DNA of 64,000 nucleotides from Bacteroidota bacterium (GTDB lineage Bacteria; Bacteroidota; Bacteroidia; Chitinophagales; Chitinophagaceae), in assembly GCA_018267955.1 (NCBI GenBank), contig JAFDXL010000008.1:124001-188000 (forward strand), in the 5' to 3' direction. The translations under genes and the position numbers were made by a program. Below the pieces are notes generated by a model, which was not told the DNA's origin, searched no databases, and worked only from the letters and a program-made list of their open reading frames with translations. Every line of letters begins with the position of its first letter. Positions within the stretch are counted from its first letter, which is position 1. Positions 1 through 64,000 of the stretch are shown one piece after another.

Positions 1-1306
1 TTGGTAGCATAGGCAATTCTATGATTTTGTCCGCCACCACGTCGTTTATCGGGATTGCTTTAAATTTTGTGTCAACGCTATCATAGTCTGCATAGTATAA
101 ATAGTTATTACGTCCTTTTCTAAGAGTTCCTCTTATATGAAAAAGCTGTTCTTTTAATAGCCATTGTGTAAGTGCATTGTCGTTATTAAATGTCTTCTCA
201 TTTTTAATCTCAGCTTTTATCTCATTTACATTAGGTATTGATTTCAGGCTTTTTATCTCACCTTCTTCACTTACCTGGATGATCATTGGATTGTTTATAG
301 ACACCGTTGACGACTGAGGATTACGGGTAACCAGCTCGCAAATCAAAGCAATATCCTGAGGCTCAGAGAGGCATACACCGGTAACGACGATTTTAGCATC
401 GTTATTTTTTATCAGCTGCATTTGGGCATCCGGTAAAAATTTGCTTAAGTTTTCAAAGGAGACTTTTGCTGACTTCATAACATTGCCGTCTGGTGATAAC
501 AACTCTCCAACAATACCGCTGATCACCTGTTTTTTTTCCTTACTGTTATAATATTCTCCACCTAATACAGTCATTCCCTCAGCAAACTTGAAAACAGAAG
601 GGATGATGTTATCATCGTCGCGGGTAAGGTCAATTTCCCGCATAAAGCGTCCGTCACCGGTATTCAGCATTTTAAGGAAGCCTTTGGTCGTTTTATTTTG
701 TGTTTCATATCCTACCAGCACCAGGCGTTCCATCATTGGTTCTACACTGTTCAATACGATGTCCCCTTGGTCTGCTTTGATCTCTTTTGACCAGGACACC
801 TTCATTTCCTGGTCATAGCTGGTCATTTTGTATTCTCTGCTGCTAACAGGTACTATAGTAAGTACACCCATAGGCATGGCACTGCCTATATAATAGGTTT
901 TATCGTTTATCAACACATCTGCTGCTACGCCTTTTTCCACGTTTTGCGCTATCAGTCTCCCGGATATGTCTAGTGCAAGGGTAGTTCTTGTTCTTGACGC
1001 CGGGTCTGCTATAATGAAAACAAATCCTCTTTCTACAAACGCGCTTGCCAGTACATAGGCTCCTTTGGGAACGGCATATTTGAAGTTGCCTGATACCTTT
1101 AATTTAGGATCAAAGAGTACTCCTTTTAAAAAGGTCTTGTCTTTTTCAGTGACGGTGCAATAACTGTATGCCACGCGTGTCATAGGCGCTATTGTAACAC
1201 CAGAAAAATTCTGGGCCGACATACTGTCAACAATAGCATCCTGGGCCATGGACCTTGTAAGGGAAAATGCAAATAATGAAACGAACAGATACGCCTTTCT
1301 TATCAT
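1..1306 (-). CDS. Secreted protein of unknown function, cut by left edge
   Basis: An open frame runs on the minus strand from an ATG at 1306 to the window edge without a stop, giving at least 435 residues; its C-terminus lies outside. The N-terminus (MIRKAYLFVSLFAFSLTRSM, then AQDA) is a clear signal peptide with cleavage before Gln. The mature part is rich in short hydrophobic strands separated by Gly, Asp and Asn turns, which suggests a beta-rich, possibly propeller-like, fold. I see no catalytic motif. It may belong to one of the Bacteroidota-only domain-of-unknown-function families, but I cannot assign it. It is divergent from the giant surface protein at 1600, with about 290 bp between them. 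Confidence 0.8.
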   Translation of the reverse strand, partial: MIRKAYLFVSLFAFSLTRSMAQDAIVDSMSAQNFSGVTIAPMTRVAYSYCTVTEKDKTFLKGVLFDPKLKVSGNFKYAVPKGAYVLASAFVERGFVFIIADPASRTRTTLALDISGRLIAQNVEKGVAADVLINDKTYYIGSAMPMGVLTIVPVSSREYKMTSYDQEMKVSWSKEIKADQGDIVLNSVEPMMERLVLVGYETQNKTTKGFLKMLNTGDGRFMREIDLTRDDDNIIPSVFKFAEGMTVLGGEYYNSKEKKQVISGIVGELLSPDGNVMKSAKVSFENLSKFLPDAQMQLIKNNDAKIVVTGVCLSEPQDIALICELVTRNPQSSTVSINNPMIIQVSEEGEIKSLKSIPNVNEIKAEIKNEKTFNNDNALTQWLLKEQLFHIRGTLRKGRNNYLYYADYDSVDTKFKAIPINDVVADKIIELPMLP

Positions 1307-1440
1307 GATTGGTAATTGAGGTTCTAATATAAGCAATAACCAATAGCCTTTAAAAATTAACCCGACGTAGAAGCAAACAAAATTGTTAAAAAACAATTCG
1401 ATCAACTTTTAAGTAAACATGCTGGTGAAAATGGGTGAGA

Positions 1441-1457
1441 TTTAACCTGCGGTTAAA
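1441..1457. promoter_or_regulatory. 17-bp palindrome in a divergent intergenic region
   Basis: TTTAACC-TGC-GGTTAAA is a perfect 7-bp inverted repeat with a 3-bp spacer, between two divergent genes for secreted proteins. It has the size of a dimeric regulator's operator, but no T-tract follows it, so it is not an obvious terminator. The role is inferred only. Confidence 0.3.
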
Positions 1458-1599
1458 AGCATTCCAAGCCTTGTTTTTAATCTCTATTTAATAGAACAGA
1501 CAATTACCATATTACCAAAAAATCGGTATATTTATACGTGTTTGTATGCCCTAAAAGGGCAATTTATCTATTGCTGTCAATCTTTTAAATTTATATCAA

Positions 1600-4500
1600 T
1601 TGAAAAGAAAATTACACGATCTTTTTAGAGTATCAATGCCTATATCCCTGTTGTTTCTTTGGCCATTCTGCACACAAGCCGGGGAACATAACAACATGGT
1701 TGTACCGGATGCGAATGTATCTTTTATAGAGAACGTTGGGCAAATGATTGATGAGAACTATGTTCCAAGGGAGGATATTGATTTTCGTCTGCAGGGTACT
1801 GCCGTAAATATGTTTGTAAGCAATCACGGGTTACAGTATGTGTGGACGAAGGCTAGTACGATTGAATCAATCAGTTCTGGAAGGCTGAGCGACATAAAGG
1901 GTTCGAGATCGAACGCTACCGCTTTTGACCTTTATAGTTTATACGTAGATATGGTGGGCGCAAATCCTAATGCCAGGCCCGAGGTAGCGGAACAAATCAG
2001 CTATTATGAAAATTATTACTTACCATACTGTAAAGGAAAGACAGCACATAGCTATAAAAAAGTCGTATACAAGAATATTTATCCTAACATAGATTGGGTA
2101 CTATATACAGACGAGGGGAAGAAGGGTGGTTTTAAATATGATTTCATAGTACACAAAGGAGGCAAAGTTTCTGATATCAAATTACAGTATCACGGTGCAA
2201 CATCCATAAAGGTGGTCAATGGCGCGTTAGAGGTAATGACAGAAAACGGTAGCATAACAGAGCAAGCCCCTTATAGTTACGACGCGATCACCGGTAACCA
2301 GGTATCCAGCTCTTACACTTTGAACGGTAATATCCTTGGGCTGCAGGCGGCATCTACTGATAATGATTTGGTGATAGACCCCAGCATTGCATGGAGTACT
2401 TATTTCGGCAATCCGCACAGAGTTTATGCTACATGCGTTGCTGCAGATACTTCCGGTAACTCATTTTTGTGTGGTTCGACAGCGGTCGATGCTATTAGCA
2501 TAGTTCCATTATTTAAGCCCAATACTTATCATGAACACATTAAAGGAGGAACTGACGGATTTGTATTATCGCTTGACATTACCGGTACTAAAAGAAATTT
2601 TACTACTTATTTTGGAGGTAATGATGAGGATGAGATATTAGCAGCAACAACTGATATTGCTGGTAATTTGTACATAGCCGGCATCACTGCCAGTATGACT
2701 GATCTTGCCTATGGAAGCCCCCAGCAGACTACAAATGATGGCAATGGGCTATCAGGAAGCAGCCGTACGGACGGCTTTCTTGCTAAGTTCCAGGGATCAG
2801 GTTATATATCATGGTCTACCTACGTTGGCGGTTCTCAAGTCGACAATTGTTTTGCTGTTGCTGTAGATCGTTCGAATGGAGTTTATGTAGGTGGTAGTAC
2901 AAACAGCACAGATACCATCCCCACCAGTGGCACATTTAATACTACCGGCGGTGATGGTTTTTTAATCAAATATAACCAAACCACCGGGCGCAGGATCTGG
3001 GGGTCCTTCTTTACCAGTGAAGTAGATGCAATTGCCGTAGATAATAAGCAAAATGTGTATATAGGCGGCTCTACCACAAAATATACCGGTATTGCCACAA
3101 CAGGTAGTTTTCAGGCTACTTTTCATACCGGCGGTGCAACGGATGGCTATGTAGCGCGTTTTAATGCCGCTAATGGTACACGGATATGGGGTACTTATTA
3201 TGGAGGCGATACAGATGATGCTGTAACATCCCTGGTATGTGACTCTTTGTATAATGTATACCTCGGCGGTACTACAACCAGCGCTTCGGCGAATCTGGCA
3301 ACAAGTGGTGCCATACGTACGACACCGGGAACGGGTATGATGGCCAAGCTGGATAGTAGCGGTGCTCGTGTTTGGGGTACTTATTATGTAGCGGGAATCA
3401 CTTCTATGGCATTAGGTCCGGATAATAAGGTTTATTTTGGTGGACAAACGGATTCTACAACTGATGTTGCAACTCCGGGATCATACCAGACATCATATAC
3501 CCAGCCAGATTTTTCAAGGCCCGGTCCCAACCCTCCTCCGATATACGATGCTTTTTTCGGTAAGCTTAATAATAGCGGTAAGCGTTTATGGTCGTCCTAT
3601 TTTGGTGGTCCAAATATGGAAAAGTTTACTACAGTAAGCTATGGCTTCGGTAGATTGTATATCGGCGGTTATACAGATAGTAAGGCCGGTATAGCCACGC
3701 CCGGCAGCTTGCAGGATGTGATGGCAGATACCAATATATCCTACATCGCTCAATTTCATAGTGATACCAGTGTGTACATTAAATTTCCTTACGTTGACAC
3801 ATTGCTATGCGAAGGCGGGCCATTGGATCTGAAATATGGTGTAACAGATACCTTTAATAGCAACAATGTGTTTACAGTGCAGATGTCTGATATCAATGGA
3901 AGTTTTGCCAATGCCGTTAATATAGGCACTGCAAATACGACCAGGCAGGGTGTAGTACATTGTACCATGCCAAATCCGGCAGTTGATGGTGTAGGTTATA
4001 AATTAAGGATCATCGCCAGCTCTCCGGCAGATACTTTCTATAATTATGATATGCCTATCAGGGTGTCTGAATATCCCAATCCGGAGATACATGCGACTAG
4101 CCCAGCAGTTTGTGAAAATTCAACACTTGTAATTTACGATATAAACACTGAGCCAACTGGTACAAATTATATATGGGGAGGACCAGGAGGGTTTATTAAT
4201 TATGTAAGGGGTAGTATGAGTAGAGGACCGCTAAGTTTAAGTGACGCAGGTAAGTATTACGTAGAAACAGATAACCACGGCTGTAAGGCAAGGGATACAA
4301 CACTTATTACTATCATACAGAGTCCTGCTGATCCGGTATTAACAGGTGATACCTCCATATGCATAGGTGACTCATTGGCACTAACAGCTCATAGTGCAAC
4401 ACCCGGTGTAACATATACTTGGCAAGGGCCCAATTTGCCTTCAGGGATAGATACCTCATTGCTAGTCATCCAAAACATGGATATGTCTAATGGAGGTATC

Positions 4501-5571
4501 TATAAGGTTGCTGCAGTGATACAAGGAGTTTGCGGTTCAGCATTCACATCAAGAGAGGTAGTTGTTCATCCGTTACCATATCCTTCAACATTTAGTAATT
4601 CGCCAATATGCAGTGGCGATACGCTCAAATTCAATGCAACGGATACGATAGCGGGTGTTACCTATTCCTGGACGGGGCCAAATAATTTTACTTCTTCGAG
4701 CCAAAACAATGTGATCCCCAATGCCACAGAACCATATACCGGTACCTATAAATTAACGACCACATCTATATATGGGTGTAAAGGATCAGTAAATATGAAG
4801 GTTAATGTGAACAGATTGCCAGAGCAGGTAAAAGCTATCAACAATGGGCCTACCTGTACAGGATTGGATCTGCAATTGAATGCCAACAACGGCACGCCGA
4901 ACGCTACCTATAGCTGGACAGGTCCGAACGGATATAGTTCATCTCAGCAAAATCCGTACCTGAGTGGGGTACAACTGGCTAACCAGGGACTGTACACGGT
5001 GGTTGTAGATCTTAATGGCTGCAAAAAACAAGATACCACAAGTGTAACGATATACCAGTCTCCGGATACGCCAAAGCTGAGCAGCAATAGCCCCGTTAAA
5101 ACCGGTGGCATCATTAAGCTATTTATATTAAATCAGCAGGTAGGGGCAACCTATACATGGACAGGACCTAACTCGTTCTATTCCCAATTTCCTAACCCGG
5201 TATTGAACAGTGTGGTGCCGGCATCTGCGGGTGTCTATAAAGTAGTATCTACAATAGGCGTATGTAATAATGAAGATACTATTACAGTGAAGATACTGGA
5301 TGACAGTGTGAGATCGATGGATCCGATGGTCATCTTCCCGAACCCCAACAACGGAACCTTTACTATCAAAGGAAGCACCAAGACGAACGAGAATGTAGAA
5401 ATAACGATTTACGCTTCTGATGGCAAAGAAGTATTTAGTGATGTTGTGGAACCTCAAAACTATATGCTTAATCATACGGTACACTTTACCGGCGCTGCAA
5501 ATGGAATTTATAGGTTGAAACTGTTTGTTGATCGAAAGGTGATCTACTTGTCATTCACCCTTGGTGTCTGA
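1600..5571 (+). CDS. Giant T9SS surface protein: seven-repeat propeller head, Ig-like stalk
   Basis: This is a 1323-residue exported protein. The TTG start at 1600 is chosen because it restores a full signal peptide (MKRKLHDLF.. then a hydrophobic core). Residues about 37-262 form the N-terminal domain usual before SBBP repeats (FIENVGQMIDENY; PNIDWVLY; a closing IDPS). Seven W.TY.GG...D..GN.Y..G.T repeats follow at about 264-715 and probably close as a seven-bladed propeller. Residues about 720-825 are the LSD module (VQMSDINGSF) shared with five other proteins here. Five Ig-like domains (C..D.L..Y.W.GP) start near 832, 917, 1000, 1082 and 1163; the last lacks the first Cys. A type A sorting domain (VIFPNPNNGTF) ends the protein. 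A surface adhesin or sensor role is inference. A hairpin terminator follows. Confidence 0.88.
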   Translation: MKRKLHDLFRVSMPISLLFLWPFCTQAGEHNNMVVPDANVSFIENVGQMIDENYVPREDIDFRLQGTAVNMFVSNHGLQYVWTKASTIESISSGRLSDIKGSRSNATAFDLYSLYVDMVGANPNARPEVAEQISYYENYYLPYCKGKTAHSYKKVVYKNIYPNIDWVLYTDEGKKGGFKYDFIVHKGGKVSDIKLQYHGATSIKVVNGALEVMTENGSITEQAPYSYDAITGNQVSSSYTLNGNILGLQAASTDNDLVIDPSIAWSTYFGNPHRVYATCVAADTSGNSFLCGSTAVDAISIVPLFKPNTYHEHIKGGTDGFVLSLDITGTKRNFTTYFGGNDEDEILAATTDIAGNLYIAGITASMTDLAYGSPQQTTNDGNGLSGSSRTDGFLAKFQGSGYISWSTYVGGSQVDNCFAVAVDRSNGVYVGGSTNSTDTIPTSGTFNTTGGDGFLIKYNQTTGRRIWGSFFTSEVDAIAVDNKQNVYIGGSTTKYTGIATTGSFQATFHTGGATDGYVARFNAANGTRIWGTYYGGDTDDAVTSLVCDSLYNVYLGGTTTSASANLATSGAIRTTPGTGMMAKLDSSGARVWGTYYVAGITSMALGPDNKVYFGGQTDSTTDVATPGSYQTSYTQPDFSRPGPNPPPIYDAFFGKLNNSGKRLWSSYFGGPNMEKFTTVSYGFGRLYIGGYTDSKAGIATPGSLQDVMADTNISYIAQFHSDTSVYIKFPYVDTLLCEGGPLDLKYGVTDTFNSNNVFTVQMSDINGSFANAVNIGTANTTRQGVVHCTMPNPAVDGVGYKLRIIASSPADTFYNYDMPIRVSEYPNPEIHATSPAVCENSTLVIYDINTEPTGTNYIWGGPGGFINYVRGSMSRGPLSLSDAGKYYVETDNHGCKARDTTLITIIQSPADPVLTGDTSICIGDSLALTAHSATPGVTYTWQGPNLPSGIDTSLLVIQNMDMSNGGIYKVAAVIQGVCGSAFTSREVVVHPLPYPSTFSNSPICSGDTLKFNATDTIAGVTYSWTGPNNFTSSSQNNVIPNATEPYTGTYKLTTTSIYGCKGSVNMKVNVNRLPEQVKAINNGPTCTGLDLQLNANNGTPNATYSWTGPNGYSSSQQNPYLSGVQLANQGLYTVVVDLNGCKKQDTTSVTIYQSPDTPKLSSNSPVKTGGIIKLFILNQQVGATYTWTGPNSFYSQFPNPVLNSVVPASAGVYKVVSTIGVCNNEDTITVKILDDSVRSMDPMVIFPNPNNGTFTIKGSTKTNENVEITIYASDGKEVFSDVVEPQNYMLNHTVHFTGAANGIYRLKLFVDRKVIYLSFTLGV

Positions 5572-5592
5572 TGATGCTGGTTGAAACTTAAG

Positions 5593-5642
5593 AACGGTAT
5601 AATGTCTGCCATTAGAAATGCGGATGTTATACCGTTTGTTTT
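5593..5642 (+). terminator. Hairpin terminator after the first giant surface gene
   Basis: AACGGTATAA pairs perfectly with TTATACCGTT across 24 nt, and a run of six T follows shortly after. It lies between the two tandem paralogues and implies that the second has its own promoter. Confidence 0.65.
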
Positions 5643-5680
5643 TTGAGTGCATTATATGAAAACTTAAAGTACGTAAGCCC

Positions 5681-8600
5681 ATGTTTAAATCCTTATCTAA
5701 AAGAACGCCCTTATTTGTAGCCCAGGCCATTCGTTTTGCAATGGCTTTCGTATTAAGTATTACAGGCATTGTTGCTCCGTCGCACGCAAATGTATTTAAT
5801 GGTAAAAGCAATGGTTTTATTGCGAATGTTGGGCAATTGATTGACGAACGAAACCATGCAAGAAATGATGTTGATTTCTACCTGAGCAATTCGTCCGCCT
5901 CTGTGTTTATCGGTAGTGGGCAAATACAGTACGTTTGGAAGAAACCACAGCCTGGTATACAAGGATCAGAACGGTACAAGAAGATTGGTGATGTAGAAAT
6001 GTTCAGTATGTGGGTGCAGTTGCAGGGCGCAAATGTAAAAGCAAAACCAGTGACAGGAGATGAAAGCGATTATTATGAAAATTATTATCTGCCTCATTGC
6101 AATAGCAAACAGGCTCACAGCTACAGCAAAATAATCTACCAGGATATCTATCCGAATATTGATTGGGTGCTCTATGTGGATACATCAATACCCGATGGCT
6201 TTAAGTATGATTTTGTGCTGCACCCCGGCGCGCGCGTATCAGATATTAAACTGCTATACAAGGGCGCTGCTAACCTGGAAAAAATCAATGGAGATGTTAT
6301 GATAACTGCCGCCGGAGGCAGAATTACGGAACATGCTCCTTATACCTATGAAGAGAAAACCGGCCGAAAAATAATATCGTCGTTTGCGCTAAATGATAAC
6401 CTGCTCTCTTTTGACGTTGATGGTAACGATGTAGTTGCTGTTACAACCATTATAGATCCAAGAATAAGCTGGGTACAGAGATATAAGGCGTCGCCTTCCA
6501 TTGCAACCTGCACAGCCTCTGATACATTTGCAAAACCCTACCTCTGTGGCTACACTTCCGCTTCACAATTTATAGTTCCGTTAATCAGCCCCTACCAATC
6601 GCATTACGGAGGAGGAAGCAGTGATTGTGTAATATCAAAATACAACCCCTATGGTACATCCGATATCTGGACTACTTATTATGGAGGGGAGGACGCAGAC
6701 GAGATACATGCGGCTACCTGCGATTTTTATGACAACCTATACATTACCGGCTTAACAGCAAGCCTTACTAATATTAGTACCTACAATTCATTTCAACCAA
6801 CAAATGGAGGAGCAACTTATAGCGGAGGTAGCCATATAGACGCGTTTATTGCAAAGTTTGATGGTTATGGTTCACTGACCTGGGCTACCTATTTTGGTGG
6901 TGTTAAAGTGGAGATCGCCAATGCGATAGCATTCGATAATTTTAATAGTATATACATAGGCGGTGTTACAACAGGGACGGATAGTATTGCAACACCCGGC
7001 TGCTTCCAATCCACTCCTGATATCGGTTTCCTGGCGCGTTTCAATGCCGCCAATGGTTACCGTTCATGGGGTACCTATTACAACGGAGTGATTAACACTA
7101 TAAACGTGTCCAATCGTAATAAGATTTTCATCGGCGGATCAACGTTTGCCTTAACGGGTATCGCCACATCGGGCGCCTTCCAAACTTCTTTTAGTGGTGC
7201 AGCGTACGACGGCTTTGTCGCTATGTTTGAACCTGATGGCACCAGGCGCTGGGGCACTTATTATGGTGGCGGGGGAGTAGATGAAGTATTTGGATTAACG
7301 AATGATTCGCTGGGGAATGTTTTTGTGGGCGGGGCTACTGAAAGTACAGGCTCAGGCTTATCTACAACAGGTGCACTATACACATCCGGGTTTGGAACCA
7401 GGGGCGGAATGATAGGGAAATTAGATTCGGTCGGTCATCTTAGATGGGGGAGTTATTATCCCGGTAAGGTAACATCGTTGGCCCTTGGCCCAGATAATCG
7501 GGTTTATTTTGGGGGAGTAACAGATTACACCACGGGCATCGCAACTGCGAATGCTTACCAATCACAATATACCTATCCTCTGTATGCTACAAACTTGATT
7601 GCATATGACGGCTTTATTGGCGAACTGGATCTTGACGGGAAAAGGCTATATGGAACGTATTTTGGTGATGGCAGCATTGAGTCATCTACTTTTGTAAATT
7701 ATAATTATGGGCAATGGCTCGTGTCTTATACAATAGATAGTCCCGGTATTACCCTGGGTTACCTGATGGAGTTTGAAGGTGATACCAGTGTGTTTATTAA
7801 ATATCCCTATGTCGATTCCATATTATGCGCTGGCGGAAGCCTTGACGTCAATTACAAAGTGACGAAACCCTTCGCAGCGGGTAACATTTTTAAAGTGCAG
7901 TTATCAGATATATCAGGGAGTTTTAACAGCGCTGTAGATATTGGTACAGTAACATCCTCAGTTGCAGGTATTATTAATTGTACCATACCTGCAGGCATAA
8001 CGGAAGGTATGGGTTATAAACTGCGTATCGTGGCCTCAGCTCCTGCTGATACTTTTTATAATTACAATGTACCCATTCGTATATCACATTATCATCGTCC
8101 TGTTGCAGAAGCACAGCTGCCTATATGTGCCAACCTGAACCTAACCTTGATGGACTCCAATGCTGCGGCAGCACCTGCCGATCTGATATATGAATGGATC
8201 AATCCCAATCCCTTAAGATCACACGGAGCATTTGCGCACTATATAGTTAATGATATAAAACTTGTGGATTCAGGAGATTACATTTTAGTTGCCAATAACC
8301 ATGGCTGCATTTCACGCGATACGGTGCATGTGCATATTACGGTAGCTCCGCCGGAACCATTGGTGACAGGTGATACATTGTTGTGTACGGGCGATACACT
8401 GATACTAACAGCACATTCAGCGGTAGATAATGTAACATTTGGATGGTTTAAGCCTGACAATAGTTTTATTAATTACGATAGCGTAATCATAGTGCCCGGC
8501 ATCAGCATGCACGACTCAGGATTATATCGCGTTGCAGCAATATTTGATGGATGCCAGTCTGACCCTAATTATGGGCAGTTGGTAATAGTGCATCCAAGGC

Positions 8601-9595
8601 CTATGCCAGCTGCGGGTAGTAATAGCCCGATCTGCACGGGTGATACGCTGAAGCTGCGAGCAACAGATATACTGGCAGGGTTAAATTATAATTGGTCGGG
8701 CCCCGGCTTCGGTTCGCAGCACAAGGATACAATAATAGCGAATACAACAATAACTGCAAGCGGGAATTATATCATTACCACCACTACCAAATATGGCTGT
8801 AGTAATAGTGATACAATAGCAGTATTAATAAAACCCTTACCTGCAAACATAGATGCGACATCTAACAGCCCGCTGTGCAGCGGTAAAGAACTGCAGTTTG
8901 CCATAAGCAAACCCACACCCGGAACGATATATAACTGGACTGGTCCGCTGAACTACAGCTCCGCCGACCCATCGCCGGTTATAAACAATGCGGCAACTAA
9001 CCAAAGCGGAATGTATTATGTAGCAGCCAACCTGGATGGGTGTATTAAAACTGATAGTGTAGTGGTGACTATCATCAAAACCCCGGATACACCTGCAGCA
9101 GGTAGTAATAGCCCATTGACTACGGGTGGGGTGCTGAAACTTTTTGTAAAAAATGTGGAGCAGGGCGTCAGCTATAACTGGTCTGGGCCTAATAGTTTTA
9201 ATTCCAATAGCGCGGCCGTAACAATCAATAGTGCGATACCCGCTATGAGTGGAACATATACAGTACTGGCCATCAATCAGGGCTGTAGCAGCTGGGATAC
9301 GGTAAATATAACCGTCAGCGATCCTATTGAAAGCAAAGACATTCCGTTTGTAATGTTTCCAAATCCTAACAATGGCAGCTTCCGGATAGTAGGCAGTTCA
9401 CTCACCAATGATAAAATACAATTAGCCGTGTTTGCAACCGATGGCAGGGTGATATACAGGTCTGAGATACAGCCGATAAGCAACAAGGTGGATGAACAGG
9501 TTACGATAACAGGTTTAGCTGCTGGAGTATACCGGTTAAAGATCAGAGCTGATGGTAAGCCCTCTGTAATCTCATTTACTGTTGGGGGGCGTTAA
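5681..9595 (+). CDS. Giant T9SS surface protein, tandem paralogue of the preceding gene
   Basis: This 1304-residue protein repeats the architecture of its upstream neighbour almost step for step. It has a signal peptide with KRT in the n-region, ending near SHA-NVF. Next come the pre-SBBP domain (FIANVGQLIDERN; PNIDWVLY; IDPR), seven propeller repeats at about 262-695, the LSD module (VQLSDISGSF), and five Ig-like domains near 811, 897, 981, 1061 and 1142. The sorting domain (VMFPNPNNGSF) closes the protein. The fifth Ig domain again lacks the leading Cys (SPLTTGG instead of SPxCxGD). Blade order, blade spacing and phrases such as SxALGPDNxVYFGG at blade 6 match between the two, so they look like an old tandem duplication. 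The ligand is unknown. Confidence 0.88.
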   Translation: MFKSLSKRTPLFVAQAIRFAMAFVLSITGIVAPSHANVFNGKSNGFIANVGQLIDERNHARNDVDFYLSNSSASVFIGSGQIQYVWKKPQPGIQGSERYKKIGDVEMFSMWVQLQGANVKAKPVTGDESDYYENYYLPHCNSKQAHSYSKIIYQDIYPNIDWVLYVDTSIPDGFKYDFVLHPGARVSDIKLLYKGAANLEKINGDVMITAAGGRITEHAPYTYEEKTGRKIISSFALNDNLLSFDVDGNDVVAVTTIIDPRISWVQRYKASPSIATCTASDTFAKPYLCGYTSASQFIVPLISPYQSHYGGGSSDCVISKYNPYGTSDIWTTYYGGEDADEIHAATCDFYDNLYITGLTASLTNISTYNSFQPTNGGATYSGGSHIDAFIAKFDGYGSLTWATYFGGVKVEIANAIAFDNFNSIYIGGVTTGTDSIATPGCFQSTPDIGFLARFNAANGYRSWGTYYNGVINTINVSNRNKIFIGGSTFALTGIATSGAFQTSFSGAAYDGFVAMFEPDGTRRWGTYYGGGGVDEVFGLTNDSLGNVFVGGATESTGSGLSTTGALYTSGFGTRGGMIGKLDSVGHLRWGSYYPGKVTSLALGPDNRVYFGGVTDYTTGIATANAYQSQYTYPLYATNLIAYDGFIGELDLDGKRLYGTYFGDGSIESSTFVNYNYGQWLVSYTIDSPGITLGYLMEFEGDTSVFIKYPYVDSILCAGGSLDVNYKVTKPFAAGNIFKVQLSDISGSFNSAVDIGTVTSSVAGIINCTIPAGITEGMGYKLRIVASAPADTFYNYNVPIRISHYHRPVAEAQLPICANLNLTLMDSNAAAAPADLIYEWINPNPLRSHGAFAHYIVNDIKLVDSGDYILVANNHGCISRDTVHVHITVAPPEPLVTGDTLLCTGDTLILTAHSAVDNVTFGWFKPDNSFINYDSVIIVPGISMHDSGLYRVAAIFDGCQSDPNYGQLVIVHPRPMPAAGSNSPICTGDTLKLRATDILAGLNYNWSGPGFGSQHKDTIIANTTITASGNYIITTTTKYGCSNSDTIAVLIKPLPANIDATSNSPLCSGKELQFAISKPTPGTIYNWTGPLNYSSADPSPVINNAATNQSGMYYVAANLDGCIKTDSVVVTIIKTPDTPAAGSNSPLTTGGVLKLFVKNVEQGVSYNWSGPNSFNSNSAAVTINSAIPAMSGTYTVLAINQGCSSWDTVNITVSDPIESKDIPFVMFPNPNNGSFRIVGSSLTNDKIQLAVFATDGRVIYRSEIQPISNKVDEQVTITGLAAGVYRLKIRADGKPSVISFTVGGR

Positions 9596-9672
9596 ATTTA
9601 GCCTTATTTGGTACCACTGCATTGAATTTTGGTATATAAATGAATATCTTCATTGCCTAAATTTTCAAATAC

Positions 9673-11340
9673 ATGCTTTCGGATATCGAGATCTCAAGGG
9701 CGGCAAAGCTGAGGCCCATTTCAGAAATTGCACAAAACCTAAACATTAATCCTGACGATATTATTCCTTATGGCAGGACAAAGGCTAAGGTGCCTTTGCA
9801 TTATCTCAATGAAGAAAAAATAAAAAATTGTAACCTGATATTGGTTACTGCTTTGACACCAACTAAAGCCGGCGTAGGTAAAACAGTTACCAGCGTAGCG
9901 CTTTCTCTTGGTTTGAATCACATAGGTAAAAAGGCGTGTGTAGCATTACGCGAACCAAGCCTTGGCCCATGTTTTGGTATGAAGGGTGGAGCAGCAGGCG
10001 GCGGTTATTCGCAGGTACTGCCAATGGAAGATATCAACCTGCATTTTACAGGAGACTTCCATGCTATTACCTGTGCCAATAACATGATTGCTGCATTGCT
10101 AGATAATTATCAATTTCAAAATAGTGGAACACATAAAGTATTAGACAGGATCGTATGGCGTCGCGTACTGGATGTAAATGATCGTTCCCTGCGTAATATA
10201 GTAACAGGCCTTGGCGGTAATGCTAATGGCATACCGCAGGAGGCAGGTTTTGATATTACACCGGCATCAGAGATCATGGCGCTGCTGTGCCTTTCTGAAA
10301 GTATAGAAGATCTGCAGGCACGTATAGAACGCATTGTGTTGGGCTATACTTATGAGAAGAAACCATTTACAGTAAAAGACCTTGGTGTTGCAGAAGCAAT
10401 TACCGTACTGCTGAAGGATGCTATATTACCAAACCTGGTGCAGACTACGGAGCAAACACCTGCGTTTATACATGGCGGCCCGTTTGCCAATATTGCGCAT
10501 GGATGCAACTCTGTATTGGCTACTAAGATGGCTATGAGCCTCAACGACTATGTGGTAACGGAATCTGGATTTGGCAGCGACCTTGGTGCCGAGAAATTTT
10601 TGGATATTAAATGCCGTCTTTCCGGTCTGAGGCCAAAGGCGACGGTTATAGTAGCAACTACCCAGGCATTAAAACTACATGGTGGCGTACCGGATGCGGA
10701 CATTAAGCTGCCGAATATGGATGCGCTGAAAGCCGGATTGCCTAATCTTTTGAGGCATATCAACAACATGAAAGAGTTTGGGCAAAGCGTAGTTATATCC
10801 TGCAATCAATATCATTTTGATCAGCAGGAAGAACTGGATTACCTTGCAAACTGGTGTGCAGAGCAGGGTGTTGCTTTTGCATTGAATAACGGATTTACGA
10901 AAGGTGGGGAAGGCGCTGCCGCTGTTGCGAGAAAGGTGGTGGAAGTAATTGAAAATAACGCATCTAAAGACATTAGCTTCTGTTATGAACTTTCTGAACC
11001 TATCCGCACTAAAATAGAAAAGATAGCTAAGCGTGTATACAAAGCAGGCAGTGTAACGTTTGACGGTGCTGCAATGACTAAGATGAAATCGTTTGAAAAA
11101 CACGGATGGGCTAATTTGCCGGTGTGTATTGCAAAGACACAATATTCATTTAGTGATGATCCTAAGAAGATCAATGCTCCTGAGGGCTTCAATATCAATA
11201 TACGCGACCTGGTAATAAATGCAGGCGCCGGTTTTATAGTAGCCGTAGCGGGTGAGATCATGCGTATGCCGGGCTTGCCTGAAGATCCGCAGGCTAACCG
11301 GATAAAGTTGATTAATGGTGAAATTGAAGGATTGAGTTAA
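9673..11340 (+). CDS. fhs: Formate--tetrahydrofolate ligase
   Basis: This is the full-length (555 aa) enzyme that joins formate to tetrahydrofolate with ATP to give 10-formyl-THF, the cytosolic C1 donor for purine synthesis. The P-loop region reads [13 protein letters not shown] at about 62-74, followed by [20 protein letters not shown] and the [15 protein letters not shown] block, all hallmarks of the family. The loop has GVGKTV instead of the textbook GEGKTT; Bacteroidota enzymes commonly vary here, so I do not read it as loss of function. It is a single gene with its own downstream terminator, convergent with the DUF1697 gene. Confidence 0.97.
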
Positions 11341-11360
11341 GAAGGATCATCTAAATATTT

Positions 11361-11386
11361 AAAGCCCCTCTAAAAGAGGGGCTTTA
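11361..11386. terminator. Bidirectional terminator between convergent genes
   Basis: AAAGCCCCTCT and AGAGGGGCTTT form a GC-rich stem with a very short loop. A/T runs on both sides let it serve the ligase gene (plus) and the DUF1697 gene (minus). Confidence 0.85.
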
Positions 11387-11389
11387 GTT

Positions 11390-11923
11390 TTATAATTCCA
11401 TAAACTTATTTACCGTAAGCCAATTGCGCCCGGTAGCAGGCATCTTCAATTTCTTTTCTATAAACATATTTGTGAAGAGTGGTTTCCCCTTATCCTTGTA
11501 TTGCACTGCATACACTTCCCTGTTGATCACTTTGAAAAGATCGGTTTCACCATTGAAAGATTCCAGTAGTTTAATCGCATCCTTCCCCGGTGGTTCATGC
11601 AGAAATGTTACATAAGGCTGATTGGAGATAGGAATTTGTGCAGGCTTAAAAGGTTGTGCGTCGATCACTGCTGCTATTTCGTCTGTTGTCCTAAGAAACA
11701 CCGGGACATCATAGCCTAACGTTTTTGAAAGATGCAGTTCTATCTTTTTATTTAATGTGGCTTCTTCAGTCTTCCTGGTTTCAAAGAGTACATTACCACT
11801 CTGTATATAAGTAGTTACATTTTTGAACTTCAGCGCTTCGAACATGGCTTTCAAATCGGTCATCTTAATGATCTTTTGTCCGCTGACGTTAATGCCGCGT
11901 AGCATAGCGATATATCTTTCCAT
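11390..11923 (-). CDS. DUF1697 family protein
   Basis: This is a 177-residue soluble protein. The N-terminus RYIAMLRGINVSGQKIIKM, followed by FKNVTTYIQSGNVLFET, is the signature of the DUF1697 family, and the C-terminal GRNWLTVNKFMEL matches the usual family ending (ATGRNW.TV..L). The length is normal. The biochemical function of the family is not established. There is no signal peptide, so it should be cytosolic. It is divergent from the aldo/keto reductase gene with 62 bp between them. Confidence 0.9.
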   Translation of the reverse strand: MERYIAMLRGINVSGQKIIKMTDLKAMFEALKFKNVTTYIQSGNVLFETRKTEEATLNKKIELHLSKTLGYDVPVFLRTTDEIAAVIDAQPFKPAQIPISNQPYVTFLHEPPGKDAIKLLESFNGETDLFKVINREVYAVQYKDKGKPLFTNMFIEKKLKMPATGRNWLTVNKFMEL

Positions 11924-11985
11924 AAGTTAAATATAAGGCAATCTTAATTGCAGTTATTTTGGTTGATCCGTGGTAATTTAGAATT

Positions 11986-12972
11986 ATGAAGTACAGAAAA
12001 TTTGCAAATACAGATATTGAGCTTTCAGCAATTGGTTTAGGATGTATGGGTATGAGCCATGCGTACGGTGTGCCTGATGATAAAGAATCCATTGCTACCC
12101 TGGAGCGCTCCATAGAGTTAGGGATCAATTTTTGGGACACTGCTGATATTTACGGGAGTGGCAAAAATGAAGAATTGATATCCAAAGTTCTAAAACCTAG
12201 CAGGGATAAAATATTTATAGCTACCAAATTTGGTTTTGTGCCGGACGATGATAAAGGTAAATATTCCGGTTTCAACGGATCGCCCGCTTATATGAAAAAA
12301 GCCGTGGAGGCCAGCCTGAGACGTTTACAGGTGGACGTGATCGACTTGTACTACGCACATCGTATAGACCCCAACGTTCCCGTAGAGGAAATGGTAGGTG
12401 CCATGGGCGATCTTGTAAAGGAAGGAAAGGTAAGGTACCTGGGGCTATCAGAGGCTTCGGCGAAAAGCATTCGCAAGGCGCATGCAGTACACCCTATATC
12501 TGCGTTGCAAAGTGAATATTCATTGCTTACCCGTGAGGTTGAACATGAAATATTACCGTTGTGCAAAGAACTACATATTGCATTTGTTCCGTTTAGTCCG
12601 CTGGCACGGGGGCTAGTTACTAATACACTGGACATCCAACATCTTGCTGATAACGATTTCCGTAAAACCTTGCCAAGGTATCAGCAAGAACATGCGGGGA
12701 ATAATCAAAATTTAGCTGCAGGTTTCGCGGATATTGCAACACAGATAGCGTGTACACCTGCTCAGTTAGCGCTAGCCTGGGTATTGAAGCAGGGAGATAA
12801 TATTATACCCATACCTGGCACCAAGAAAAGAAACTACCTGGAGGAAAATGCGGCAAGTGTTGATGTAGTTCTTACAGAAGAAACATTGGCATCTATAGAA
12901 GCGCTTTTGAAACGCTACCCCGATACCGGTAGCCGTTACAACGAGAACAACCTGAAATTTGTAGATAAATAG
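11986..12972 (+). CDS. Aldo/keto reductase
   Basis: This 328-residue NAD(P)H-dependent oxidoreductase has a TIM-barrel fold and is cytosolic. The catalytic tetrad is complete: Asp51 and Tyr56 in [11 protein letters not shown], Lys81 in IATKFGF and His125 in YYAHRID. The cofactor-binding C-terminus [16 protein letters not shown] is typical of the YajO/AKR13-like group that reduces small aldehydes and ketones. The opening [20 protein letters not shown] is also standard. Substrate cannot be predicted. It is probably transcribed alone. A TAATTTAG box 13 bp before the ATG is one mismatch away from a Bacteroidota -7 element. Confidence 0.95.
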
Positions 12973-13055
12973 CAAAAAATCCAGGTATGGCTCAAACAAT
13001 CAAGTAACTGGCGGCATGATATTGTAGGGGCGTGTAGTACACACAAACATCGGTT

Positions 13056-13610
13056 ATGAATACGAACAGGTTATCTTCTAAGATGGAAAAAGTCCTTAAC
13101 GACCAAATGACAAAGGAGGCGCATGCTGCGCAAATCTATTTGTCTTATGCTGCATGGGCAGATGGTGAGGGGTATAGCGGAATAGCTAATTTCCTTTTTC
13201 GTCATGCGCACGAAGAGCGTAACCACATGATGAAAATACTGCAATACATATTAGAGCGTGGCGGGAAGGTAATGGTGGAAGCCATACCCGCCCCGGGTAG
13301 CACCCCCAACTCTGTGCAAAATTGCTTTGAAAAAGTGTTTGAGCAGGAGGTGGATAATACGGAGGCTATCTATCGTATTGTGAACCTTAGCATGGAAGAA
13401 AAAGATTGGGCTACCTGGAACTTCATGCAATGGTTTGTAAAAGAACAGGTAGAAGAAGAAACACTTGCCTTGAACCTCTTAGATAAGATAAAAATTGCAG
13501 GTGGGGAAGGCGCTAAAGCGGATGCACTTTATACATTAGACAAAGACCTGGAAACTGCACCAGATGATGCTAAACTGGCACAAGAGGCCACAGAAGAAAA
13601 GCCGTTATAA
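13056..13610 (+). CDS. ftn: Ferritin (non-haem iron storage)
   Basis: This 184-residue four-helix-bundle ferritin stores iron as a 24-mer cage in the cytosol. Ferroxidase ligands are visible: Glu21 in KEAHAAQIYLSYA, Glu54 and His57 in HAHEERNHM, and the EQEVDN helix in the second half. The family core ends near residue 165, so the acidic tail (TAPDDAKLAQEATEEKPL) is slightly extended. There is no haem-ligating Met of the bacterioferritin type that I can identify, so plain ferritin is preferred. A hairpin follows, shared with the convergent LtrA-like gene. Confidence 0.93.
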   Translation: MNTNRLSSKMEKVLNDQMTKEAHAAQIYLSYAAWADGEGYSGIANFLFRHAHEERNHMMKILQYILERGGKVMVEAIPAPGSTPNSVQNCFEKVFEQEVDNTEAIYRIVNLSMEEKDWATWNFMQWFVKEQVEEETLALNLLDKIKIAGGEGAKADALYTLDKDLETAPDDAKLAQEATEEKPL

Positions 13611-13627
13611 CCTATGATGAAATATAG

Positions 13628-13656
13628 TAGAAGAGCTGTTATTAAACAGCTCTTCT
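13628..13656. terminator. Bidirectional terminator, ferritin / LtrA-like gene
   Basis: AGAAGAGCTGTT and AACAGCTCTTCT form a roughly 12-bp stem just before the stop codon of the convergent gene. A-rich and T-rich flanks suit use in both directions. Confidence 0.75.
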
Positions 13657-14858
13657 TATTTGTTGCCATATTTATAACCTACCCATCTGCGTATGCCGAT
13701 GAAGACCGGTATAAATAGTAACACACAGATAATGCATAAAAATGAGATATTAGTGAGATACTGTCCGAATAAGGGGATGGAAAGGACCAGTACACTGACC
13801 AATAGTAACAACCTGGATACCGGCGCTATGTACACCCTGTCTTCTGCATATTCCTCCATCACATAAGTAAGCGCTACTATTGACAGTAAGATCATTGCAA
13901 TTGAAATGCAAAATATCCATTGCAGATCCATTGACAATAATACATCTGTGTTCGCAAGAATAGATTTAATAGATGCGCCTGCAATGCAATAGCTTGCCAG
14001 CAAAGGAAAGTGCAGGAAGATAAGATACTGAAGATAGGAATACCCTTTTTTTGTTTCCTGTTCGCTCGTCATATCAAAATATATGCTCCATAGCAGAAAG
14101 CTGATGAGAATAGTAAGAATAAAACCGGCCCAAACTGCAGGGTGTTTATCTTTTACTTCTGCAACGCCGTTTACAGTAGCAAGGATGCTTTCCGCCAGCA
14201 CTATAATAGTAAAGAGGCCAAAACGCTCTACTATCGCTTCTGATGCAGAAAATACCTGTCCGCGTGATTTTAAGACATTTACAACAGTTCGCGCGCCTGT
14301 TAATGGTGGTGTAATATTCAATATCAACACAATTATCCATATTGCTATTGCTTGTTGGTAAGTTAAGCCCAATGAGAAAATCATTAGACCCAAAGCGAGC
14401 AGGTAGTTGGCGGTATAGAACTTGTTGAATACGCGGTGCGATCGATCGTATAGCCCAACGCTCCACCACAAATAGGTGATAACAATCTCCAGCATAGAGA
14501 ATGCCATGGTAAAGCCCCTTAAGTTTCCTTCAAAGGCATCTTGCAGCGTTATGGCTATCCCCGCAACGCACAGTATCTGCCAAAAGGTTTGTAAACGCGT
14601 GCGAATGCTATCGCTGCCATGCAAATCGTAGTACTGGCTACCGTTTACCCATGACCAGAAAATCAAGGAAAAAAACAGGAACAGCTTACCGGCATTTTCC
14701 CAGCCTGGATGCTCCGCAAAGCAATGGGTTAACTGGCCAACGGCTGCTACATACACAAGATCATAAAACAGCTCCAGCCAGCTGATCTTCCGGGTGTTCT
14801 TCCTATCAGAAAAATTGCGGGGCGGACCCCACCAGTCAAGGTTGTATTTGTGTGGCAT
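13656..14858 (-). CDS. LtrA-like low temperature requirement membrane protein
   Basis: This is an integral membrane protein of about 400 residues. The N-terminal block (WWGPPRNFSDRKNTRKISWL, then ELFYDLVYVAAVGQLTH) is the signature of the LtrA family: an FYDLVFV-type segment followed by many hydrophobic helices. I count roughly eleven or twelve membrane segments. The name comes from a Listeria low-temperature phenotype; the molecular function is not settled. An ATG 27 nt upstream would add nine hydrophobic residues. I prefer the ATG at 14858 because the upstream one falls inside a strong hairpin and the family normally begins near this motif. The start codon directly follows that hairpin's T-run. 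Confidence 0.88.
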   Translation of the reverse strand: MPHKYNLDWWGPPRNFSDRKNTRKISWLELFYDLVYVAAVGQLTHCFAEHPGWENAGKLFLFFSLIFWSWVNGSQYYDLHGSDSIRTRLQTFWQILCVAGIAITLQDAFEGNLRGFTMAFSMLEIVITYLWWSVGLYDRSHRVFNKFYTANYLLALGLMIFSLGLTYQQAIAIWIIVLILNITPPLTGARTVVNVLKSRGQVFSASEAIVERFGLFTIIVLAESILATVNGVAEVKDKHPAVWAGFILTILISFLLWSIYFDMTSEQETKKGYSYLQYLIFLHFPLLASYCIAGASIKSILANTDVLLSMDLQWIFCISIAMILLSIVALTYVMEEYAEDRVYIAPVSRLLLLVSVLVLSIPLFGQYLTNISFLCIICVLLFIPVFIGIRRWVGYKYGNK

Positions 14859-14862
14859 AAAA

Positions 14863-14899
14863 ATGGCTATTGCTAAGATAAACAACTAGCAATAGCCAT
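14863..14899 (-). terminator. 13-bp hairpin just upstream of the LtrA-like start codon
   Basis: ATGGCTATTGCTA and TAGCAATAGCCAT are perfect inverted copies separated by 11 nt. Read on the minus strand the stem is followed by TTTTT and then the ATG of the LtrA-like gene. It therefore looks like the terminator of the two hydrophilic-protein genes, placed so close that it could also attenuate or gate expression of the next gene. Confidence 0.7.
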
Positions 14900-14933
14900 A
14901 AAAGACTAATATAATAATCGGCAGTTTACGCCT

Positions 14934-15179
14934 TTATTTACTTGGTTCTGTGCTTTCACTTGGTTCATCGTCTTGCTCCTCAGCAAGTTTACCATGTTCA
15001 TTATTGTAGTTGGCGCCCTCGTTTTTTTCCGATCCTTGTTGATAACTGTTGCCAGATAGCTGCAGTGAACCCTGCCCATAATCAGAGCCACCTTGCGTTG
15101 TACTACCCGGATGATAATCAGCCCTTCCCTGGCTTCCTTCCGGCTCAGTTGTTTTCTTATCTTGTTTCTTTTGATCCAT
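14934..15179 (-). CDS. Small disordered hydrophilic protein
   Basis: This 81-residue protein is almost entirely polar: Gly, Ser, Gln, Asn, Glu and Lys, with no hydrophobic core, signal peptide or Cys. It starts MDQKKQDKKTTEPEGSQGRA and carries several GS/QGS/YGQGS stretches, so it is predicted to be intrinsically disordered. It sits 11 nt downstream of a second hydrophilic gene and is probably co-transcribed with it. I recognise no family. The company of ferritin and a thioredoxin-like gene loosely fits a stress-protectant role, but this is inference. Confidence 0.7.
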   Translation of the reverse strand: MDQKKQDKKTTEPEGSQGRADYHPGSTTQGGSDYGQGSLQLSGNSYQQGSEKNEGANYNNEHGKLAEEQDDEPSESTEPSK

Positions 15180-15190
15180 AACACACTATT

Positions 15191-15556
15191 TTAAGGATTG
15201 CCTAATGTTTCGTCGTCTTGTTTACCGGGAGCTTTACGGCTCAAGGCTGCATCTTCAGCAGCATCATGACTTGATCTGCTAATGCCAGACCCTGTTTGAT
15301 CGTCATTATAGCCGGTACCTGCAGATCCTGCTCCGCCTTCTGCTGTTTCACCTTCGTAAGATACATTAGTGCCGGTGCTTCCCAGGTTACCACCAGACAT
15401 CCTTGATCTTACGGCTTCCGTTGGGCTGGTGATAATTGCGTCAATGGCTGCAGCGCTGGTAGTTTGTTTATTGTTCTCTTGCTGCGACTTTTCGTTTTGA
15501 GGTGTATCGCCCACGTTGTTCTTTTTTAGTTCTTCATTCGATTTCTTTTCCATCAC
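15191..15556 (-). CDS. Disordered Gly/Ser/Asp-rich hydrophilic protein
   Basis: This 121-residue polar protein (MMEKKSNEELKKNNVGDTPQ...) has an acidic Gly-rich second half (EGETAEGGAGSAGTGYNDDQ). There is no signal peptide, membrane segment or Cys. A short segment near residues 36-54 (AAAIDAIITSPTEAVRSRM) could form a helix. It is the first gene of a two-gene unit with the 81-residue protein, separated by only 11 nt. Function is unknown. Coding is supported by the length of the frame, its composition and the clean spacing. Confidence 0.72.
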   Translation of the reverse strand: MMEKKSNEELKKNNVGDTPQNEKSQQENNKQTTSAAAIDAIITSPTEAVRSRMSGGNLGSTGTNVSYEGETAEGGAGSAGTGYNDDQTGSGISRSSHDAAEDAALSRKAPGKQDDETLGNP

Positions 15557-15614
15557 ACTAATTTTTTGTGTTATTAAAGCTTAAAACATTATGCCGCCGT
15601 GGTGCAATAAAAAA

Positions 15615-15640
15615 GCCTGCTACAAGTAGCAGGCCAACGT
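15615..15640 (-). terminator. Terminator of the thioredoxin-fold gene
   Basis: GCCTGCTAC and GTAGCAGGC form a 9-bp stem with a 2-nt spacer. On the minus strand it is followed by TTTTTTATT, a standard intrinsic terminator for the gene ending at 15658. Confidence 0.85.
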
Positions 15641-15657
15641 ATTTAGGGATACCATTG

Positions 15658-16167
15658 TTATTTCTTGTTGTTCATGATCTTAGTAGCGGTGGCAAGGAAA
15701 TCAGCTTCCTCATTGCCAGCCTGGCCTTGTGGATAGCCCAGTGATCCTAAGGCAGATATTGCAAACTTGCCGGAAGTTTTGTCTTTATTCATAAAGAATA
15801 TCCAAACGGTAGGGTAGCCCTGTACCTGGAAGAATTGTTGCAGGCCCTGGTTTTGTTCTACCAGCTTTTGAGGTAGTTGCTTATTGCGAGGAAAATCTAA
15901 TTCCAGCAGTATTACATTCTTTCTTGCCCAGTCCTGGAAGCCTGGTTTATCAAAAACGGCACGCTCCAGTTTGTGGCACCAACCGCACCAATCGCTGCCC
16001 GTAAAGAAAGCGAAAATGGGTTTTTTTGTTTTTTGAGATAGCTCGTATACCTGGTTGATATCATTGTACCAGGTAAGATTATTTTTAGTTTCCTGTGCTT
16101 TCACAACGTTAACTGCAAGAAGACAGATAGTAGCTGTAATAAAAAATATCCTGTTTATGTAAGACAT
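15658..16167 (-). CDS. Exported thioredoxin-fold protein (WCGWC)
   Basis: This 169-residue protein has a signal peptide (ITATICLLAVNVVKA, cleaved before QET) and a thioredoxin-like domain. The redox motif is WCGWCHKLE near residues 60-68, in the context FFTGSDWCGWCHKLERAVF, and the cis-Pro loop is GYPTVWIF. The WCGWC form is typical of the DUF255/DsbD-gamma-like group seen in many Bacteroidota periplasmic proteins. A role in periplasmic thiol exchange is likely; the partner is unknown. It is divergent from the pentapeptide-repeat gene with about 100 bp between. Confidence 0.9.
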   Translation of the reverse strand: MSYINRIFFITATICLLAVNVVKAQETKNNLTWYNDINQVYELSQKTKKPIFAFFTGSDWCGWCHKLERAVFDKPGFQDWARKNVILLELDFPRNKQLPQKLVEQNQGLQQFFQVQGYPTVWIFFMNKDKTSGKFAISALGSLGYPQGQAGNEEADFLATATKIMNNKK

Positions 16168-16269
16168 ATACCTTGATTAAATAGAAGCAAACAACAATTA
16201 TAGCCAAAATAATGCTATAAAACTGTTAATGGCGGCCTATTTGTAAATTGCATTACAATTAGCTGAGCA

Positions 16270-16845
16270 ATGGACCTCGAATATGTACCTGGTAAAACCT
16301 TCAATGACCTCGATAATATTAACGAGCCTTTTACTAAGGCAGAATATGAAAATTGCAACTTTGTAAGCTGCGATCTTGCTAATGCAGATTTATCTGGTGC
16401 TGTCTTCCAGGATTGTAAGTTTCAGGATTGCAACATTAGTCTTGCTAAACTGAAGAATACCGCATTAAGAGATGTAGTGTTTACCGGTTGCAAGATGCTG
16501 GGCCTGCAATGGGGCGATAGTAGCCAATTTGGCTTTTCTATAAAGCTTCATAATTGTGTGGTCGATAACAGCTCTTTTTACAAGGTCAGGCTTAAAAACG
16601 CTCAGTTTATAAATACAAGATTACTTGAGGTAGACTTCACAGAAGCAGACCTTACTGGTGTTGTTTTTGATGGATGTGATCTTACGAGTGCTACATTTGA
16701 TAATACTAATTTAGAAGGTGCTGATTTGCGGACAGCAACAGGCTATTCTATCGATCCGGAAAATAACCGGATAGCAAAAGCAAAATTTTCATTGGTGGGG
16801 GTTGGTGGATTACTAAACAAGTATGATATTGAATTGGAACATTGA
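16270..16845 (+). CDS. Pentapeptide-repeat protein
   Basis: This 191-residue protein has the A(D/N)LXX-type repeat with C/F/L at the central position: YENCNFVSCDLANADLSG, TEADLTGVVFDGCDLTSATF and TNLEGADLRTATG. Such repeats fold as a right-handed quadrilateral beta-helix. Overall length, the interruption near residues 75-90 and the ending with a short helix (GLLNKYDIELEH) resemble the Qnr/MfpA group that mimics DNA and protects gyrase, but many cytosolic relatives have no known role, so quinolone protection is only a possibility. There is no signal peptide. Confidence 0.88.
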   Translation: MDLEYVPGKTFNDLDNINEPFTKAEYENCNFVSCDLANADLSGAVFQDCKFQDCNISLAKLKNTALRDVVFTGCKMLGLQWGDSSQFGFSIKLHNCVVDNSSFYKVRLKNAQFINTRLLEVDFTEADLTGVVFDGCDLTSATFDNTNLEGADLRTATGYSIDPENNRIAKAKFSLVGVGGLLNKYDIELEH

Positions 16846-16848
16846 GTA

Positions 16849-17223
16849 CTAACGAACGTTTGTATCTTCCTGGAACAATCCAAATAAGTTGTTTTCGGTA
16901 TCAGTGCAAAGGGCATTATATCCAAAACCCGGTACTACCTGCTTAGGTATTATCACTTTTCCACCGAGTTCTGTTAGCTTCTTTATGCTTTCGTCTATAG
17001 AACTTACCCCAATAAAATTTGTGATACCATTTTTGCTTTCTGCAGTTCTTTGAGACATCCCACCACCAATTCCTATTTTGCCCTCCAAATCAATTGTCTC
17101 AATTAAATAATAATCCATCGGTCCGGGAAGAGGTGTGATCTTCCAACCCAATAGCTTTTCATAAAATTCTTTAGCCCGCTTTGGCTGGTCAGCGCTGATA
17201 TCAAAATGTACGATAGTTGCCAT
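16849..17223 (-). CDS. VOC-superfamily protein (glyoxalase-like)
   Basis: This 124-residue protein is a single vicinal-oxygen-chelate module. It opens MATIVHFDISADQPKRAKEF, has the YEKLLGWKI element, a central GIGGGM, and the second beta-alpha-beta half (NFIGVSSIDESIKKLTELGG). It closes with CTDTENNLFGLFQED, the common ending in uncharacterised VOC proteins. His6 and Glu in the last strand could be metal ligands, but the set is incomplete by eye, so enzymatic activity is uncertain. It is convergent with the pentapeptide gene, with 3 bp between stop codons. Confidence 0.88.
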   Translation of the reverse strand: MATIVHFDISADQPKRAKEFYEKLLGWKITPLPGPMDYYLIETIDLEGKIGIGGGMSQRTAESKNGITNFIGVSSIDESIKKLTELGGKVIIPKQVVPGFGYNALCTDTENNLFGLFQEDTNVR

Positions 17224-17250
17224 GATTGTAAATATTTAATGACGGCGGCA

Positions 17251-17334
17251 TCAGGATACACCGAAGTAGATATTAGTTTTCCAATTCGCAGGGTCTTTTT
17301 CCAACTGCGGATCAGACAAGTATTGCTCCATTAT
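17251..17334 (-). pseudogene. Detached C-terminal end of the GyrI-like protein
   Basis: In the same frame and directly after the TGA of the gene at 17335-17727, 27 sense codons continue (IMEQYLSDPQLEKDP.., then a WK and a final NIYFGVS) before a second TGA. This is the expected end of a GyrI-like domain (..YLTDP....DP..W.T.IYFPV). It has no start codon context of its own and is read as the cut-off tail of the upstream gene. Confidence 0.75.
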
Positions 17335-17727
17335 TCAGGTCTTTTTAAGATTATGCTCCTTCAGGTATTTTTCCAGCAAGTCGTAAGTTTCAGTCATACT
17401 ATCGTATGAGCCATAGTGGGTAATGGTGAGAGCTTTAGTTGCAGGTATGACTACTTTTGTAAATCCCTCTATTTCAGGGCAGGTTTCCGATACTGGGACA
17501 GCAGCTGCAAGGTCCGTTTCCATCTTCTTTTCATCTATAGAATAGTAAAAAGCACATGGAGGCTCATTTGCCTGGATTCCTGATTTGGCAAGTGTGCTAT
17601 ATAGAGCGCCATATTTTTCAGCAAAAAAGGCGCTGAGTTTATCAAATGGCTGAATGCTTCGGCTCGTAATAAAAGTTTTGCTTTGCCATTCAATCTCTTT
17701 TACCTCGTTTTTTAATGTGAGTTCCAT
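17335..17727 (-). CDS. GyrI-like effector-binding protein, truncated by in-frame stop
   Basis: This 130-residue cytosolic protein starts MELTLKNEVKEIEWQSKTFI. The body (LSAFFAEKYGALYSTLAKSG; CAFYYSIDEKKMETDLAAAV; IPATKALTITHYGSYDSMTE) matches the GyrI-like/SoxS-type small-molecule-binding fold, which binds drugs or other ligands, alone or fused to regulators. It stops at EHNLKKT where the family normally continues KKTG..WE.YL.DP. The stop codon TGA sits where a Gly codon (GGA) is expected, and the missing tail is intact in the same frame. A recent nonsense change, a sequencing error or readthrough would each explain this. The truncated product would lack the last strand and is probably unstable. 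Confidence 0.85.
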   Translation of the reverse strand: MELTLKNEVKEIEWQSKTFITSRSIQPFDKLSAFFAEKYGALYSTLAKSGIQANEPPCAFYYSIDEKKMETDLAAAVPVSETCPEIEGFTKVVIPATKALTITHYGSYDSMTETYDLLEKYLKEHNLKKT

Positions 17728-18033
17728 TTTAAATTATTTGATTTCAAGGTATGTCACCGACAATCACAGAACTTTGATAATTGTCAATAGGTGAGCTGAT
17801 TCCGGTCAGTTAGGTGGACATAATTTTTTTTGTTGCCATGGATTAATAGAAACAGTACTTTATTAGACTGGAGATTATTAATACTGATAATTGCAATTCT
17901 TTCATAGTCTCTAATATCGTATTGAGCCTAACATTCAGTACCAGCCTTACGTCCATAATAGTGTCGCGACATATCTTAAACAGCCCGAGTTAACTGCCGG
18001 GTAAACTTCATTATTTCAAAATCAACTTATTTT
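17728..18033. other. Gene-free spacer between divergent genes
   Basis: These 306 bp contain no supported gene. They separate the GyrI-like gene (minus) from a secreted protein gene (plus) and should hold both promoters. I find no perfect TAnnTTTG box and no strong hairpin. Confidence 0.5.
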
Positions 18034-18888
18034 ATGAATGTTAAAATAGTTATACCCTTATTATGTTCTTACTTGTTTGCGACGACTAACTTGTTTGCGC
18101 AACAATTTATAAATGGAGGCTTTGAGCCGGTAACTGCAATTGCACCATGCAAAGACATGGATGTAAAAGTTTACAACCATAACATGGGTAGTAATTGGTC
18201 TGCAGGTAACGCAACTACAATGCAGATAGGAAATGCTACCTGTAGCGCAGGGAGCCCGGTTTCCGGTTCTTATTTTGGTATGCTGAAATACGCTCCGCCA
18301 TCTGATGGAAATATTATCGTGTTCAAACTAGATAAGCCGCTTACGCCAAACAAATCGTATTCCTTTAGTTTGAGTTATAAAATACCTGCAAGCATGTCTT
18401 CTGTGAATGGCGGATTACGTTTCGGTTACAGCAGTGATAGTACAAAAGCAGATTCTGTTGCCGGAACAACACCACCGATCAGCAATACTGCATGGAAAAA
18501 AGATACCATAACATTCACACCCAAACAGGCCTGGCAATATGTATGGATAGAGGTAGCAGCACTAGGGGGCGACCCATTTGAAGTAGATGTAGATGATGTA
18601 AAAATGCTGGTAACAGGGACGGATGTTGCCGGTATTGATAAAGCAGGCACCTTGTTAATAATACCGAATCCTTTCACCGGGCAAGCATTGTTAAAAGTGA
18701 ATAATAATGTTAGCTATCCTTATAATGTTATGTTGTATGATATGATGGGTAGGGTAGTATTCGAACGAAAAGATAATAACTTGGATAATTTGATTATTAA
18801 CAGACCCGATGCAGGTGCCGGTATGTATCTACTGAAGATCTCCGATAGTCAACAGCGCGTGTACACTTCTAAATTATTGGTACAATAA
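18034..18888 (+). CDS. T9SS-secreted protein with jelly-roll-like domain
   Basis: This 284-residue protein has a signal peptide ending LFA before QQFINGGFE. Residues about 20-195 resemble the beta-sandwich domains of secreted Bacteroidota proteins that begin NGGFE and contain KPLTPNKSYSFSLSYK and a closing VDVDDVKM; these look like carbohydrate-binding modules, though no ligand residues can be assigned. The last 80 residues are a type A sorting domain (LLIIPNPFTGQALLKV; VMLYDMMGRVVFE; GMYLLKISDSQQRVYTSKLL). The product is expected on the surface or in the medium. A terminator hairpin follows. Confidence 0.88.
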   Translation: MNVKIVIPLLCSYLFATTNLFAQQFINGGFEPVTAIAPCKDMDVKVYNHNMGSNWSAGNATTMQIGNATCSAGSPVSGSYFGMLKYAPPSDGNIIVFKLDKPLTPNKSYSFSLSYKIPASMSSVNGGLRFGYSSDSTKADSVAGTTPPISNTAWKKDTITFTPKQAWQYVWIEVAALGGDPFEVDVDDVKMLVTGTDVAGIDKAGTLLIIPNPFTGQALLKVNNNVSYPYNVMLYDMMGRVVFERKDNNLDNLIINRPDAGAGMYLLKISDSQQRVYTSKLLVQ

Positions 18889-18910
18889 ATTGATGGTGGT
18901 AATGGTAAAT

Positions 18911-18937
18911 AAAAGCCTCGCAATCTGCGAGGCTTTT
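18911..18937. terminator. Terminator hairpin, near-identical to the one at 20191
   Basis: AAAAGCCTCGCA-ATC-TGCGAGGCTTTT has a 12-bp stem and a minimal loop, placed between the convergent genes ending at 18888 and 18975. It differs from the tRNA terminator at 20191 by one loop base. Confidence 0.88.
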
Positions 18938-18974
18938 GTGAACCTGATTAGAGCGAATAAATTGAAGCATAAAG

Positions 18975-20060
18975 CTACTTATGGGATAAAGTAGCTTTAA
19001 GGTATTTTTTTCTTAATTCTGTATATAGGATATCCATCCCTTTATCTGCTTCATCTGTTTGCGCATTAGAGAGCACGATAAATGCTTTATTCTCATCTTT
19101 AAAGATATATACCTTGGCAAGGAATGTACCAGGATTACCGGTACTGTAGGACACTAATCTGCCTTTTTCGTCCTTTTCCCAAAACCACCCTATCGCAGCC
19201 GTTGGCGCCCCATAATGCATAAACTCAAATTCCTCCTTGTTTAACATACTCGATCTTCCTTGCAAGCCACTAAGTTGTAATTGTATGAATTTTGCATAGT
19301 CAGGCAAGGTAAGGTTAATGTTTCCGGCAGATAAAAGCCAATTTAATTTATAATTGTCAGCGGGAGCTTCAGGGGTCAAGGAAGTATTATGCCCCCATGT
19401 CTGCGTTATATCTTTGGCATTAGGTTGCCCGATGTCAAGATCAATATTTAGTTTCTGACCAAGCTCTTTTACCAGTTGATTATAAGTTTTGCCTGATATT
19501 CTTTCTAACATCAATCCCACTGCAACATAGTTCGGATTTGAAAAAGAGATTCCATTTGTTTGTACCGGAGACTGTTGCAGTACCCATTGTAAAAACTGGT
19601 AACGTTGCTCTTGTTCATCACCTTTGAATTGATCTTTTGTTGGCAAAGCATCAGTGTAAGTATACCTTATAAACCTTGTCCGAAACGTAAGCAGGTCAAG
19701 CAAAGTATAGTTGTAGTATTCTTTCCTGCTATGTGTTCTCATCTCGGGAAATATATCAAAGAACTTAGTACTCCATGATAGTTTACCTTGTTTTACCAAC
19801 AGGGCTGCCAGCATTCCTGTGATCGCTTTAGTATTAGATCCGATCCGAAAACGATCATTAAATCTCGCCTGTAGTTTTGTATTTATCTTTCGCACTCCCA
19901 ACACCTGCATTTCATAAATAGAATCTGAAGAAACAACAGCATATGCCAATTCTGGTATCTTTGATGCTATACGAATATTGTTCGCAAATGCTATAGTTGA
20001 CCGACCATGCGAATAGTTATTAATTAATAGTAATAATATAATAATAAACCCCCGATTCAT
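18975..20060 (-). CDS. Exported serine hydrolase of the beta-lactamase/PBP family, degenerate motifs
   Basis: This 361-residue protein, read from the ATG at 20060, begins with the signal peptide MNRGFIIILLLLINNYSHG; an ATG 72 nt upstream would bury it. The first catalytic motif is present: Ser75-x-x-Lys78 in FRIGSNTKAITGML. The second motif is FSN (173-175, in ISFSNPNYVAVG) instead of YxN, so the usual catalytic Tyr is Phe. The LLTHTSGL element reads LLTFRTRF, and the third HxG-like motif reads STGNPG. Family members hydrolyse esters, D-amino peptides or lactams; this one may have reduced or altered activity. It lies alone between two nearly identical terminators. Confidence 0.85.
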   Translation of the reverse strand: MNRGFIIILLLLINNYSHGRSTIAFANNIRIASKIPELAYAVVSSDSIYEMQVLGVRKINTKLQARFNDRFRIGSNTKAITGMLAALLVKQGKLSWSTKFFDIFPEMRTHSRKEYYNYTLLDLLTFRTRFIRYTYTDALPTKDQFKGDEQEQRYQFLQWVLQQSPVQTNGISFSNPNYVAVGLMLERISGKTYNQLVKELGQKLNIDLDIGQPNAKDITQTWGHNTSLTPEAPADNYKLNWLLSAGNINLTLPDYAKFIQLQLSGLQGRSSMLNKEEFEFMHYGAPTAAIGWFWEKDEKGRLVSYSTGNPGTFLAKVYIFKDENKAFIVLSNAQTDEADKGMDILYTELRKKYLKATLSHK

Positions 20061-20190
20061 CTTATAAGGAAGTGGCTTGATCTGGATAAATGTATTATTG
20101 GATTTATTGGAAAATGGACAACGCCTGGTCAAGATAACTTAATCGTGACAGAATCATTAAGATTGAAGATCGAAAAAGTGCTAAAACAAA

Positions 20191-20213
20191 AAGCCTCGCA
20201 AACTGCGAGGCTT
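20191..20213 (-). terminator. Terminator of tRNA-Lys
   Basis: AAGCCTCGCA-AAC-TGCGAGGCTT lies directly after the tRNA 3' end on the minus strand and is followed there by TTTTTGTTTT, a strong intrinsic terminator. Confidence 0.9.
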
Positions 20214-20289
20214 TGGTGATCCCGTTGGGACTCGAACCCAAGACCCATACATTAAAAGTGTATTGCTCTACCAACTGAGCTACGGAATC
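20214..20289 (-). tRNA. tRNA-Lys (anticodon TTT)
   Basis: This 76-nt tRNA, with encoded CCA, folds into a full cloverleaf. The acceptor stem GATTCCG pairs with CGGGATC (one T-G pair). The D-arm reads AGCTCAGTTGGTAGAGC, the anticodon loop CTTTTAA gives anticodon TTT for lysine, and the T-arm carries GGTTCGAGTCC. A consensus promoter lies about 60 bp upstream and a strong terminator follows directly. The gene is solitary. No integrase or repeated 3' end is seen, so it is not used as an attachment site here. Confidence 0.97.
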
Positions 20290-20591
20290 ATTATTATAAA
20301 AGAACTATCTTCTATTTCTTTAGCAGTTTCGTTTTCACCGCTTTGGGAGCGCAAAGATACATCTCTATTGCTTTTTGCAAAGAGATTTTCAGAGTTTTTT
20401 TTAGGATATTGGCAAGACCCTTTACTGGTAAGCTTATTAAAGGATAGAAAACATTTTTATGTAAATAAAAGACCTGATATTTTCAATATTGCATTGTCAT
20501 CTTACTATCATAATATGAATTTTAATTTTTAACTGAAGTTTAATCTGGGTAAATTGCTCTTTTCCAAAAGAAATCGCTTCACGACAATCAA
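20290..20591. other. Spacer holding the tRNA promoter and metallopeptidase leader
   Basis: This 302-bp stretch between tRNA-Lys (minus) and the metallopeptidase gene (plus) carries the tRNA promoter at 20352-20381 but no supported gene. A reading frame that crosses from the tRNA into this spacer is not protein-like. Confidence 0.6.
20352..20381 (-). promoter_or_regulatory. Bacteroidota-type promoter of tRNA-Lys
   Basis: On the minus strand TTTG is followed after 18 nt by TATCTTTG, a perfect TAnnTTTG -7 box. Transcription should begin near 20346, giving a leader of roughly 55 nt before the mature tRNA. Confidence 0.8.
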
Positions 20592-23567
20592 ATGAGAAAA
20601 TTTTTATTTACAATGGGTGCTGCTGTATGTACAACTGTTGCAGTTGCCCAGGAAACGGCAGATTATAACTTCTCTGTTTTCGACAATTATTCGTTACTGG
20701 ATATTGCAAACAAACAAACTACTGCTGCTACGGTGCAGAAAGCAGGCGTTTCTTTTCCCGGGTTTATGGTTGCTACCAATAAACTGACGGGTTATGCGCA
20801 GGATGTTTTTGGTAAAACAATAAATGTACCGGGTAGTACCATTGCAGACAAGGCAGACTACCTGTTGAACCATCAGCTAAAAGATCTGGGAATTAGCGGT
20901 GGCGATTGGAAGAAGATTAGCGAAACAAATGCTCCGCATGCTTCCTTCGCTTATTATCAGCAATATGTAAATGGTCACCAGGTAGCTTTTGCAAGGCTGA
21001 ACTTTCGGTTTACCGCATCGGGACAGTTGCAGCGTATCATGATGGATAACTACGGGCAGCCTGATGTTAGTACTTCTCCAAAGCTTGATAAGAATGCTGT
21101 CTTGTTGACCACAGCGCTTACCGCCAACCTTGGTGCCATGGATGTGAGCACCAAAACTGTTGACGATAACTGGGTATGGTTCCCTGTACCGGGTAATGCC
21201 GGCTACCAGCTCAGGGCCGCCTGGCATTTTAATGTTTGGGGTAATGATCGTAACAGCAATATGCCGGTACAATTAGATGGCTATGTTGATGCTGAAAATG
21301 GTCAATTACTGTACTGTCAAAACAATGTAAAAGAAGATATTGGCCTACAGGTAAAGGGTACCGTATATAAAGACAATTTTGTTTCCCCTGCAACGAACGA
21401 GCCATTGCCCAATCTTTTGGTAACGATAGGCACAAATACATATTACACAAACGATACCGGCGGAATTGTGGCGTCAGCAATAACGTCCCCGGTTCAAAGT
21501 ACCTTGTCTCTGCAAGGAAAATGGTCAACAGTATTGCTGCCAACCGCACCCAAGACTCCTGTAGATACTTATAACATAGCCCATAATATCGATAGTTTTC
21601 TTTTTGATGGAACTATTGTATCTACTGTAGGGCAGGTGAATGCATATTATCACGTTAACAGAGTGCATGATTATGCAAAGAAAATGTTACCTACTATTAT
21701 TGGTATAGATATTTCCTTACCAACAAATGTACAAGTTGTTGATCCCAATGGTGTTGGTTGTAATGCGTATTATTCAAATAATACAATCAATTTTTTTGCT
21801 GAGAATGCATCCTGTAACGACTTTTCTTTGATTGGTGATATTGTTTACCACGAATATGGTCATTTTGTCACAAGCAAGTGGTATACACAACATACCAATA
21901 ACGGTATGCTAAACAATGGTCTTAATGAAGGTAATTCTGATGTCTGGGCGATGAGTATAACGCACGATCCTGTTTTAGGACAAAAATCTTTCAAATCAGG
22001 TGGTAATATCCGCACTTATAATGGTGCGCCTAAAGCGTATCCTTTAGATATTACCAGTGAAGAGCATGCCAATGGAGAAGTAATAGCTGGTGCCTGGTGG
22101 GATGTTGGAGTAAATATTGGTAGTGCCGATACTATGTCGCAACTATTTGCAAAAACCTATTACGATATGCCAGACGGGCCCATGGGTACAGAGTTGGATG
22201 TTTATCACCAGGTACTTGTTTCTGCTTTGGTAAATGACGATGATGATGCAGACTTAAGTAATGGTACACCACATTATCTGCAAATAATACAAGCCTTTGC
22301 CCGTCATGGTATCTACCTTTTTGGTACTGCAAACCTGGATCATAAAGAATTGGCACATCAGCCGGCAGGGCAAAGCATTGCAGTGGCTGCTAACCTCGCC
22401 ACAACTACCGCACAGAAAGACGGACCGCTGATCCAGGGTTTAAAATTAATATATAGAAATAGATCTACCGGTATATGGGATACGCTGGCTATGAATAATG
22501 GAGGAGCTGGTGCGTCTGGAGGTATCAATTTTGATATACAAATACCTGACCAACCTGCAGGTGCCATTGTTGACTATTACTTTGTTTCTTACGACTATGC
22601 AGGCAACCCCGCAACCAGTTTTCCCAGAGGTTTTAATACTTATTTTAACGCTAACCAGGTTACACTCCCCTATCAGTTTGGCGTAGGCATTAGTCCTTCC
22701 CCGGTACGTTACGATTTTGAAACAATTGATACAAACTGGCATATCGGCAATATTGCTGGTGATAATGCAACTTCCGGCAAATGGATACAGGCCGTACCGA
22801 TACCTGCATACTGGAAACCTTCAAATCTTTCCTTTATGTCGCAGACAGATAAGGATCATACATCAGGGACAGGTAAATGTCTGGTAACAGGTAACGCAGC
22901 AAGATCAACTGATGATTATAATTCTGCAGATGTTGATAATGGTAAAACCAGTGTAATATCACCTTTGCTCGACTTAACAGGAATCACCTACCCGGTAATA
23001 GAATATTACAGGTGGTATTCTAACGACCTTGGTGGACGCTTTTCCAATCCGCGTACAGATATGTTCCAGGTACAGGTGCGGGATCAAAACTCTAATATTT
23101 GGAAATCTGTAGACGCCACTTACCAGGCAGATCAAAGCTGGAGACGCAGGATTTTTGCACTTTTTGATTATTTGCCTGTGAGCAAATACGTTTATATCCG
23201 CTTCATTGCGGCTGACGATGTATTCAGCACAATGGTTTCAAACGGGCAAGGTAACGTAGAGGCGGCCGTGGACGACATTATGGTGTATGATATATTCCCA
23301 ACCTCTGTTGGTACCAAACAAGCTCCTGCCAAACTGCAGATTTATCCTAACCCGGCAAACGCAACACTTACCGTGTCTATGAGTAAGTCGTCAAATGGTA
23401 TTATTTCTATTGCTGACTTTACCGGCCGTACATTAATTACCCAGGAGACAACTGAAGGTGCTACTACTTATACCTTCAATACAGCGTCTCTTGCTGCCGG
23501 GCAGTATATGCTTATGATTAAAGCTAATGGCACAATACAGGCGCATAAGATTGCCATCGTGCATTAA
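20592..23567 (+). CDS. Secreted zinc metallopeptidase (M36/fungalysin-like) with sorting domain
   Basis: This 991-residue exported protein has a signal peptide ending AVA before QET. An FTP-like propeptide region spans about 50-260. The catalytic domain contains HEYGH at residues 420-424 (His420, Glu421, His424) and the third zinc ligand Glu446 in GLNEGNSDVWA, the gluzincin arrangement used by fungalysin and thermolysin families. Late in the protein a beta-sandwich region (SPVRYDFETIDTNWHIGN, ending VDDIMVYD) is probably a substrate- or sugar-binding module. A type A sorting domain (LQIYPNPANATLTVSM) ends it. The enzyme should degrade proteins outside the cell; specificity is unknown. Assignment to M36 rather than M4 is by overall layout. 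Confidence 0.9.
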   Translation: MRKFLFTMGAAVCTTVAVAQETADYNFSVFDNYSLLDIANKQTTAATVQKAGVSFPGFMVATNKLTGYAQDVFGKTINVPGSTIADKADYLLNHQLKDLGISGGDWKKISETNAPHASFAYYQQYVNGHQVAFARLNFRFTASGQLQRIMMDNYGQPDVSTSPKLDKNAVLLTTALTANLGAMDVSTKTVDDNWVWFPVPGNAGYQLRAAWHFNVWGNDRNSNMPVQLDGYVDAENGQLLYCQNNVKEDIGLQVKGTVYKDNFVSPATNEPLPNLLVTIGTNTYYTNDTGGIVASAITSPVQSTLSLQGKWSTVLLPTAPKTPVDTYNIAHNIDSFLFDGTIVSTVGQVNAYYHVNRVHDYAKKMLPTIIGIDISLPTNVQVVDPNGVGCNAYYSNNTINFFAENASCNDFSLIGDIVYHEYGHFVTSKWYTQHTNNGMLNNGLNEGNSDVWAMSITHDPVLGQKSFKSGGNIRTYNGAPKAYPLDITSEEHANGEVIAGAWWDVGVNIGSADTMSQLFAKTYYDMPDGPMGTELDVYHQVLVSALVNDDDDADLSNGTPHYLQIIQAFARHGIYLFGTANLDHKELAHQPAGQSIAVAANLATTTAQKDGPLIQGLKLIYRNRSTGIWDTLAMNNGGAGASGGINFDIQIPDQPAGAIVDYYFVSYDYAGNPATSFPRGFNTYFNANQVTLPYQFGVGISPSPVRYDFETIDTNWHIGNIAGDNATSGKWIQAVPIPAYWKPSNLSFMSQTDKDHTSGTGKCLVTGNAARSTDDYNSADVDNGKTSVISPLLDLTGITYPVIEYYRWYSNDLGGRFSNPRTDMFQVQVRDQNSNIWKSVDATYQADQSWRRRIFALFDYLPVSKYVYIRFIAADDVFSTMVSNGQGNVEAAVDDIMVYDIFPTSVGTKQAPAKLQIYPNPANATLTVSMSKSSNGIISIADFTGRTLITQETTEGATTYTFNTASLAAGQYMLMIKANGTIQAHKIAIVH

Positions 23568-23591
23568 TATATTTTTATTAAGCAAAACCTC

Positions 23592-23617
23592 AAAGAGCCA
23601 CTTACGAGTGGCTCTTT
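23592..23617. terminator. Bidirectional terminator
   Basis: AAAGAGCCAC and GTGGCTCTTT form a 10-bp stem with a 6-nt loop between the metallopeptidase and the convergent YiiX-like gene. Confidence 0.85.
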
Positions 23618-23623
23618 CTGTTA

Positions 23624-24253
23624 TTAGTTGATAATTTCAATTTTAGAGGATAGAGAAATGCCACCGGGGTTAATTCCCGGTTTCCCTTGTGGTATGGGCT
23701 TACCTATCTTTTTATAATAATCTATCCATGCTGGATAAAAATCTTTGCTTTGTGGTTTGCAAAAGGTCATCGGGCGTAACGAAAAGAAAGGTTTATTATT
23801 ATTTGCCTTCTTAAATGCATCATACACCAGTTCAGAGCAGTAATACTTGTTATTGTTGTAAATGAAAACATCATCGTAAGGAACACCGATAGATGATATA
23901 GCGTACGTTGCTGCAGGATGAGCCAGCTTTTGATACGGTTTCTTAAGCCTGCCAACATAGATTTTATGTGGTGATCGGGCTGTGAATTTATCGATTGTCG
24001 TTAGGTGTACGTCCTTGCCAATAGCTTCTACAACCATGATGCTGTCATGCTTTAATACAGCCAGCCCGATATGAGAAAAGGAACTATCGTCATAGCCGTT
24101 GGTCACTTCTTCTATTGCATCGCATAGAGGCCCGCAATCAAGGTTTTGAAACAGCAGATCGCCTTCCTGCAGTGGAGGAAGTTGCGCATGAGAGGATATT
24201 GATGCAAAAATGATAGCAACAAAAGCTACTATTCTTAATGATCGTGTAGGCAT
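23624..24253 (-). CDS. YiiX/YebB-like NlpC/P60-superfamily cysteine hydrolase
   Basis: This 209-residue protein has a signal peptide (VAFVAIIFASISSHA, cleavage before QLPP). The domain opens LQEGDLLFQNLDCGPLCDAI and contains the circularly permuted papain-like catalytic pair: His61 in FSHIGLAV and Cys139 in YYCSELVYDAF. The segment IGVPYDDVF is also typical of the family. Relatives cleave amide bonds in cell-wall peptides or acylated lipids; the substrate here cannot be told. Periplasmic or surface location is expected. It is divergent from the first of three lipoprotein genes. Confidence 0.92.
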   Translation of the reverse strand: MPTRSLRIVAFVAIIFASISSHAQLPPLQEGDLLFQNLDCGPLCDAIEEVTNGYDDSSFSHIGLAVLKHDSIMVVEAIGKDVHLTTIDKFTARSPHKIYVGRLKKPYQKLAHPAATYAISSIGVPYDDVFIYNNNKYYCSELVYDAFKKANNNKPFFSLRPMTFCKPQSKDFYPAWIDYYKKIGKPIPQGKPGINPGGISLSSKIEIIN

Positions 24254-24413
24254 GCTGCAAATTAAATAGTTTGTGCTATTTAAAAGCGGAACACCATAAT
24301 ATCAAATATTTTTACGATAATCTTGTTGTAATAACTCATTCAGTATTATTTACTTATGGTTAAACGAATGTCTTTCAAATATTTCGTACTTTAGTAAGCC
24401 TAAAAATATTGGA

Positions 24414-25184
24414 ATGAGCACGTCAAGGTTGATTTTATTTTTCGCATTAATAGCCTTTGTCAGTTGTAAAAAGAAGAAAGCTGATGATACTATTTCTTTT
24501 AACAACAGGTTGGATAAGCAGGTAACTGTAACTGTTTATCCAACAATGACGGATTACGCCAACAATACTAATCCTGTGATGCGTAAAGTTGTAAAGGGCG
24601 GAGAAATATTGACCTTGCCTGCAAATAGCCTTGTAAGCGGACGTACTTATTATATGGATTGGTACACTGACGATTTTTATACCAACAACTGGTTTAATGA
24701 TGCATTTCCGCAGCCATATACACAGGTTGCATTTACTCCTTCAAACAACAACAGCTCGTTTTATTTTGATCCGGGGTTCACCGGTTATGCAAGAAAAACC
24801 TACCTGGCAACAAATGACTTGTATAGCAACTGGCATGCAGTAAATGCTTATATGGAAGATACTAGTGAAGGATATCATTCTTTTTGGTCTACAATGTCAG
24901 AAAATGAACGATACAAAACGATAACTGTGACCAAGGGTTTCAATGCTTTTTATACTTATAAAAATGCATTAGGTACAATGGTTACAGATACGCTGAATTT
25001 TAAAGTCCATCGTACCGAAGAAGCATATATAGAGTTTATGAACAGTAAAGGGCAGACGCTGGGTTCTATGGCTACCGGCAGGTTGGCTACAGGCATTGCC
25101 CCGGACTATAAAAGTTCGTCAAAAGATTCTGTAATGGCGTATCTGCCCAATTCAGATTATTATTTCTTAATGGTAAAAGACTAA
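24414..25184 (+). CDS. Lipoprotein of unknown function
   Basis: This 256-residue protein starts with a short hydrophobic stretch ending in the lipobox FVSC, followed by a run of lysines (KKKK), the usual pattern of Bacteroidota lipoproteins. The mature part begins SFNNRLDKQVTVTVYPTMTD and is rich in aromatic beta-strand segments, with no Cys and no catalytic motif. It is first of a tight set of three lipoprotein genes (15- and 8-bp gaps), so they probably form one transcript. No family is recognised. Confidence 0.82.
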   Translation: MSTSRLILFFALIAFVSCKKKKADDTISFNNRLDKQVTVTVYPTMTDYANNTNPVMRKVVKGGEILTLPANSLVSGRTYYMDWYTDDFYTNNWFNDAFPQPYTQVAFTPSNNNSSFYFDPGFTGYARKTYLATNDLYSNWHAVNAYMEDTSEGYHSFWSTMSENERYKTITVTKGFNAFYTYKNALGTMVTDTLNFKVHRTEEAYIEFMNSKGQTLGSMATGRLATGIAPDYKSSSKDSVMAYLPNSDYYFLMVKD

Positions 25185-25199
25185 ACATTTTAAGATAGT

Positions 25200-25625
25200 A
25201 TGTCTAGAAAAGTAGTATTGCTTATGTTGCTTGGGATTGTCTTTTTCTCGTGCAAGGCAGCCAGGCAGGTAAAAGTGAAGAAAGACACCGTTAGCACAGA
25301 AGTGCAGGTTCCGTTCAAAATGGATACGATCACCGCGAAACTTGAATTGGCGCCTCCCGAAGGATTTAATACAACCGTTATTGAAATAATGCAGGTATAT
25401 GTAGTATCGAAAGAGGAGCCTGCTGTTGGGCTTACGATTACCGATTTGAAAAAGGAAACTGTTTTGCACAGGCTTCCTCAATACTCCAATTCAGAAAGTT
25501 ATAGCTTTGGCGGCGGAGTCTATTATGAAGTTCATAAAGGAGAAAAAGCGCTTTTAACGATCAATACATTTGCTCAGAAGCCAATTCCATCGCGCGTTAT
25601 TATTTCAGGCTTTTATAAAAAATAG
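25200..25625 (+). CDS. Lipoprotein of unknown function
   Basis: This 141-residue protein has the lipobox FFSC after VVLLMLLGIVFF. The mature chain alternates charged and beta-branched residues (VKKDTVSTEVQVPFKMDTIT), suggesting a small beta-sandwich. It is the middle gene of the three-lipoprotein unit, starting 15 nt after the first. There is no recognised motif. A shared outer-membrane or periplasmic role with the neighbours is inferred from spacing only. Confidence 0.8.
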   Translation: MSRKVVLLMLLGIVFFSCKAARQVKVKKDTVSTEVQVPFKMDTITAKLELAPPEGFNTTVIEIMQVYVVSKEEPAVGLTITDLKKETVLHRLPQYSNSESYSFGGGVYYEVHKGEKALLTINTFAQKPIPSRVIISGFYKK

Positions 25626-25633
25626 TTTTTCTG

Positions 25634-25843
25634 ATGAGGTTATTTTTGATTCTTCCGTTGTTTTGTCTATTTGCTGCTTGCAGCACAGGTAAGCAGTCTG
25701 CAGGCAATAGTACCGGCCAGGTTTCCGGTGGCACCACCACTGTAACAAATGACACAAGAACATCGGGTGGCAGGCCTGCGGCCGCCACAGCGAAGGGCAG
25801 CGAGCCGCAGATGGTGCGGAAAGAGATATTAGAAGCAAAATAA
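25634..25843 (+). CDS. Small lipoprotein
   Basis: This 69-residue protein has the signal FLILPLFCLFAAC, a good lipobox (FAAC). The mature peptide is about 50 residues of Gly/Ser/Thr-rich disordered sequence ending in a charged helix (PQMVRKEILEAK). It begins 8 nt after the preceding stop, so translation is probably linked. Its function is unknown; small lipoproteins like this often accompany larger envelope proteins. Confidence 0.7.
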   Translation: MRLFLILPLFCLFAACSTGKQSAGNSTGQVSGGTTTVTNDTRTSGGRPAAATAKGSEPQMVRKEILEAK

Positions 25844-25979
25844 CCTAAAATTTAACAGGCTATACGGATAAGTATATCAGGAGTTTATGTTCAAATACCC
25901 GTTTATATAGCATCAATTTTACATAAATGTTGTAATAAACAAATATTTTATTAACTTTATAAGCTCAACAAAAGAGAAT

Positions 25980-26420
25980 ATGCCACCCAAAGCAAATCAT
26001 ATAAAAGATGTTAAGCCTATTCAGCTAAAACAGGCCGCGGCGGTTCTTATGAAACGCCGTAAAATTGCTACCAAGGGGGAGATGGCAGAAAAGATAAAAG
26101 TGACGCCTTACTATTACTCAAAGGTGATCAATGGAGAAACACCTCTTACGCAAGCTTTCCTGGATAAGTTTCTTAAGTATGCCCGGGCTGCGAGCGTCAA
26201 TGAAATATTGGCATCGAAGAAGCCACCTAAAAATATGTACGAGGTGATTGCCGAGGGGCTTCAGAATTACATGGAAACCCGTAAGGTTACGCAGGCAGAA
26301 CTTGCGCAGCATTTAAAAACAGATCAGCAAATTCTAAGCCGTATTCTTCATTGTAAAAAGAAATTATTTAGCCCAGATATGCTCCTGGAAATATTGAGGC
26401 TTATAAAGTACAAGATTTAA
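25980..26420 (+). CDS. Double helix-turn-helix (XRE-type) regulator
   Basis: This 146-residue cytosolic protein is built of two XRE-like DNA-binding halves. Half one (about 15-65) reads LKQAAAVLMKRRKIATKGEM, with the recognition-helix part TPYYYSKVINGETPLTQAF. Half two (about 82-140) reads VIAEGLQNYMETRKVTQAEL, with TDQQILSRILHCKKKLFSPD. The two halves align with each other in pattern and little is left over, so the protein has no obvious ligand domain. A covalent dimer of this kind could bind a palindrome as a monomer. It follows the lipoprotein operon after 136 bp and ends at a strong palindromic hairpin. Target genes are unknown. Confidence 0.8.
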   Translation: MPPKANHIKDVKPIQLKQAAAVLMKRRKIATKGEMAEKIKVTPYYYSKVINGETPLTQAFLDKFLKYARAASVNEILASKKPPKNMYEVIAEGLQNYMETRKVTQAELAQHLKTDQQILSRILHCKKKLFSPDMLLEILRLIKYKI

Positions 26421-26433
26421 TTTTGTTATATAT

Positions 26434-26457
26434 TTTACCCCTTGACCAAGGGGTAAA
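26434..26457 (+). terminator. Palindromic terminator (or operator)
   Basis: TTTACCCCTTG-AC-CAAGGGGTAAA is a perfect 11-bp inverted repeat followed by a T-run. It most simply terminates the regulator gene, but its perfect symmetry, next to a DNA-binding protein and 37 bp upstream of the cyclotransferase start, makes an operator role possible. Confidence 0.65.
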
Positions 26458-26493
26458 TTTTTGCCCTTATATTAGCTGCTGAAATTTTCAGTG

Positions 26494-27333
26494 ATGACTC
26501 GTTTATCGTATGCATTAATTGCTGCTACAGGCATTCTTATTCTTACAAGCGCATGTAAAAACAAGGTCGAGGAGCCTGTTACGACTACAGCGGATTCTAC
26601 TTCTTCCGTTGGTAACGTACCTAAAACAGTATCCTATACTATTGTAAAGGAGTATCCGCATGATCCCCATGCATTTACAGAAGGACTTGAGTTTCGCGAT
26701 GGTGCCTTGTATGAAAGTATCGGACAATATGGCCATTCGGACTTACGAAAGACATCCCTGGAGACCGGCAATGTAGAGCAGCAGCAAAAATTGCAGGCCA
26801 AATATTTTGGCGAAGGTATTACAGTATTAAATGGGAAGATATACCAGCTCACATACAGAGAGCACACCGGTTTTGTGTATGATCAGAGGACAATGAAATT
26901 GTTACAAACATTTACCTTCCCAAACCAGGAAGGCTGGGGAATGACAAATGATAGTAAATCGCTTATTTACAGTGATGGCTCAGATGTGTTGACCTATATG
27001 GATCCTGTATCCCTTAAACCTGTGAAGCAAATCAGCGTTAAAGATCAGTACGGCCCGCTCACTAACATCAATGAACTGGAATATGTGAACGGATATATTT
27101 ATGCCAATGTGTGGCAGGTAGATATGATCGTTAAGATTGATCCCAATACAGGAAATGTCGTAGCCAGGGTTGACTGCTCTTCTTTAAGGCGCGATGCCGG
27201 GATACCCGAACCATCTGCTAATGAAAATGCCCCGGAAGTGATGAATGGCATTGCCTATGATGCTCAAGGCAACCGGTTTTTTATCACGGGAAAAAACTGG
27301 CCTAAATTATTTGAGGTAAAGCTGGATAACTAG
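26494..27333 (+). CDS. Glutaminyl-peptide cyclotransferase, lipoprotein
   Basis: This 279-residue protein, taken from the ATG at 26494 (a GTG lies directly before it), has the lipobox LTSAC. It belongs to the five-bladed propeller glutamine cyclotransferases: VKEYPHDPHAFTEGLEFRDG, then YESIGQYGHSDLRKTSLETG, EGITVLNGKIYQLTYRE, EGWGMTNDSKSLIYSDGSD, LTNINELEYVNGYIYANVWQ and a closing FFITGKNWPKLFEV. The conserved Glu after FTEGL and the INELE acid are present. It converts N-terminal Gln of exported proteins to pyroglutamate. Many secreted proteins in this window would expose such a Gln after signal cleavage. It acts in the periplasm, anchored by lipid. Confidence 0.93.
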   Translation: MTRLSYALIAATGILILTSACKNKVEEPVTTTADSTSSVGNVPKTVSYTIVKEYPHDPHAFTEGLEFRDGALYESIGQYGHSDLRKTSLETGNVEQQQKLQAKYFGEGITVLNGKIYQLTYREHTGFVYDQRTMKLLQTFTFPNQEGWGMTNDSKSLIYSDGSDVLTYMDPVSLKPVKQISVKDQYGPLTNINELEYVNGYIYANVWQVDMIVKIDPNTGNVVARVDCSSLRRDAGIPEPSANENAPEVMNGIAYDAQGNRFFITGKNWPKLFEVKLDN

Positions 27334-27466
27334 CACTTTTGCCCTCAAGCCCCGTAAGCAAAATACACTGACGGTAATGCGTAGTAGCACTTGCAAAGAA
27401 TACCCAATAAAGGGTATATATAAGCGCGTGGTTTAGTAGCATATTTGCAGACTTGATCGTTACCTT

Positions 27467-27706
27467 ATGGATAAAACCCTGACAGTGTATCCGATAGCTA
27501 CAGGCGATATGCTCAATGTATTTGCATCTGAACTTATCTGCAGTTTAAGGATCATGGATATGAACGGGAAAGTATGGTTGGGTTTAGATAATGTAAAAAG
27601 CAAAAAAAATACTATTGATATTAAGCAATTGCCCGGCGCTACATATATTGTAGAGGTGCTATTCGCTGATCATCGGCTGGGACGGTCTGTCTTTGTGAAA
27701 ATTTAA
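27467..27706 (+). CDS. Free-standing T9SS sorting-domain-like protein, no signal peptide
   Basis: This 79-residue protein consists only of what elsewhere is the C-terminal sorting domain: LTVYPIATGDMLNVFASELI corresponds to ..VYPNPA.d.l.i., then SLRIMDMNGKVWLGL, IDIKQLPGATYIVEVLF and a final RLGRSVFVKI. There is no signal peptide, lipobox or passenger domain, and no in-frame extension that would supply one. It starts 133 bp after the cyclotransferase. The PNP core is changed to PIA. It may be a remnant of a secreted protein that lost its front, or a small cytosolic protein of the same fold. A 9-bp terminator hairpin follows, suggesting a live transcript. Confidence 0.65.
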   Translation: MDKTLTVYPIATGDMLNVFASELICSLRIMDMNGKVWLGLDNVKSKKNTIDIKQLPGATYIVEVLFADHRLGRSVFVKI

Positions 27707-27708
27707 AT

Positions 27709-27734
27709 AAATGGCATGCCTAGGTATGCCATTT
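27709..27734 (+). terminator. Hairpin after the stand-alone sorting domain
   Basis: AAATGGCAT and ATGCCATTT form a 9-bp stem around an 8-nt loop, 3 bp after the stop codon. The T-tract is short. Confidence 0.55.
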
Positions 27735-27933
27735 ATCAAACGTATGAAAAACTAACACAAACTTCAAACGCCATTTGTATTTCAAAAACCTGAACGAAAA
27801 AGTCATAACCTTAGGCCTATGTATTGCGGGTTTCATTTCCGGTAATTTTTAAATTATCATTCTCTGTTAATATAGACGAGCCATTTACTTCATATCGTTG
27901 GACAGAATGTTTTAAAATGAAGTTAAAATGTCA

Positions 27934-27957
27934 AAGCCTGCATATTGTGCAGGCCTT
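27934..27957 (-). terminator. Terminator of the MbnP operon
   Basis: GCCTGCA and TGCAGGC flank a 5-nt loop, with A/T pairs extending the stem. On the minus strand it lies just after the stop of the MbnP-like gene. Confidence 0.7.
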
Positions 27958-27980
27958 ATCATTATCAGTATTGGGATGCG

Positions 27981-28775
27981 CTAAGGGATAGATACCAGCG
28001 CATTTGTAAGTGTAAACATGTTTGCATAATTATCGGCAATACGGTGCGATGTAGCGTCTGCGCTCATTACCTGGTAGTTAGCCGCAATGCTAATGTTATT
28101 AGGGCTAAACCATTTTAGGGCGTCTGCTTTGATAGCGAGTGTACCTTCTGAATTGGCAGTCAATTTCATTGGTTCGGAAAAGGTGAGTGTTACTTTTCTT
28201 ACCCCGGTAAACTGGCCTTTATACCCGCCGATATGATAGGTGAAAGATTTACCGGAACCCATAGACTGCGGAGAGGTACCTTCCAGCTTGGCCATAATGT
28301 AGCCTGTATTCCAGGTCCAGAACATTCCGTTTATAGGATCCAGAGCCCCGGTTTGTGCGCCGCTTTCGTTTCTTGCGCTATCTACTCCTATTAGGAAGCT
28401 AACGGCAGTATAGGTACCTGTAGGAACATTTGCCAGGTGAAAATGCTTCGAACTGGCCAGGTTATGTTGCACCAGGTGATAGCTTTCGGGTTCTATATAT
28501 TCCGTTCCATCGCTTTTTATAATGTGAATGTTACTGATATAGTAATTGAACTTTGTAACTATAAATGAATCATTGGCAGGGGTAACGTAGGTATCAGTAT
28601 TGATTGCTAATTGATTGTTGCCAACATAGTTTGTAAATTCAAAGCCTATTTCGCCAACGCTGGTGGTATTGTTATTGCCGGAGCCTGGTGCAGGGTCATC
28701 TTTCTTCTTACAAGATGCTGCTAATAGCGCGATAGCAGTAAACGCCATTAATATTCCAGATATTTTAGATCTCAT
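27981..28775 (-). CDS. MbnP-like copper-binding lipoprotein
   Basis: This 264-residue protein has the lipobox LLAASC followed by KKKDD. The mature part matches the MbnP family: an opening VGEIGFEFTNYVGN, the TKFNYYISNIHIIKSDG element, YHLVQHN, a KHFHLANVPTG loop, IGVDSARNESGAQTGALDP, and GMFWTWNTGYIMAKLEG before FTYHIGGYKG. MbnP proteins bind copper through His and an oxidised Trp made by the MauG-like partner MbnH; the motif Trp (FWTW) is present but no MbnH gene lies nearby. It is the last gene of a four-gene minus-strand operon and probably handles periplasmic copper. Confidence 0.88.
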   Translation of the reverse strand: MRSKISGILMAFTAIALLAASCKKKDDPAPGSGNNNTTSVGEIGFEFTNYVGNNQLAINTDTYVTPANDSFIVTKFNYYISNIHIIKSDGTEYIEPESYHLVQHNLASSKHFHLANVPTGTYTAVSFLIGVDSARNESGAQTGALDPINGMFWTWNTGYIMAKLEGTSPQSMGSGKSFTYHIGGYKGQFTGVRKVTLTFSEPMKLTANSEGTLAIKADALKWFSPNNISIAANYQVMSADATSHRIADNYANMFTLTNALVSIP

Positions 28776-28808
28776 GATTTTTTGATTAGTTGAATTAAAA
28801 AATTGGTT

Positions 28809-29207
28809 TTATGGTTTACTATGAAGGGTTAGTTCTTTTATAGACTGATGCCCCTCATGATCTATCTGAACAATAACCTGCATGGTCAGATCGGTTTCTT
28901 CCTGCAGGCTATCTACCCAATGTGTGTCAATGCTAAATTTATCAGTGTACACGTGTTGGTATTCATCAAAGACAACATCGTTTGTGATATTGTTTTTAAT
29001 GCTTACTTCGTAAGCGTGCAATTGGCTTGGGTAGCTAACATCAGCATTTATATATAAGGTGTCACCCTTTTTTAAAATGCTGCCATTTACCGGGCTTTTT
29101 ATATCGATAGCAATTTTATCCGGTTGAACCGGAGTGTTATCTTTTTTTTGACAAGCGGTATAGGTTGTAATGGTTGCTGCAAGTAAAATTAATAAGAGCT
29201 TTTTCAT
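28809..29207 (-). CDS. His-rich lipoprotein of the MbnP operon
   Basis: This 132-residue protein has the lipobox TTYTAC followed by QKKDN. The mature part looks like an Ig-type sandwich (IDIKSPVNGSILKKGDTLYI, then VSYPSQLHAYEVSIKN) and resembles small DUF4625-like lipoproteins. It carries seven His (LHAYE, YQHVY, DTHWVD, IDHEGHQS, TLHSKP), which fits metal binding. It lies 33 nt upstream of the MbnP-like gene and 18 nt downstream of the beta-barrel gene, so co-transcription is near certain. The family name is tentative. Confidence 0.82.
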   Translation of the reverse strand: MKKLLLILLAATITTYTACQKKDNTPVQPDKIAIDIKSPVNGSILKKGDTLYINADVSYPSQLHAYEVSIKNNITNDVVFDEYQHVYTDKFSIDTHWVDSLQEETDLTMQVIVQIDHEGHQSIKELTLHSKP

Positions 29208-29225
29208 ATCATTTATTATACCCAG

Positions 29226-30143
29226 TTATTTAAAAAGAAATAATAATCCTAAATCAGCACGGCGTTGTGCACTTACATATCCCTGGGCATAGTTTTGCCA
29301 TGCCGGCAAATAGTAGCTTGCCTGGAAGCCAATTTGCTTGTAATAAGCCTGAACAGACGCGACACCATAACTAAGTAATCCCCCGGTTTGCTCATTCAGC
29401 CATTTGCGCTCATAATTATCATAGTCGTGCAATGTATAATCCAGACGTATGCCTAACTGTGGTACTATTGTCAGATTGCTTTTATTAAATCGGTGAAAAA
29501 CTGTCCATCCGGCGGATAGCCTGTTGCCATACTTGTACTGCGCTTTGTTTGGGGTAGTAATAGTGTAGAAGGCTTCCGTATTAATGCCTGTATTTTTATA
29601 GCTTACAGAATAGTTGGCATTTAATAACGCATCCCAGCTTCCGGTGCCGGGCTGCACATTGAGTAAGCCATCGCCGGTTGTTCCGTCTGCAACGCTTCGG
29701 GTACCGGTTGGGGCCTTGACGCCTGCTGCTATAAAAAGAGCGTGTGTAACAGCTTTATTAGTCCTGGGTTTCAGAATATAACTTCCGGCTAATAGGGAAG
29801 CATCTCCCAAACCACTGTATGTGTTTATAGTACCGGATTCGTGTTGGGTGTTTTGCTGATAAGGAACAAAAGCAAACAATTGAATGTACCTGGAAATATT
29901 GATTTTACCCCAAAGCTGTATTGTTTTATAATATTCGGTTCCCGATGTGCCGGAATTTGATTCGCCCTGCTCTATGGGATGCGTGCTTGTAAAGCTGCGA
30001 TACTGATATTGAATGCCTATAAAATGGCTATTATAAAAGGAGAGAAGCCCCATAGACTGGTTGCTGCCGGATGCACCACATACATCGCACGCAGCTGCCC
30101 TGCTACCATACAGCAGCAGAAAAACTAAAAGTGATCGTTTCAT
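29226..30143 (-). CDS. Outer-membrane beta-barrel protein with N-terminal CxxC
   Basis: This 305-residue protein is read from the ATG at 30143, which gives the signal MKRSLLVFLLLYGSRAAA; an ATG 33 nt upstream adds a polar extension. The mature protein begins CDVCGASGSNQSMG, a CxxC pair at the very N-terminus, followed by amphipathic strands with aromatic girdles (FIGIQYQYRSF, IQLFAFVPYQQN) and a final strand ending LGLLFLFK, as in 12- to 16-strand porin-like barrels. It is the second gene of the MbnP operon and could move copper or a copper ligand across the outer membrane; the CxxC might bind the metal. Transport is inferred. Confidence 0.83.
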   Translation of the reverse strand: MKRSLLVFLLLYGSRAAACDVCGASGSNQSMGLLSFYNSHFIGIQYQYRSFTSTHPIEQGESNSGTSGTEYYKTIQLWGKINISRYIQLFAFVPYQQNTQHESGTINTYSGLGDASLLAGSYILKPRTNKAVTHALFIAAGVKAPTGTRSVADGTTGDGLLNVQPGTGSWDALLNANYSVSYKNTGINTEAFYTITTPNKAQYKYGNRLSAGWTVFHRFNKSNLTIVPQLGIRLDYTLHDYDNYERKWLNEQTGGLLSYGVASVQAYYKQIGFQASYYLPAWQNYAQGYVSAQRRADLGLLFLFK

Positions 30144-30231
30144 TTTTGTTTTTTGATTAGATAATAGACTGCGCACCTATAGCTACACCCTTATAAGGCA
30201 TAAACTTAGATGACACTTCATGTTGCGCTAA

Positions 30232-30600
30232 TCAGCAAACAGGGGGTGGGTGAAATACAGATGCAATAGGGTCATATCCTATTGATGCATGATAATACGA
30301 TTGGAATTCAGAACGTGGTTCAAAATAATGCAGGGCTACCTCAATTTTCTTCACTGGTATAAACTCTACCCACTCATCAGATAAGGATTTGGACTGTTGT
30401 CTACCGGATCCTTCTGTTTTATTAAGTTGCTTGCGCAGGTAACATTTACCGCAGCACTTCATTTGCGGTTTATCCTTGTTTTCGCATAGCACGGTTGCAA
30501 CATAGGTTCTATTTACCTGGTACCAGGCTACAATACCCAACTTTAGTGCTGACTGGAACGACATGCACAGCAACAAAAATATGGATAGCGCTGTTTTCAA
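30232..30600 (-). CDS. Cys-rich exported protein (CCGKCYLRKQL), first gene of MbnP operon
   Basis: This 122-residue protein starts at a TTG (30600); no ATG or GTG lies between the upstream stop and this point. The signal peptide is MKTALSIFLLLCMSFQSALK. The signature VLCENKDKPQMKCCGKCYLR, followed by KQLNK, is a recurrent Bacteroidota sequence seen near metal genes; its clustered Cys suggests metal or redox function. The C-terminus carries a second small Cys/His group (FHPPPVC). A consensus promoter ends only six bases upstream of the TTG, so the message may be nearly leaderless. The biochemical function is unknown. Confidence 0.82.
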   Translation of the reverse strand: MKTALSIFLLLCMSFQSALKLGIVAWYQVNRTYVATVLCENKDKPQMKCCGKCYLRKQLNKTEGSGRQQSKSLSDEWVEFIPVKKIEVALHYFEPRSEFQSYYHASIGYDPIASVFHPPPVC

Positions 30601-30605
30601 CTTTA

Positions 30606-30635
30606 CAAAGGTAAGTGCTGCTGCTTAACCACAAA
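30606..30635 (-). promoter_or_regulatory. Promoter of the MbnP (copper) operon
   Basis: On the minus strand TTTG and TACCTTTG (a perfect TAnnTTTG) are separated by 18 nt, the same spacing as the tRNA-Lys promoter. The expected start site falls at or within a few bases of the TTG start codon at 30600. Confidence 0.7.
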
Positions 30636-30652
30636 AAATTAGTACAACGAAA

Positions 30653-30676
30653 AAGCCATCACAGTAGTGATGGCTT
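30653..30676 (-). terminator. Terminator of the lipoprotein gene at 30700
   Basis: AAGCCATCAC and GTGATGGCTT form a 10-bp stem with a 4-nt loop; the minus strand continues TTTTCG. It separates this gene from the copper operon downstream. Confidence 0.85.
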
Positions 30677-30699
30677 CTTAATATTATCGAATGTGAATA

Positions 30700-31128
30700 C
30701 TATTTGCCGTCAAGGTTGCGTACGTCCATGAAGATGTTGTAAGTACGATCAAACGTATCTATAACGGTTACTTTAGTGCCACCGGTAACGCTATCCATAA
30801 GGTCGAAAGAATACCCACGGGCATAGAAGTAATAATTACCTCGTTTTAAGCTATCAAAAACTGCCTGGTAAGTACCATTTTGACTCAGAATTTGCATAGA
30901 GTCATCAAACATCCAGTTTGCCGGGCGGCTTGTGGCATCATATTTAATAAACACCCAGCCGGTATCAACAGTCTGGTCGAAGTGTTTGGCAGTAACCGTG
31001 ATTTTAGATTTTCCTCCTCTGCCACCTACAGGATTCTCGGGACGGGGTACAACATCCTGTTTCCTATAACAACTTGCCAGTAACATAGTGGCCATTACCA
31101 GCCCTGGAATGATATGTTTTGTACGCAT
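30700..31128 (-). CDS. Lipoprotein of unknown function
   Basis: This 142-residue protein has the lipobox LLASC followed by YRKQD. A Gly-rich basic linker (GGRGGKSKI) leads into a beta-rich domain (TVTAKHFDQTVDTGWVFIKY; GTYQAVFDSLKRGNYYFYAR; VTVIDTFDRTYNIFM). The pattern resembles small transthyretin-like or prealbumin-like carriers in which a value is built from KRGNYYFYARG-like strands, but no family is certain. It is a single gene, divergent from the gene at 31247 with its own terminator. Confidence 0.78.
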   Translation of the reverse strand: MRTKHIIPGLVMATMLLASCYRKQDVVPRPENPVGGRGGKSKITVTAKHFDQTVDTGWVFIKYDATSRPANWMFDDSMQILSQNGTYQAVFDSLKRGNYYFYARGYSFDLMDSVTGGTKVTVIDTFDRTYNIFMDVRNLDGK

Positions 31129-31246
31129 AATGTTTAAAGATATAATTAGTTTGCGTTTTATAAAATACCCCGTCTGAAAAAATGTTTCGGATTTAATTTG
31201 GATTAATGTATCTTAAATAAAATAGACAAGCTTTTATCATCCGCCT

Positions 31247-32629
31247 ATGAAGAAATTACTACTTTTTATATTCTTGGCCGTTATAGGCACTTGTGCCCTG
31301 GCCCAGACCCGTCAATACAGGCTGGTTTCTACGGGAACATATTCCGCCGATGCAGCGCATAACTATCAGCTTGCCGATTCTGTAATCTACAATTATAGCA
31401 ATGGCCGGGGAAGCAATATGAAAACAGGCGTATACCTGTACGATTCTATGTTTCGTTATCGGTTGTCCGGGTCATCTATAGGCCTTTCAGCGCTTTATTA
31501 TCGCACTTACGGAGATAGCGACCGAATCATAACACAAGCTTACGCAAAGCGAAAAGGGGCAGCCTGGCAAAACGTTAGCAGGAATGTCTATTCCTATTAT
31601 ACTAATATGCGTTACGACAGCACCATTGCCGACAATTGGGATAGTGTTGGCAATGTATGGCTAAGCAACCACCGTTACAAATACTATTATACAGGAACAC
31701 GGCTTGATAGCATATTGTGGCGAAAAAATGTGGCAGGAACATGGTTGCTGGAGGCAAAGGAACTGAATGAATACCAATCGGGGAACCTTATTGCACACCA
31801 CCTGCTGATCTGGAACGATACGACAGCAGCCTGGGACAGCTTTCAAAGAGAGGCTTGGGGTTATGATACAGCTTCAAGACTAATAGAAGACACGCTCTAT
31901 ACCTATGATTCTGCTGCGGCTATGCTGATACCAACATCTCGTGAAAATTATGTCTATGATAGTAATGGGCGGGTAGGGGAGCATACTTACAGTTCATGGA
32001 GTGCCACATTTAACAGGTGGGACGGTACTTACCAGCATTATTACACTTACCTCAATAGTGGCCTGGTTGATATCGAGTTGGTTAACCAATGGGATATCAT
32101 AGCCCAGGCATGGGGCCCATATAAAAGGCTACAGTATAATTATGATGTTAATCAGAACCCGACGTATACCCTGGAAAAGGCATTTTCAGGCTGGACCTAC
32201 TTAAACAATACCCTGGAAACATGGTATTATAATACCGACAAACTGCCGGTAACCCATAATTTTTATACCTGGGATGATCAGGCTGCAAAATGGTACCCGA
32301 TGGAAGGCGAAGGGTCACAAACATTTTACCATTATGAATTGATCCCTGATGCAATCGCTGTAGCAAAAATCACACTACCAGGTATTCGTGTTTATCCTAA
32401 CCCGGCGAGGGATGTAGTTTATATAAACCTGCACTGGAATGAAATGGCCCCGTCCATGATCCGGATATACAATTTACAGGGACAGGCCGTCTACCAGGCT
32501 TCAAGAGAAGCTGCAGCAGAATATACGTTACCTGTTAACATATCGGGTCTTCCTTCCGGACAATACATCATCAAAGCTGATAATGGTAAAGAAGAAATGA
32601 CAAATCACTTAATTATCGCGAATCAATAA
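31247..32629 (+). CDS. T9SS-secreted protein with Tyr-rich repeats
   Basis: This 460-residue exported protein has a signal peptide ending CALA before QTRQY. The central part repeats short YxYxxxxR/L-D strands with Trp (VYSYYTNMRYDSTIADNWDS; HRYKYYYTGTRLDSILW; YTYDSAAAM), like YD/RHS-related beta-strand repeats of secreted Bacteroidota proteins, though far shorter than true RHS shells. The last 90 residues are a type A sorting domain (IRVYPNPARDVVYI; MIRIYNLQGQAVYQ; GQYIIKADNG). It is followed after 27 bp by a small lipoprotein gene on the same strand. The function is unknown. Confidence 0.85.
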   Translation: MKKLLLFIFLAVIGTCALAQTRQYRLVSTGTYSADAAHNYQLADSVIYNYSNGRGSNMKTGVYLYDSMFRYRLSGSSIGLSALYYRTYGDSDRIITQAYAKRKGAAWQNVSRNVYSYYTNMRYDSTIADNWDSVGNVWLSNHRYKYYYTGTRLDSILWRKNVAGTWLLEAKELNEYQSGNLIAHHLLIWNDTTAAWDSFQREAWGYDTASRLIEDTLYTYDSAAAMLIPTSRENYVYDSNGRVGEHTYSSWSATFNRWDGTYQHYYTYLNSGLVDIELVNQWDIIAQAWGPYKRLQYNYDVNQNPTYTLEKAFSGWTYLNNTLETWYYNTDKLPVTHNFYTWDDQAAKWYPMEGEGSQTFYHYELIPDAIAVAKITLPGIRVYPNPARDVVYINLHWNEMAPSMIRIYNLQGQAVYQASREAAAEYTLPVNISGLPSGQYIIKADNGKEEMTNHLIIANQ

Positions 32630-32656
32630 AATGTACATTTGGCAAGTTTTAATAAA

Positions 32657-33154
32657 ATGAGATATAAACGATTTATTCTTGCTATAAGTTTGTTGTCGAC
32701 TGTAATTGGGTTAGGGGCCTGTTGTAAAAAACGCACCTATTGTACTGCAGATACCCTTAAAGTTTATTTTACAGGCTTTGACAGGGCAAGCACCAGAACT
32801 GTGCTTTTAAAACGATACGCCGTTACAGATACCCGCCATGAGCATACCCTGGATTCATCATTTTTTGTTTATAATGGAACTACACCTCTTGTAGCCGGTA
32901 AAAAAGATACCGTGTTTTTTGGTGATTATGTTGCCACCAGCGGCCCATTGACCGGTATATACCCTAACAATGATTGGGTAATGATCCTTACCGGCCCGGG
33001 TAATTATTATACGATCACTACAGTGCTCGATGATGAACATAGGTATGACCTGGTACGTTGTAATGACAAGAAATCCACCTGTCAGTCTACAGTAATGCAC
33101 TATTCGATAAATGGCGCTTATAGGGACGGCAACCAGTTATATCTTGGTAGGTAA
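32657..33154 (+). CDS. Small lipoprotein, Cys-rich
   Basis: This 165-residue protein, from the ATG at 32657 (a TTG 18 nt upstream also keeps frame), has the lipobox GLGAC followed directly by CKKRTYC. The mature chain has a beta-sandwich appearance (DTLKVYFTGFDRASTRTVLL) and a C-terminal region with paired Cys (DLVRCNDKKSTC). No family is recognised. It follows the T9SS protein at 31247 closely and ends at a hairpin, so the two may form one transcript. Confidence 0.78.
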   Translation: MRYKRFILAISLLSTVIGLGACCKKRTYCTADTLKVYFTGFDRASTRTVLLKRYAVTDTRHEHTLDSSFFVYNGTTPLVAGKKDTVFFGDYVATSGPLTGIYPNNDWVMILTGPGNYYTITTVLDDEHRYDLVRCNDKKSTCQSTVMHYSINGAYRDGNQLYLGR

Positions 33155-33163
33155 ATAAATAAT

Positions 33164-33186
33164 AATCCCCCGTTCTTCGGGGGATT
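33164..33186 (+). terminator. Hairpin terminator
   Basis: AATCCCCCG and CGGGGGATT form a 9-bp GC-rich stem around TTCTT, 10 bp after the lipoprotein stop. The T-run is weak (TTTGCTTT). Confidence 0.7.
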
Positions 33187-33277
33187 TGCTTTCGCGCTGT
33201 TCATTACAGCCTTACACAGAAGGGGGGAATGTTTTAATGGGCGGATTTAATAACGATATATTATGGTGAATGGTAAG

Positions 33278-33436
33278 TTATGCTTGCGCATGTTTCTGCG
33301 CATCCTTTAATGTTGCTGTTGCCATTTTACGCTCTGTCCTTTTCGCTTTTTGCTTTTTTATGAATATCATAATAAATGCTACGCCGAGGTAAGTGCGAAG
33401 TAGTAAACCGATTGGTGCTAATAAAATGGATTTCAT
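33278..33436 (-). CDS. 52-residue single-pass membrane peptide
   Basis: Read from the ATG at 33436, the peptide is MKSILLAPIGLLLRTYLGVA followed by FIMIFIKKQKAKRTERKMAT and a polar helix to the stop. One membrane segment (about residues 3-26) precedes a strongly basic cytosolic tail, the positive-inside pattern of a small anchored peptide. The frame stays open further upstream, but the G-poor leader TTCAAAACAAAAAACACAAG just before this ATG is typical of translation starts here and repeats before the 20-residue peptide upstream. Function unknown. Confidence 0.6.
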   Translation of the reverse strand: MKSILLAPIGLLLRTYLGVAFIMIFIKKQKAKRTERKMATATLKDAQKHAQA

Positions 33437-33477
33437 GTTCTTGTGTTTTTTGTTTTGAATTGTAGGTAGTGTTGTTA

Positions 33478-33540
33478 TTAGATATTTACTGCGGCAACCA
33501 GGCAGATAAGTATTGCTATGAATAGCGATATTTTTGACAT
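33478..33540 (-). CDS. 20-residue hydrophobic micropeptide
   Basis: The whole frame is MSKISLFIAILICLVAAVNI: two polar residues and a Lys, then one short membrane helix. It is preceded by the A-rich leader CTTCAAAACAAAAAATAAAA and ACACACAA, closely matching the leader of the 52-residue peptide 41 nt downstream. The repeated leader and perfect hydrophobic profile argue for real translation; the tiny size makes this uncertain. It could be a leader peptide for the next gene or a membrane-active peptide. Confidence 0.4.
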   Translation of the reverse strand: MSKISLFIAILICLVAAVNI

Positions 33541-33833
33541 TTGTGTGTTTTTTATTTTTTGTTTTGAAGTGTTTCGTTTTTGTTTTGATAGTGCAAATAT
33601 GTGCTTTACAAAGAGGCATTGCCAAGAATTTGCCATCGTTTAACGACAGCTTTAAAACTGTTTAACCAACTTAAATGTTAACTGTTAACCACTCCTTAAG
33701 AAATGATAGTTGCATTAAATGTGATTGAAGGCAGCAGTGTTGCGCCTGCTTATTGCTTTTAAACAGGCTATTGAGGAGGGAGGCTTGTAAATATTGATCC
33801 CAAATTATTATATTCGGAAGCCGTAAAACAAAA

Positions 33834-34691
33834 ATGACAAAAAATAATCAACAGGTTGGCTTCAATAAGCTTTGGAATAATTTATTAGGATCATCTCCTG
33901 ATTACTCTTCGCAAAACCGTACGGTGAACGCATTAAGCATTATTACCCTGGTTATGTTAATAATGTTAATGCCGATAAATTTTCTTACGGGTACTAATGA
34001 CATCACCTACCTGTTGATAGGGTTAATTATACTTCAACTGTTTTTGTATTATCTGTCAAGAGTAAAGAAGAAATATTACACTGCGGTCGTAATTTATGCT
34101 ATTGCCAGCTATATAGCGCTGATAGCTAACTTCCGTTATAATTCCGGTATCGCGGGCCCTACATTCCTGGTATTTTTTCTCTGCTTTCATTTGTTGATTG
34201 CCATTACACCCAGACGTATGCACTTATTGTGGGCTGTATTGCATCTGTTAGTAGGTCTTACGCTCATCTGGACTGAATATTATTATCCGGATCTGGCGCC
34301 ATTAAGCTACCCGAGCCCGTTTGCTCAATATATAGATTACACCACTACCTATGTTATTTGCCTCGGCTTCATTTATGTAATTACAAATTACCTGCTCCAT
34401 ATTTATAATAAGGAAAAGCAGATTGCAGCTGAGCATCTTCAGGAGATACAAAAGCAGAATGAGAAGCTAAAAGAGATCGCCTGGCTGCAATCGCACAGCG
34501 TTCGGAACCATGTGAGCACTATCATGGGACTCAGTCAATTATTCAACGAAAAAGACATTGCAGACCCGGTAAATGTCGAAGTAGTCAAAGGTATTATGGC
34601 TACATCTCAGGAGTTGGATGGCGTGGTAAAGAAGATCAATGACATAGCAGTAAAAGCAAATTTTGAGCAGTTGCCTAAAAATCCACAATAA
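33834..34691 (+). CDS. Six-TM protein with histidine-kinase-like dimerisation helix, no ATPase domain
   Basis: In this 285-residue protein residues about 30-195 hold six hydrophobic segments (7TM/MASE-like sensor part), then a coiled coil (KEKQIAAEHLQEIQKQNEKL). The next stretch, KEIAWLQSHSVRNHVSTIMG (His221), matches the H-box of HisKA-type kinases (SH..R.....I.GL). The protein ends 64 residues later, with no N-, G1- or G2-box, so it cannot bind ATP as a normal kinase. It may be phosphorylated by another kinase, act as a dimerisation partner, or be a shortened kinase. Its 3' end overlaps the convergent TonB receptor gene by 17 bp. Confidence 0.8.
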   Translation: MTKNNQQVGFNKLWNNLLGSSPDYSSQNRTVNALSIITLVMLIMLMPINFLTGTNDITYLLIGLIILQLFLYYLSRVKKKYYTAVVIYAIASYIALIANFRYNSGIAGPTFLVFFLCFHLLIAITPRRMHLLWAVLHLLVGLTLIWTEYYYPDLAPLSYPSPFAQYIDYTTTYVICLGFIYVITNYLLHIYNKEKQIAAEHLQEIQKQNEKLKEIAWLQSHSVRNHVSTIMGLSQLFNEKDIADPVNVEVVKGIMATSQELDGVVKKINDIAVKANFEQLPKNPQ

Positions 34692-37128
34692 GCTTTACGT
34701 TGATTAACCTTGACGTAAGCCGATTAGGAACCGCGTAAGTTTTCCCGCTTGTCTGGTCCTGTATCCAGGTATAGGAAAGGGTATTTTGTATGCCCAGCAG
34801 GTTAAACACCTCAAGACTTAGCCACGAATTTTTAACACTGCTCCAGACTTTGCTATGCGGATGTTTAGCCCCGTTGATCACTAAAGCAGAGAATCCTATA
34901 TCTACTCTTTTATAATCGGGAAGGCGTAATGTGTCTCCATATCGTTTATTATCCGGTGGCCCAAACGGTAACCCGCTGGCGTACATCAGGTTCAGGTGCA
35001 TTTTAAAGTTTTTCCATTTTGGGAAGTAGTCTTCAAAATACATCCCCAGCATAAAGCGTTGGTCTGTAGGGCGGGGTATATAACCGGGATATTTTACGAT
35101 ACTATCTGCACCGGCAACATTTTTGATGTCGATCTTGTCGTCAGTAATGTCTTCCATGCTCTTCATCAGGCCAAGGCTGATCCAGGATGTAGCATCTTTG
35201 ACAATATCGCCATACACCCTTACCTCGCCGCCATAAGCATAGCCCACAGCGTCATTTTTGCCAAAGTAGCGGATGCGCACATTATCATATTCATAAGGTA
35301 CAAGATCCCACATGCCTTTATAATACACTTCCGTTGTTATCTTAAACGGGCGCTGGAGGGCTTTAAAGTTGTAATCTCCACCCAACACTATGTGAAACGA
35401 TTTTTGGGCTTTGAGGTTGGTATTAATATCCCCATTCAGATCACGCATTTCCCTGTATAATGGAGGTTGCTGGTATAAACCACCGGCCAGTTTAAATACA
35501 TAGTCACGTTTCCATTTACGCGGTTTATATGAAAATTGCGCACGTGGGCTTACAAGGAACTCGCCGTTGAGTGTACTGTAGTTAAAACGAACGCCGACGG
35601 ACGCTGTAAAGTCTGATGAATCATTAAAACGAAAATTATCCTGCAGAAAGCCACTATAACGCATATAGTTAAAGTCGGCTGAGGAGTGATAGAATTTCGT
35701 CATCTCCAGGTTGTTAGGGTCGTATGGTTGTGTATATCCGGCTGAGTCGCGGCGCTCCCATTCATACAGTTTATCAGAAATCTGGGTAACATTGGCATCA
35801 AGGCCCCATTGTATAAAATGGAGATGAGCATCGTAAGACCCACGATGGGCAAGGTTGCCTACATTTACTTTTAAATAGTTGCGGGCATAATCGTGAATGA
35901 TACCCGTTCCTAAAGCTGTTTTTACCTGTCCGAAATTGGCTTTGCTCAGGTCAGTTTCCAGTTCGCCCAGCAGGTATTCTCCGCTGATATCATAAGTTTC
36001 TTTTTCGTTGGTCTGAAATCCGGATGCCAGTAATTTCAGCTTCAATTTGCTATTGGGACGAAATGTGGTAGATAAACCACCGAAGCGGGAATCGAACTGA
36101 TCGATCTCATGCCCGTTATAGAATACATGCAACTGATATGCCTGGTTCACAACGCCAAAGCTACTGGTTTGCTCTTCAGGCGTAAAAGTAAAGCGGTTGC
36201 GCGCATAGTTTCCAATAGCCTCTATTTCCCACTTATCGTTGAATTTATAGTTGATCTGTGCCTGTCCGTCTGTGAACGATGGATAATAGATACCTTTAGT
36301 TGGCTGTGCCTGCAGTAAGTATTGATTGCTTTTTTGACGCACACCCACCAGGTAAGTCAGTTTTTGGTTTTTAGAAGCGCCTTCCAGGGCTAGGCTGGCG
36401 CCTAATAAGCTGGCCATAACACGCCCGCCAAATTCTTTGGGGCGTTTGTATGTGACATCCAGCACACTGCTCATTTTATCGCCATATTTGCTCTGGAAGC
36501 CACCAACAGAGAAGTTTACCCCTGATACAAGATCTGCATTCACAAAGCTCATCCCTTCCTGTTGGCCGCTTCGCGTGAGGAATGGACGATAGATCTCAAA
36601 GTCATCTACATAAACGAGGTTCTCATCATAGTTACCACCTCTTACTGTGTATTGTGATGTGAGTTCGTTATTACTGCCAACGAAGGTTTTGATCATCGAT
36701 TCTATGCCGCTGCCAAAGCCTACGGTTGGTAGAAGGCCTGCTTTCGTAGGGTCGAGTTTTATGTTGCCGGCTTCTGTGCTTCTGTCGCTTGTAACGGTTA
36801 CGCCTTCAAGTTCTGTAGCCTTTTTTATAAGCTTGATATCCAGCTCCCGCTGCTCAGATGGTTGCAAGGTGATCTCTCGCTTTTCCAGCTTATAGCCGTT
36901 ATAGGAGAACACAACTATTACCGGCACGCCACTGGGCAATACAAGCTCATAATGGCCCTTGCTATTGGTAAGTGTACCCTTTACACTGCCTTCTACAGCA
37001 ACAGTTACCGGGTCAAGCGCCCGGCCTTTTTCATCTGTTACCCTACCGCTAAGGGTGGCTGTTTGAGCTTGTACCCATAGTGATAACAATAAGCATGTGA
37101 TTATTAAAGGGATGCGTTTTGCCAACAT
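34675..37128 (-). CDS. TonB-dependent receptor with carboxypeptidase-regulatory-like domain
   Basis: This 817-residue outer-membrane protein has a signal peptide ending WVQA before QTATL. Residues about 22-105 are the CarboxypepD-regulatory-like domain (LSGRVTDEKGRALDPVTVAV; GTLTNSKGHYELVLPSG). The plug follows (VGFGSGIESMIKTF; YTVRGGNYDENLVYVDDFEI; GGFQSKYGDKMSSVLDV), then a 22-strand barrel region ending RLINVKLIVDF. It lacks an obvious SusC signature and has no SusD partner, so the substrate could be a siderophore, metal complex, peptide or vitamin. It lies 28 bp downstream of rpe on the same strand, so the two may be co-transcribed. Confidence 0.92.
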   Translation of the reverse strand: MLAKRIPLIITCLLLSLWVQAQTATLSGRVTDEKGRALDPVTVAVEGSVKGTLTNSKGHYELVLPSGVPVIVVFSYNGYKLEKREITLQPSEQRELDIKLIKKATELEGVTVTSDRSTEAGNIKLDPTKAGLLPTVGFGSGIESMIKTFVGSNNELTSQYTVRGGNYDENLVYVDDFEIYRPFLTRSGQQEGMSFVNADLVSGVNFSVGGFQSKYGDKMSSVLDVTYKRPKEFGGRVMASLLGASLALEGASKNQKLTYLVGVRQKSNQYLLQAQPTKGIYYPSFTDGQAQINYKFNDKWEIEAIGNYARNRFTFTPEEQTSSFGVVNQAYQLHVFYNGHEIDQFDSRFGGLSTTFRPNSKLKLKLLASGFQTNEKETYDISGEYLLGELETDLSKANFGQVKTALGTGIIHDYARNYLKVNVGNLAHRGSYDAHLHFIQWGLDANVTQISDKLYEWERRDSAGYTQPYDPNNLEMTKFYHSSADFNYMRYSGFLQDNFRFNDSSDFTASVGVRFNYSTLNGEFLVSPRAQFSYKPRKWKRDYVFKLAGGLYQQPPLYREMRDLNGDINTNLKAQKSFHIVLGGDYNFKALQRPFKITTEVYYKGMWDLVPYEYDNVRIRYFGKNDAVGYAYGGEVRVYGDIVKDATSWISLGLMKSMEDITDDKIDIKNVAGADSIVKYPGYIPRPTDQRFMLGMYFEDYFPKWKNFKMHLNLMYASGLPFGPPDNKRYGDTLRLPDYKRVDIGFSALVINGAKHPHSKVWSSVKNSWLSLEVFNLLGIQNTLSYTWIQDQTSGKTYAVPNRLTSRLINVKLIVDF

Positions 37129-37156
37129 ATAGATGAATAACGGGTGTGCGGTCTAA

Positions 37157-37810
37157 TTATTTTATCGCCTCTTTAAGCTTTTTTATCATTGCTGCCGGGT
37201 CAGGAGCGGAAAATACCGTATTGCCGGCCACCAACACATCAGCACCGGCGGAAACAATATCAGCTGCATTTTCAAGTGTCACCCCACCATCAATTTCTAT
37301 AAGGGTACCGGCTTTCGCCGTATTGATCAGGTCTCTGGCTTCACGGATTTTCTTATACGTCAGGGGTAAGAATTTCTGCCCCCCGAAGCCTGGGTTGATA
37401 CTCATGATTAACAGCAGGTCTATTTCACCGATAATATCCTGCACCATAGATACCGGTGTGTGTGGGTTGATGGACAGCCCGGCCTTCATACCAAGGGCTT
37501 TTATGGATGTTAGCGTACGATGAATATGATAGCCTGTTTCATAATGTACTGTGAGATAGTCGGCGCCGGCCTTTTTAAAATCTTCCAGGTAACGCTCCGG
37601 TTCCTCTATCATCAGGTGTACGTCAAAAGTCTTTTTCCCCAGTTTTTTCATCTGGGCTATAATAGGCATGCCATAGCTGATATTAGGTACAAAGCGTCCG
37701 TCCATGACATCCAGGTGAAACCAATCTGCTTCGCTGTTGTTAACCATTTCAATATCCCTGCCAAGGTTCAGGAAATCTGCAGAAAGCATTGAAGGTGCTA
37801 TTAGTGGCAT
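37157..37810 (-). CDS. rpe: Ribulose-phosphate 3-epimerase
   Basis: This 217-residue cytosolic TIM-barrel enzyme interconverts ribulose 5-phosphate and xylulose 5-phosphate in the pentose phosphate pathway. Metal and catalytic residues are in place: APSMLSADF, His32 and Asp34 in FHLDVMDGRFVPN, His65 in DVHLMIEEPE, SINPGFGGQKF, and IEIDGGV with the second catalytic Asp. GADVLVAGNTVF forms the phosphate-binding end. The length is standard. A TACCTTTG -7 box lies about 30 bp upstream. The TonB receptor gene follows on the same strand after 28 bp. Confidence 0.97.
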   Translation of the reverse strand: MPLIAPSMLSADFLNLGRDIEMVNNSEADWFHLDVMDGRFVPNISYGMPIIAQMKKLGKKTFDVHLMIEEPERYLEDFKKAGADYLTVHYETGYHIHRTLTSIKALGMKAGLSINPHTPVSMVQDIIGEIDLLLIMSINPGFGGQKFLPLTYKKIREARDLINTAKAGTLIEIDGGVTLENAADIVSAGADVLVAGNTVFSAPDPAAMIKKLKEAIK

Positions 37811-37840
37811 ATTATTTTGACTGTTTTTTTAAGATTCCTC

Positions 37841-37848
37841 CAAAGGTA
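37841..37848 (-). promoter_or_regulatory. Candidate -7 promoter element of rpe
   Basis: TACCTTTG on the minus strand matches TAnnTTTG perfectly and would give a leader of about 25 nt. No good TTTG -33 element is seen at the right distance. Confidence 0.4.
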
Positions 37849-38038
37849 ATCTAAACCATGGAATGCTTGTTAATCCCACGAAGGCTATATGTAATAAACT
37901 AATATAAAAATGTTTGTTTTAAATATTATCTTCGTGGAACGGAATAACAGAGAGAATCCTAGTAAACAAACAATCAATATAATATCCTGCAATAGTTGTG
38001 GGATGGTTGTTAATGCATATTAAATTTTTTTACTGCCA

Positions 38039-39703
38039 ATGTTTCGGCAAAAGAGGATTCTGTTATTTCTGAACCTGTCAGCAGGTATTGTATGCTTGTT
38101 ATTTTGCATAACCCTATTAATTGTCGGTGTCTATCTGCATGCACTCATATTGGGCGCCGGTTCTTTTTGCTTTTTTATCAATTCATTGATAGCCTATAAA
38201 GAGGAAACCGGCATTGCAGCGGGTATAGCCATTGTTATTTCTGATCTTTTATTAATGCTGTTTGATACAGGAATTATTAATGAACGGCAGAATACATATA
38301 TGTACTACGTTCCCATCCTGTTGCTCACATATGTGGTCACCAGGTACGATGAGCGTGGTAAGCGTTTCTTGATGTTGCTATTTACGGTAGCTTGTCTTTT
38401 GGCGATCAACTGTACTGATCTTACACCAAAGCTACTTGCCAGTTTTCACACGCCGGGCCTCGATGGCGCGTTTAAAGTCGCCAATTCCATAATAGCGGTA
38501 TTACAGAGTATTGCAGTTATCCGCATCGTAACCAAGGTAAACCATAACATGGAAGAACAATTGGTTGCAGCAAAAGACGTAGCAGAGCGGTCGTCCCAGG
38601 AAAGAATGCATTTTCTTTCTATCATGAGCCATGAATTGCGCACACCCGCTAATGCAGTAGTAGGTCTGAGCCATCTTATGTTGGAGAAAGAGATACCTGA
38701 AACAATCAGGCGTGATGTGTCCTTATTGCATTACTCTGCCCAAACATTAAAATCTATAGTAGATAATATTCTGTACTTTAATCAACTTGAGGATAAGGAA
38801 ATAGTAGTTGAAAAGAAACCATTAGACATACGGAAATTTTGTCGTAACGCTATAGATAGCTTTGTTCTGGAAGCGGCAAAAAAAGAAATCGATTTGCACT
38901 TTGATTTTGATGACCGGATACCGCAGTATTTATTGGGCGATTACGATAAGTTGTTGTTAATTATCAATAACCTATTAAATAACGCCATTAAGTTTACTAA
39001 AAAAGGCTCCATTCACTTTTGGGTAAAGGTGAGCCACATGGATGATAATGCCTGTTATGTTATGTTTAAGCTGGCAGATACGGGTGTAGGTATAGAAGCA
39101 GCGAGGCTCAAGGAGATATTCAACGTCTTCAGCCAGATCAATAGCAAGATTACAAGGAGCTACGATGGTATGGGATTGGGACTGGCAATATCATCCAAAC
39201 TAGTTACAATGATGGGAGGAACCATCCGTGTTGATTCGGAGGAAGGACAAGGATCTAACTTCTACTTCGAATTGAAAATGGATAAGACCAACGAGATAAA
39301 AGATGATGAACAGAAGTTTGTAGAAACGCATGATCTTGCCGGCATCAAAATATTATTGGTAGAAGACAATAAGCTGAATGTGCTGGTTGCAAAAAAGATA
39401 TTGAATGCAATGCACGCAGAGGTGGATGTTGCCGCTGACGGATTGGAAGGCCTTAAGGTTTTTGCGAGCAAGAAATATGATGTGGTACTGATGGACCTGC
39501 ATATGCCGCATATGGATGGGTTTGAAACCAGCAGGCGCATAAGGATGGACGATTCAAAAACGCCTATTATAGCCTTTAGCGCTGATGCTTTTGAGGATGC
39601 CCGGAATAAGGCCAAAGAGTCTGGGATGAACGATTTTATAAGTAAGCCGTTTGATCCTGAGGTGCTGCACTCCAAGATACGGCAATACGTATTCTGGTCA
39701 TAA
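38039..39703 (+). CDS. Hybrid histidine kinase / response regulator
   Basis: In this 554-residue inner-membrane protein residues about 8-170 hold about six hydrophobic segments with no large extracytoplasmic loop. The HisKA H-box is FLSIMSHELRTPANAVVGLS with His198. The HATPase domain shows the N-box (LLIINNLLNNAIKFTKKG), G1 (ADTGVGIE), and GMGLGLAIS. The receiver domain (about 435-552) begins KILLVEDNKLNVLVA, has Asp486 in VVLMDLHMPHMDGFE, and ends with IAFSADAF and SKPFDPEVL. There is no output DNA-binding domain, so signalling must pass to another protein by phosphotransfer or binding. The signal is unknown. Flanking DNA carries TGTTAACC tandem repeats. Confidence 0.95.
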   Translation: MFRQKRILLFLNLSAGIVCLLFCITLLIVGVYLHALILGAGSFCFFINSLIAYKEETGIAAGIAIVISDLLLMLFDTGIINERQNTYMYYVPILLLTYVVTRYDERGKRFLMLLFTVACLLAINCTDLTPKLLASFHTPGLDGAFKVANSIIAVLQSIAVIRIVTKVNHNMEEQLVAAKDVAERSSQERMHFLSIMSHELRTPANAVVGLSHLMLEKEIPETIRRDVSLLHYSAQTLKSIVDNILYFNQLEDKEIVVEKKPLDIRKFCRNAIDSFVLEAAKKEIDLHFDFDDRIPQYLLGDYDKLLLIINNLLNNAIKFTKKGSIHFWVKVSHMDDNACYVMFKLADTGVGIEAARLKEIFNVFSQINSKITRSYDGMGLGLAISSKLVTMMGGTIRVDSEEGQGSNFYFELKMDKTNEIKDDEQKFVETHDLAGIKILLVEDNKLNVLVAKKILNAMHAEVDVAADGLEGLKVFASKKYDVVLMDLHMPHMDGFETSRRIRMDDSKTPIIAFSADAFEDARNKAKESGMNDFISKPFDPEVLHSKIRQYVFWS

Positions 39704-39744
39704 CTGGTTGATAATCAAAGAATGATTTTACTATGCTAAGCGGT

Positions 39745-39800
39745 TGTTAACCAAGTGTATTTCTGGTGTTAACCAAATGTATTTTCCGGTGTTAATCAAT
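39745..39800. repeat. Tandem repeat, about 2.5 copies of a 22-23 bp unit
   Basis: TGTTAACCAAGTGTATTTCTGG is followed by a second copy with a G/A change, one extra T and a C (TGTTAACCAAATGTATTTTC then CGG), then a decayed third (TGTTAATCAATTTTAAACG). It lies between the hybrid kinase stop and a terminator. The GTTAACC core recurs near 33675. A regulator-binding array is possible. Confidence 0.6.
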
Positions 39801-39803
39801 TTT

Positions 39804-39833
39804 AAACGCTCCGTTAAGTGGGGCGTTTTTCTT
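39804..39833 (+). terminator. Terminator downstream of the hybrid kinase
   Basis: AAACGCTCC and GGGGCGTTT form a 9-bp stem (one T-G pair) with a 7-nt loop and a trailing T-run. Confidence 0.8.
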
Positions 39834-39879
39834 TGTAGGGCCTCAAATGCGTCGCATATTTGTATCGTTAGCAAGAAAT

Positions 39880-39923
39880 AACAAACACAACACACAAAAC
39901 AAAACAAAACAACAAAAAACACA
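39880..39923 (+). promoter_or_regulatory. 44-nt leader made only of A and C
   Basis: The bases just before the ATG at 39924 contain no G or T at all, including three tandem AAAAC units. Such an RNA cannot fold and fits the A-rich, Shine-Dalgarno-free initiation known in Bacteroidota, in extreme form. It implies very efficient translation of the small secreted protein. Confidence 0.6.
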
Positions 39924-40469
39924 ATGAAGAAGTTCATTCTTATGGCTATGCTATGCGCATCTGTTGCCGCCAAAGCTCAAAACTCCGGTTCTGCAGCTCA
40001 AACAATATCCCTTTCACTTACAGATGCTATAGAAATCACTTTTAACACAACGGGAAATGCAACCGGCGAATTGGTAAGGATACCCTTCGCCAACCCGGCT
40101 GCATATTCTGGCGGTGTTCAAACAGCAGATTATCAATTGACGATCCGCAGCAATAAAAAGTTCAATCTTTCTGTAAATACCAATAATCCTTTTTTTACTT
40201 ATTCAGGTAACGTGATCCCTGCACCCAAAATGCCGGTAGCAGGCACATTGAGCATCATGCCAACAACCAACGGCTCAGGTGGTAATATTCCTTCTCCGTT
40301 TGCGTTGTCAAGGTTTTCTTCTATCTCAGAAAGGATACAAACGCTTGTTTCGGGTGGCTCAAATGGTGGAAATCAATCGGTATCAGTAAAGTATAAGGCT
40401 GATCCTAAATTCTCTTATCCGGGTGGTACCTATACAGTAGATGCCATCTTTACAGCTACACAGATGTAA
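39924..40469 (+). CDS. Small secreted beta-rich protein, probably abundant
   Basis: This 181-residue protein has a signal peptide ending AAKA before QNSGS. The mature chain is all beta-like: AQTISLSLTDAIEITFNTTG, TADYQLTIRSNKKFNLSVNT, then VSVKYKADPKFSYPGGTYTV and the end VDAIFTATQM. The ending GTYTVDxxxTATQ recurs in secreted Bacteroidota proteins with spore-coat/WxL-like or pilin-like sandwiches, but the role is not established. There is no Cys. An unstructured A/C-only leader suggests high expression. It is a solitary gene followed by a hairpin. Confidence 0.8.
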   Translation: MKKFILMAMLCASVAAKAQNSGSAAQTISLSLTDAIEITFNTTGNATGELVRIPFANPAAYSGGVQTADYQLTIRSNKKFNLSVNTNNPFFTYSGNVIPAPKMPVAGTLSIMPTTNGSGGNIPSPFALSRFSSISERIQTLVSGGSNGGNQSVSVKYKADPKFSYPGGTYTVDAIFTATQM

Positions 40470-40497
40470 TTAAGCATAGTTTTGTTTGTTGAATAGA

Positions 40498-40527
40498 AAA
40501 GGGCTTCTTTGTTGTTGGGAGCCCTTT
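40498..40527. terminator. Bidirectional terminator
   Basis: AAAGGGCT and AGCCCTTT enclose a 14-nt interior with further weak pairing; TTTTTT follows on the plus strand. It lies between convergent genes. Confidence 0.7.
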
Positions 40528-40545
40528 CATTTTTTCGTGCCTTTG

Positions 40546-41346
40546 CTAGTTCATTGATAATTTATTTTCTTCCACCTCTTCTTCATTCTTTTCTTCTTGC
40601 TTGCGCAGGCGCTTAAAGGTTTGCTTGTCTACATCTACGTAAACACGTTTTTCAGGGTAAGAGTCAGGATCATCAGCAACAGGTACTTCTACGATCTTGT
40701 CTTCCAGTACTTGTTTTTCAACCTCGCCTCTTATATACGCATCTTCACCGCAATCGCTGCAGCTGCAATATTGCCGCCCGTCATACCTGGCAATTACCTT
40801 TACGCGTACCTTGGTCATTGCCGGATGCTCCTCTTCTATAACCAATGCCTGCTGCACGGGTGGGTTAGTATAGTAGAAAGCGTTACCACAGCGGTTCATA
40901 AAATAGAGATCGCAACCTGAAATTGCTTTTACATGCCATGCTTTAATTTTGGTTTGCCCCGGTAATGCAAGGATGCTGTATGTGTATTTGTTCTGTCCGT
41001 CTCCCAGCATTCCTATCGCACCAAACGGTATATCTTCTGCCCAAACCTTATCTCTTGTAAATCTTGGGTCTTTCACACCCTGGTCATATCCGATAGATGC
41101 GAAAAGGCTATTGATCTCATTTTTAAACCCTTTAATCTCCCCAACAGCTTGCAGGTTTTTATAGAACTGGTCAGCATCCTTCAGGTTGCACATTATAGGA
41201 AACTGCGGGTCGGTCCCTAATTTTGTTACCACCTTCGGTGTCTGGTTTGTCGGCACATTAAAGATCCGGTGAGGATTGCCACAGTTTGGCTGTCCGTATG
41301 CAATAGTGCTAATAGTAAATAGCAAGAATAGTATTCCCTTTTTCAT
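40546..41346 (-). CDS. Exported protein with CSCSDC motif, unknown function
   Basis: This 266-residue protein is read from the ATG at 41346, which gives the signal MKKGILFLLFTISTIAYG before QPNC; the frame is open for 73 codons upstream but that stretch runs into the divergent gene and is not protein-like. The mature part has well-spaced Cys (PNCGNP, IMCNLKDAD, GCDLYFMNRCGNAFYY) and a tight cluster YCSCSDCGEDAYIRG. An acidic Lys/Glu-rich tail (EEKNEEEVEENKL) ends it. The Cys pattern suggests disulfides or a metal site. No family is recognised. Confidence 0.8.
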   Translation of the reverse strand: MKKGILFLLFTISTIAYGQPNCGNPHRIFNVPTNQTPKVVTKLGTDPQFPIMCNLKDADQFYKNLQAVGEIKGFKNEINSLFASIGYDQGVKDPRFTRDKVWAEDIPFGAIGMLGDGQNKYTYSILALPGQTKIKAWHVKAISGCDLYFMNRCGNAFYYTNPPVQQALVIEEEHPAMTKVRVKVIARYDGRQYCSCSDCGEDAYIRGEVEKQVLEDKIVEVPVADDPDSYPEKRVYVDVDKQTFKRLRKQEEKNEEEVEENKLSMN

Positions 41347-41428
41347 AAGAACATGTTTATCGATAATTAAATATATTATTACCTGTTGCAGAACTAATAA
41401 AACAATGCCAACGTGATCCTCTATTTGC

Positions 41429-42157
41429 ATGATGGTTAAAAAGGTATATTGCGCAATGTTTCCAGGTATTGTAAGAATTATTCTGTTATTGATGATACCG
41501 CTATCTGTCTCTGCACAGATAGATGCTGGTATCGGGGTAGATCTTGGAGCCCCTTTGATGTTCAATAAATATGTTGGGGATTATAACCACTCAGATGCTG
41601 CTCCGGGCGTTACTGCCAGGTTTACCTATTTACCGCCCCAGGCTACCTTCGTGCCGTCGTTAAATGTAACGGTATCACGCTATGTGCTACCTGTTACCAG
41701 GCTGGGTGCCACAGATAGGGTGCTGAATATGTATTTTGCCGCTGCCAATGCTATGCTTTGCGGCAGGGTGCGAAAGCCAGTCGGTGGCAACAAAGAGCTT
41801 TATATCGGGGTAGGTATCGGGGCTAACTACCTTTCGGGAAATAAGGTTGGAATTAGCGGCAATAAGAGCACATTGACTGAGGTAATGATAGATTCTTCAG
41901 AATACATCAAACGTATTATTCCGCAGGCTTGCATCAATGCAGAGATACTTATTCCTTTCTCCGCAGAAAAGCCAGTAGCATTGGGTGTTGGTGCGCAGGT
42001 ATTGTATACTTATTTCTTTGACCAGCAGACTGCGTATAGGGTAGATGTTGTTGACGAAAACAATGTGTATTATAAGCTTAGCCCCCGGCTGGCAGGTAGT
42101 ATGCTAACGCCTAGTATCTATGTAGCGTTGTATTACCGCCTCGGTCAACGCAGATAG
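41429..42157 (+). CDS. Outer-membrane beta-barrel protein
   Basis: This 242-residue protein has a signal peptide ending PLSVSA before QIDAGIG. The chain consists of amphipathic strands of alternating hydrophobicity (GIGVDLGAPLMFNKYVGDY; GVTARFTYLPP; YIGVGIGANYLSG; SIYVALYYRLGQRR), typical of an eight- to ten-strand OmpA/OmpW-sized barrel. There are two possible ATG codons at the start (41429, 41432). It is followed after 43 bp by the TPR lipoprotein on the same strand, and the four genes 41429-44533 probably form one envelope cluster. The function is unknown. Confidence 0.8.
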   Translation: MMVKKVYCAMFPGIVRIILLLMIPLSVSAQIDAGIGVDLGAPLMFNKYVGDYNHSDAAPGVTARFTYLPPQATFVPSLNVTVSRYVLPVTRLGATDRVLNMYFAAANAMLCGRVRKPVGGNKELYIGVGIGANYLSGNKVGISGNKSTLTEVMIDSSEYIKRIIPQACINAEILIPFSAEKPVALGVGAQVLYTYFFDQQTAYRVDVVDENNVYYKLSPRLAGSMLTPSIYVALYYRLGQRR

Positions 42158-42200
42158 ATCTAAATGCATTGCAATCAATCAATTGAATTAATTTAGCGGC

Positions 42201-43208
42201 ATGAGAAGTGTTTCATATATTTTCCTGGTAATAATCGGGATGACTGTTTTTGGTTCCTGTAAAGACAAGAAAGGTAGCGCAAGCAACAGCCCGGCCCTTA
42301 CAGCCACCCCTGAGTTGAAAAATATTACAGAAAAAATAAATGACAATCCTAAGGATGCGGCATTGTACTTTCAGCGTGGCGTTATTCTTCATCGTCTGCA
42401 GGAAGATACTTTAGCGCTAAACGATTTTAAACAAGCTACAAAGCTGGATTCTACAAAGGCGGAATACTTCAGCGCCGTTGGTGATCTGATGTTTGAGCAT
42501 AAAGACGTTACGGGTTCTGTAAAATGGCTGCAAAAAGCATTAGACCTTAATCCCGGCGATAAGAAGGCACAATTGAAGGTGGCGAAGATGTTTGTATACA
42601 TCAAAGAGTATTCTTCTGCTTTTAAAGCCATTAACACAGTTTTGCGGCAGGATGTATATAATCCCGAAGCCTATTTCCTAAAGGGGATGATTTATAAAGA
42701 CCTTAAGGATACGGCTAAGGCTATTTCCAGCTTTCAAACAGCAGTGCAGGTAGCTCCGGATTACAAGGAAGCAGTGCTGCAACTGGGGAGTATTTATAGT
42801 AGCCGGGGAAATCCCATTGCATTAACGTATTTTCAGAATGCATGGAAGCTGGATACTACTGATGCTTTTCCGCTGTTTGCCCGTGGCGTATATTATCAGC
42901 ATAGAAATGAGCTGGAACTTGCTAAACAAGAATACAGGAATGTTATAATGAGAGACAGGCAATATATAGATGCCTATTTTAATATCGCCTATGTTTACAT
43001 GCAGCAGGATTCTTTGGATAAAGCAATGCGCCAATACGACATCCTTGTACAAATAGACCAATCAGACCCAGAAGCTTACTATAATCGTGGTGTTTGTTTC
43101 GAAAAGATGGGAAAAAAGCAGGAAGCTATAAACGACTATAAGCAGGCCCTTGTATTTGACGATAAATATCAGCCTGCTCACGACGCTCTTGTTCGCATAG
43201 GAGGATGA
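42201..43208 (+). CDS. TPR-repeat lipoprotein
   Basis: This 335-residue protein has the lipobox VFGSC followed by KDKKG. From about residue 48 to the end there are eight consecutive 34-residue TPR units (AALYFQRGVILHRLQEDTLA; PEAYFLKGMIYKDLKDTAKA; IDAYFNIAYVYMQQDSLDKA; PEAYYNRGVCFEKMGKKQEA), forming a superhelical protein-binding scaffold. It is anchored to a membrane and should act in the periplasm as an assembly or docking protein. The neighbours encode a barrel and two secreted proteins, so it may organise them; that link is inferred from position. Confidence 0.9.
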   Translation: MRSVSYIFLVIIGMTVFGSCKDKKGSASNSPALTATPELKNITEKINDNPKDAALYFQRGVILHRLQEDTLALNDFKQATKLDSTKAEYFSAVGDLMFEHKDVTGSVKWLQKALDLNPGDKKAQLKVAKMFVYIKEYSSAFKAINTVLRQDVYNPEAYFLKGMIYKDLKDTAKAISSFQTAVQVAPDYKEAVLQLGSIYSSRGNPIALTYFQNAWKLDTTDAFPLFARGVYYQHRNELELAKQEYRNVIMRDRQYIDAYFNIAYVYMQQDSLDKAMRQYDILVQIDQSDPEAYYNRGVCFEKMGKKQEAINDYKQALVFDDKYQPAHDALVRIGG

Positions 43209-43256
43209 TAGGATTACAGCTAGTTTTATTATTTTTAATAGCAAATAAGATGTCTA

Positions 43257-43712
43257 TTGATTGCTAAAATTTTATTTGCGGGGTCCTTATTCTTTTTTTC
43301 GTTTGGCAAACTCACTGCTCAGGAAAGTTTTTTTGAAACAGCAGCCATACCTCTTGATAGTGCTATCACCGTTACATTGACATCGAAGGATGCGACAGCG
43401 TTTGATTATTATAACATCTATAATTTTCAATACCTGCAAGGATCTGAAAAGCTGCAGGCAGCATTTATGGTTCCTAAGAACACAGACAAGTTCACGCTGT
43501 TGCAGAAAAGCAAGGTAAAGCTATGCCGCATTACCAGCTTTATAAATAGCTGGAAGGGTATTGAGGGTGATCCGGTACCGGTGGAAGATTATATTGAAAT
43601 GCCGCGGGCAGATGGTAAGGGTAAAATACATATAAACCTTGACCCTGATCTGGCCGACCCGGTATATACCATTTGTGGTACAGAAAAAGCAGTAGCAAAA
43701 AGCAAGAAGTGA
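43257..43712 (+). CDS. Exported protein of unknown function, TTG start
   Basis: This 151-residue protein has a TTG start (43257), chosen because it yields a full signal peptide (MIAKILFAGSLFFFSFGKLT, then AQES) and the nearest ATG is out of frame. The mature part has beta character (IPLDSAITVTLTSKDATAFD) and two Cys (KLCRI, YTICG). Its last codon overlaps the GTG of the next gene within GTGA, so the pair is translationally coupled. No family is recognised. Confidence 0.72.
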   Translation: MIAKILFAGSLFFFSFGKLTAQESFFETAAIPLDSAITVTLTSKDATAFDYYNIYNFQYLQGSEKLQAAFMVPKNTDKFTLLQKSKVKLCRITSFINSWKGIEGDPVPVEDYIEMPRADGKGKIHINLDPDLADPVYTICGTEKAVAKSKK

Positions 43713-44533
43713 ATTTCTTCCTGAAAATATTATTATTCGCAACAGTAATCGCAATTGGGCATGGCAATGTATGCTTTGCCCAGAAGAAGCATCGCCGTGA
43801 GGAAGAAAAACCTACGAAAACCGCTGCAGGAGATACAGTTTCTCCGAAATACAAGATCATTGATGGAACGAAGCCGCCAGCGGGAACTCTTGTGCCCATG
43901 TACAAAGAGAAAGTAATAACTATAGAAAAGGCTGATAAAAAGAAATCGTTCAAGGACCTGCCGATTATCTACGATACTATTCATGCTAAGCCTAAAAGAG
44001 TATTAGGCCAGGAGACTATCATTGATGACCGAAAACCCGTTGTAATTGGTAATAAAGACAAGCAAGGTGATGATACTGCAACCCGCGCAGTAATCATAGA
44101 AAATGCCCGCTGCAAATGCATAGTGATGAGCATGAAGGTGCAGGATACTATTAATTTTGAAGATTACATCAACTATAGTTTTATTTTCGAGAACAAATGC
44201 AAGGAGCAGGTTTGGATACATTCAGGCAGCTTTAGATTCCTGGTTAATGATGTTTTTGGACATGCTGTAACGCGTATCCGAAAGATCGATTTTGTGAAAC
44301 GGTACGATTATCCCGAATATGTAAAGTTGAGTCCCGGGGAAACTTTTGAGTTCAATTTTGCGGATGATCCGTTTTTTGAATACAAAATGAACAGAACCCA
44401 GGAATATAAATTCAACTTCTTATATAGCAATACCGCAACCCAGGTAAAAGACAACAAGAAGACAGGTAAAAAATTACTTACTAATATTTATCAGTGTCTT
44501 GAGGTGCGAGACAAAAATGTGTACGTTCGATAG
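43709..44533 (+). CDS. Exported protein coupled to its neighbour, GTG start
   Basis: This 274-residue protein, taken from the GTG at 43709, has a clean signal peptide (MNFFLKILLFATVIAIGHGN, then VCFA before QKK); an in-frame ATG at 43673 would put 12 polar residues ahead of it. The N-terminal half is basic and Pro/Lys-rich (KKHRREEEKPTKTAA). The C-terminal half looks globular: ARCKCIVMSMKVQDTINFED, then FENKCKEQVWIHSGSFRFLV and LSPGETFEFNFADDPFFEYK, like a small C2 or Ig-type sandwich. Function unknown. Confidence 0.75.
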   Translation: MNFFLKILLFATVIAIGHGNVCFAQKKHRREEEKPTKTAAGDTVSPKYKIIDGTKPPAGTLVPMYKEKVITIEKADKKKSFKDLPIIYDTIHAKPKRVLGQETIIDDRKPVVIGNKDKQGDDTATRAVIIENARCKCIVMSMKVQDTINFEDYINYSFIFENKCKEQVWIHSGSFRFLVNDVFGHAVTRIRKIDFVKRYDYPEYVKLSPGETFEFNFADDPFFEYKMNRTQEYKFNFLYSNTATQVKDNKKTGKKLLTNIYQCLEVRDKNVYVR

Positions 44534-44534
44534 A

Positions 44535-45152
44535 TCAGCCTTCTGTTTTAAATCGTTCTATTTCTTTAAGATTATCAGTTATCTCTTTTATGTTTTGACT
44601 ATAAAGCCTGCGGTACAATAGCAGCATCGCTACAGTAGCAGCGATCAGGCCCGTTACAAGTTGAGGCAAGAAAAAAGTGATATCCTCGAAAATGTCAACG
44701 CCGTGTACCCAAAACATCATTACGGCAAATAATGCTGAAATAAATATCGGGGCAAGTATCAGCGAAGTAGTTTTTTCTATCGAGATAATGAGCCTGTATT
44801 GGTTTATCTTCTTTGCGGTTTCTGTTATGGCATCAGTATTAAGATCGATGTTGTTTAGATGCCGTATTTTATAGATACATAACACCATCGCAGCCAAAAT
44901 AAATATCAGCGACAATACATAGCAACCTTTAAGTAAAGCATTCATATCTCTATCTGCAAAGTGCACTGCAAACAGCAATAATACAAGCCCGCATACAACG
45001 ATGCCAATGTATTCGAGGTTAATGAGCCTCCTGATGACACTTTTAGATTTATCTTTTAATATATAGTTTACCAAATGTTCATTTAGTGCTGTGTTTTTCT
45101 GCAGCATTTTATCATGCTGCTGCCACATTTCTTTCATTTTGTCCAGATCCAT
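44535..45152 (-). CDS. Four-TM protein coupled to ECF sigma factor (possible anti-sigma)
   Basis: This 205-residue protein has a soluble N-terminal part ([20 protein letters not shown].., about 45 residues), then four membrane helices in two hairpins ([68 protein letters not shown]) and a charged tail. It begins 4 nt after the sigma factor stop, the usual place of the sigma's membrane inhibitor. It lacks the His/Cys zinc motif of classical anti-sigma factors, so the mechanism may differ. Confidence 0.78.
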
Positions 45153-45156
45153 ATCC

Positions 45157-45663
45157 TCATTTTTTATCGTTAATATATGGTTCAGCCTTTTTACGCAGGC
45201 GTTCTTTTATACGGGCTATCTTTGTTCCTACATTGCTTATACTTATTCCCATTATCTCTGCAATCTCAGCATGGCTGCGATCTTCCATGTACAGCAGTAC
45301 CAATGCTTTGTCAAGTGGTGGAAGTAGCCCTATTAATTGTTGCATTATTTTATATTCTTCCGTTAATATCGGATGCGTATTATCCTCTAAATCAGCCGGT
45401 AAGCTGCCAGTAGTATCCGGCCGGTTCTTTTGCTTCCGTTTATGGGTAATGGCGGTATTGAGCGCTACCCGGTAAAGCCAGGTACTTACTGCCGACTCAC
45501 CCCGAAATCGCGGATAAGCAGTCCATGCCTGCAATATTATTTCCTGGAACAGGTCTTTAAGATCTTCGGTATTTGATGCATACATATTGCAAACCTTGTA
45601 GATCAGGGATTCGAACTGTCGCAGTACGGCCAGGAATTCTTCTTTGTCGCTGGTGCTACCCAT
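45157..45663 (-). CDS. ECF-type RNA polymerase sigma factor
   Basis: This 168-residue protein has sigma region 2, [20 protein letters not shown] followed by [20 protein letters not shown], and region 4, [20 protein letters not shown] followed by [20 protein letters not shown]. Between them a linker of about 30 residues replaces region 3, as in all ECF factors. It directs RNA polymerase to a small stress or envelope regulon. It is the first gene of an operon with the four-TM protein and is divergent from the Spy-like gene, a likely target. Confidence 0.95.
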
Positions 45664-45789
45664 GCACTATTAGTATCTTTGCTGGTTTAAAAATCACATC
45701 GTTAAGAAATAATTTCATAGTACTACTATAAACTTTTCCATTTTAAACCTTTATCCATAATGAGTGTCCAATACAAAACATAGTTTTTG

Positions 45790-46263
45790 ATGAATAAAAT
45801 AAGTAAAAATATCTTGCTGGTCATCCTGTTGGGAGTAACCTTGAATGCAGACGCGCAAAATATGGATAGCCAGCCTAAAAGCCCTGAAGAACGTGGAGCC
45901 CGGATGGAGACTGTGCTTATGAAAAACATCGACGTGACAAAAGAGCAAAAAGAAGCATTAACACAAGTGTTTACAAGGTATGCCAATAATATGCAGACCT
46001 ATAGAACAGAAGGTACCAATAAAGAAATGCTCGATGCTATTAATAATAAACGGGATGCGGGTGTAAAAGAGATATTAAATGACGACAATAAATACAGTCA
46101 GTATCTAATGGCTGTGGACGAAATGAAGAAGAAGATGGACGAGCGTCGTAAAGAAGGCGTAGGCCCACGCGGCGGACATGGTGGTGGCCGCAGGGGACAG
46201 GGTAGTGGTATGGGTAATATGGGTGGAGGAATGAGCCAGAGTGCTGATAATAGCAACTTTTAA
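45790..46263 (+). CDS. Spy/CpxP-like periplasmic protein with Gly-rich tail
   Basis: This 157-residue protein is read from the ATG at 45790 (a TTG directly before it is in frame). The signal peptide ends NADA before QNMDS. Residues about 30-115 form charged helices of the LTXXQ/Spy type (PEERGARMETVLMKNIDVTK; EQKEALTQVFTRYANNMQTY; EMLDAINNKRDAGVKEILND), here a metal-resistance or chaperone-like helical hairpin. A Gly/Arg/Met-rich tail (GGHGGGRRGQGSGMGNMGGG) follows. A TATCTTTG box about 110 bp upstream could serve as its promoter. A role in envelope stress is inferred. Confidence 0.85.
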   Translation: MNKISKNILLVILLGVTLNADAQNMDSQPKSPEERGARMETVLMKNIDVTKEQKEALTQVFTRYANNMQTYRTEGTNKEMLDAINNKRDAGVKEILNDDNKYSQYLMAVDEMKKKMDERRKEGVGPRGGHGGGRRGQGSGMGNMGGGMSQSADNSNF

Positions 46264-46343
46264 TAATCCATATAAAGAATTATGCGCCTATAGTAGTGTC
46301 ACTGCTAATAAGGCTTGCCATTAATTACCATTAAATTTTACCA

Positions 46344-47504
46344 ATGAATAAAACAAAACTGGCATTGGCTGTAATAGCCATGTGGGGTATGCTTTTCGCA
46401 AGCAGCTGTAAAAAAGATAATGCAGTGCCTGCAGATACGAATACAGGTACATCTGCAACTGCCAATTCCACCCATACCCTCGTCGGGTTATTTAATATGG
46501 GAGATTACACAGCCGCCTCTAATCTTCAACTGCTGGATAGTACACTCAATGTTGCAAGCAATATTAATACCAGTTCTGCGGTAATGAATTTTCAGAGATG
46601 GAATATCAATGGTACCATCCGATATACCTACCAGTTATATGATCCAACTGCGAAATCCATTGCCGGTGTAGGATACATCCCGGGAAGCGCTGTATTATTA
46701 GATGAAAACCTTAAAGAGATAAAACGCTTCAGATTATTGCCATATGGTAGTAGAACTACTGCTGATATTGATGCTCTGGATGGCCATGATTTTATATTGC
46801 TTGATGATAACCATTATATAGCAATGACATATTATCAAAAAGCCGTAAGCAATATCGATAGCTCGTTGCATCCCGCAGCCGGGTGTACTGTTGTAGCACC
46901 GATCATCCAGGAGGTACAAAACGGAAGTGTTGTATGGGAATGGGATGCTACTGATCACCCTGAGTTTTATGCTAATAGCGTGGAAGCGAACGATTATACA
47001 AACACAACTAAGGCGCAGGATTATATGCATATGAATAGTATGTTTATTGATCCTAAGGATAATAACCTGGTATGTTCTTTCAGAAACCAAAACCAGATTG
47101 TTAAGGTCAATCGTAAGACAGGCAGTATAATTTGGAGGCTTGGTGGGAAAAATAGCGATTTTCCTATCACAGCAGACCAAAAATTCCTTCGCCAGCATGA
47201 TGCTACAATTAACAGTGAAGGACATATAATGATGATGGATAACGGAGATGCAACTGAAAGGCCTTATAGCAGGGTGGTAGAATTGGCAATAGACGAATCT
47301 GCTAAAACTATTTCCTCCTTTAAATCTTTGCAGTTGCCCTATAGTCTTTTCTGCCAGTACATGGGGTCTGTGCAGAAAACTGCAAATACTTATTTCATTG
47401 GTTGTGGTTCTGTGCCACGCATATTAGAGATCAATTTCAATAATGGTAGTGTAGTGGCTGATAAAACGCTTAGCAGTGCATCATATAGGGCCCTGCGGTA
47501 TTGA
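46344..47504 (+). CDS. Arylsulfotransferase-like lipoprotein
   Basis: This 386-residue protein has the lipobox FASSC followed by KKDN. The propeller-type ASST signature is clear: VQNGSVVWEWDATDHPEF, AQDYMHMNSMFIDPKDNNLV, FRNQNQIVKVNRKTGSIIWR, LGGKNSDFPI, FLRQHDATINSEGHIMMMDN. His in YMHMNS and RQHDA correspond to the conserved active-site His of the family, which moves sulfate between phenolic compounds without PAPS. As a lipoprotein it acts in the periplasm or on the surface. Substrate unknown; a purely structural role is possible. Confidence 0.87.
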   Translation: MNKTKLALAVIAMWGMLFASSCKKDNAVPADTNTGTSATANSTHTLVGLFNMGDYTAASNLQLLDSTLNVASNINTSSAVMNFQRWNINGTIRYTYQLYDPTAKSIAGVGYIPGSAVLLDENLKEIKRFRLLPYGSRTTADIDALDGHDFILLDDNHYIAMTYYQKAVSNIDSSLHPAAGCTVVAPIIQEVQNGSVVWEWDATDHPEFYANSVEANDYTNTTKAQDYMHMNSMFIDPKDNNLVCSFRNQNQIVKVNRKTGSIIWRLGGKNSDFPITADQKFLRQHDATINSEGHIMMMDNGDATERPYSRVVELAIDESAKTISSFKSLQLPYSLFCQYMGSVQKTANTYFIGCGSVPRILEINFNNGSVVADKTLSSASYRALRY

Positions 47505-47528
47505 TGAATACATCATATTGGTACAAAC

Positions 47529-47556
47529 AATAAGGGCCGCAAATGCGGCCCTTATT
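47529..47556. terminator. Bidirectional terminator
   Basis: AATAAGGGCCGC and GCGGCCCTTATT make a 12-bp stem with an AAAT loop, between the sulfotransferase-like gene and the convergent ELWxxDGT gene. Confidence 0.9.
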
Positions 47557-47575
47557 GTTATTGGTGTTAATGCTT

Positions 47576-49090
47576 TTAATTCTTTACTAACTTCCCCATC
47601 ATGTACTTAACCCCATCTTTATTGTATGCTGTGTAGTAATACATGCCCGGTACCCAGCTTTTTATATTAATAGTAATGGCAGGCATATCGCTGCTTATAT
47701 TGCACTCGTTCACTTTTTTTCCGGCCTGGTCTGTGAACACTATGTGCAACGTTTCCTGTTTTTTACCTTTAAACGATAGATTCACGTATTCTGACGCAGG
47801 GTTGGGGAACACGCGAATGTCTCCGGCGAATGAAACATTTTTTACCGAAACTTCTGTATAGTTAAATTTAAATAGTTCAGTGCCCACACCGCCACATTCC
47901 TGCGCACGGAAGTACAAGTCATTGCCAATTACGGTGAGCTCTTTGGGATCGCTGCTATTTGTTCCCGTGCATAGATCCATAACCTGTTTTGCACCATCTG
48001 TGGTATCATAAGACCATAACTCGTAACCGGTAGCCTGGTTGTATGCGCTGAAATATAACTTGCCGCCATACGGTGTTATCCATAATGGATCCTGGCTGCC
48101 GGTCGTTTTTATTTTTGGGGCTAAACCATAGTTACCTGTTGTTTCGTCGTAAGTAAAGAGGTAGTAATTGTTATCGTTGCTGTCCTTGGCATTGAAGTAT
48201 ATTTTGCCATTCATAGACGCGATAATAGTTTCTGAGCGGGATGGTATTCCGTCTCTGAATCCTCTTACGGCATCGGTAATGCGGGCAGGATTGTTTGTAC
48301 CATCATATACCCATAATTCCCGCCCTGCTGAATCTGCCGCGCTGAAGTACATCTTGCCGTTGATGACCGTTAAGTTTTGTGGCCATGAACCTGCCGGCCC
48401 GGCTTTAATATCTGCCAGTAATGATGTGTTTGCAAATACAGGGTCAAATTCAAATAGCTCATTATTGCCAATACCGCTATCGGCTGTAAAGTAGATTTTA
48501 TTGTTAAACACGGTAAGGTTACCATTCACACTGCTATCGGGGCCGGGGTTGATGTCCGTGAGCTGGTTAGCGGGTGTAGCTGCCACCGGGTCGTAAGACC
48601 AAAGTTCATAACCAATATTGCTATTGCGTGCGCAGAAGTATAATACACCGTTCAACGCAACATAATCATCAGGATCGCTTCCCTCGCTTCCTGTAACAAT
48701 ATCCTGCACCAAGGTTGGCATAGTAGCACCATTGAACACGTAAATTTCAGGGCCGGTTGTACCACTGTTACCGGTGAAATATAGCTTATTGTTGAGCACG
48801 ATTGTCGGGCGGTTAGAATATTGTTCAACAGCGCTGCCTGCAAGTGGGTTAAGATCCAGCACCAGCACCGGCTGATTTACTCCATCACATGTGTATAGCT
48901 CAAATCCATCTCCAATACCTTCATCTGCAAAAAAACAGATCTTTCCTCCGTTTGCTGCATTAAATGGTGTTAAGTATAAGGGATATGAACTTCCTACTTT
49001 GTTCAGATCAAATTTTTTTAGCCCGGGTGTTTGTGCCAATGCAAGATTCCCTATTGCCAGGAATAATAAAATAATAAAGCTAACTCTCAT
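47576..49090 (-). CDS. ELWxxDGT-repeat T9SS-secreted protein
   Basis: This 504-residue protein has a signal peptide ending NLALA before QTPGL. It carries six to seven repeats of about 48 residues with the pattern NGKLYFSA.....G.ELW.YDGT.....L..DI..G..GS.P..L: DGFELYTCDGVN, GPEIYVFNGAT, GYELWSYDPV, NNELFEFDPV, GRELWVYDGTN, GYELWSYDTTD. These repeats are thought to build a beta-propeller. The type A sorting domain (IRVFPNPASEYVNLSF; GMYYYTAYNKDGVKYMMGKL) ends it. Displayed on the surface or released; the ligand is unknown. Confidence 0.9.
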   Translation of the reverse strand: MRVSFIILLFLAIGNLALAQTPGLKKFDLNKVGSSYPLYLTPFNAANGGKICFFADEGIGDGFELYTCDGVNQPVLVLDLNPLAGSAVEQYSNRPTIVLNNKLYFTGNSGTTGPEIYVFNGATMPTLVQDIVTGSEGSDPDDYVALNGVLYFCARNSNIGYELWSYDPVAATPANQLTDINPGPDSSVNGNLTVFNNKIYFTADSGIGNNELFEFDPVFANTSLLADIKAGPAGSWPQNLTVINGKMYFSAADSAGRELWVYDGTNNPARITDAVRGFRDGIPSRSETIIASMNGKIYFNAKDSNDNNYYLFTYDETTGNYGLAPKIKTTGSQDPLWITPYGGKLYFSAYNQATGYELWSYDTTDGAKQVMDLCTGTNSSDPKELTVIGNDLYFRAQECGGVGTELFKFNYTEVSVKNVSFAGDIRVFPNPASEYVNLSFKGKKQETLHIVFTDQAGKKVNECNISSDMPAITINIKSWVPGMYYYTAYNKDGVKYMMGKLVKN

Positions 49091-49223
49091 TCTACATATT
49101 AAAATGTCAATTCACTAAGTTATGTAAAAAGCAGCAGGCAATTCAGAATGGCGTAGATATCGTGTTAATAAATTAAGTTCTTCTAAAGGCTTATCAAATA
49201 GTATTTTTAATATATTTGATAAG

Positions 49224-49556
49224 ATGAAAGAAGGAAAGCTAAAACTAGATGAGGCCCGGCAAATATGCAGCGAGTACGTGGATCTCGTTGGCCAGCCCTT
49301 TTGCGGAGAATATCGCAACCTGGGTAATATCGAAGCCGTTGTAGTAAGCCCGTATGGCAAACTGGAGAAGTTTTATTTTTTAAAGCAATATCAGATTTTC
49401 AAGGATGCCAATAGCGCTTTAGCTTTTTATAACGGTGATGATTACGATGTAGTATTAATTGGGCATGATTCATTACAGCAACCGGTCTGCAGGGATTTAA
49501 GCGCCCACCTCGCGTTTTATATTAGTAATCCCGATCTCCGGATCGTACTTGACTAA
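49224..49556 (+). CDS. Small cytosolic protein of unknown function
   Basis: This 110-residue protein (MKEGKLKLDEARQICSEYVD...) has alternating helix and strand segments and an acidic core (YNGDDYDVVLIGHDSLQQPV), ending LRIVLD. There is no signal peptide or membrane helix. A TATATTTG sequence ends 5 bp before the ATG; if it is a real -7 box the message would be leaderless, but no matching -33 element is seen. No family recognised. It is divergent from the ELWxxDGT gene. Confidence 0.65.
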   Translation: MKEGKLKLDEARQICSEYVDLVGQPFCGEYRNLGNIEAVVVSPYGKLEKFYFLKQYQIFKDANSALAFYNGDDYDVVLIGHDSLQQPVCRDLSAHLAFYISNPDLRIVLD

Positions 49557-49779
49557 TGGTTGCAGGTGCAAATGATAAGCTTGTTATATTCCCGCGTTGG
49601 TACATCTGATTTCTGTATATTCATTTTCTGTTAATTTTTTTTATTTTTATACTGAGCTTGTTTTCGCAATCAATAAAGAGTAATGACGCGCCGGCTTAGT
49701 TTGCGAATAAATCATTCAAGCTGGCGTGCCTGATCGGAGGTGATAACTAAAATAGTTTTCATTCTTTTTAAATGCGACA

Positions 49780-50070
49780 ATGTTTATGTCACGCGAACAA
49801 CAAGTTATTGATAGTTTTTCCAATATCGCATCCGGGGTACTGGCGCAATATGCTCATAACATCGAAGCGCTAACTGCAATTAAAGGTGGCAGGCCATCTT
49901 TTGAGGAGCTTATGTCTGAATTGCAATTACTAGAGAAAGATCTCACTTCAAAAGCAGTGAAAATTATCGAGATGTACAAAAAAGAAGTAGATGCACCGAT
50001 AGAAGAACTCACAAATGCAATGAAACAAATTATTACTAATACAATTAATGTATATATAAAAACCATATAG
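49780..50070 (+). CDS. Small helical cytosolic protein of unknown function
   Basis: This 96-residue protein is predicted to be almost all helix (SREQQVIDSFSNIASGVLAQ; FEELMSELQLLEKDLTSKAV; APIEELTNAMKQIITNTINV), probably a coiled-coil hairpin. It could start at 49780 or at the next ATG, 49786. There is no signal peptide and no known motif. It precedes the giant surface-gene cluster by about 150 bp, which holds no gene. Confidence 0.6.
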   Translation: MFMSREQQVIDSFSNIASGVLAQYAHNIEALTAIKGGRPSFEELMSELQLLEKDLTSKAVKIIEMYKKEVDAPIEELTNAMKQIITNTINVYIKTI

Positions 50071-50218
50071 CTGATAATCAATGCGTTAATTGTTATTTTT
50101 GGCATATTTATCTTTTGTTAACTGGATTATAATCTAATTAAAAAACACTTATCGGCAGGTTACCACCTTACAATTCTGTATTTTTATTATAGTACATATA
50201 ATATACTGTAATACTATA

Positions 50219-53200
50219 ATGAAAAGGAACGCTTTTCTGATACCCATTATATTGAACTTATGTTTGTTTTTTGTCATTAACATAAGTTATGCAAGCCCTG
50301 AACCCGGTAAAGGCTTCCATTCATCTGTATCTTTTATTGAAAACAAGGGACAATTAATCGACCAGCATAATGTTAGCAGGAAAGATATTCAGTTTGCATT
50401 ACAACAAAATGGTCTGGGAATTTTTATAGGTAATGGAGAATTTCACTATCAATGGATGCAAACCCTATTACCGGCTGATGGAAAAATAAAGGTCGCGGCA
50501 AATGAAAAGATCACTGCAAAATATGCGCGTATAGATGTAAAATTGCTGGGAGCAAATAAAAATGCACAAGTAATAAAAGAGCAGAAGGCCGAAGATTATA
50601 GAAATTATTATTTGCCTCAATGCCCGGATGGTATTACAGCTGAGGCATATCAAAAGATAACGTACAAGAACATTTACCCCAATATTGATTGGGTGATGTA
50701 CATCAACTCTTCCAACACGCTTAAATACGACTTTATTGTTCATAAAGGAGCAAATCCATCGGTTATCCAATTGCAATACAGCGGAGCCACTGCTATGAAT
50801 CTTACTGCAAAAGGATCCTTAAAGATTAAAAGCTCACTAGGGTCTGTAGAAGAAGATGCACCATTGTGTTACCTGGAAGGTGGTAAACAGATATCATCGA
50901 AATATGAGTTAAACGGAAATGTACTGTCGTTTAAAATAGATCAATACGATGCATTGAACAATGACCTGATCATAGATCCCAGCCTGGACTGGGCAACTTA
51001 TTTTGGTGGTAACAATGACGATTTTGGCTATTCAGTTGCCACTGATACTAATGGTAATGCATATTTGGCCGGCCGAACGAACAGTACAACAGGTATTGCA
51101 ACTTCGGGTGCATACACTGATACATTAAACAACGGTAGTATCGATGCTTATATTGCTATGTATAACACCTCCGGTTCGCTACAGTGGGCTACTTATTATG
51201 GGGGAAGCAATACAGATATCTTCTTTTACCTGGCTACAGACACATTAGATCATGTTTATGCTGCGGGCCTAACAGCCAGTACATCTGCTATTGCATCCTC
51301 ATCAGGTGTTAGCCAGTCATCCTACGGCGGTGGTAATTGTGATGCCTATCTTGTAAAGTTTAATAAGAATGGTACAAGATCATGGGCCACTTATTTTGGC
51401 GGTACCGGCGACGAAAGCACCGCCTCCACTTTTGATGATTATATGGTAGGGGTTGCGTGGGATCATTTTACCAACACGGTTTATTTAGTTGGTAATACTG
51501 TTAGCACAGGATTAGGTACCATTTCCGGCCATACTTCCATAAGCGGTGGTGCAGATGCTTATATCACTCAGTTTTCGTCCAGTGGTACGGTGCAATGGTG
51601 TAGCTACTACGGCGGTACTGCTGAAGATAAGGCAATAAAAGTTGCCTGCGATGGTAATGGTTTCGCATATATAATCGGTAAAACACGTAGTTCGTCTGGT
51701 ATTGCCTACCCTAGCAGTAGCGTTGCACAAGGTACCTATGGTGGGAATGATGATGCTTTTATAGCTAAGTTCAACTCCACTGGTGGCGTACGATGGTGCA
51801 CCTACCTTGGTGGTTCGGCTTACGATATTGCACAAGGTGTAGGTACTGATATTTCCGGCAATGTATATGTTACAGGCACTACCCAAAGTTCAAATTTAAG
51901 TTACGGCAGCAATGTATTCCAGAGTGTCATCGCAGGTGGCGATGAGTCATTTCTTACAAAATATGATTCTTCGGGTGCACGTATCTGGTTTACTTATTTT
52001 GGAGGAACTCAGGCGGATCAAACCGCCGATATCGCCATTGATGCAACAGGCAATGTATGTTTTAGTGGCACTACTGCCAGCCTCGGATTGGCCACAGCAA
52101 ACGCAGCGTCTCAGGGAGCAATCACTGGGGGTAATACGGATGCATTTTTAGCTGTATTTAGTCCTTCCGGTTCACGCACCTATACTACTTATTATGGAGG
52201 GGCCAATGTAGATAACGCATTTGGTATAAGTTATAGCAGGCTGGGCGATTTGTTTATGGCAGGTTGTACCAGCAGCAGTAGCGGCATCGCCCATTATGCG
52301 AGCCAACCTTCAATAGGCGGTAACCAGGATGCATATTTATGTAAGTTTAAAGCAGATACCTCTGCTTTTATTGTAGTGCCCTTTAGCACGCTGTCATACT
52401 GCCAGGGCGATAGTATACACGTTCCTTATGGCGTAACTAATCCGTTTTTGTCTGGCAATACTTTCACACTCCAGCTATCTGATGCATCCGGTAGTTTTAC
52501 CACACCGGTTACGTTGGGCACGGTTAGCTCCAGTGCCGCAGGCATCATAAATGGCAGGATCCCGGTAAGCCAGTCAATTGGTACAGGCTATCGTATCAGA
52601 ATTGTTGGAAGCAATCCCGCTAATATTTCTTTCGATAATGGATCTAATATTTCTGTAAAGCTCAAGCCGGCAGCACCTACCTTTACAACCAATAGCCCTG
52701 TATGTAGCGGTAATACACTCACATTCTCAGCCTCGACCACTACATCAGGTAGCGGCATTACATATAGCTGGAAGGGTCCGAATAGTTTTACCAATAATTC
52801 ACAATCTACATTCGTTGCTAAAGCGCCTGTTAGTGCTACGGGGTATTACGCGGCAACAGTTACGTTTAATGGTTGTGCAGCAAAAGATAGCATATTGCTG
52901 ACTGTAAAAAGGACGCCGGATACCCCTGTTATTACAGGTAGCAGACTAGTGTGCACGGGTGATTCCATCCGGTTAAGCGCTGCAAGCGGACCTTCCGGAG
53001 TATCCTATGACTGGCGGGGGCCTTCTTCTTTCACAGCAACTACCAAGGATATCAAGATCGGCAATCTTACCACATCCAGTTCTGGATATTATGTTGCAAC
53101 GGCAACTCTAGGTACTTGTTCTTCTACGGATAGCGCAAACATTGTAGTGAAGCAATCGCTCACCCCAACATTGACGGTGAGCCCTAATCCAATTACTATC

Positions 53201-54004
53201 TGTATTAATGACACGGCTGTTTTTACCGCTGTTGGTACCAACGGTGGTAATAACCCAACATATCAATGGTATTCTAATGGTAATTTGATCAATAACAGCT
53301 TGCCATTGTTGGTAGATACTTTCGGTCAAAACGGAGATATTGTTCGCTGTATTTTCACGTCTGATGAGTTATGTTTAACTCGTCCTGCAGATACAGTCGA
53401 TATAACCTTAGTTAAGGTTCCCCCTGTTCCTCCGCAGGTTTCAATAACGGCAGATCCTGTAAAAGGTGGCCCGCCATGGTGTATCACCTTTAGGGCACAC
53501 CCTATATTTGGTGGCGCGCATCCTACGTATAAATGGTATAAAAATGGCATATTAATTCCCTTGCCTGGGCTTGGTGTTGACAGAGATACGGTGATCTTAT
53601 GTTATGATGATCCGCATTTTGCAATAGAACCCGGGGACATAATCAGCTGTTCTATTATCAGTGACCTGAGTTGTACCAATCCTAAAGAGGCATTTTCTAA
53701 TACTATTTCTATAGACTCTTTAACGGGAATTGGTAAGTTCAACCTGGCAGATCAGTTACAATTGTTCCCTAATCCTAATACAGGTGAATTTGTAATTAAA
53801 GGTGAATTGCCACAAGCAGGTGTATATCATGTTGATGTAATTAATAGCATTGGCCAAATTGTTTTCAACAGGGTAATGACTGCAGCTAACAAGCAGATCA
53901 GCGAAAAAATAACCTTACCTGATGCAAGCCCGGGGGTATATCTATTAAGGTTAAGATCCGGAGATGATATTGCTGTTTGGCGGGTGGTTGTAAATAGTCA
54001 ATAA
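50219..54004 (+). CDS. Giant T9SS surface protein: seven-repeat propeller head, mixed Ig stalk
   Basis: This 1261-residue protein has a signal peptide ending SYA before SPEPG. The pre-SBBP domain is at about 36-255 (FIENKGQLIDQHNVSRKDI; PNIDWVMYINSS; LIIDPS), then seven propeller repeats at about 257-715 (WATYFGGNNDDFGYSVATDT and so on), and the LSD module (LQLSDASGSF). Two standard Ig-like domains follow near 824 and 908, then two of another type with a Y.WY.NG core (PTYQWYSNG, PTYKWYKNG) near 990 and 1080. The sorting domain (LFPNPNTGEF) closes it. The stalk therefore differs from its relatives at 1600 and 5681. An intrinsic terminator follows. Confidence 0.88.
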   Translation: MKRNAFLIPIILNLCLFFVINISYASPEPGKGFHSSVSFIENKGQLIDQHNVSRKDIQFALQQNGLGIFIGNGEFHYQWMQTLLPADGKIKVAANEKITAKYARIDVKLLGANKNAQVIKEQKAEDYRNYYLPQCPDGITAEAYQKITYKNIYPNIDWVMYINSSNTLKYDFIVHKGANPSVIQLQYSGATAMNLTAKGSLKIKSSLGSVEEDAPLCYLEGGKQISSKYELNGNVLSFKIDQYDALNNDLIIDPSLDWATYFGGNNDDFGYSVATDTNGNAYLAGRTNSTTGIATSGAYTDTLNNGSIDAYIAMYNTSGSLQWATYYGGSNTDIFFYLATDTLDHVYAAGLTASTSAIASSSGVSQSSYGGGNCDAYLVKFNKNGTRSWATYFGGTGDESTASTFDDYMVGVAWDHFTNTVYLVGNTVSTGLGTISGHTSISGGADAYITQFSSSGTVQWCSYYGGTAEDKAIKVACDGNGFAYIIGKTRSSSGIAYPSSSVAQGTYGGNDDAFIAKFNSTGGVRWCTYLGGSAYDIAQGVGTDISGNVYVTGTTQSSNLSYGSNVFQSVIAGGDESFLTKYDSSGARIWFTYFGGTQADQTADIAIDATGNVCFSGTTASLGLATANAASQGAITGGNTDAFLAVFSPSGSRTYTTYYGGANVDNAFGISYSRLGDLFMAGCTSSSSGIAHYASQPSIGGNQDAYLCKFKADTSAFIVVPFSTLSYCQGDSIHVPYGVTNPFLSGNTFTLQLSDASGSFTTPVTLGTVSSSAAGIINGRIPVSQSIGTGYRIRIVGSNPANISFDNGSNISVKLKPAAPTFTTNSPVCSGNTLTFSASTTTSGSGITYSWKGPNSFTNNSQSTFVAKAPVSATGYYAATVTFNGCAAKDSILLTVKRTPDTPVITGSRLVCTGDSIRLSAASGPSGVSYDWRGPSSFTATTKDIKIGNLTTSSSGYYVATATLGTCSSTDSANIVVKQSLTPTLTVSPNPITICINDTAVFTAVGTNGGNNPTYQWYSNGNLINNSLPLLVDTFGQNGDIVRCIFTSDELCLTRPADTVDITLVKVPPVPPQVSITADPVKGGPPWCITFRAHPIFGGAHPTYKWYKNGILIPLPGLGVDRDTVILCYDDPHFAIEPGDIISCSIISDLSCTNPKEAFSNTISIDSLTGIGKFNLADQLQLFPNPNTGEFVIKGELPQAGVYHVDVINSIGQIVFNRVMTAANKQISEKITLPDASPGVYLLRLRSGDDIAVWRVVVNSQ

Positions 54005-54023
54005 GATCTTATATAATAAAGGC

Positions 54024-54048
54024 GCCGGCACATTGTGCCGGCTTTTTT
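54024..54048 (+). terminator. Strong terminator after the third propeller-headed gene
   Basis: GCCGGCAC and GTGCCGGC form an 8-bp GC stem with a 3-nt loop, followed by seven T. Confidence 0.9.
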
Positions 54049-54136
54049 TAGCACATTTTTATGCAGATAATTATATTTTATCTGTTGGAGTATTTAAGTT
54101 ATATTGTATTAGCGAATAAAGATGATTTTGAGTTAA

Positions 54137-56455
54137 GTGTTACGTAACCTGTTCATAGCCTTATTGTTTATTGTGCTGCCGTATTTAGGCAGTGCGCAGG
54201 GATACTATAACGTTACGCATACAAGCGGTAAGCGTATAATAGCAGGTGTTGAGGTAGAAGTGGTAGCAATAGATTCTCCCGGTGTTTATCCGGATCCTTC
54301 CTATTGTGTAGGCCCTTACTTTATTGGCACCACTATTGCGAGAAAAGCCCCGGTGACGAATGGATATGAATTTCGCTTTTCTGTGCCTGTACGCCAGGTT
54401 AGGTTCAAGGTCAGTTCATCAGATTACGGCGAAGAGCTCAGCACCTTTGTCAACGGAAGTTTTTTCCCACTCACAGCCGCTAATTTGTCTGCGCTTTCAG
54501 GCTGCGGTAATGGCGGGCACACTTATATCTCAAATGGTAAAATAGATTTTGATAGTGCAACACGGGATAACAGCACACAAATAACCATTGCCAGCAGCGG
54601 AATAAATTCTATTGATTTATATGACCTGATACAAAATGCAGGAAGCGTTTTTTCCTTTCAGTTTGTTTTTGACACAACCGTTTCAATAGTTAATTACACA
54701 GATACGATGTTGTGCGCAGGTGATAGTATTCATATTGCCTATAAGTTGACGGGTAGCTTTTTGCAGGGTAATACGTTTACTTTTCAGTTGTCGGATAAGA
54801 GCGGCAGCTTTGCTAACCCTACTGTTCTGGGAACAAAAGCAGATACTGCCAATGGCATGTTCGTAGGTATTGTTCCCTCAGGATTAACGTCAGGTGATGA
54901 ATACCGTATTCGGATTGTTTCATCTAAGCCCGGTTTGGTGTCAGAACCCAATGATAAAAAAATAGGTATTGGTAATCCTATTACAGTTAGGGCATACGCT
55001 TCCTCTCCGGTATGTTTGCATGATACATTCATTTTAGGAGCTACCGTTTTTTCTCATTACTCAGATTTTTTCTGGAATGGGCCCGGAGTACCTGCCATTA
55101 ACTTCGCTTCAGAGCACATAAAAATTCCCGATGCTGTTTTTGCAGATTCAGGTATGTATTATGTAGAGGCCAGGGATTACGGTTGTAAAAGCTTTGACTC
55201 AGTATATCTTGTTGTCAGGGACAATCCTATAAAGTCAATCGGTACATCTTCAGTAAGCTTTTGTACGGGAGATACCATCAGGCTTTATAGCAAAGTAGAT
55301 ACGGGCAATGTTCAAAATATTTGGACGACCCCATTAGGTACCCAATATTTTTCTAACTCCATTTTATTGCCGGCAGCCAAACTTTCAGATAGCGGTGCAT
55401 ACACTTTACTGACAATTGCAGATGGGTGTATGGGTCGTGATACTGTAGATATTGAAGTGAAAAAAACGCCATCGCCGGCGTTGTTTGCCGGTAATGTGTG
55501 CACAGGAGATACGTTACGTATATCTGCCGGATATATACCCGGTGCAACCTACGAATGGAGCGGCCCGGGAAGTATTCGATTTACTGCAAGGGATACAGCT
55601 TTTATTAATGCTATCACAAGCTTAGGCGGTTCTTATAAAGTAAAGGTCACAGCCAATGGATGTGAGGCTTTAGATTCTGTTAATGCATTGGTAAAAGCAA
55701 GACCGTATAAGCCCAACGGCAGTGTAAATACTCCAGTTTGTGAATCCAGTGATCTCCACTTATCTGCATTTGATACAACAGTGGCTATACGTTACTATTG
55801 GACTACGCCATCGAATGATATATTATACGGTTCAGATAATTACATCAGGAAAATAAGCGTGGCTGAATCAGGAACTTACGTTTTTGTTGCAGAGAAGGAT
55901 GGATGCATGGCTATGGATAGTTTTGATGTGCAGGTCATGCACACACCAATCCCACCCCAGGTAAGCTACAATGATCCCATAAAGCAGGGTGAGGAGCTTA
56001 TACTTACTATTAAGGATCCCGAACCAGGTGTTGACTACAAATGGATAGGGCCAAATAACTTTTATAGCACTGCGTATAGCCCGCATATAAAGAATATAAC
56101 TACACTCAACTCAGGTAGTTATATCGTAGATGCCCGGTTGGGGATTTGCAAGTCTTCGTCTAAGATCTTTGTAGATATTCTTTCTTCGCTAGATACAGAT
56201 ATGGTGGTACTGTATCCAAATCCTTGTAACGGAAATTTTTGGGTGAAAGCAATAGCAAAGGCCGATCAGAAAATCCTGGTGCATATTGTTAATGCCGCAG
56301 GTCAGCTTGTTTATACCCAATGGCTGCAAACACAGAATAAGCATATAGAACAGGCATTCGAACTTAGGGATGCGTTATCAAGTGGTGTTAATAACTTCCG
56401 TATCAGGCTCGATGGTAAGACGTACACAATACCCTTTGTGGTAGATAGATATTAA
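54137..56455 (+). CDS. T9SS surface protein with unknown head and five Ig-like domains, GTG start
   Basis: This 772-residue protein starts at GTG (54137), giving MLRNLFIALLFIVLPYLGSA before QGYYN. The head (about 20-180) is a beta-rich domain, YNVTHTSGKRIIAGVEVEVV onward to FVFDTTVSIV, that I do not recognise. The LSD module follows (FQLSDKSGSF, about 185-285). Five Ig-like domains start near 290, 375, 452, 532 and 612; the last has DPIKQGE in place of the first Cys. The sorting domain reads VVLYPNPCNGNF. It stops 6 bp before the next giant gene, so the two are co-transcribed. Confidence 0.85.
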   Translation: MLRNLFIALLFIVLPYLGSAQGYYNVTHTSGKRIIAGVEVEVVAIDSPGVYPDPSYCVGPYFIGTTIARKAPVTNGYEFRFSVPVRQVRFKVSSSDYGEELSTFVNGSFFPLTAANLSALSGCGNGGHTYISNGKIDFDSATRDNSTQITIASSGINSIDLYDLIQNAGSVFSFQFVFDTTVSIVNYTDTMLCAGDSIHIAYKLTGSFLQGNTFTFQLSDKSGSFANPTVLGTKADTANGMFVGIVPSGLTSGDEYRIRIVSSKPGLVSEPNDKKIGIGNPITVRAYASSPVCLHDTFILGATVFSHYSDFFWNGPGVPAINFASEHIKIPDAVFADSGMYYVEARDYGCKSFDSVYLVVRDNPIKSIGTSSVSFCTGDTIRLYSKVDTGNVQNIWTTPLGTQYFSNSILLPAAKLSDSGAYTLLTIADGCMGRDTVDIEVKKTPSPALFAGNVCTGDTLRISAGYIPGATYEWSGPGSIRFTARDTAFINAITSLGGSYKVKVTANGCEALDSVNALVKARPYKPNGSVNTPVCESSDLHLSAFDTTVAIRYYWTTPSNDILYGSDNYIRKISVAESGTYVFVAEKDGCMAMDSFDVQVMHTPIPPQVSYNDPIKQGEELILTIKDPEPGVDYKWIGPNNFYSTAYSPHIKNITTLNSGSYIVDARLGICKSSSKIFVDILSSLDTDMVVLYPNPCNGNFWVKAIAKADQKILVHIVNAAGQLVYTQWLQTQNKHIEQAFELRDALSSGVNNFRIRLDGKTYTIPFVVDRY

Positions 56456-56461
56456 TGTAGT

Positions 56462-58918
56462 ATGAGGAGAAGCGTATTGATATTGTTTTTAATGACGTTT
56501 GCTATTTGTAGTAATGGGCAAAATCTTATTTCCAACGGTGGGTTTGAAAATTATAGTGCTTGCCCCACAGCAACTTCCATGTTTGGCGGATATTGTACAG
56601 GTTGGTCATCTTATACAAATGGCACGCCGGATTATTATAACAGCTGCGCAGCATCCGCTACTGGGGTTTCCACACCTGCAAATATCAATGGCACCCAGGC
56701 TGCAGCAAATGGCAATGCCTATTGCGGCATTGTTGATTATGCAGGCAATGTTGATTTTAAAGAATATATCGAAACAGGTATAAGCACATTACAGGCAGGT
56801 GCTACTTACACAGTATCTATGTATGTGTCTTTGGCAGATAATGCGGGCTTTGCTTCAAATGGATTAGGTATGTTCTTTTTTAAGAACGGGCCTGCTTCAA
56901 TAGCTAGTACTAATAAACTTAATACCACTCCACAGGTAAGTTTTTCCGCTTACGGACCGTTGACCAACAAATCAGGCTGGACGAAATTAGAAGGAAGTTT
57001 TGTCGCTGATTCTGCTTACGATCATGTAGTTATCGGTGGATTTAAAGATAACAGCAGTATACAGATAACGAATATGCCATCGGGTACATTGGGTTTATCA
57101 TATTATTACATCGATTCTGTTATGATAAAGGCTGCCGATACAGTCAGCTTTATTGTTATGGATACAACACTTTGCGCAGGAGATAAAGTTAATATAGATT
57201 ACACAGTTAATGCAGCTGTTGCCTTCAATAGCTCCAATACTTTTACTTTACAGCTTTCAGATAATTTGGGCGCTTTTACTTCTCCTGTTAGCATAGGTAC
57301 TGCCTCCGCTACATCCTCCGGAACAATACAGGCTACAATTCCGGTTACTACAGTTACCGGAGGATTATACAGAATGAGAATAGTATCCTCTTCACCTTAT
57401 TATGTATCTGCTATCAGTGATGTAAGCATTGGAATTGGGGGCGGGAAACCACAGCCTAACTTGCATATTACCAGCCCTGTATGCGAACGCGATACTTTTA
57501 CATTAAGTGTAACTGCACCGGGACCGCTGACAGACGCTATTTGGAATGGCCCGGGCCTCAGCAATTCGCATGCAGCCTCTATTACAGTTTTTCATGCAAA
57601 AACTGCTAATGCAGGGATATATACAGTAGATGTTTTTAACTATGGTTGTGAAGCACATGCAAGTGGTAGTTTACAGGTAATAAGTAAGCCCGCCAGGCCA
57701 ATAGGTACAAGTAATAGCCCTGTCTGTAGTGGTAGTACATTGCAGCTTAATGGTACCGGAGCAGGTACCTCGTGGGCCTGGAAAGACGCATTAGGTAATA
57801 TTTATAGTACCAAAGACACTACGATACACCATATTTTAGCAGCAGACTCCGGATTGTATATATTAACTACATTTCAAAATGGATGCTCGGCAAGTGATAC
57901 TGTGCATGTCTTTGTAAAGGAGACACCTATACCCCGACTGTTTACAAACAATCCCTGTGCAGGGGATACGCTGTTTGTAGCAAGCCAATACAAAGATAGC
58001 GGCGCAATATTCCAATGGAATGGTCCTTCAGGTTATACATCCGCACAAAAAATAGTTACCATACCCGGGGTAGGGCAGTCATCTGCAGGTAGCTATTCAG
58101 TAAGCATTACAGGCAGTAATGGATGTGTTGGCATAGATAGCATACAGGCAGTTGTAAAAGACTTGCCACCATCAACCACCATTACAGGCAATATTATTTT
58201 GTGTGAGCAGGATACATTGGTTTTAAAGGCTGCTAATACAGCTCCCGGTGTGTCGTATCATTGGTACGGCCCGCATGGCACCAATATTTCAGACAATACT
58301 ATTATCATTCCAGGTGTAACAAATGGAGCAAGCGGCATTTATTATGTAGAAGCTAACCTCGATAATTGCATCAGAAAAGATAGTACAAGCGTCACTGTGA
58401 ATCACACGCCTGAGCAGCCTGTGGTTGCAGGAGATGCCGAGCTGCAGGCAGGTGAAAGCTTACACCTTTTTGTATCGAATGTAGAATCGGGTACAACATA
58501 TCATTGGAGTGGTCCTCATAACTTTACAGCGTCGGGTACAGAGGTAGCTATAGAAAATATAGGCCGCGACCAGGAGGGAACTTATATTGTAAATGCCACT
58601 GACGGCAACTGCAGCTCTTCTGCAATAACGCTCGTTAAAATAAACGAAGCGGTGAATAACACCGGTTTGCAAATTTTCCCCAACGCAAATGATGGTGATT
58701 TTTTCATCAAATGCACAACGAAATACGATAATAAGATCCAGGTAGTGCTACGCAACTCAACTGGGCAGGTTGTATTTCGGCAAGACTTCTTAACCATTAA
58801 CAATAGCCTGCTTCAAAATATCCGGTTAAGAGGGCGGTTAGCAAGCGGCACTTATATGATTACTGTAATTGTCGACGGGGTCAAATTATCTAAAATTTTA
58901 TCGATAAACCGGATGTAA
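56462..58918 (+). CDS. T9SS surface protein with jelly-roll-like head and five Ig-like domains
   Basis: This 818-residue protein has a signal peptide ending CSNG before QNLIS. The head (about 20-225) begins NLISNGGFENYSACPTATSM, has GYCTGWSSYTNGTPDYYN and GNAYCGIVDY, and ends with a VMIKA strand. This is the layout of the carbohydrate-binding-like jelly-roll in secreted Bacteroidota proteins. The LSD module (LQLSDNLGAF) follows, then five Ig-like domains near 338, 419, 497, 578 and 659; the last lacks the first Cys (ELQAGES). The sorting motif is FPNANDGDF instead of FPNPN.G.F. It is second in an operon with the gene ending at 56455. Confidence 0.85.
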   Translation: MRRSVLILFLMTFAICSNGQNLISNGGFENYSACPTATSMFGGYCTGWSSYTNGTPDYYNSCAASATGVSTPANINGTQAAANGNAYCGIVDYAGNVDFKEYIETGISTLQAGATYTVSMYVSLADNAGFASNGLGMFFFKNGPASIASTNKLNTTPQVSFSAYGPLTNKSGWTKLEGSFVADSAYDHVVIGGFKDNSSIQITNMPSGTLGLSYYYIDSVMIKAADTVSFIVMDTTLCAGDKVNIDYTVNAAVAFNSSNTFTLQLSDNLGAFTSPVSIGTASATSSGTIQATIPVTTVTGGLYRMRIVSSSPYYVSAISDVSIGIGGGKPQPNLHITSPVCERDTFTLSVTAPGPLTDAIWNGPGLSNSHAASITVFHAKTANAGIYTVDVFNYGCEAHASGSLQVISKPARPIGTSNSPVCSGSTLQLNGTGAGTSWAWKDALGNIYSTKDTTIHHILAADSGLYILTTFQNGCSASDTVHVFVKETPIPRLFTNNPCAGDTLFVASQYKDSGAIFQWNGPSGYTSAQKIVTIPGVGQSSAGSYSVSITGSNGCVGIDSIQAVVKDLPPSTTITGNIILCEQDTLVLKAANTAPGVSYHWYGPHGTNISDNTIIIPGVTNGASGIYYVEANLDNCIRKDSTSVTVNHTPEQPVVAGDAELQAGESLHLFVSNVESGTTYHWSGPHNFTASGTEVAIENIGRDQEGTYIVNATDGNCSSSAITLVKINEAVNNTGLQIFPNANDGDFFIKCTTKYDNKIQVVLRNSTGQVVFRQDFLTINNSLLQNIRLRGRLASGTYMITVIVDGVKLSKILSINRM

Positions 58919-59027
58919 ACACTGGTTCTTTCGTTTGCAATTGTAATTTATTAGTTGCGAATTAAAATCCAATTAAGGTGGATGTAAGTCACCGTTTTGC
59001 GCGGTAATCCATCGTATCTTTAAAAGG

Positions 59028-61391
59028 ATGCAAAGGATATTGAAAATAGGGTTATTGTCGCTCGTACTAATGTGGGTAACAGCAGCAAGATCCTATGCGG
59101 CTGGTATTTCTATATTGCAGCCGTTCACTGATACTTTACTTTGCAAGGGTGGTAGTTTTTATCTGTATGCAAATACCGTATTCAGTTATTACGACGATAG
59201 CAATATTTTTTATGCAGAATTGTCTGATGCCAGTGGTAGCTTTTCGTCGCCTACAACAATAGGCATTACAATGGGGCAGATAGGTAATAGCATCTATTGT
59301 ACTATTCCTGCATCAGTATCTCCCGGCACAGGATACAGGATTCGCATCAGGGCTACGATGCCTGCAGAGATCAGTTCTGATAATGGTAATAATATAAGAG
59401 TGTCTCCATATCCGGCATTTTCATTACATACAAACGCCCCGGTTTGCGAGGGTACGGCGTTAAACGTAAATGCCACCTTGAACAACACCTCTTTGAGTCC
59501 CGTAAGCTTTAAGTGGACTGGCCCGAATAGCTTTTCATCAAACAGCCAGAGTACCGGGCCTAATCCGGTTGGGCTGAATGGCGGCGGCTATTATGTATGC
59601 ACTGCAACCTATTACGGATGTGCTGTTAAGGATAGTATTATGGCGCAGGTTGTTACTGCACCAACATCTATGAGAATTAGAAACAATAGTCCCGTATGTG
59701 TTGGCGACGAGCTGGATATCCTCACAGATTGCAGTATGTGCACCTCCCCGGGCATTATCTGCACATATACCATGAATACGCCGTCTGGTACGGTTAATAA
59801 TAATAATCTTATTGTTAAGAAGGCAACTGCCGCTGCTGCAGGCAAATATGTTATTGCAATTTCTGTGGCCGGGTGCACTATTAAAGATTCTATTGTAGCA
59901 GAAGTTCGGCAACGTCCTGATTCACCATGGCATATTGTGAATAGTCCTGTCTGCGAAGGAGATACCTTGAAATTGATGGCAGGTACAAATATTAAAGGCG
60001 CGTCATTCAACTGGTCTGGACCTAATGGCTTCTATGCTAATTCAGATTCTGTAAATATTCCCCGTATCACTAAAGCAGCGGCAGGGGTATATAGAGTGTA
60101 TGCTTTTTTCCAGGGTTGCCCCTCAGCAACAGCAACAGATAGCGTAGTTGTAGGTACGGTTCTTGAAAGACCCGACATCGCAGGAAAGGCAACTGTATGT
60201 AAAGGCGACTCGATCGTTTTGAACGCTAAGGGCGCTAATACACAATACGGAAGCTTTGAATGGAATTTCAATGGAGGGCATCTTTATTCCGGAAGCCATC
60301 TATCTATTACCAAAGCTCAATTAATAAACTCGGGATACTATATCGTAATGCAGAAGTATCAGGGATGTACATCACCTACCGATAGCTTTTATGTATCCAT
60401 ACCAGATATACCCAAACCGGTTGTTACAATAAACAATCCGGTATGCTGGGGGCAAAAGCTAACTATGCATATAGATGATGTGCAGGGGGCATTGTATCAA
60501 TGGATCGGCCCTGCTGTTCATGTTAATGCACAAAATGCGACAATTAACAATGTCGACTTTTCAGATTCTGGCAGGTACACCGCTTTGGTGTCTATTGGAG
60601 GATGTGTAGATAGTACGATAGGGCATGTGAGGGTTTTACCCTTACCACAAATATTAAATCTTACCGCAAATGATTCAGTATGTGAAGGTGAGAAGCTAAT
60701 GCTGTCTGCAGAAAGTGATGTGCCATCTGCTACTTTCGTTTGGCATGGCCCTAACGGATATATAGCCACCGGTAGTCGTGCTGATACTGCTATCGATAAG
60801 TCCGGGGCTGGTTATTATTATGTACAGGCATCATCCGGCAAATGCGCTTCATTGCCTGATAGTGTGCTTGTTATGGTCAAGGATTCACCGGAACCTGTAA
60901 CTATAGAAGCTAATAATAAACTTAGCTATGGACAGACCTTATTTCTTTCATGTGAATCAAACACGCCCAATGTAACTTATAGCTGGGAAGGGCCTCAGGG
61001 ATTTGCATCGCAGCATCAGAAAGATACCATCTATAGAATGACTCCTGGTATGGGTGGCAAATACACTGCAATAGCATTGGCACCTAATAGTTGTACCAGC
61101 AAGTCTGATATTGAAGTAGTCGTGGATCCAATTTCAAGGTCAAGATACTTGCTTTACCCTAATCCTAATTCCGGTAAGTTTACAGTTAAAGCAGAATTGC
61201 AGCGTGAGGCGCATGTATATTACCAGGTACTCACAGGCAGTGGTCAGGTAATTCTAAGTGGCGATGTTTATAGCTATAAAAATGAGTTCAACCTTGCGAT
61301 AGATATGGGTGATGTTTCCAACGGGGAATACCTACTGCATTTTTATAGTGCTGCAGGAAATGACGCCGTTAAGATTTCTGTTGCGCGTTAA
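59028..61391 (+). CDS. Headless T9SS surface protein with seven Ig-like domains
   Basis: This 787-residue protein has a signal peptide ending ARSYA before AGISI. There is no separate head: the mature protein begins directly with the LSD module (DTLLCKGGSF; AELSDASGSFSS). Seven Ig-like domains follow, near 137, 222, 306, 388, 470, 550 and 630. The second has extra Cys (LTDCSMCTSPGIICTY) and the last lacks the first Cys (NKLSYGQ). The sorting domain is LLYPNPNSGKF. Domain count is higher than in its five relatives, and the stalk itself may be the functional part. It is convergent with the transglutaminase-like gene, 11 bp between stops. Confidence 0.85.
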   Translation: MQRILKIGLLSLVLMWVTAARSYAAGISILQPFTDTLLCKGGSFYLYANTVFSYYDDSNIFYAELSDASGSFSSPTTIGITMGQIGNSIYCTIPASVSPGTGYRIRIRATMPAEISSDNGNNIRVSPYPAFSLHTNAPVCEGTALNVNATLNNTSLSPVSFKWTGPNSFSSNSQSTGPNPVGLNGGGYYVCTATYYGCAVKDSIMAQVVTAPTSMRIRNNSPVCVGDELDILTDCSMCTSPGIICTYTMNTPSGTVNNNNLIVKKATAAAAGKYVIAISVAGCTIKDSIVAEVRQRPDSPWHIVNSPVCEGDTLKLMAGTNIKGASFNWSGPNGFYANSDSVNIPRITKAAAGVYRVYAFFQGCPSATATDSVVVGTVLERPDIAGKATVCKGDSIVLNAKGANTQYGSFEWNFNGGHLYSGSHLSITKAQLINSGYYIVMQKYQGCTSPTDSFYVSIPDIPKPVVTINNPVCWGQKLTMHIDDVQGALYQWIGPAVHVNAQNATINNVDFSDSGRYTALVSIGGCVDSTIGHVRVLPLPQILNLTANDSVCEGEKLMLSAESDVPSATFVWHGPNGYIATGSRADTAIDKSGAGYYYVQASSGKCASLPDSVLVMVKDSPEPVTIEANNKLSYGQTLFLSCESNTPNVTYSWEGPQGFASQHQKDTIYRMTPGMGGKYTAIALAPNSCTSKSDIEVVVDPISRSRYLLYPNPNSGKFTVKAELQREAHVYYQVLTGSGQVILSGDVYSYKNEFNLAIDMGDVSNGEYLLHFYSAAGNDAVKISVAR

Positions 61392-61402
61392 GTGAGAGGT
61401 TT

Positions 61403-62227
61403 TTACGCCGCTTTTTTGTTTCTGTTCCAGATCCTTTGAGGAAGTATTCCGCTGTATTTGTCCAAGGTAAAATTTAGTTGAATGGCTTTTACAAATGTGA
61501 ATACGAAAAGGAAAAAACAAATAAGCATATAGTACTTATTTATGCCCTGAATTTGATAGTAAAGACAGAATTGATCTACCTTCTGTTTACCCCAATATTT
61601 ACTGGCAAGATTGTAAATGCCTCTTGAAAACGCTCCAAATTTATCCCAGTTACTATGTGTCCATCCCTGCTGATAATTATAATCAGGTACATAGTTGGCA
61701 GGCAAATGGTATTTATAGTAAGAATTCCAGTTTTTGGCAACATCATTGATGTCGCTCATATTGCCATTACTGTCTTTAAAATTGTGATTAAATAAAGGAT
61801 CTACTAACAGCAACTTTCCGTTATGCATCACAACCACACTCATGTGTCCGCCACGTTTGCCATTTACTGTTACTTGTACAACTTTACTTTCATACCCCAT
61901 TGCGCTTAGTAGCCTAATAAAAAAAGTAGAGTATGCTCCGCAAGCTCCTTTACCAAAATAGTAATTCTGAAAAGAGTTGGTTGTAAAGTATTTCTTGAAA
62001 GATGTAAAATCACTATTACTGAATACTTCCGTACTTGGAGACTGTAACACCGTAGAATAATGCAACGCAGTATCCATAAGTGTATTTATATCGCGTGTTT
62101 TGCACTGCGCATAAATATGTTCTTTAAGATGTACCAGAACTTCTCTCTCATAGCTCCAGTCGTTAAAGAAATTTAACGTGAGCATTAGTAAGAAGCCCGA
62201 AACAAATGCGTAAGCAAATCGAAGCAT
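61403..62227 (-). CDS. Membrane-anchored transglutaminase-like protein
   Basis: This 274-residue protein has an N-terminal membrane helix (residues 3-20) and a C-terminal one (about 232-252), with the domain between on one side of the membrane. The papain-like triad is in place: Cys96 in GKGACGAYSTFFIRLLSAMG, His128 in RGGHMSVVVMHNG and Asp143 in LLLVDPLFN. Relatives cleave or cross-link peptides or process surface polymers. The adjacent gene encodes a surface stalk protein, but a functional link is only suggested by position. A promoter candidate lies about 55 bp upstream. Confidence 0.88.
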   Translation of the reverse strand: MLRFAYAFVSGFLLMLTLNFFNDWSYEREVLVHLKEHIYAQCKTRDINTLMDTALHYSTVLQSPSTEVFSNSDFTSFKKYFTTNSFQNYYFGKGACGAYSTFFIRLLSAMGYESKVVQVTVNGKRGGHMSVVVMHNGKLLLVDPLFNHNFKDSNGNMSDINDVAKNWNSYYKYHLPANYVPDYNYQQGWTHSNWDKFGAFSRGIYNLASKYWGKQKVDQFCLYYQIQGINKYYMLICFFLFVFTFVKAIQLNFTLDKYSGILPQRIWNRNKKAA

Positions 62228-62279
62228 TGATGTCGGGTTTGTTTTACGTAGGTTAAACCTCTATACGTTACTTAAAGTG

Positions 62280-62313
62280 CAAAGATAATCGGAAAAAAAG
62301 TATATTTTCCAAA
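62280..62313 (-). promoter_or_regulatory. Candidate promoter of the transglutaminase-like gene
   Basis: On the minus strand TTTG and a perfect TATCTTTG lie 22 nt apart, slightly longer than at the two better promoters here. The implied leader is about 45 nt. Confidence 0.45.
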
Positions 62314-62373
62314 CAAATATTATAATTAACTGCTAGTTACAATTGCCGCTGAGAGCAATGAGATTTCAAAATA

Positions 62374-62649
62374 TTATTCTTCCCGCAATCGCCCGGCGTA
62401 GCTATACAGCAGTCCTTTCGTGTAGTTAAAGATGATCGTATCACCGGCTTCATCATTGATCGATATCATTTTATCTCCATCGGCGTTCACAAAAAAATCA
62501 TCCTCATCTATTTCGCCCGAAGCAATTAAATTATCAATACCTGACTTAATTTGCTCGTCTATCCGGCGTTTATAAAGTTCATTTTCTTCGATACTGTCCA
62601 TAGGCAAATATATACATATTGATGCCTCGTCACCTGCTATCTGTAGCAA
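62374..62649 (-). CDS. Small acidic protein of unknown function
   Basis: This 91-residue soluble protein has an acidic helix (MDSIEENELYKRRIDEQIKS, then GIDNLIASGEIDEDDFF), followed by a strand-rich C-terminus (VNADGDKMISINDEAGDTII; FNYTKGLLYSYAGRL). It starts 6 nt after the stop of the gene upstream, but a second ATG at 62601 would give 75 residues and remove the odd segment ICIYLP. No family recognised. It is probably co-transcribed with the 88-residue gene. Confidence 0.65.
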   Translation of the reverse strand: MLQIAGDEASICIYLPMDSIEENELYKRRIDEQIKSGIDNLIASGEIDEDDFFVNADGDKMISINDEAGDTIIFNYTKGLLYSYAGRLREE

Positions 62650-62655
62650 TGATCA

Positions 62656-62922
62656 TTAAAGCGCAAGCAACCGGCGGTTCACTTCCAATACATCGTTGGG
62701 TCCATTAATGATAATGGTATCTCCCAGACCGAAAATAAACATTAGCTTAATGGGCAGGTTCCTAAGATTGCCAAACAAGGTTTCAAGAGTTTGTATTCCC
62801 GATTTGGAATCATACTCCATCCTGCGATGAATAATAACATTATTGTCTTTTTCGGTAAGTACAAGTTCTTTTCCCGAAACTGGCCGGCAAATTACAGCCA
62901 TGACGCGTTCGCTTGTAATCAT
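62656..62922 (-). CDS. 88-residue protein, paralogue of the gene at 63090
   Basis: This cytosolic protein shares its full length with the gene at 63090: about 53 of 88 positions are the same in a gap-free comparison by eye. Conserved blocks are CRP.SGKEL, TEK.NNVIIHRR.E.D, PIKLMFIFG.GD and RRLLAL. The first half is polar with basic residues (IIHRR) and the second strand-rich. There are no known domains. The pattern of conservation supports real, selected protein-coding genes. Confidence 0.72.
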   Translation of the reverse strand: MITSERVMAVICRPVSGKELVLTEKDNNVIIHRRMEYDSKSGIQTLETLFGNLRNLPIKLMFIFGLGDTIIINGPNDVLEVNRRLLAL

Positions 62923-63089
62923 TGTAGTTTGTTTTAACGATTACGCTACATTAGAAGAGGATACCTCTAAGATAGAGCATCAATATGTATTATGCAATGA
63001 TATTTATGCTATTATATTGATGATTTTTATCTCTTCGTTTTGAGTGTAACTACATAGAGCCAGCCGTTTAGCTATTGTAAATGATTGAT

Positions 63090-63356
63090 TTACAATGCCA
63101 GGAGTCTACGGGTAACTTCATTGAAGTCTTCGGGATGATTTACTACTATGCTATCTCCAAACCCGAAGATGAACATAAGTTTTATTGGAAAGCGTTTCAG
63201 GCCGGCGAGGAATGACTCCACAGCCTGTTTGGTGTTTTTCCCGTCAAATTCAATACGACGGTGAATAATTACATTATTTGCTTTTTCTGTTTGCAGCAGT
63301 TCTTTGCCGCTAAGAGGCCTGCACATGATGGCCATTACCAGTTCCCGTGCGTTCAT
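63090..63356 (-). CDS. 88-residue protein, paralogue of the gene at 62656
   Basis: This protein (MNARELVMAIMCRPLSGKEL...) has the same length and the same conserved blocks as its partner: EKANNVIIHRR, PIKLMFIFGFGD and EVTRRLLAL. Differences concentrate in the middle (residues 38-56). It is separated from the partner by 167 bp with no gene, so the two may be expressed separately. A small binding protein or immunity-type protein is possible, but nothing in the sequence shows it. Confidence 0.72.
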   Translation of the reverse strand: MNARELVMAIMCRPLSGKELLQTEKANNVIIHRRIEFDGKNTKQAVESFLAGLKRFPIKLMFIFGFGDSIVVNHPEDFNEVTRRLLAL

Positions 63357-63447
63357 TACCTATCATTTTTTTAATGAATGATACAAATAGTAGTACAATA
63401 ATTTTTTAGAACGATTCTCTCTATTTTGGGTTGTAGCCAGGTAATGG

Positions 63448-63678
63448 TCAATAAGGCATCTTGTGTTTACTCCTGTCATAAGCGCCGTAATATTCCGTTT
63501 TTAACGAATCGCCTAATGGTAGTATAAGGTAATTGTTCTCTTTCTTGCTGATTTTAAACTCCTCTTTATAATTAATAACGATCACTCCGCTATGTACTTC
63601 CACCCATCCTATATGTTGATCCTTATCTCCCCCAAGGTATAGTTCATACCCTAACTCTTTTCCCGCTTGCATGTTCAC
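63448..63678 (-). CDS. Small cytosolic protein of unknown function
   Basis: This 76-residue protein (MNMQAGKELGYELYLGGDKD...) is strand-rich and charged (HIGWVEVHSGVIVINYKEEF), ending YYGAYDRSKHKMPY. A second ATG two codons in may be the true start. A promoter with TTG and TATATTTG 18 nt apart lies about 35 bp upstream. It is first of the four small minus-strand genes. No family recognised. Confidence 0.62.
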   Translation of the reverse strand: MNMQAGKELGYELYLGGDKDQHIGWVEVHSGVIVINYKEEFKISKKENNYLILPLGDSLKTEYYGAYDRSKHKMPY

Positions 63679-63714
63679 GTACTTATTGTTTTTTAAAGAA
63701 AATCCCTACGTAAA

Positions 63715-63743
63715 CAAATATAAGGGGAAAATACCCTCAACAA
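63715..63743 (-). promoter_or_regulatory. Promoter of the 76-residue protein gene
   Basis: On the minus strand TTG and a perfect TATATTTG (TAnnTTTG) are 18 nt apart, the same spacing as the tRNA-Lys and copper-operon promoters. Confidence 0.55.
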
Positions 63744-63872
63744 TCACCTGTAAATTAATATTATTCTGCATTATGTATAACACTTGGAGCATAATTTATT
63801 TAAAAAATAAATTACCCTTTGCAAAGCCCAAAATCATCTTAGGCAACGTATTTTGCCGGTAAATTCCAGGTT

Positions 63873-64000
63873 ATGAAAAATAGATTCTTATCCATAGCAT
63901 TATTAGCAGGTATGTTTACAGCTGCAATAAATGTTTCTGCCCAAACAAATAAAGCTGTTACTCCGCCGTCACAACAGGATCAAACCGATAAGGCTGATGG
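63873..64000 (+). CDS. Secreted protein, cut by right edge
   Basis: Only the first 42 residues are inside the window. They show a signal peptide (MKNRFLSIALLAGMFTAAIN, then VSA before QTNKAV) followed by a polar Pro/Gln/Asp-rich stretch (TPPSQQDQTDKAD). Start is clear from the upstream stop pattern. It resembles the N-termini of small Spy-like or DUF4890-like periplasmic proteins, but too little is seen to decide. Confidence 0.75.
   Translation, partial: MKNRFLSIALLAGMFTAAINVSAQTNKAVTPPSQQDQTDKAD

Follow-up and report, generated by a model that had tools for sequence, protein, structure and literature searches.

The closest described relatives of the proteins discussed here are T9SS type A cargo proteins with Ig_7 domains (PF18962/TIGR04183 and PF19081), with which they share both the sorting domain and the Ig_7 domains of the stalk. 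What the present family adds to this known cargo is an unnamed module between head and stalk, together with an expansion in one genus, where it carries five head families. In Porphyromonas gingivalis, part-swapping among the gingipain genes rgpA, kgp and hagA is described (PMC5266723). The likeness to gingipains and HagA lies in differing N-terminal parts over near-identical downstream DNA, which we find in 20 of 884 same-genome gene pairs in the genus and in none in the genome of our window, the window being the whole stretch of 64,000 nucleotides that was analysed. Unlike in rgpA, kgp and hagA, the shared part is here an Ig-like stalk, and the heads give propeller, lectin-like and CBM-like matches; the six window proteins have no Pfam match to the cleaved adhesin (CAD) domain or DUF2436 at E up to 0.1. 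Periscope Proteins (PMC9704523) are surface proteins with a rod-like repeat stalk of varying length. Stalk length is variable here too, as compared between species with one genome each, but the stalk segments, in contrast to those of Periscope Proteins, are only 26-34% mutually identical within the two window proteins measured. Among the literature titles of a limited search, none concerned the window family, and none dealt with head exchange in T9SS proteins other than those of P. gingivalis.

The original prediction had singled out six proteins, with reading frames starting at 1600, 5681, 50219, 54137, 56462 and 59028, as sharing one order of domains, and all six do follow it: a head (lacking in one), a module of about 100 residues, four to seven Ig-like domains and a T9SS type A sorting domain. 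The features are as follows.

1600..5571, plus strand: gene 1, 1323 aa; DUF7948 and SBBP propeller head, module, 5 Ig-like domains, type A sorting domain
3769-4083, plus strand: module of gene 1, profile match
5681..9595, plus strand: gene 2, 1304 aa; DUF7948 and SBBP propeller head, module, 5 Ig-like domains, type A sorting domain
7787-8101, plus strand: module of gene 2, profile match
47576..49090, minus strand: left neighbour, a 504-aa T9SS type A protein with homologues in array loci L062, L114, L093, L088 and L059 and in the sister locus L048
50219..54004, plus strand: gene 3, 1261 aa; DUF7948 and SBBP propeller head, module, 4 Ig-like domains, type A sorting domain
52361-52675, plus strand: module of gene 3, profile match
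54137..56455, plus strand: gene 4, 772 aa; unnamed head, module, 5 Ig-like domains, type A sorting domain
54137..54679, plus strand: head of gene 4, beta-rich as modelled by AlphaFold and without Pfam match; it belongs to family UNK, which has 28 of the 155 genus ORFs
54680-54991, plus strand: module of gene 4, profile match, included with the head in the AlphaFold model
56462..58918, plus strand: gene 5, 818 aa; CBM_4_9-like head (below cut-off), module, 5 Ig-like domains, type A sorting domain
56462..57145, plus strand: head of gene 5, one of 37 JR heads in the set of 155 genus ORFs
57146-57451, plus strand: module of gene 5, profile match
59028..61391, plus strand: gene 6, 787 aa; headless, module from residue 27, 7 Ig-like domains, type A sorting domain
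59106-59423, plus strand: module of gene 6, profile match
61403..62227, minus strand: right neighbour, a 274-aa protein with sub-threshold transglutaminase/papain-fold matches, whose homologue adjoins the array in L062

As had also been stated, the last four genes are consecutive on one strand, with intergenic gaps of 132, 6 and 109 bases. Each of the six proteins passes at least one of the two curated cut-offs for the type A sorting domain, namely that of PF18962 (27 bits) at 1600, 5681, 50219 and 59028, and that of TIGR04183 (23 bits) at 1600, 5681, 50219, 54137 and 56462. In the same genome, sprA (TIGR04189) scores 2609.9 bits, and the N-termini of the window proteins are hydrophobic as judged by eye. 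The propeller heads expected in three proteins are confirmed by DUF7948 and SBBP repeats above Pfam cut-offs; the head at 54137 was rightly called unrecognised; and 59028 is indeed headless, because its module starts at residue 27. A jelly-roll-like head had been proposed for 56462 and is plausible, its CBM_4_9 match having a low E-value (8.3e-5) but a score below the cut-off (23.4 against 25.9 bits). What did not hold is the claim that only the head differs, since the number of Ig-like domains varies between stalks (5, 5, 4, 5, 5 and 7 in genes 1 to 6, by our own count from motif spacing). What is more, complete genes in the genus have 91 to 1005 residues after the module, so that stalk length is not constant, and stalk identity in two profiled window pairs is 24-53% in bins of 50 residues.

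The module occurs once in each window protein, and a second profile search agrees on its boundaries within 3 bases. When each module was held out and scored with a model made from the other five proteins, genes 1 to 6 gave 113.9, 135.5, 108.7, 99.9, 85.4 and 79.2 bits, against a best reported score of 9.3 bits among 500 residue shuffles per protein; in none of the six, then, is the module absent or at chance level, a doubt that had been raised at the outset. It had been described as nameless, and in the window it has no Pfam match above cut-off. At E up to 0.1, weak profile similarity exists to Kre9/KNH (PF10342; 7 of 25 rows) and to GEVED (PF20009; 5 of 25), the scores shown lying below cut-off: the best of them is 21.0 against 24.6 bits for Kre9_KNH and 19.8 against 24.4 bits for GEVED (the 56462 module), 24 of the 25 rows giving E-values only. 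The profile search across Bacteroidota that had been suggested shows the module to be widespread, also in other architectures and with up to six copies per protein. All 15 members of the expanded genus, which appears to lie near Flavipsychrobacter and Taibaiella, have it in 6-22 copies per genome; elsewhere it is present in 9 of 21 other members of the family (1-3 copies) and 14 of 23 others in the order (1-12 copies). The module is neither confined to the window locus nor specific to the head-stalk family and, as an unnamed, widespread neck domain, is worth a family model of its own.

Grouped by head, the 155 module ORFs collected from 14 of the 15 genus genomes comprise PROP 49, JR 37, UNK 28, LAMG 24, H4 3 and none 14, that is, five head families or no head, the families being blastp clusters at E under 1e-6 covering half of the shorter head. 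The set is incomplete, in that G001 is omitted, 197 module matches were counted in the 15 genomes, and further JR genes stand outside it. By sequence, the JR head has no match among known structures, and the UNK head with its module has two chance-like ones (best E 0.048). The AlphaFold model of the latter (mean pLDDT 83.9, pTM 0.69) returned generic beta-sandwich matches only, 14 of them at E up to 0.001 and mostly antibody Fv pairs at rmsd 14.7 or more; the one noteworthy local match, at E 3.3e-3 to a module that binds porphyran (rmsd 4.4; TM 0.57 by target length), was dismissed as too weak. In the window's genome, heads of three families are also found on module-less proteins with a type B sorting domain. 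Our guess, from frame length, is that type B versions of JR and UNK proteins exist in other genomes as well; they are confirmed in G000 only, with one G005 protein assigned by eye on its tail.

Does the module belong to the stalk or to the head? Complete frames number 142 of the 155, and 122 of these, having at least 260 residues after the module, entered the nearest-neighbour and paired tests. The nearest neighbour bears another head in 17 cases for the module, 26 for the first Ig-like domain, 36 for the antepenultimate, 37 for the last and 40 for the sorting domain; the paired test of module versus sorting domain gives 7 versus 30 (p 2e-4), and the module tree needs 27 head-label changes versus 89 in shuffles. 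The module travels mainly with the head, and this co-inheritance led us to reject it as a piece of a constant stalk. The starred branches of the tree are compatible with a single origin per head. That said, such co-inheritance of module and head would also fit whole-gene duplication followed by fast divergence of the heads under diversifying selection, with stalks conserved and parts never exchanged.

The DNA itself bears on this alternative. In the 20 sharing pairs, module or stalk DNA reaches 85% identity or more in windows of 60 codons. Several are neighbours in one locus with one head family, as duplication and divergence would have it. However, the heads belong to different families in 7 of the 20, in the sense that no blastp link of the above kind joins them, which leaves room for a distant common fold, and are 27-57% identical within one family in the other 13. 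In these 13, fourfold sites match at 257/678 (38%) in the heads and 867/1315 (66%) in the shared stretch, whereas 12 hand-picked orthologue pairs give 1781/2446 (73%) and 2198/3118 (70%), respectively. Applied to heads, the 85% test is passed by 1 of 187 same-head pairs; one same-head pair, L078/L080, shares a portion of the head too (98% in the best window). In G004, furthermore, a UNK and a PROP gene on a single contig are alike over their last 250 residues (88% in DNA, versus 50% in the module), and in AU tests each part rejects the grouping of the other (p 1e-36, 5e-7 and 0.004); an in-frame stop interrupts the head region of the UNK gene, which may be broken. All told, we hold duplication with divergence alone to be unlikely. 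The break in G002 falls at the border of head and module, with module and stalk 93-99% identical in DNA under heads that are 51% identical; here the AU test gives a weak result for the heads (p 0.031) and one short of significance for the module part (p 0.107). To judge by these comparisons of DNA, heads and stalks have indeed been re-paired in the genus.

Metagenome bins that mix strains or hold chimeric contigs could also make one stalk appear under several heads. JR heads do lie near contig ends, at least 12 of 61 within 1.2 kb versus 1.33 expected (a hand-collected count with rounded contig numbers, the 61 being matches with E under 1e-60 and 14 weaker ones being excluded), and contigs have exact suffixes of 127 and 141 bases in common, lengths that we take to be typical assembler k-mers. 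Seven of the 20 sharing pairs include a gene that is cut off, 4 by a contig end and 3 by the end of the examined stretch. Nevertheless, 16 of the 20 involve no contig end, 7 lie on the one contig of G004, and a strain mixture would itself imply different heads on one stalk in the population, so that we see an assembly artefact as quite unlikely. Re-pairing may, conversely, be a reason why such genes break assemblies.

In the explanation that we consider probable, the family is T9SS type A cargo that most likely binds ligands while displayed at the cell surface; one genus has expanded it strongly, and recombination between stalk regions provides it with new pairings. Each protein has its head, sometimes absent, at the N-terminus, then a conserved Ig/FnIII-like neck (the module), an Ig-like stalk that varies in length and, at the C-terminus, the sorting domain. 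New pairings would result when paralogues, whether dispersed or in tandem, recombine through their homologous stalk-coding regions, by gene conversion or by unequal crossing-over; the breaks would fall within the stalk or where head meets module, leaving younger stalk DNA common to old, divergent heads. The architecture, the expansion, the sharing of stalks by different heads and the sprA gene are observed; surface display, ligand binding and homologous recombination as the mechanism are what we infer here.

The window locus itself would change by gain, loss and reordering of whole genes. No window pair passes the 85% test, on which grounds we reject active exchange among the window genes, and none of the 20 sharing pairs is from the window's genome. 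Five of the six heads recur in the sister genome, ordered alike within each array; there the fifth gene is truncated, and the examined stretch after it holds no headless gene. Since the sister keeps these heads and the window's genome has no sharing pair, the locus is best read as old array turnover; its heads and copies look old and stable. The original prediction, that this locus builds new binders by head exchange on a constant stalk, is thus upheld for the modular family, the exchangeable stalks and, in relatives, the sharing at DNA level; it finds no support for the window locus, the stalk is not constant, and the module mainly follows the head. Unchanged heads in close relatives had been named as evidence against exchange, and at short range they do count against it. 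In gene 1, the early stalk has bins of only 53-65% protein identity to its sister orthologue, yet a search for a donor among the 155 genes returned that very orthologue as best match.

All this could also mean that the pairings are ancient and that stalk similarity merely homogenises by concerted evolution, serving no diversity of heads. The unchanged heads in the sister would agree with such old shuffling, as would the old stalks in the two profiled window pairs and the grouping of gene 3, with support, among 11 propeller genes from across the genus; the near-identical module and stalk in G002, with its break at the border, looks instead like a new pairing. We regard old shuffling, which is compatible with our main explanation, as a possibility short of an even chance.

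If recombination between stalk regions is indeed at work, it would suggest a counterpart of gingipain part-swapping in little-studied, mostly metagenome-derived Bacteroidota, with a testable anatomy of head, neck, stalk and export signal. It also opens the question of whether ligand-binding diversity arises by re-pairing ready-made heads rather than by mutating them. Going further, one may tentatively picture a combinatorial surface-recognition system, in which neck and stalk DNA would serve as a recombination platform and several heads would compete for the same stalks in a population, although we think this rather doubtful. In G006 two contigs, and in G013 three, lead from different heads into the same module DNA. 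Possible donors are headed fragments that lack a sorting domain, namely L234 (head and module only) and the sister genome's fifth gene in its truncated form.

The six open reading frames of the original prediction, all on the forward strand and starting at window positions 1600, 5681, 50219, 54137, 56462 and 59028 (genes 1 to 6), were present with their parts in the claimed order, namely a head, a module of about 100 residues, an Ig-like stalk and a terminal sorting domain. Three of the six open with DUF7948 and SBBP propeller repeats above the Pfam cut-offs, the head of gene 5 resembles CBM_4_9 at a score under the cut-off, that of gene 4 has no match in Pfam, and gene 6 is headless, its module starting at residue 27. 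All six have an Ig_7 match above cut-off, and each passes one or both of two curated cut-offs for the T9SS type A sorting domain. The Ig-like domains, counted from motif spacing, number 5, 5, 4, 5, 5 and 7 in genes 1 to 6. The proposed module is likewise real: a profile built from five window modules recovered the sixth at 79-136 bits in 6/6 trials, as against a best reported shuffle score of 9.3 bits (500 shuffles per window protein).

Within the genus, blastp clustering sorts 155 module open reading frames from 14 of 15 genomes into five head families: propeller (PROP, 49), jelly-roll-like (JR, 37), UNK (28), laminin-G-like (LAMG, 24) and H4 (3), with 14 headless. The head label requires 27 changes along the module tree, compared to a shuffle mean of 89 and a minimum possible of 5. 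Quick trees of the 142 complete genes call for 29 changes with the module, 36 with the first Ig, 42 with the last Ig and 41 with the sorting domain. Of these genes, 122 have 260 or more residues beyond the module; here the nearest neighbour by module carries another head in 17 cases, that by first Ig in 26, by the two late Igs in 36 and 37, and by sorting domain in 40 (tested pairwise against the module, p 0.06 for the first Ig, 0.001 and 3e-4 for the late Igs, 2e-4 for the sorting domain). Among neighbours at least 70% identical, heads differ for 0/55 modules and 2/54 first Igs, and for 10/60, 12/71 and 7/55 in the three distal segments. Since head mismatch is low for the module and higher for the distal segments, the module goes mainly with the head, forming a neck, and the mobile part is the distal stalk.

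What is more, 20 of 884 same-genome pairs share a module or stalk stretch of at least 60 codons at 85% DNA identity or more, the heads being of different families in 7 pairs and 27-57% identical in 13; a contig end affects four of the 20, and in three further pairs a gene is cut off by the limits of the fetched stretch. The same test applied to heads picked out 1 of 187 same-head pairs, itself among the 13. One could argue that heads simply evolve fast. However, this alone does not account for the gap at fourfold sites, where the 13 same-family pairs agree at 257/678 in the heads and 867/1315 in the shared stretches, while in orthologues (12 hand-picked pairs) agreement is nearly equal, at 1781/2446 and 2198/3118.

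Three genomes illustrate such stalk sharing. In G004 (one contig), an UNK and a PROP gene are 91% identical in protein and 88% in DNA over their last 250 residues, but their modules are just 40% and 50% identical, respectively. The same UNK gene, which has an in-frame stop within its head region, shares 82% protein identity in the module and 67% in the tail with its relative in G007, and the module and tail trees each reject the other's groups. In G005, UNK and JR genes are 99-100% DNA-identical across 150 codons of the stalk (33/33, 32/32 and 32/32 at fourfold sites); their modules share 52% protein identity, and a contig end cuts one of the two genes. In G002, two JR genes, both cut by contig ends, are 93-99% DNA-identical from the module onward and 48-78% in head bins, with topology tests that are weak (p 0.031) or non-significant (p 0.107).

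Contig ends show a related pattern. In G006, two contigs terminate in one exact 127-base stretch of module DNA, and the cut proteins share 66% identity overall, with 50-60% in the outer head. In G013, a pair of contigs have 141 identical terminal bases, the final 60 of which are also present on a third, and the cut proteins are 58-69% identical. Strong JR heads lie less than 1.2 kb from a contig end in at least 12 of 61 cases, with 1.33 expected. Such forks fit several heads entering one stalk, in one genome or a strain mixture. Homologous recombination between stalk-coding regions, which would re-pair heads with stalks, is the likeliest mechanism because the break points vary and fall in homologous sequence. 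The nearest precedent comes from P. gingivalis, in which rgpA, kgp and hagA have repeat sequences in common (PMC5266723).

Surface display is suggested by the sorting domain together with a sprA gene in the window's genome, and ligand binding by the head matches. Of the LAMG heads, 3/3 scanned lie above the cut-off of the ConA/laminin-G-like PF13385. Three head families also occur on module-less proteins of the window's genome with a type B sorting domain.

Heads in other settings
C10: UNK head on PKD domains, type B sorting domain; window's genome, without module
C6: PROP head on PKD domains, type B sorting domain; window's genome, without module
C2: JR head, type B sorting domain; window's genome, without module
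L233: JR head joined straight to a sorting domain (tail judged by eye)
L240 and L244: JR head and module, type B-like tails (judged by eye)

As partners differ by cargo, type A needing PorV and type B PorP/SprF (PMC10202324), heads have apparently crossed between the two export routes. Separately, locus L234 (4790-5839, reverse strand) holds a JR head and module with a stop codon directly after the module; this fragment, which lacks both stalk and sorting domain, lies downstream of a frame with stalk similarity.

As for the window locus itself, the expectation that heads would differ in close relatives was not borne out for genes 1-5: the sister genome G010 has their orthologues with the same heads at 89-93% protein identity, one contig carrying genes 1-2 in their window order and another genes 3-5. 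The headless gene was not seen in the fetched stretch. Namely, DNA similarity (matches of at least 300 bases) ends at window position 58436, the fifth orthologue (L048:14307-16352) has lost its 3' end and, at 682 residues compared to 818, continues into sequence unrelated to the window gene, and the rest of that stretch contains no further module gene (9 of G010's 13 module matches listed); with four matches unlisted, a headless gene may lie elsewhere in G010. Homologues of both array neighbours flank five genes in G008 (PROP, UNK, JR, JR, none), and the order is JR, UNK, PROP in G002, G007 and G009 and PROP, none in G011 and G012. Given these differing orders and contents, arrays change as whole genes are gained, lost or reordered. 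The window stalks are old, those of two profiled pairs being 24-53% identical. Three local observations may be added.

4084-4623, forward strand: first 180 residues after the gene 1 module, 53-65% identical in protein to the sister orthologue (rest of stalk 90-100%, module 83-97%), with no better donor among the 155 genes
20592-23567, forward strand: 991-residue protein that has a sorting domain and matches M36 metallopeptidase below threshold
46344-47504, forward strand: Arylsulfotransferase family protein close to the array

A by-product of the analysis is an unnamed domain, the module, for which no Pfam family scores above its cut-off in the six window proteins; weak similarity to Kre9_KNH was seen in 7/25 and to GEVED in 5/25 diverse module rows. 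The AlphaFold model of the gene 4 head and module is beta-rich (mean pLDDT 83.9), and a fold search with it returned chiefly generic Ig-like pairs. The module, with one copy in each window protein and ten in the whole window genome, is not restricted to this locus: it was found in 38/59 genomes searched (the window's own counted), i.e. 15/15 of the genus (6-22 copies apiece), 9/21 from the rest of the family (1-3) and 14/23 from the rest of the order (1-12). A head-plus-module profile matched 19/148 phylum-sample genomes, again counting the window's own, at E up to 1e-5, and a pattern scan across titled genomes yielded at least 498 relatives among 590 stretches examined, 80 being kept. Titles of the latter include Bacteroidales, Flavobacteriales, Cytophagaceae, Chitinophagales and Sphingobacteriales, with one to six module repeats per protein; partners in nine scanned relatives include NHL repeats, PA14, GEVED and a sub-threshold reelin-like domain. 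Of the titled matches listed, the one nearest to gene 4 comes from 'Bacteroidetes bacterium 43-93', at 93% identity, and further ones are labelled Flavipsychrobacter and Taibaiella. Contigs titled Azovibrio restrictus or Candidatus Competibacteraceae (L148, L186, L159) bear module genes otherwise from Bacteroidota, and the bins or titles behind them are probably wrong. Finally, a protein of about 1000 residues with three modules at near-constant spacing (about 254, 543 and 742) recurs in L151, L156, L159, L172, L181, L189, L190, L196, L201, L206 and L212, the L181 and L212 copies being truncated on their 5' side; for L172, the copy that was scanned, the sole Pfam match is a sub-threshold one to a sorting domain.
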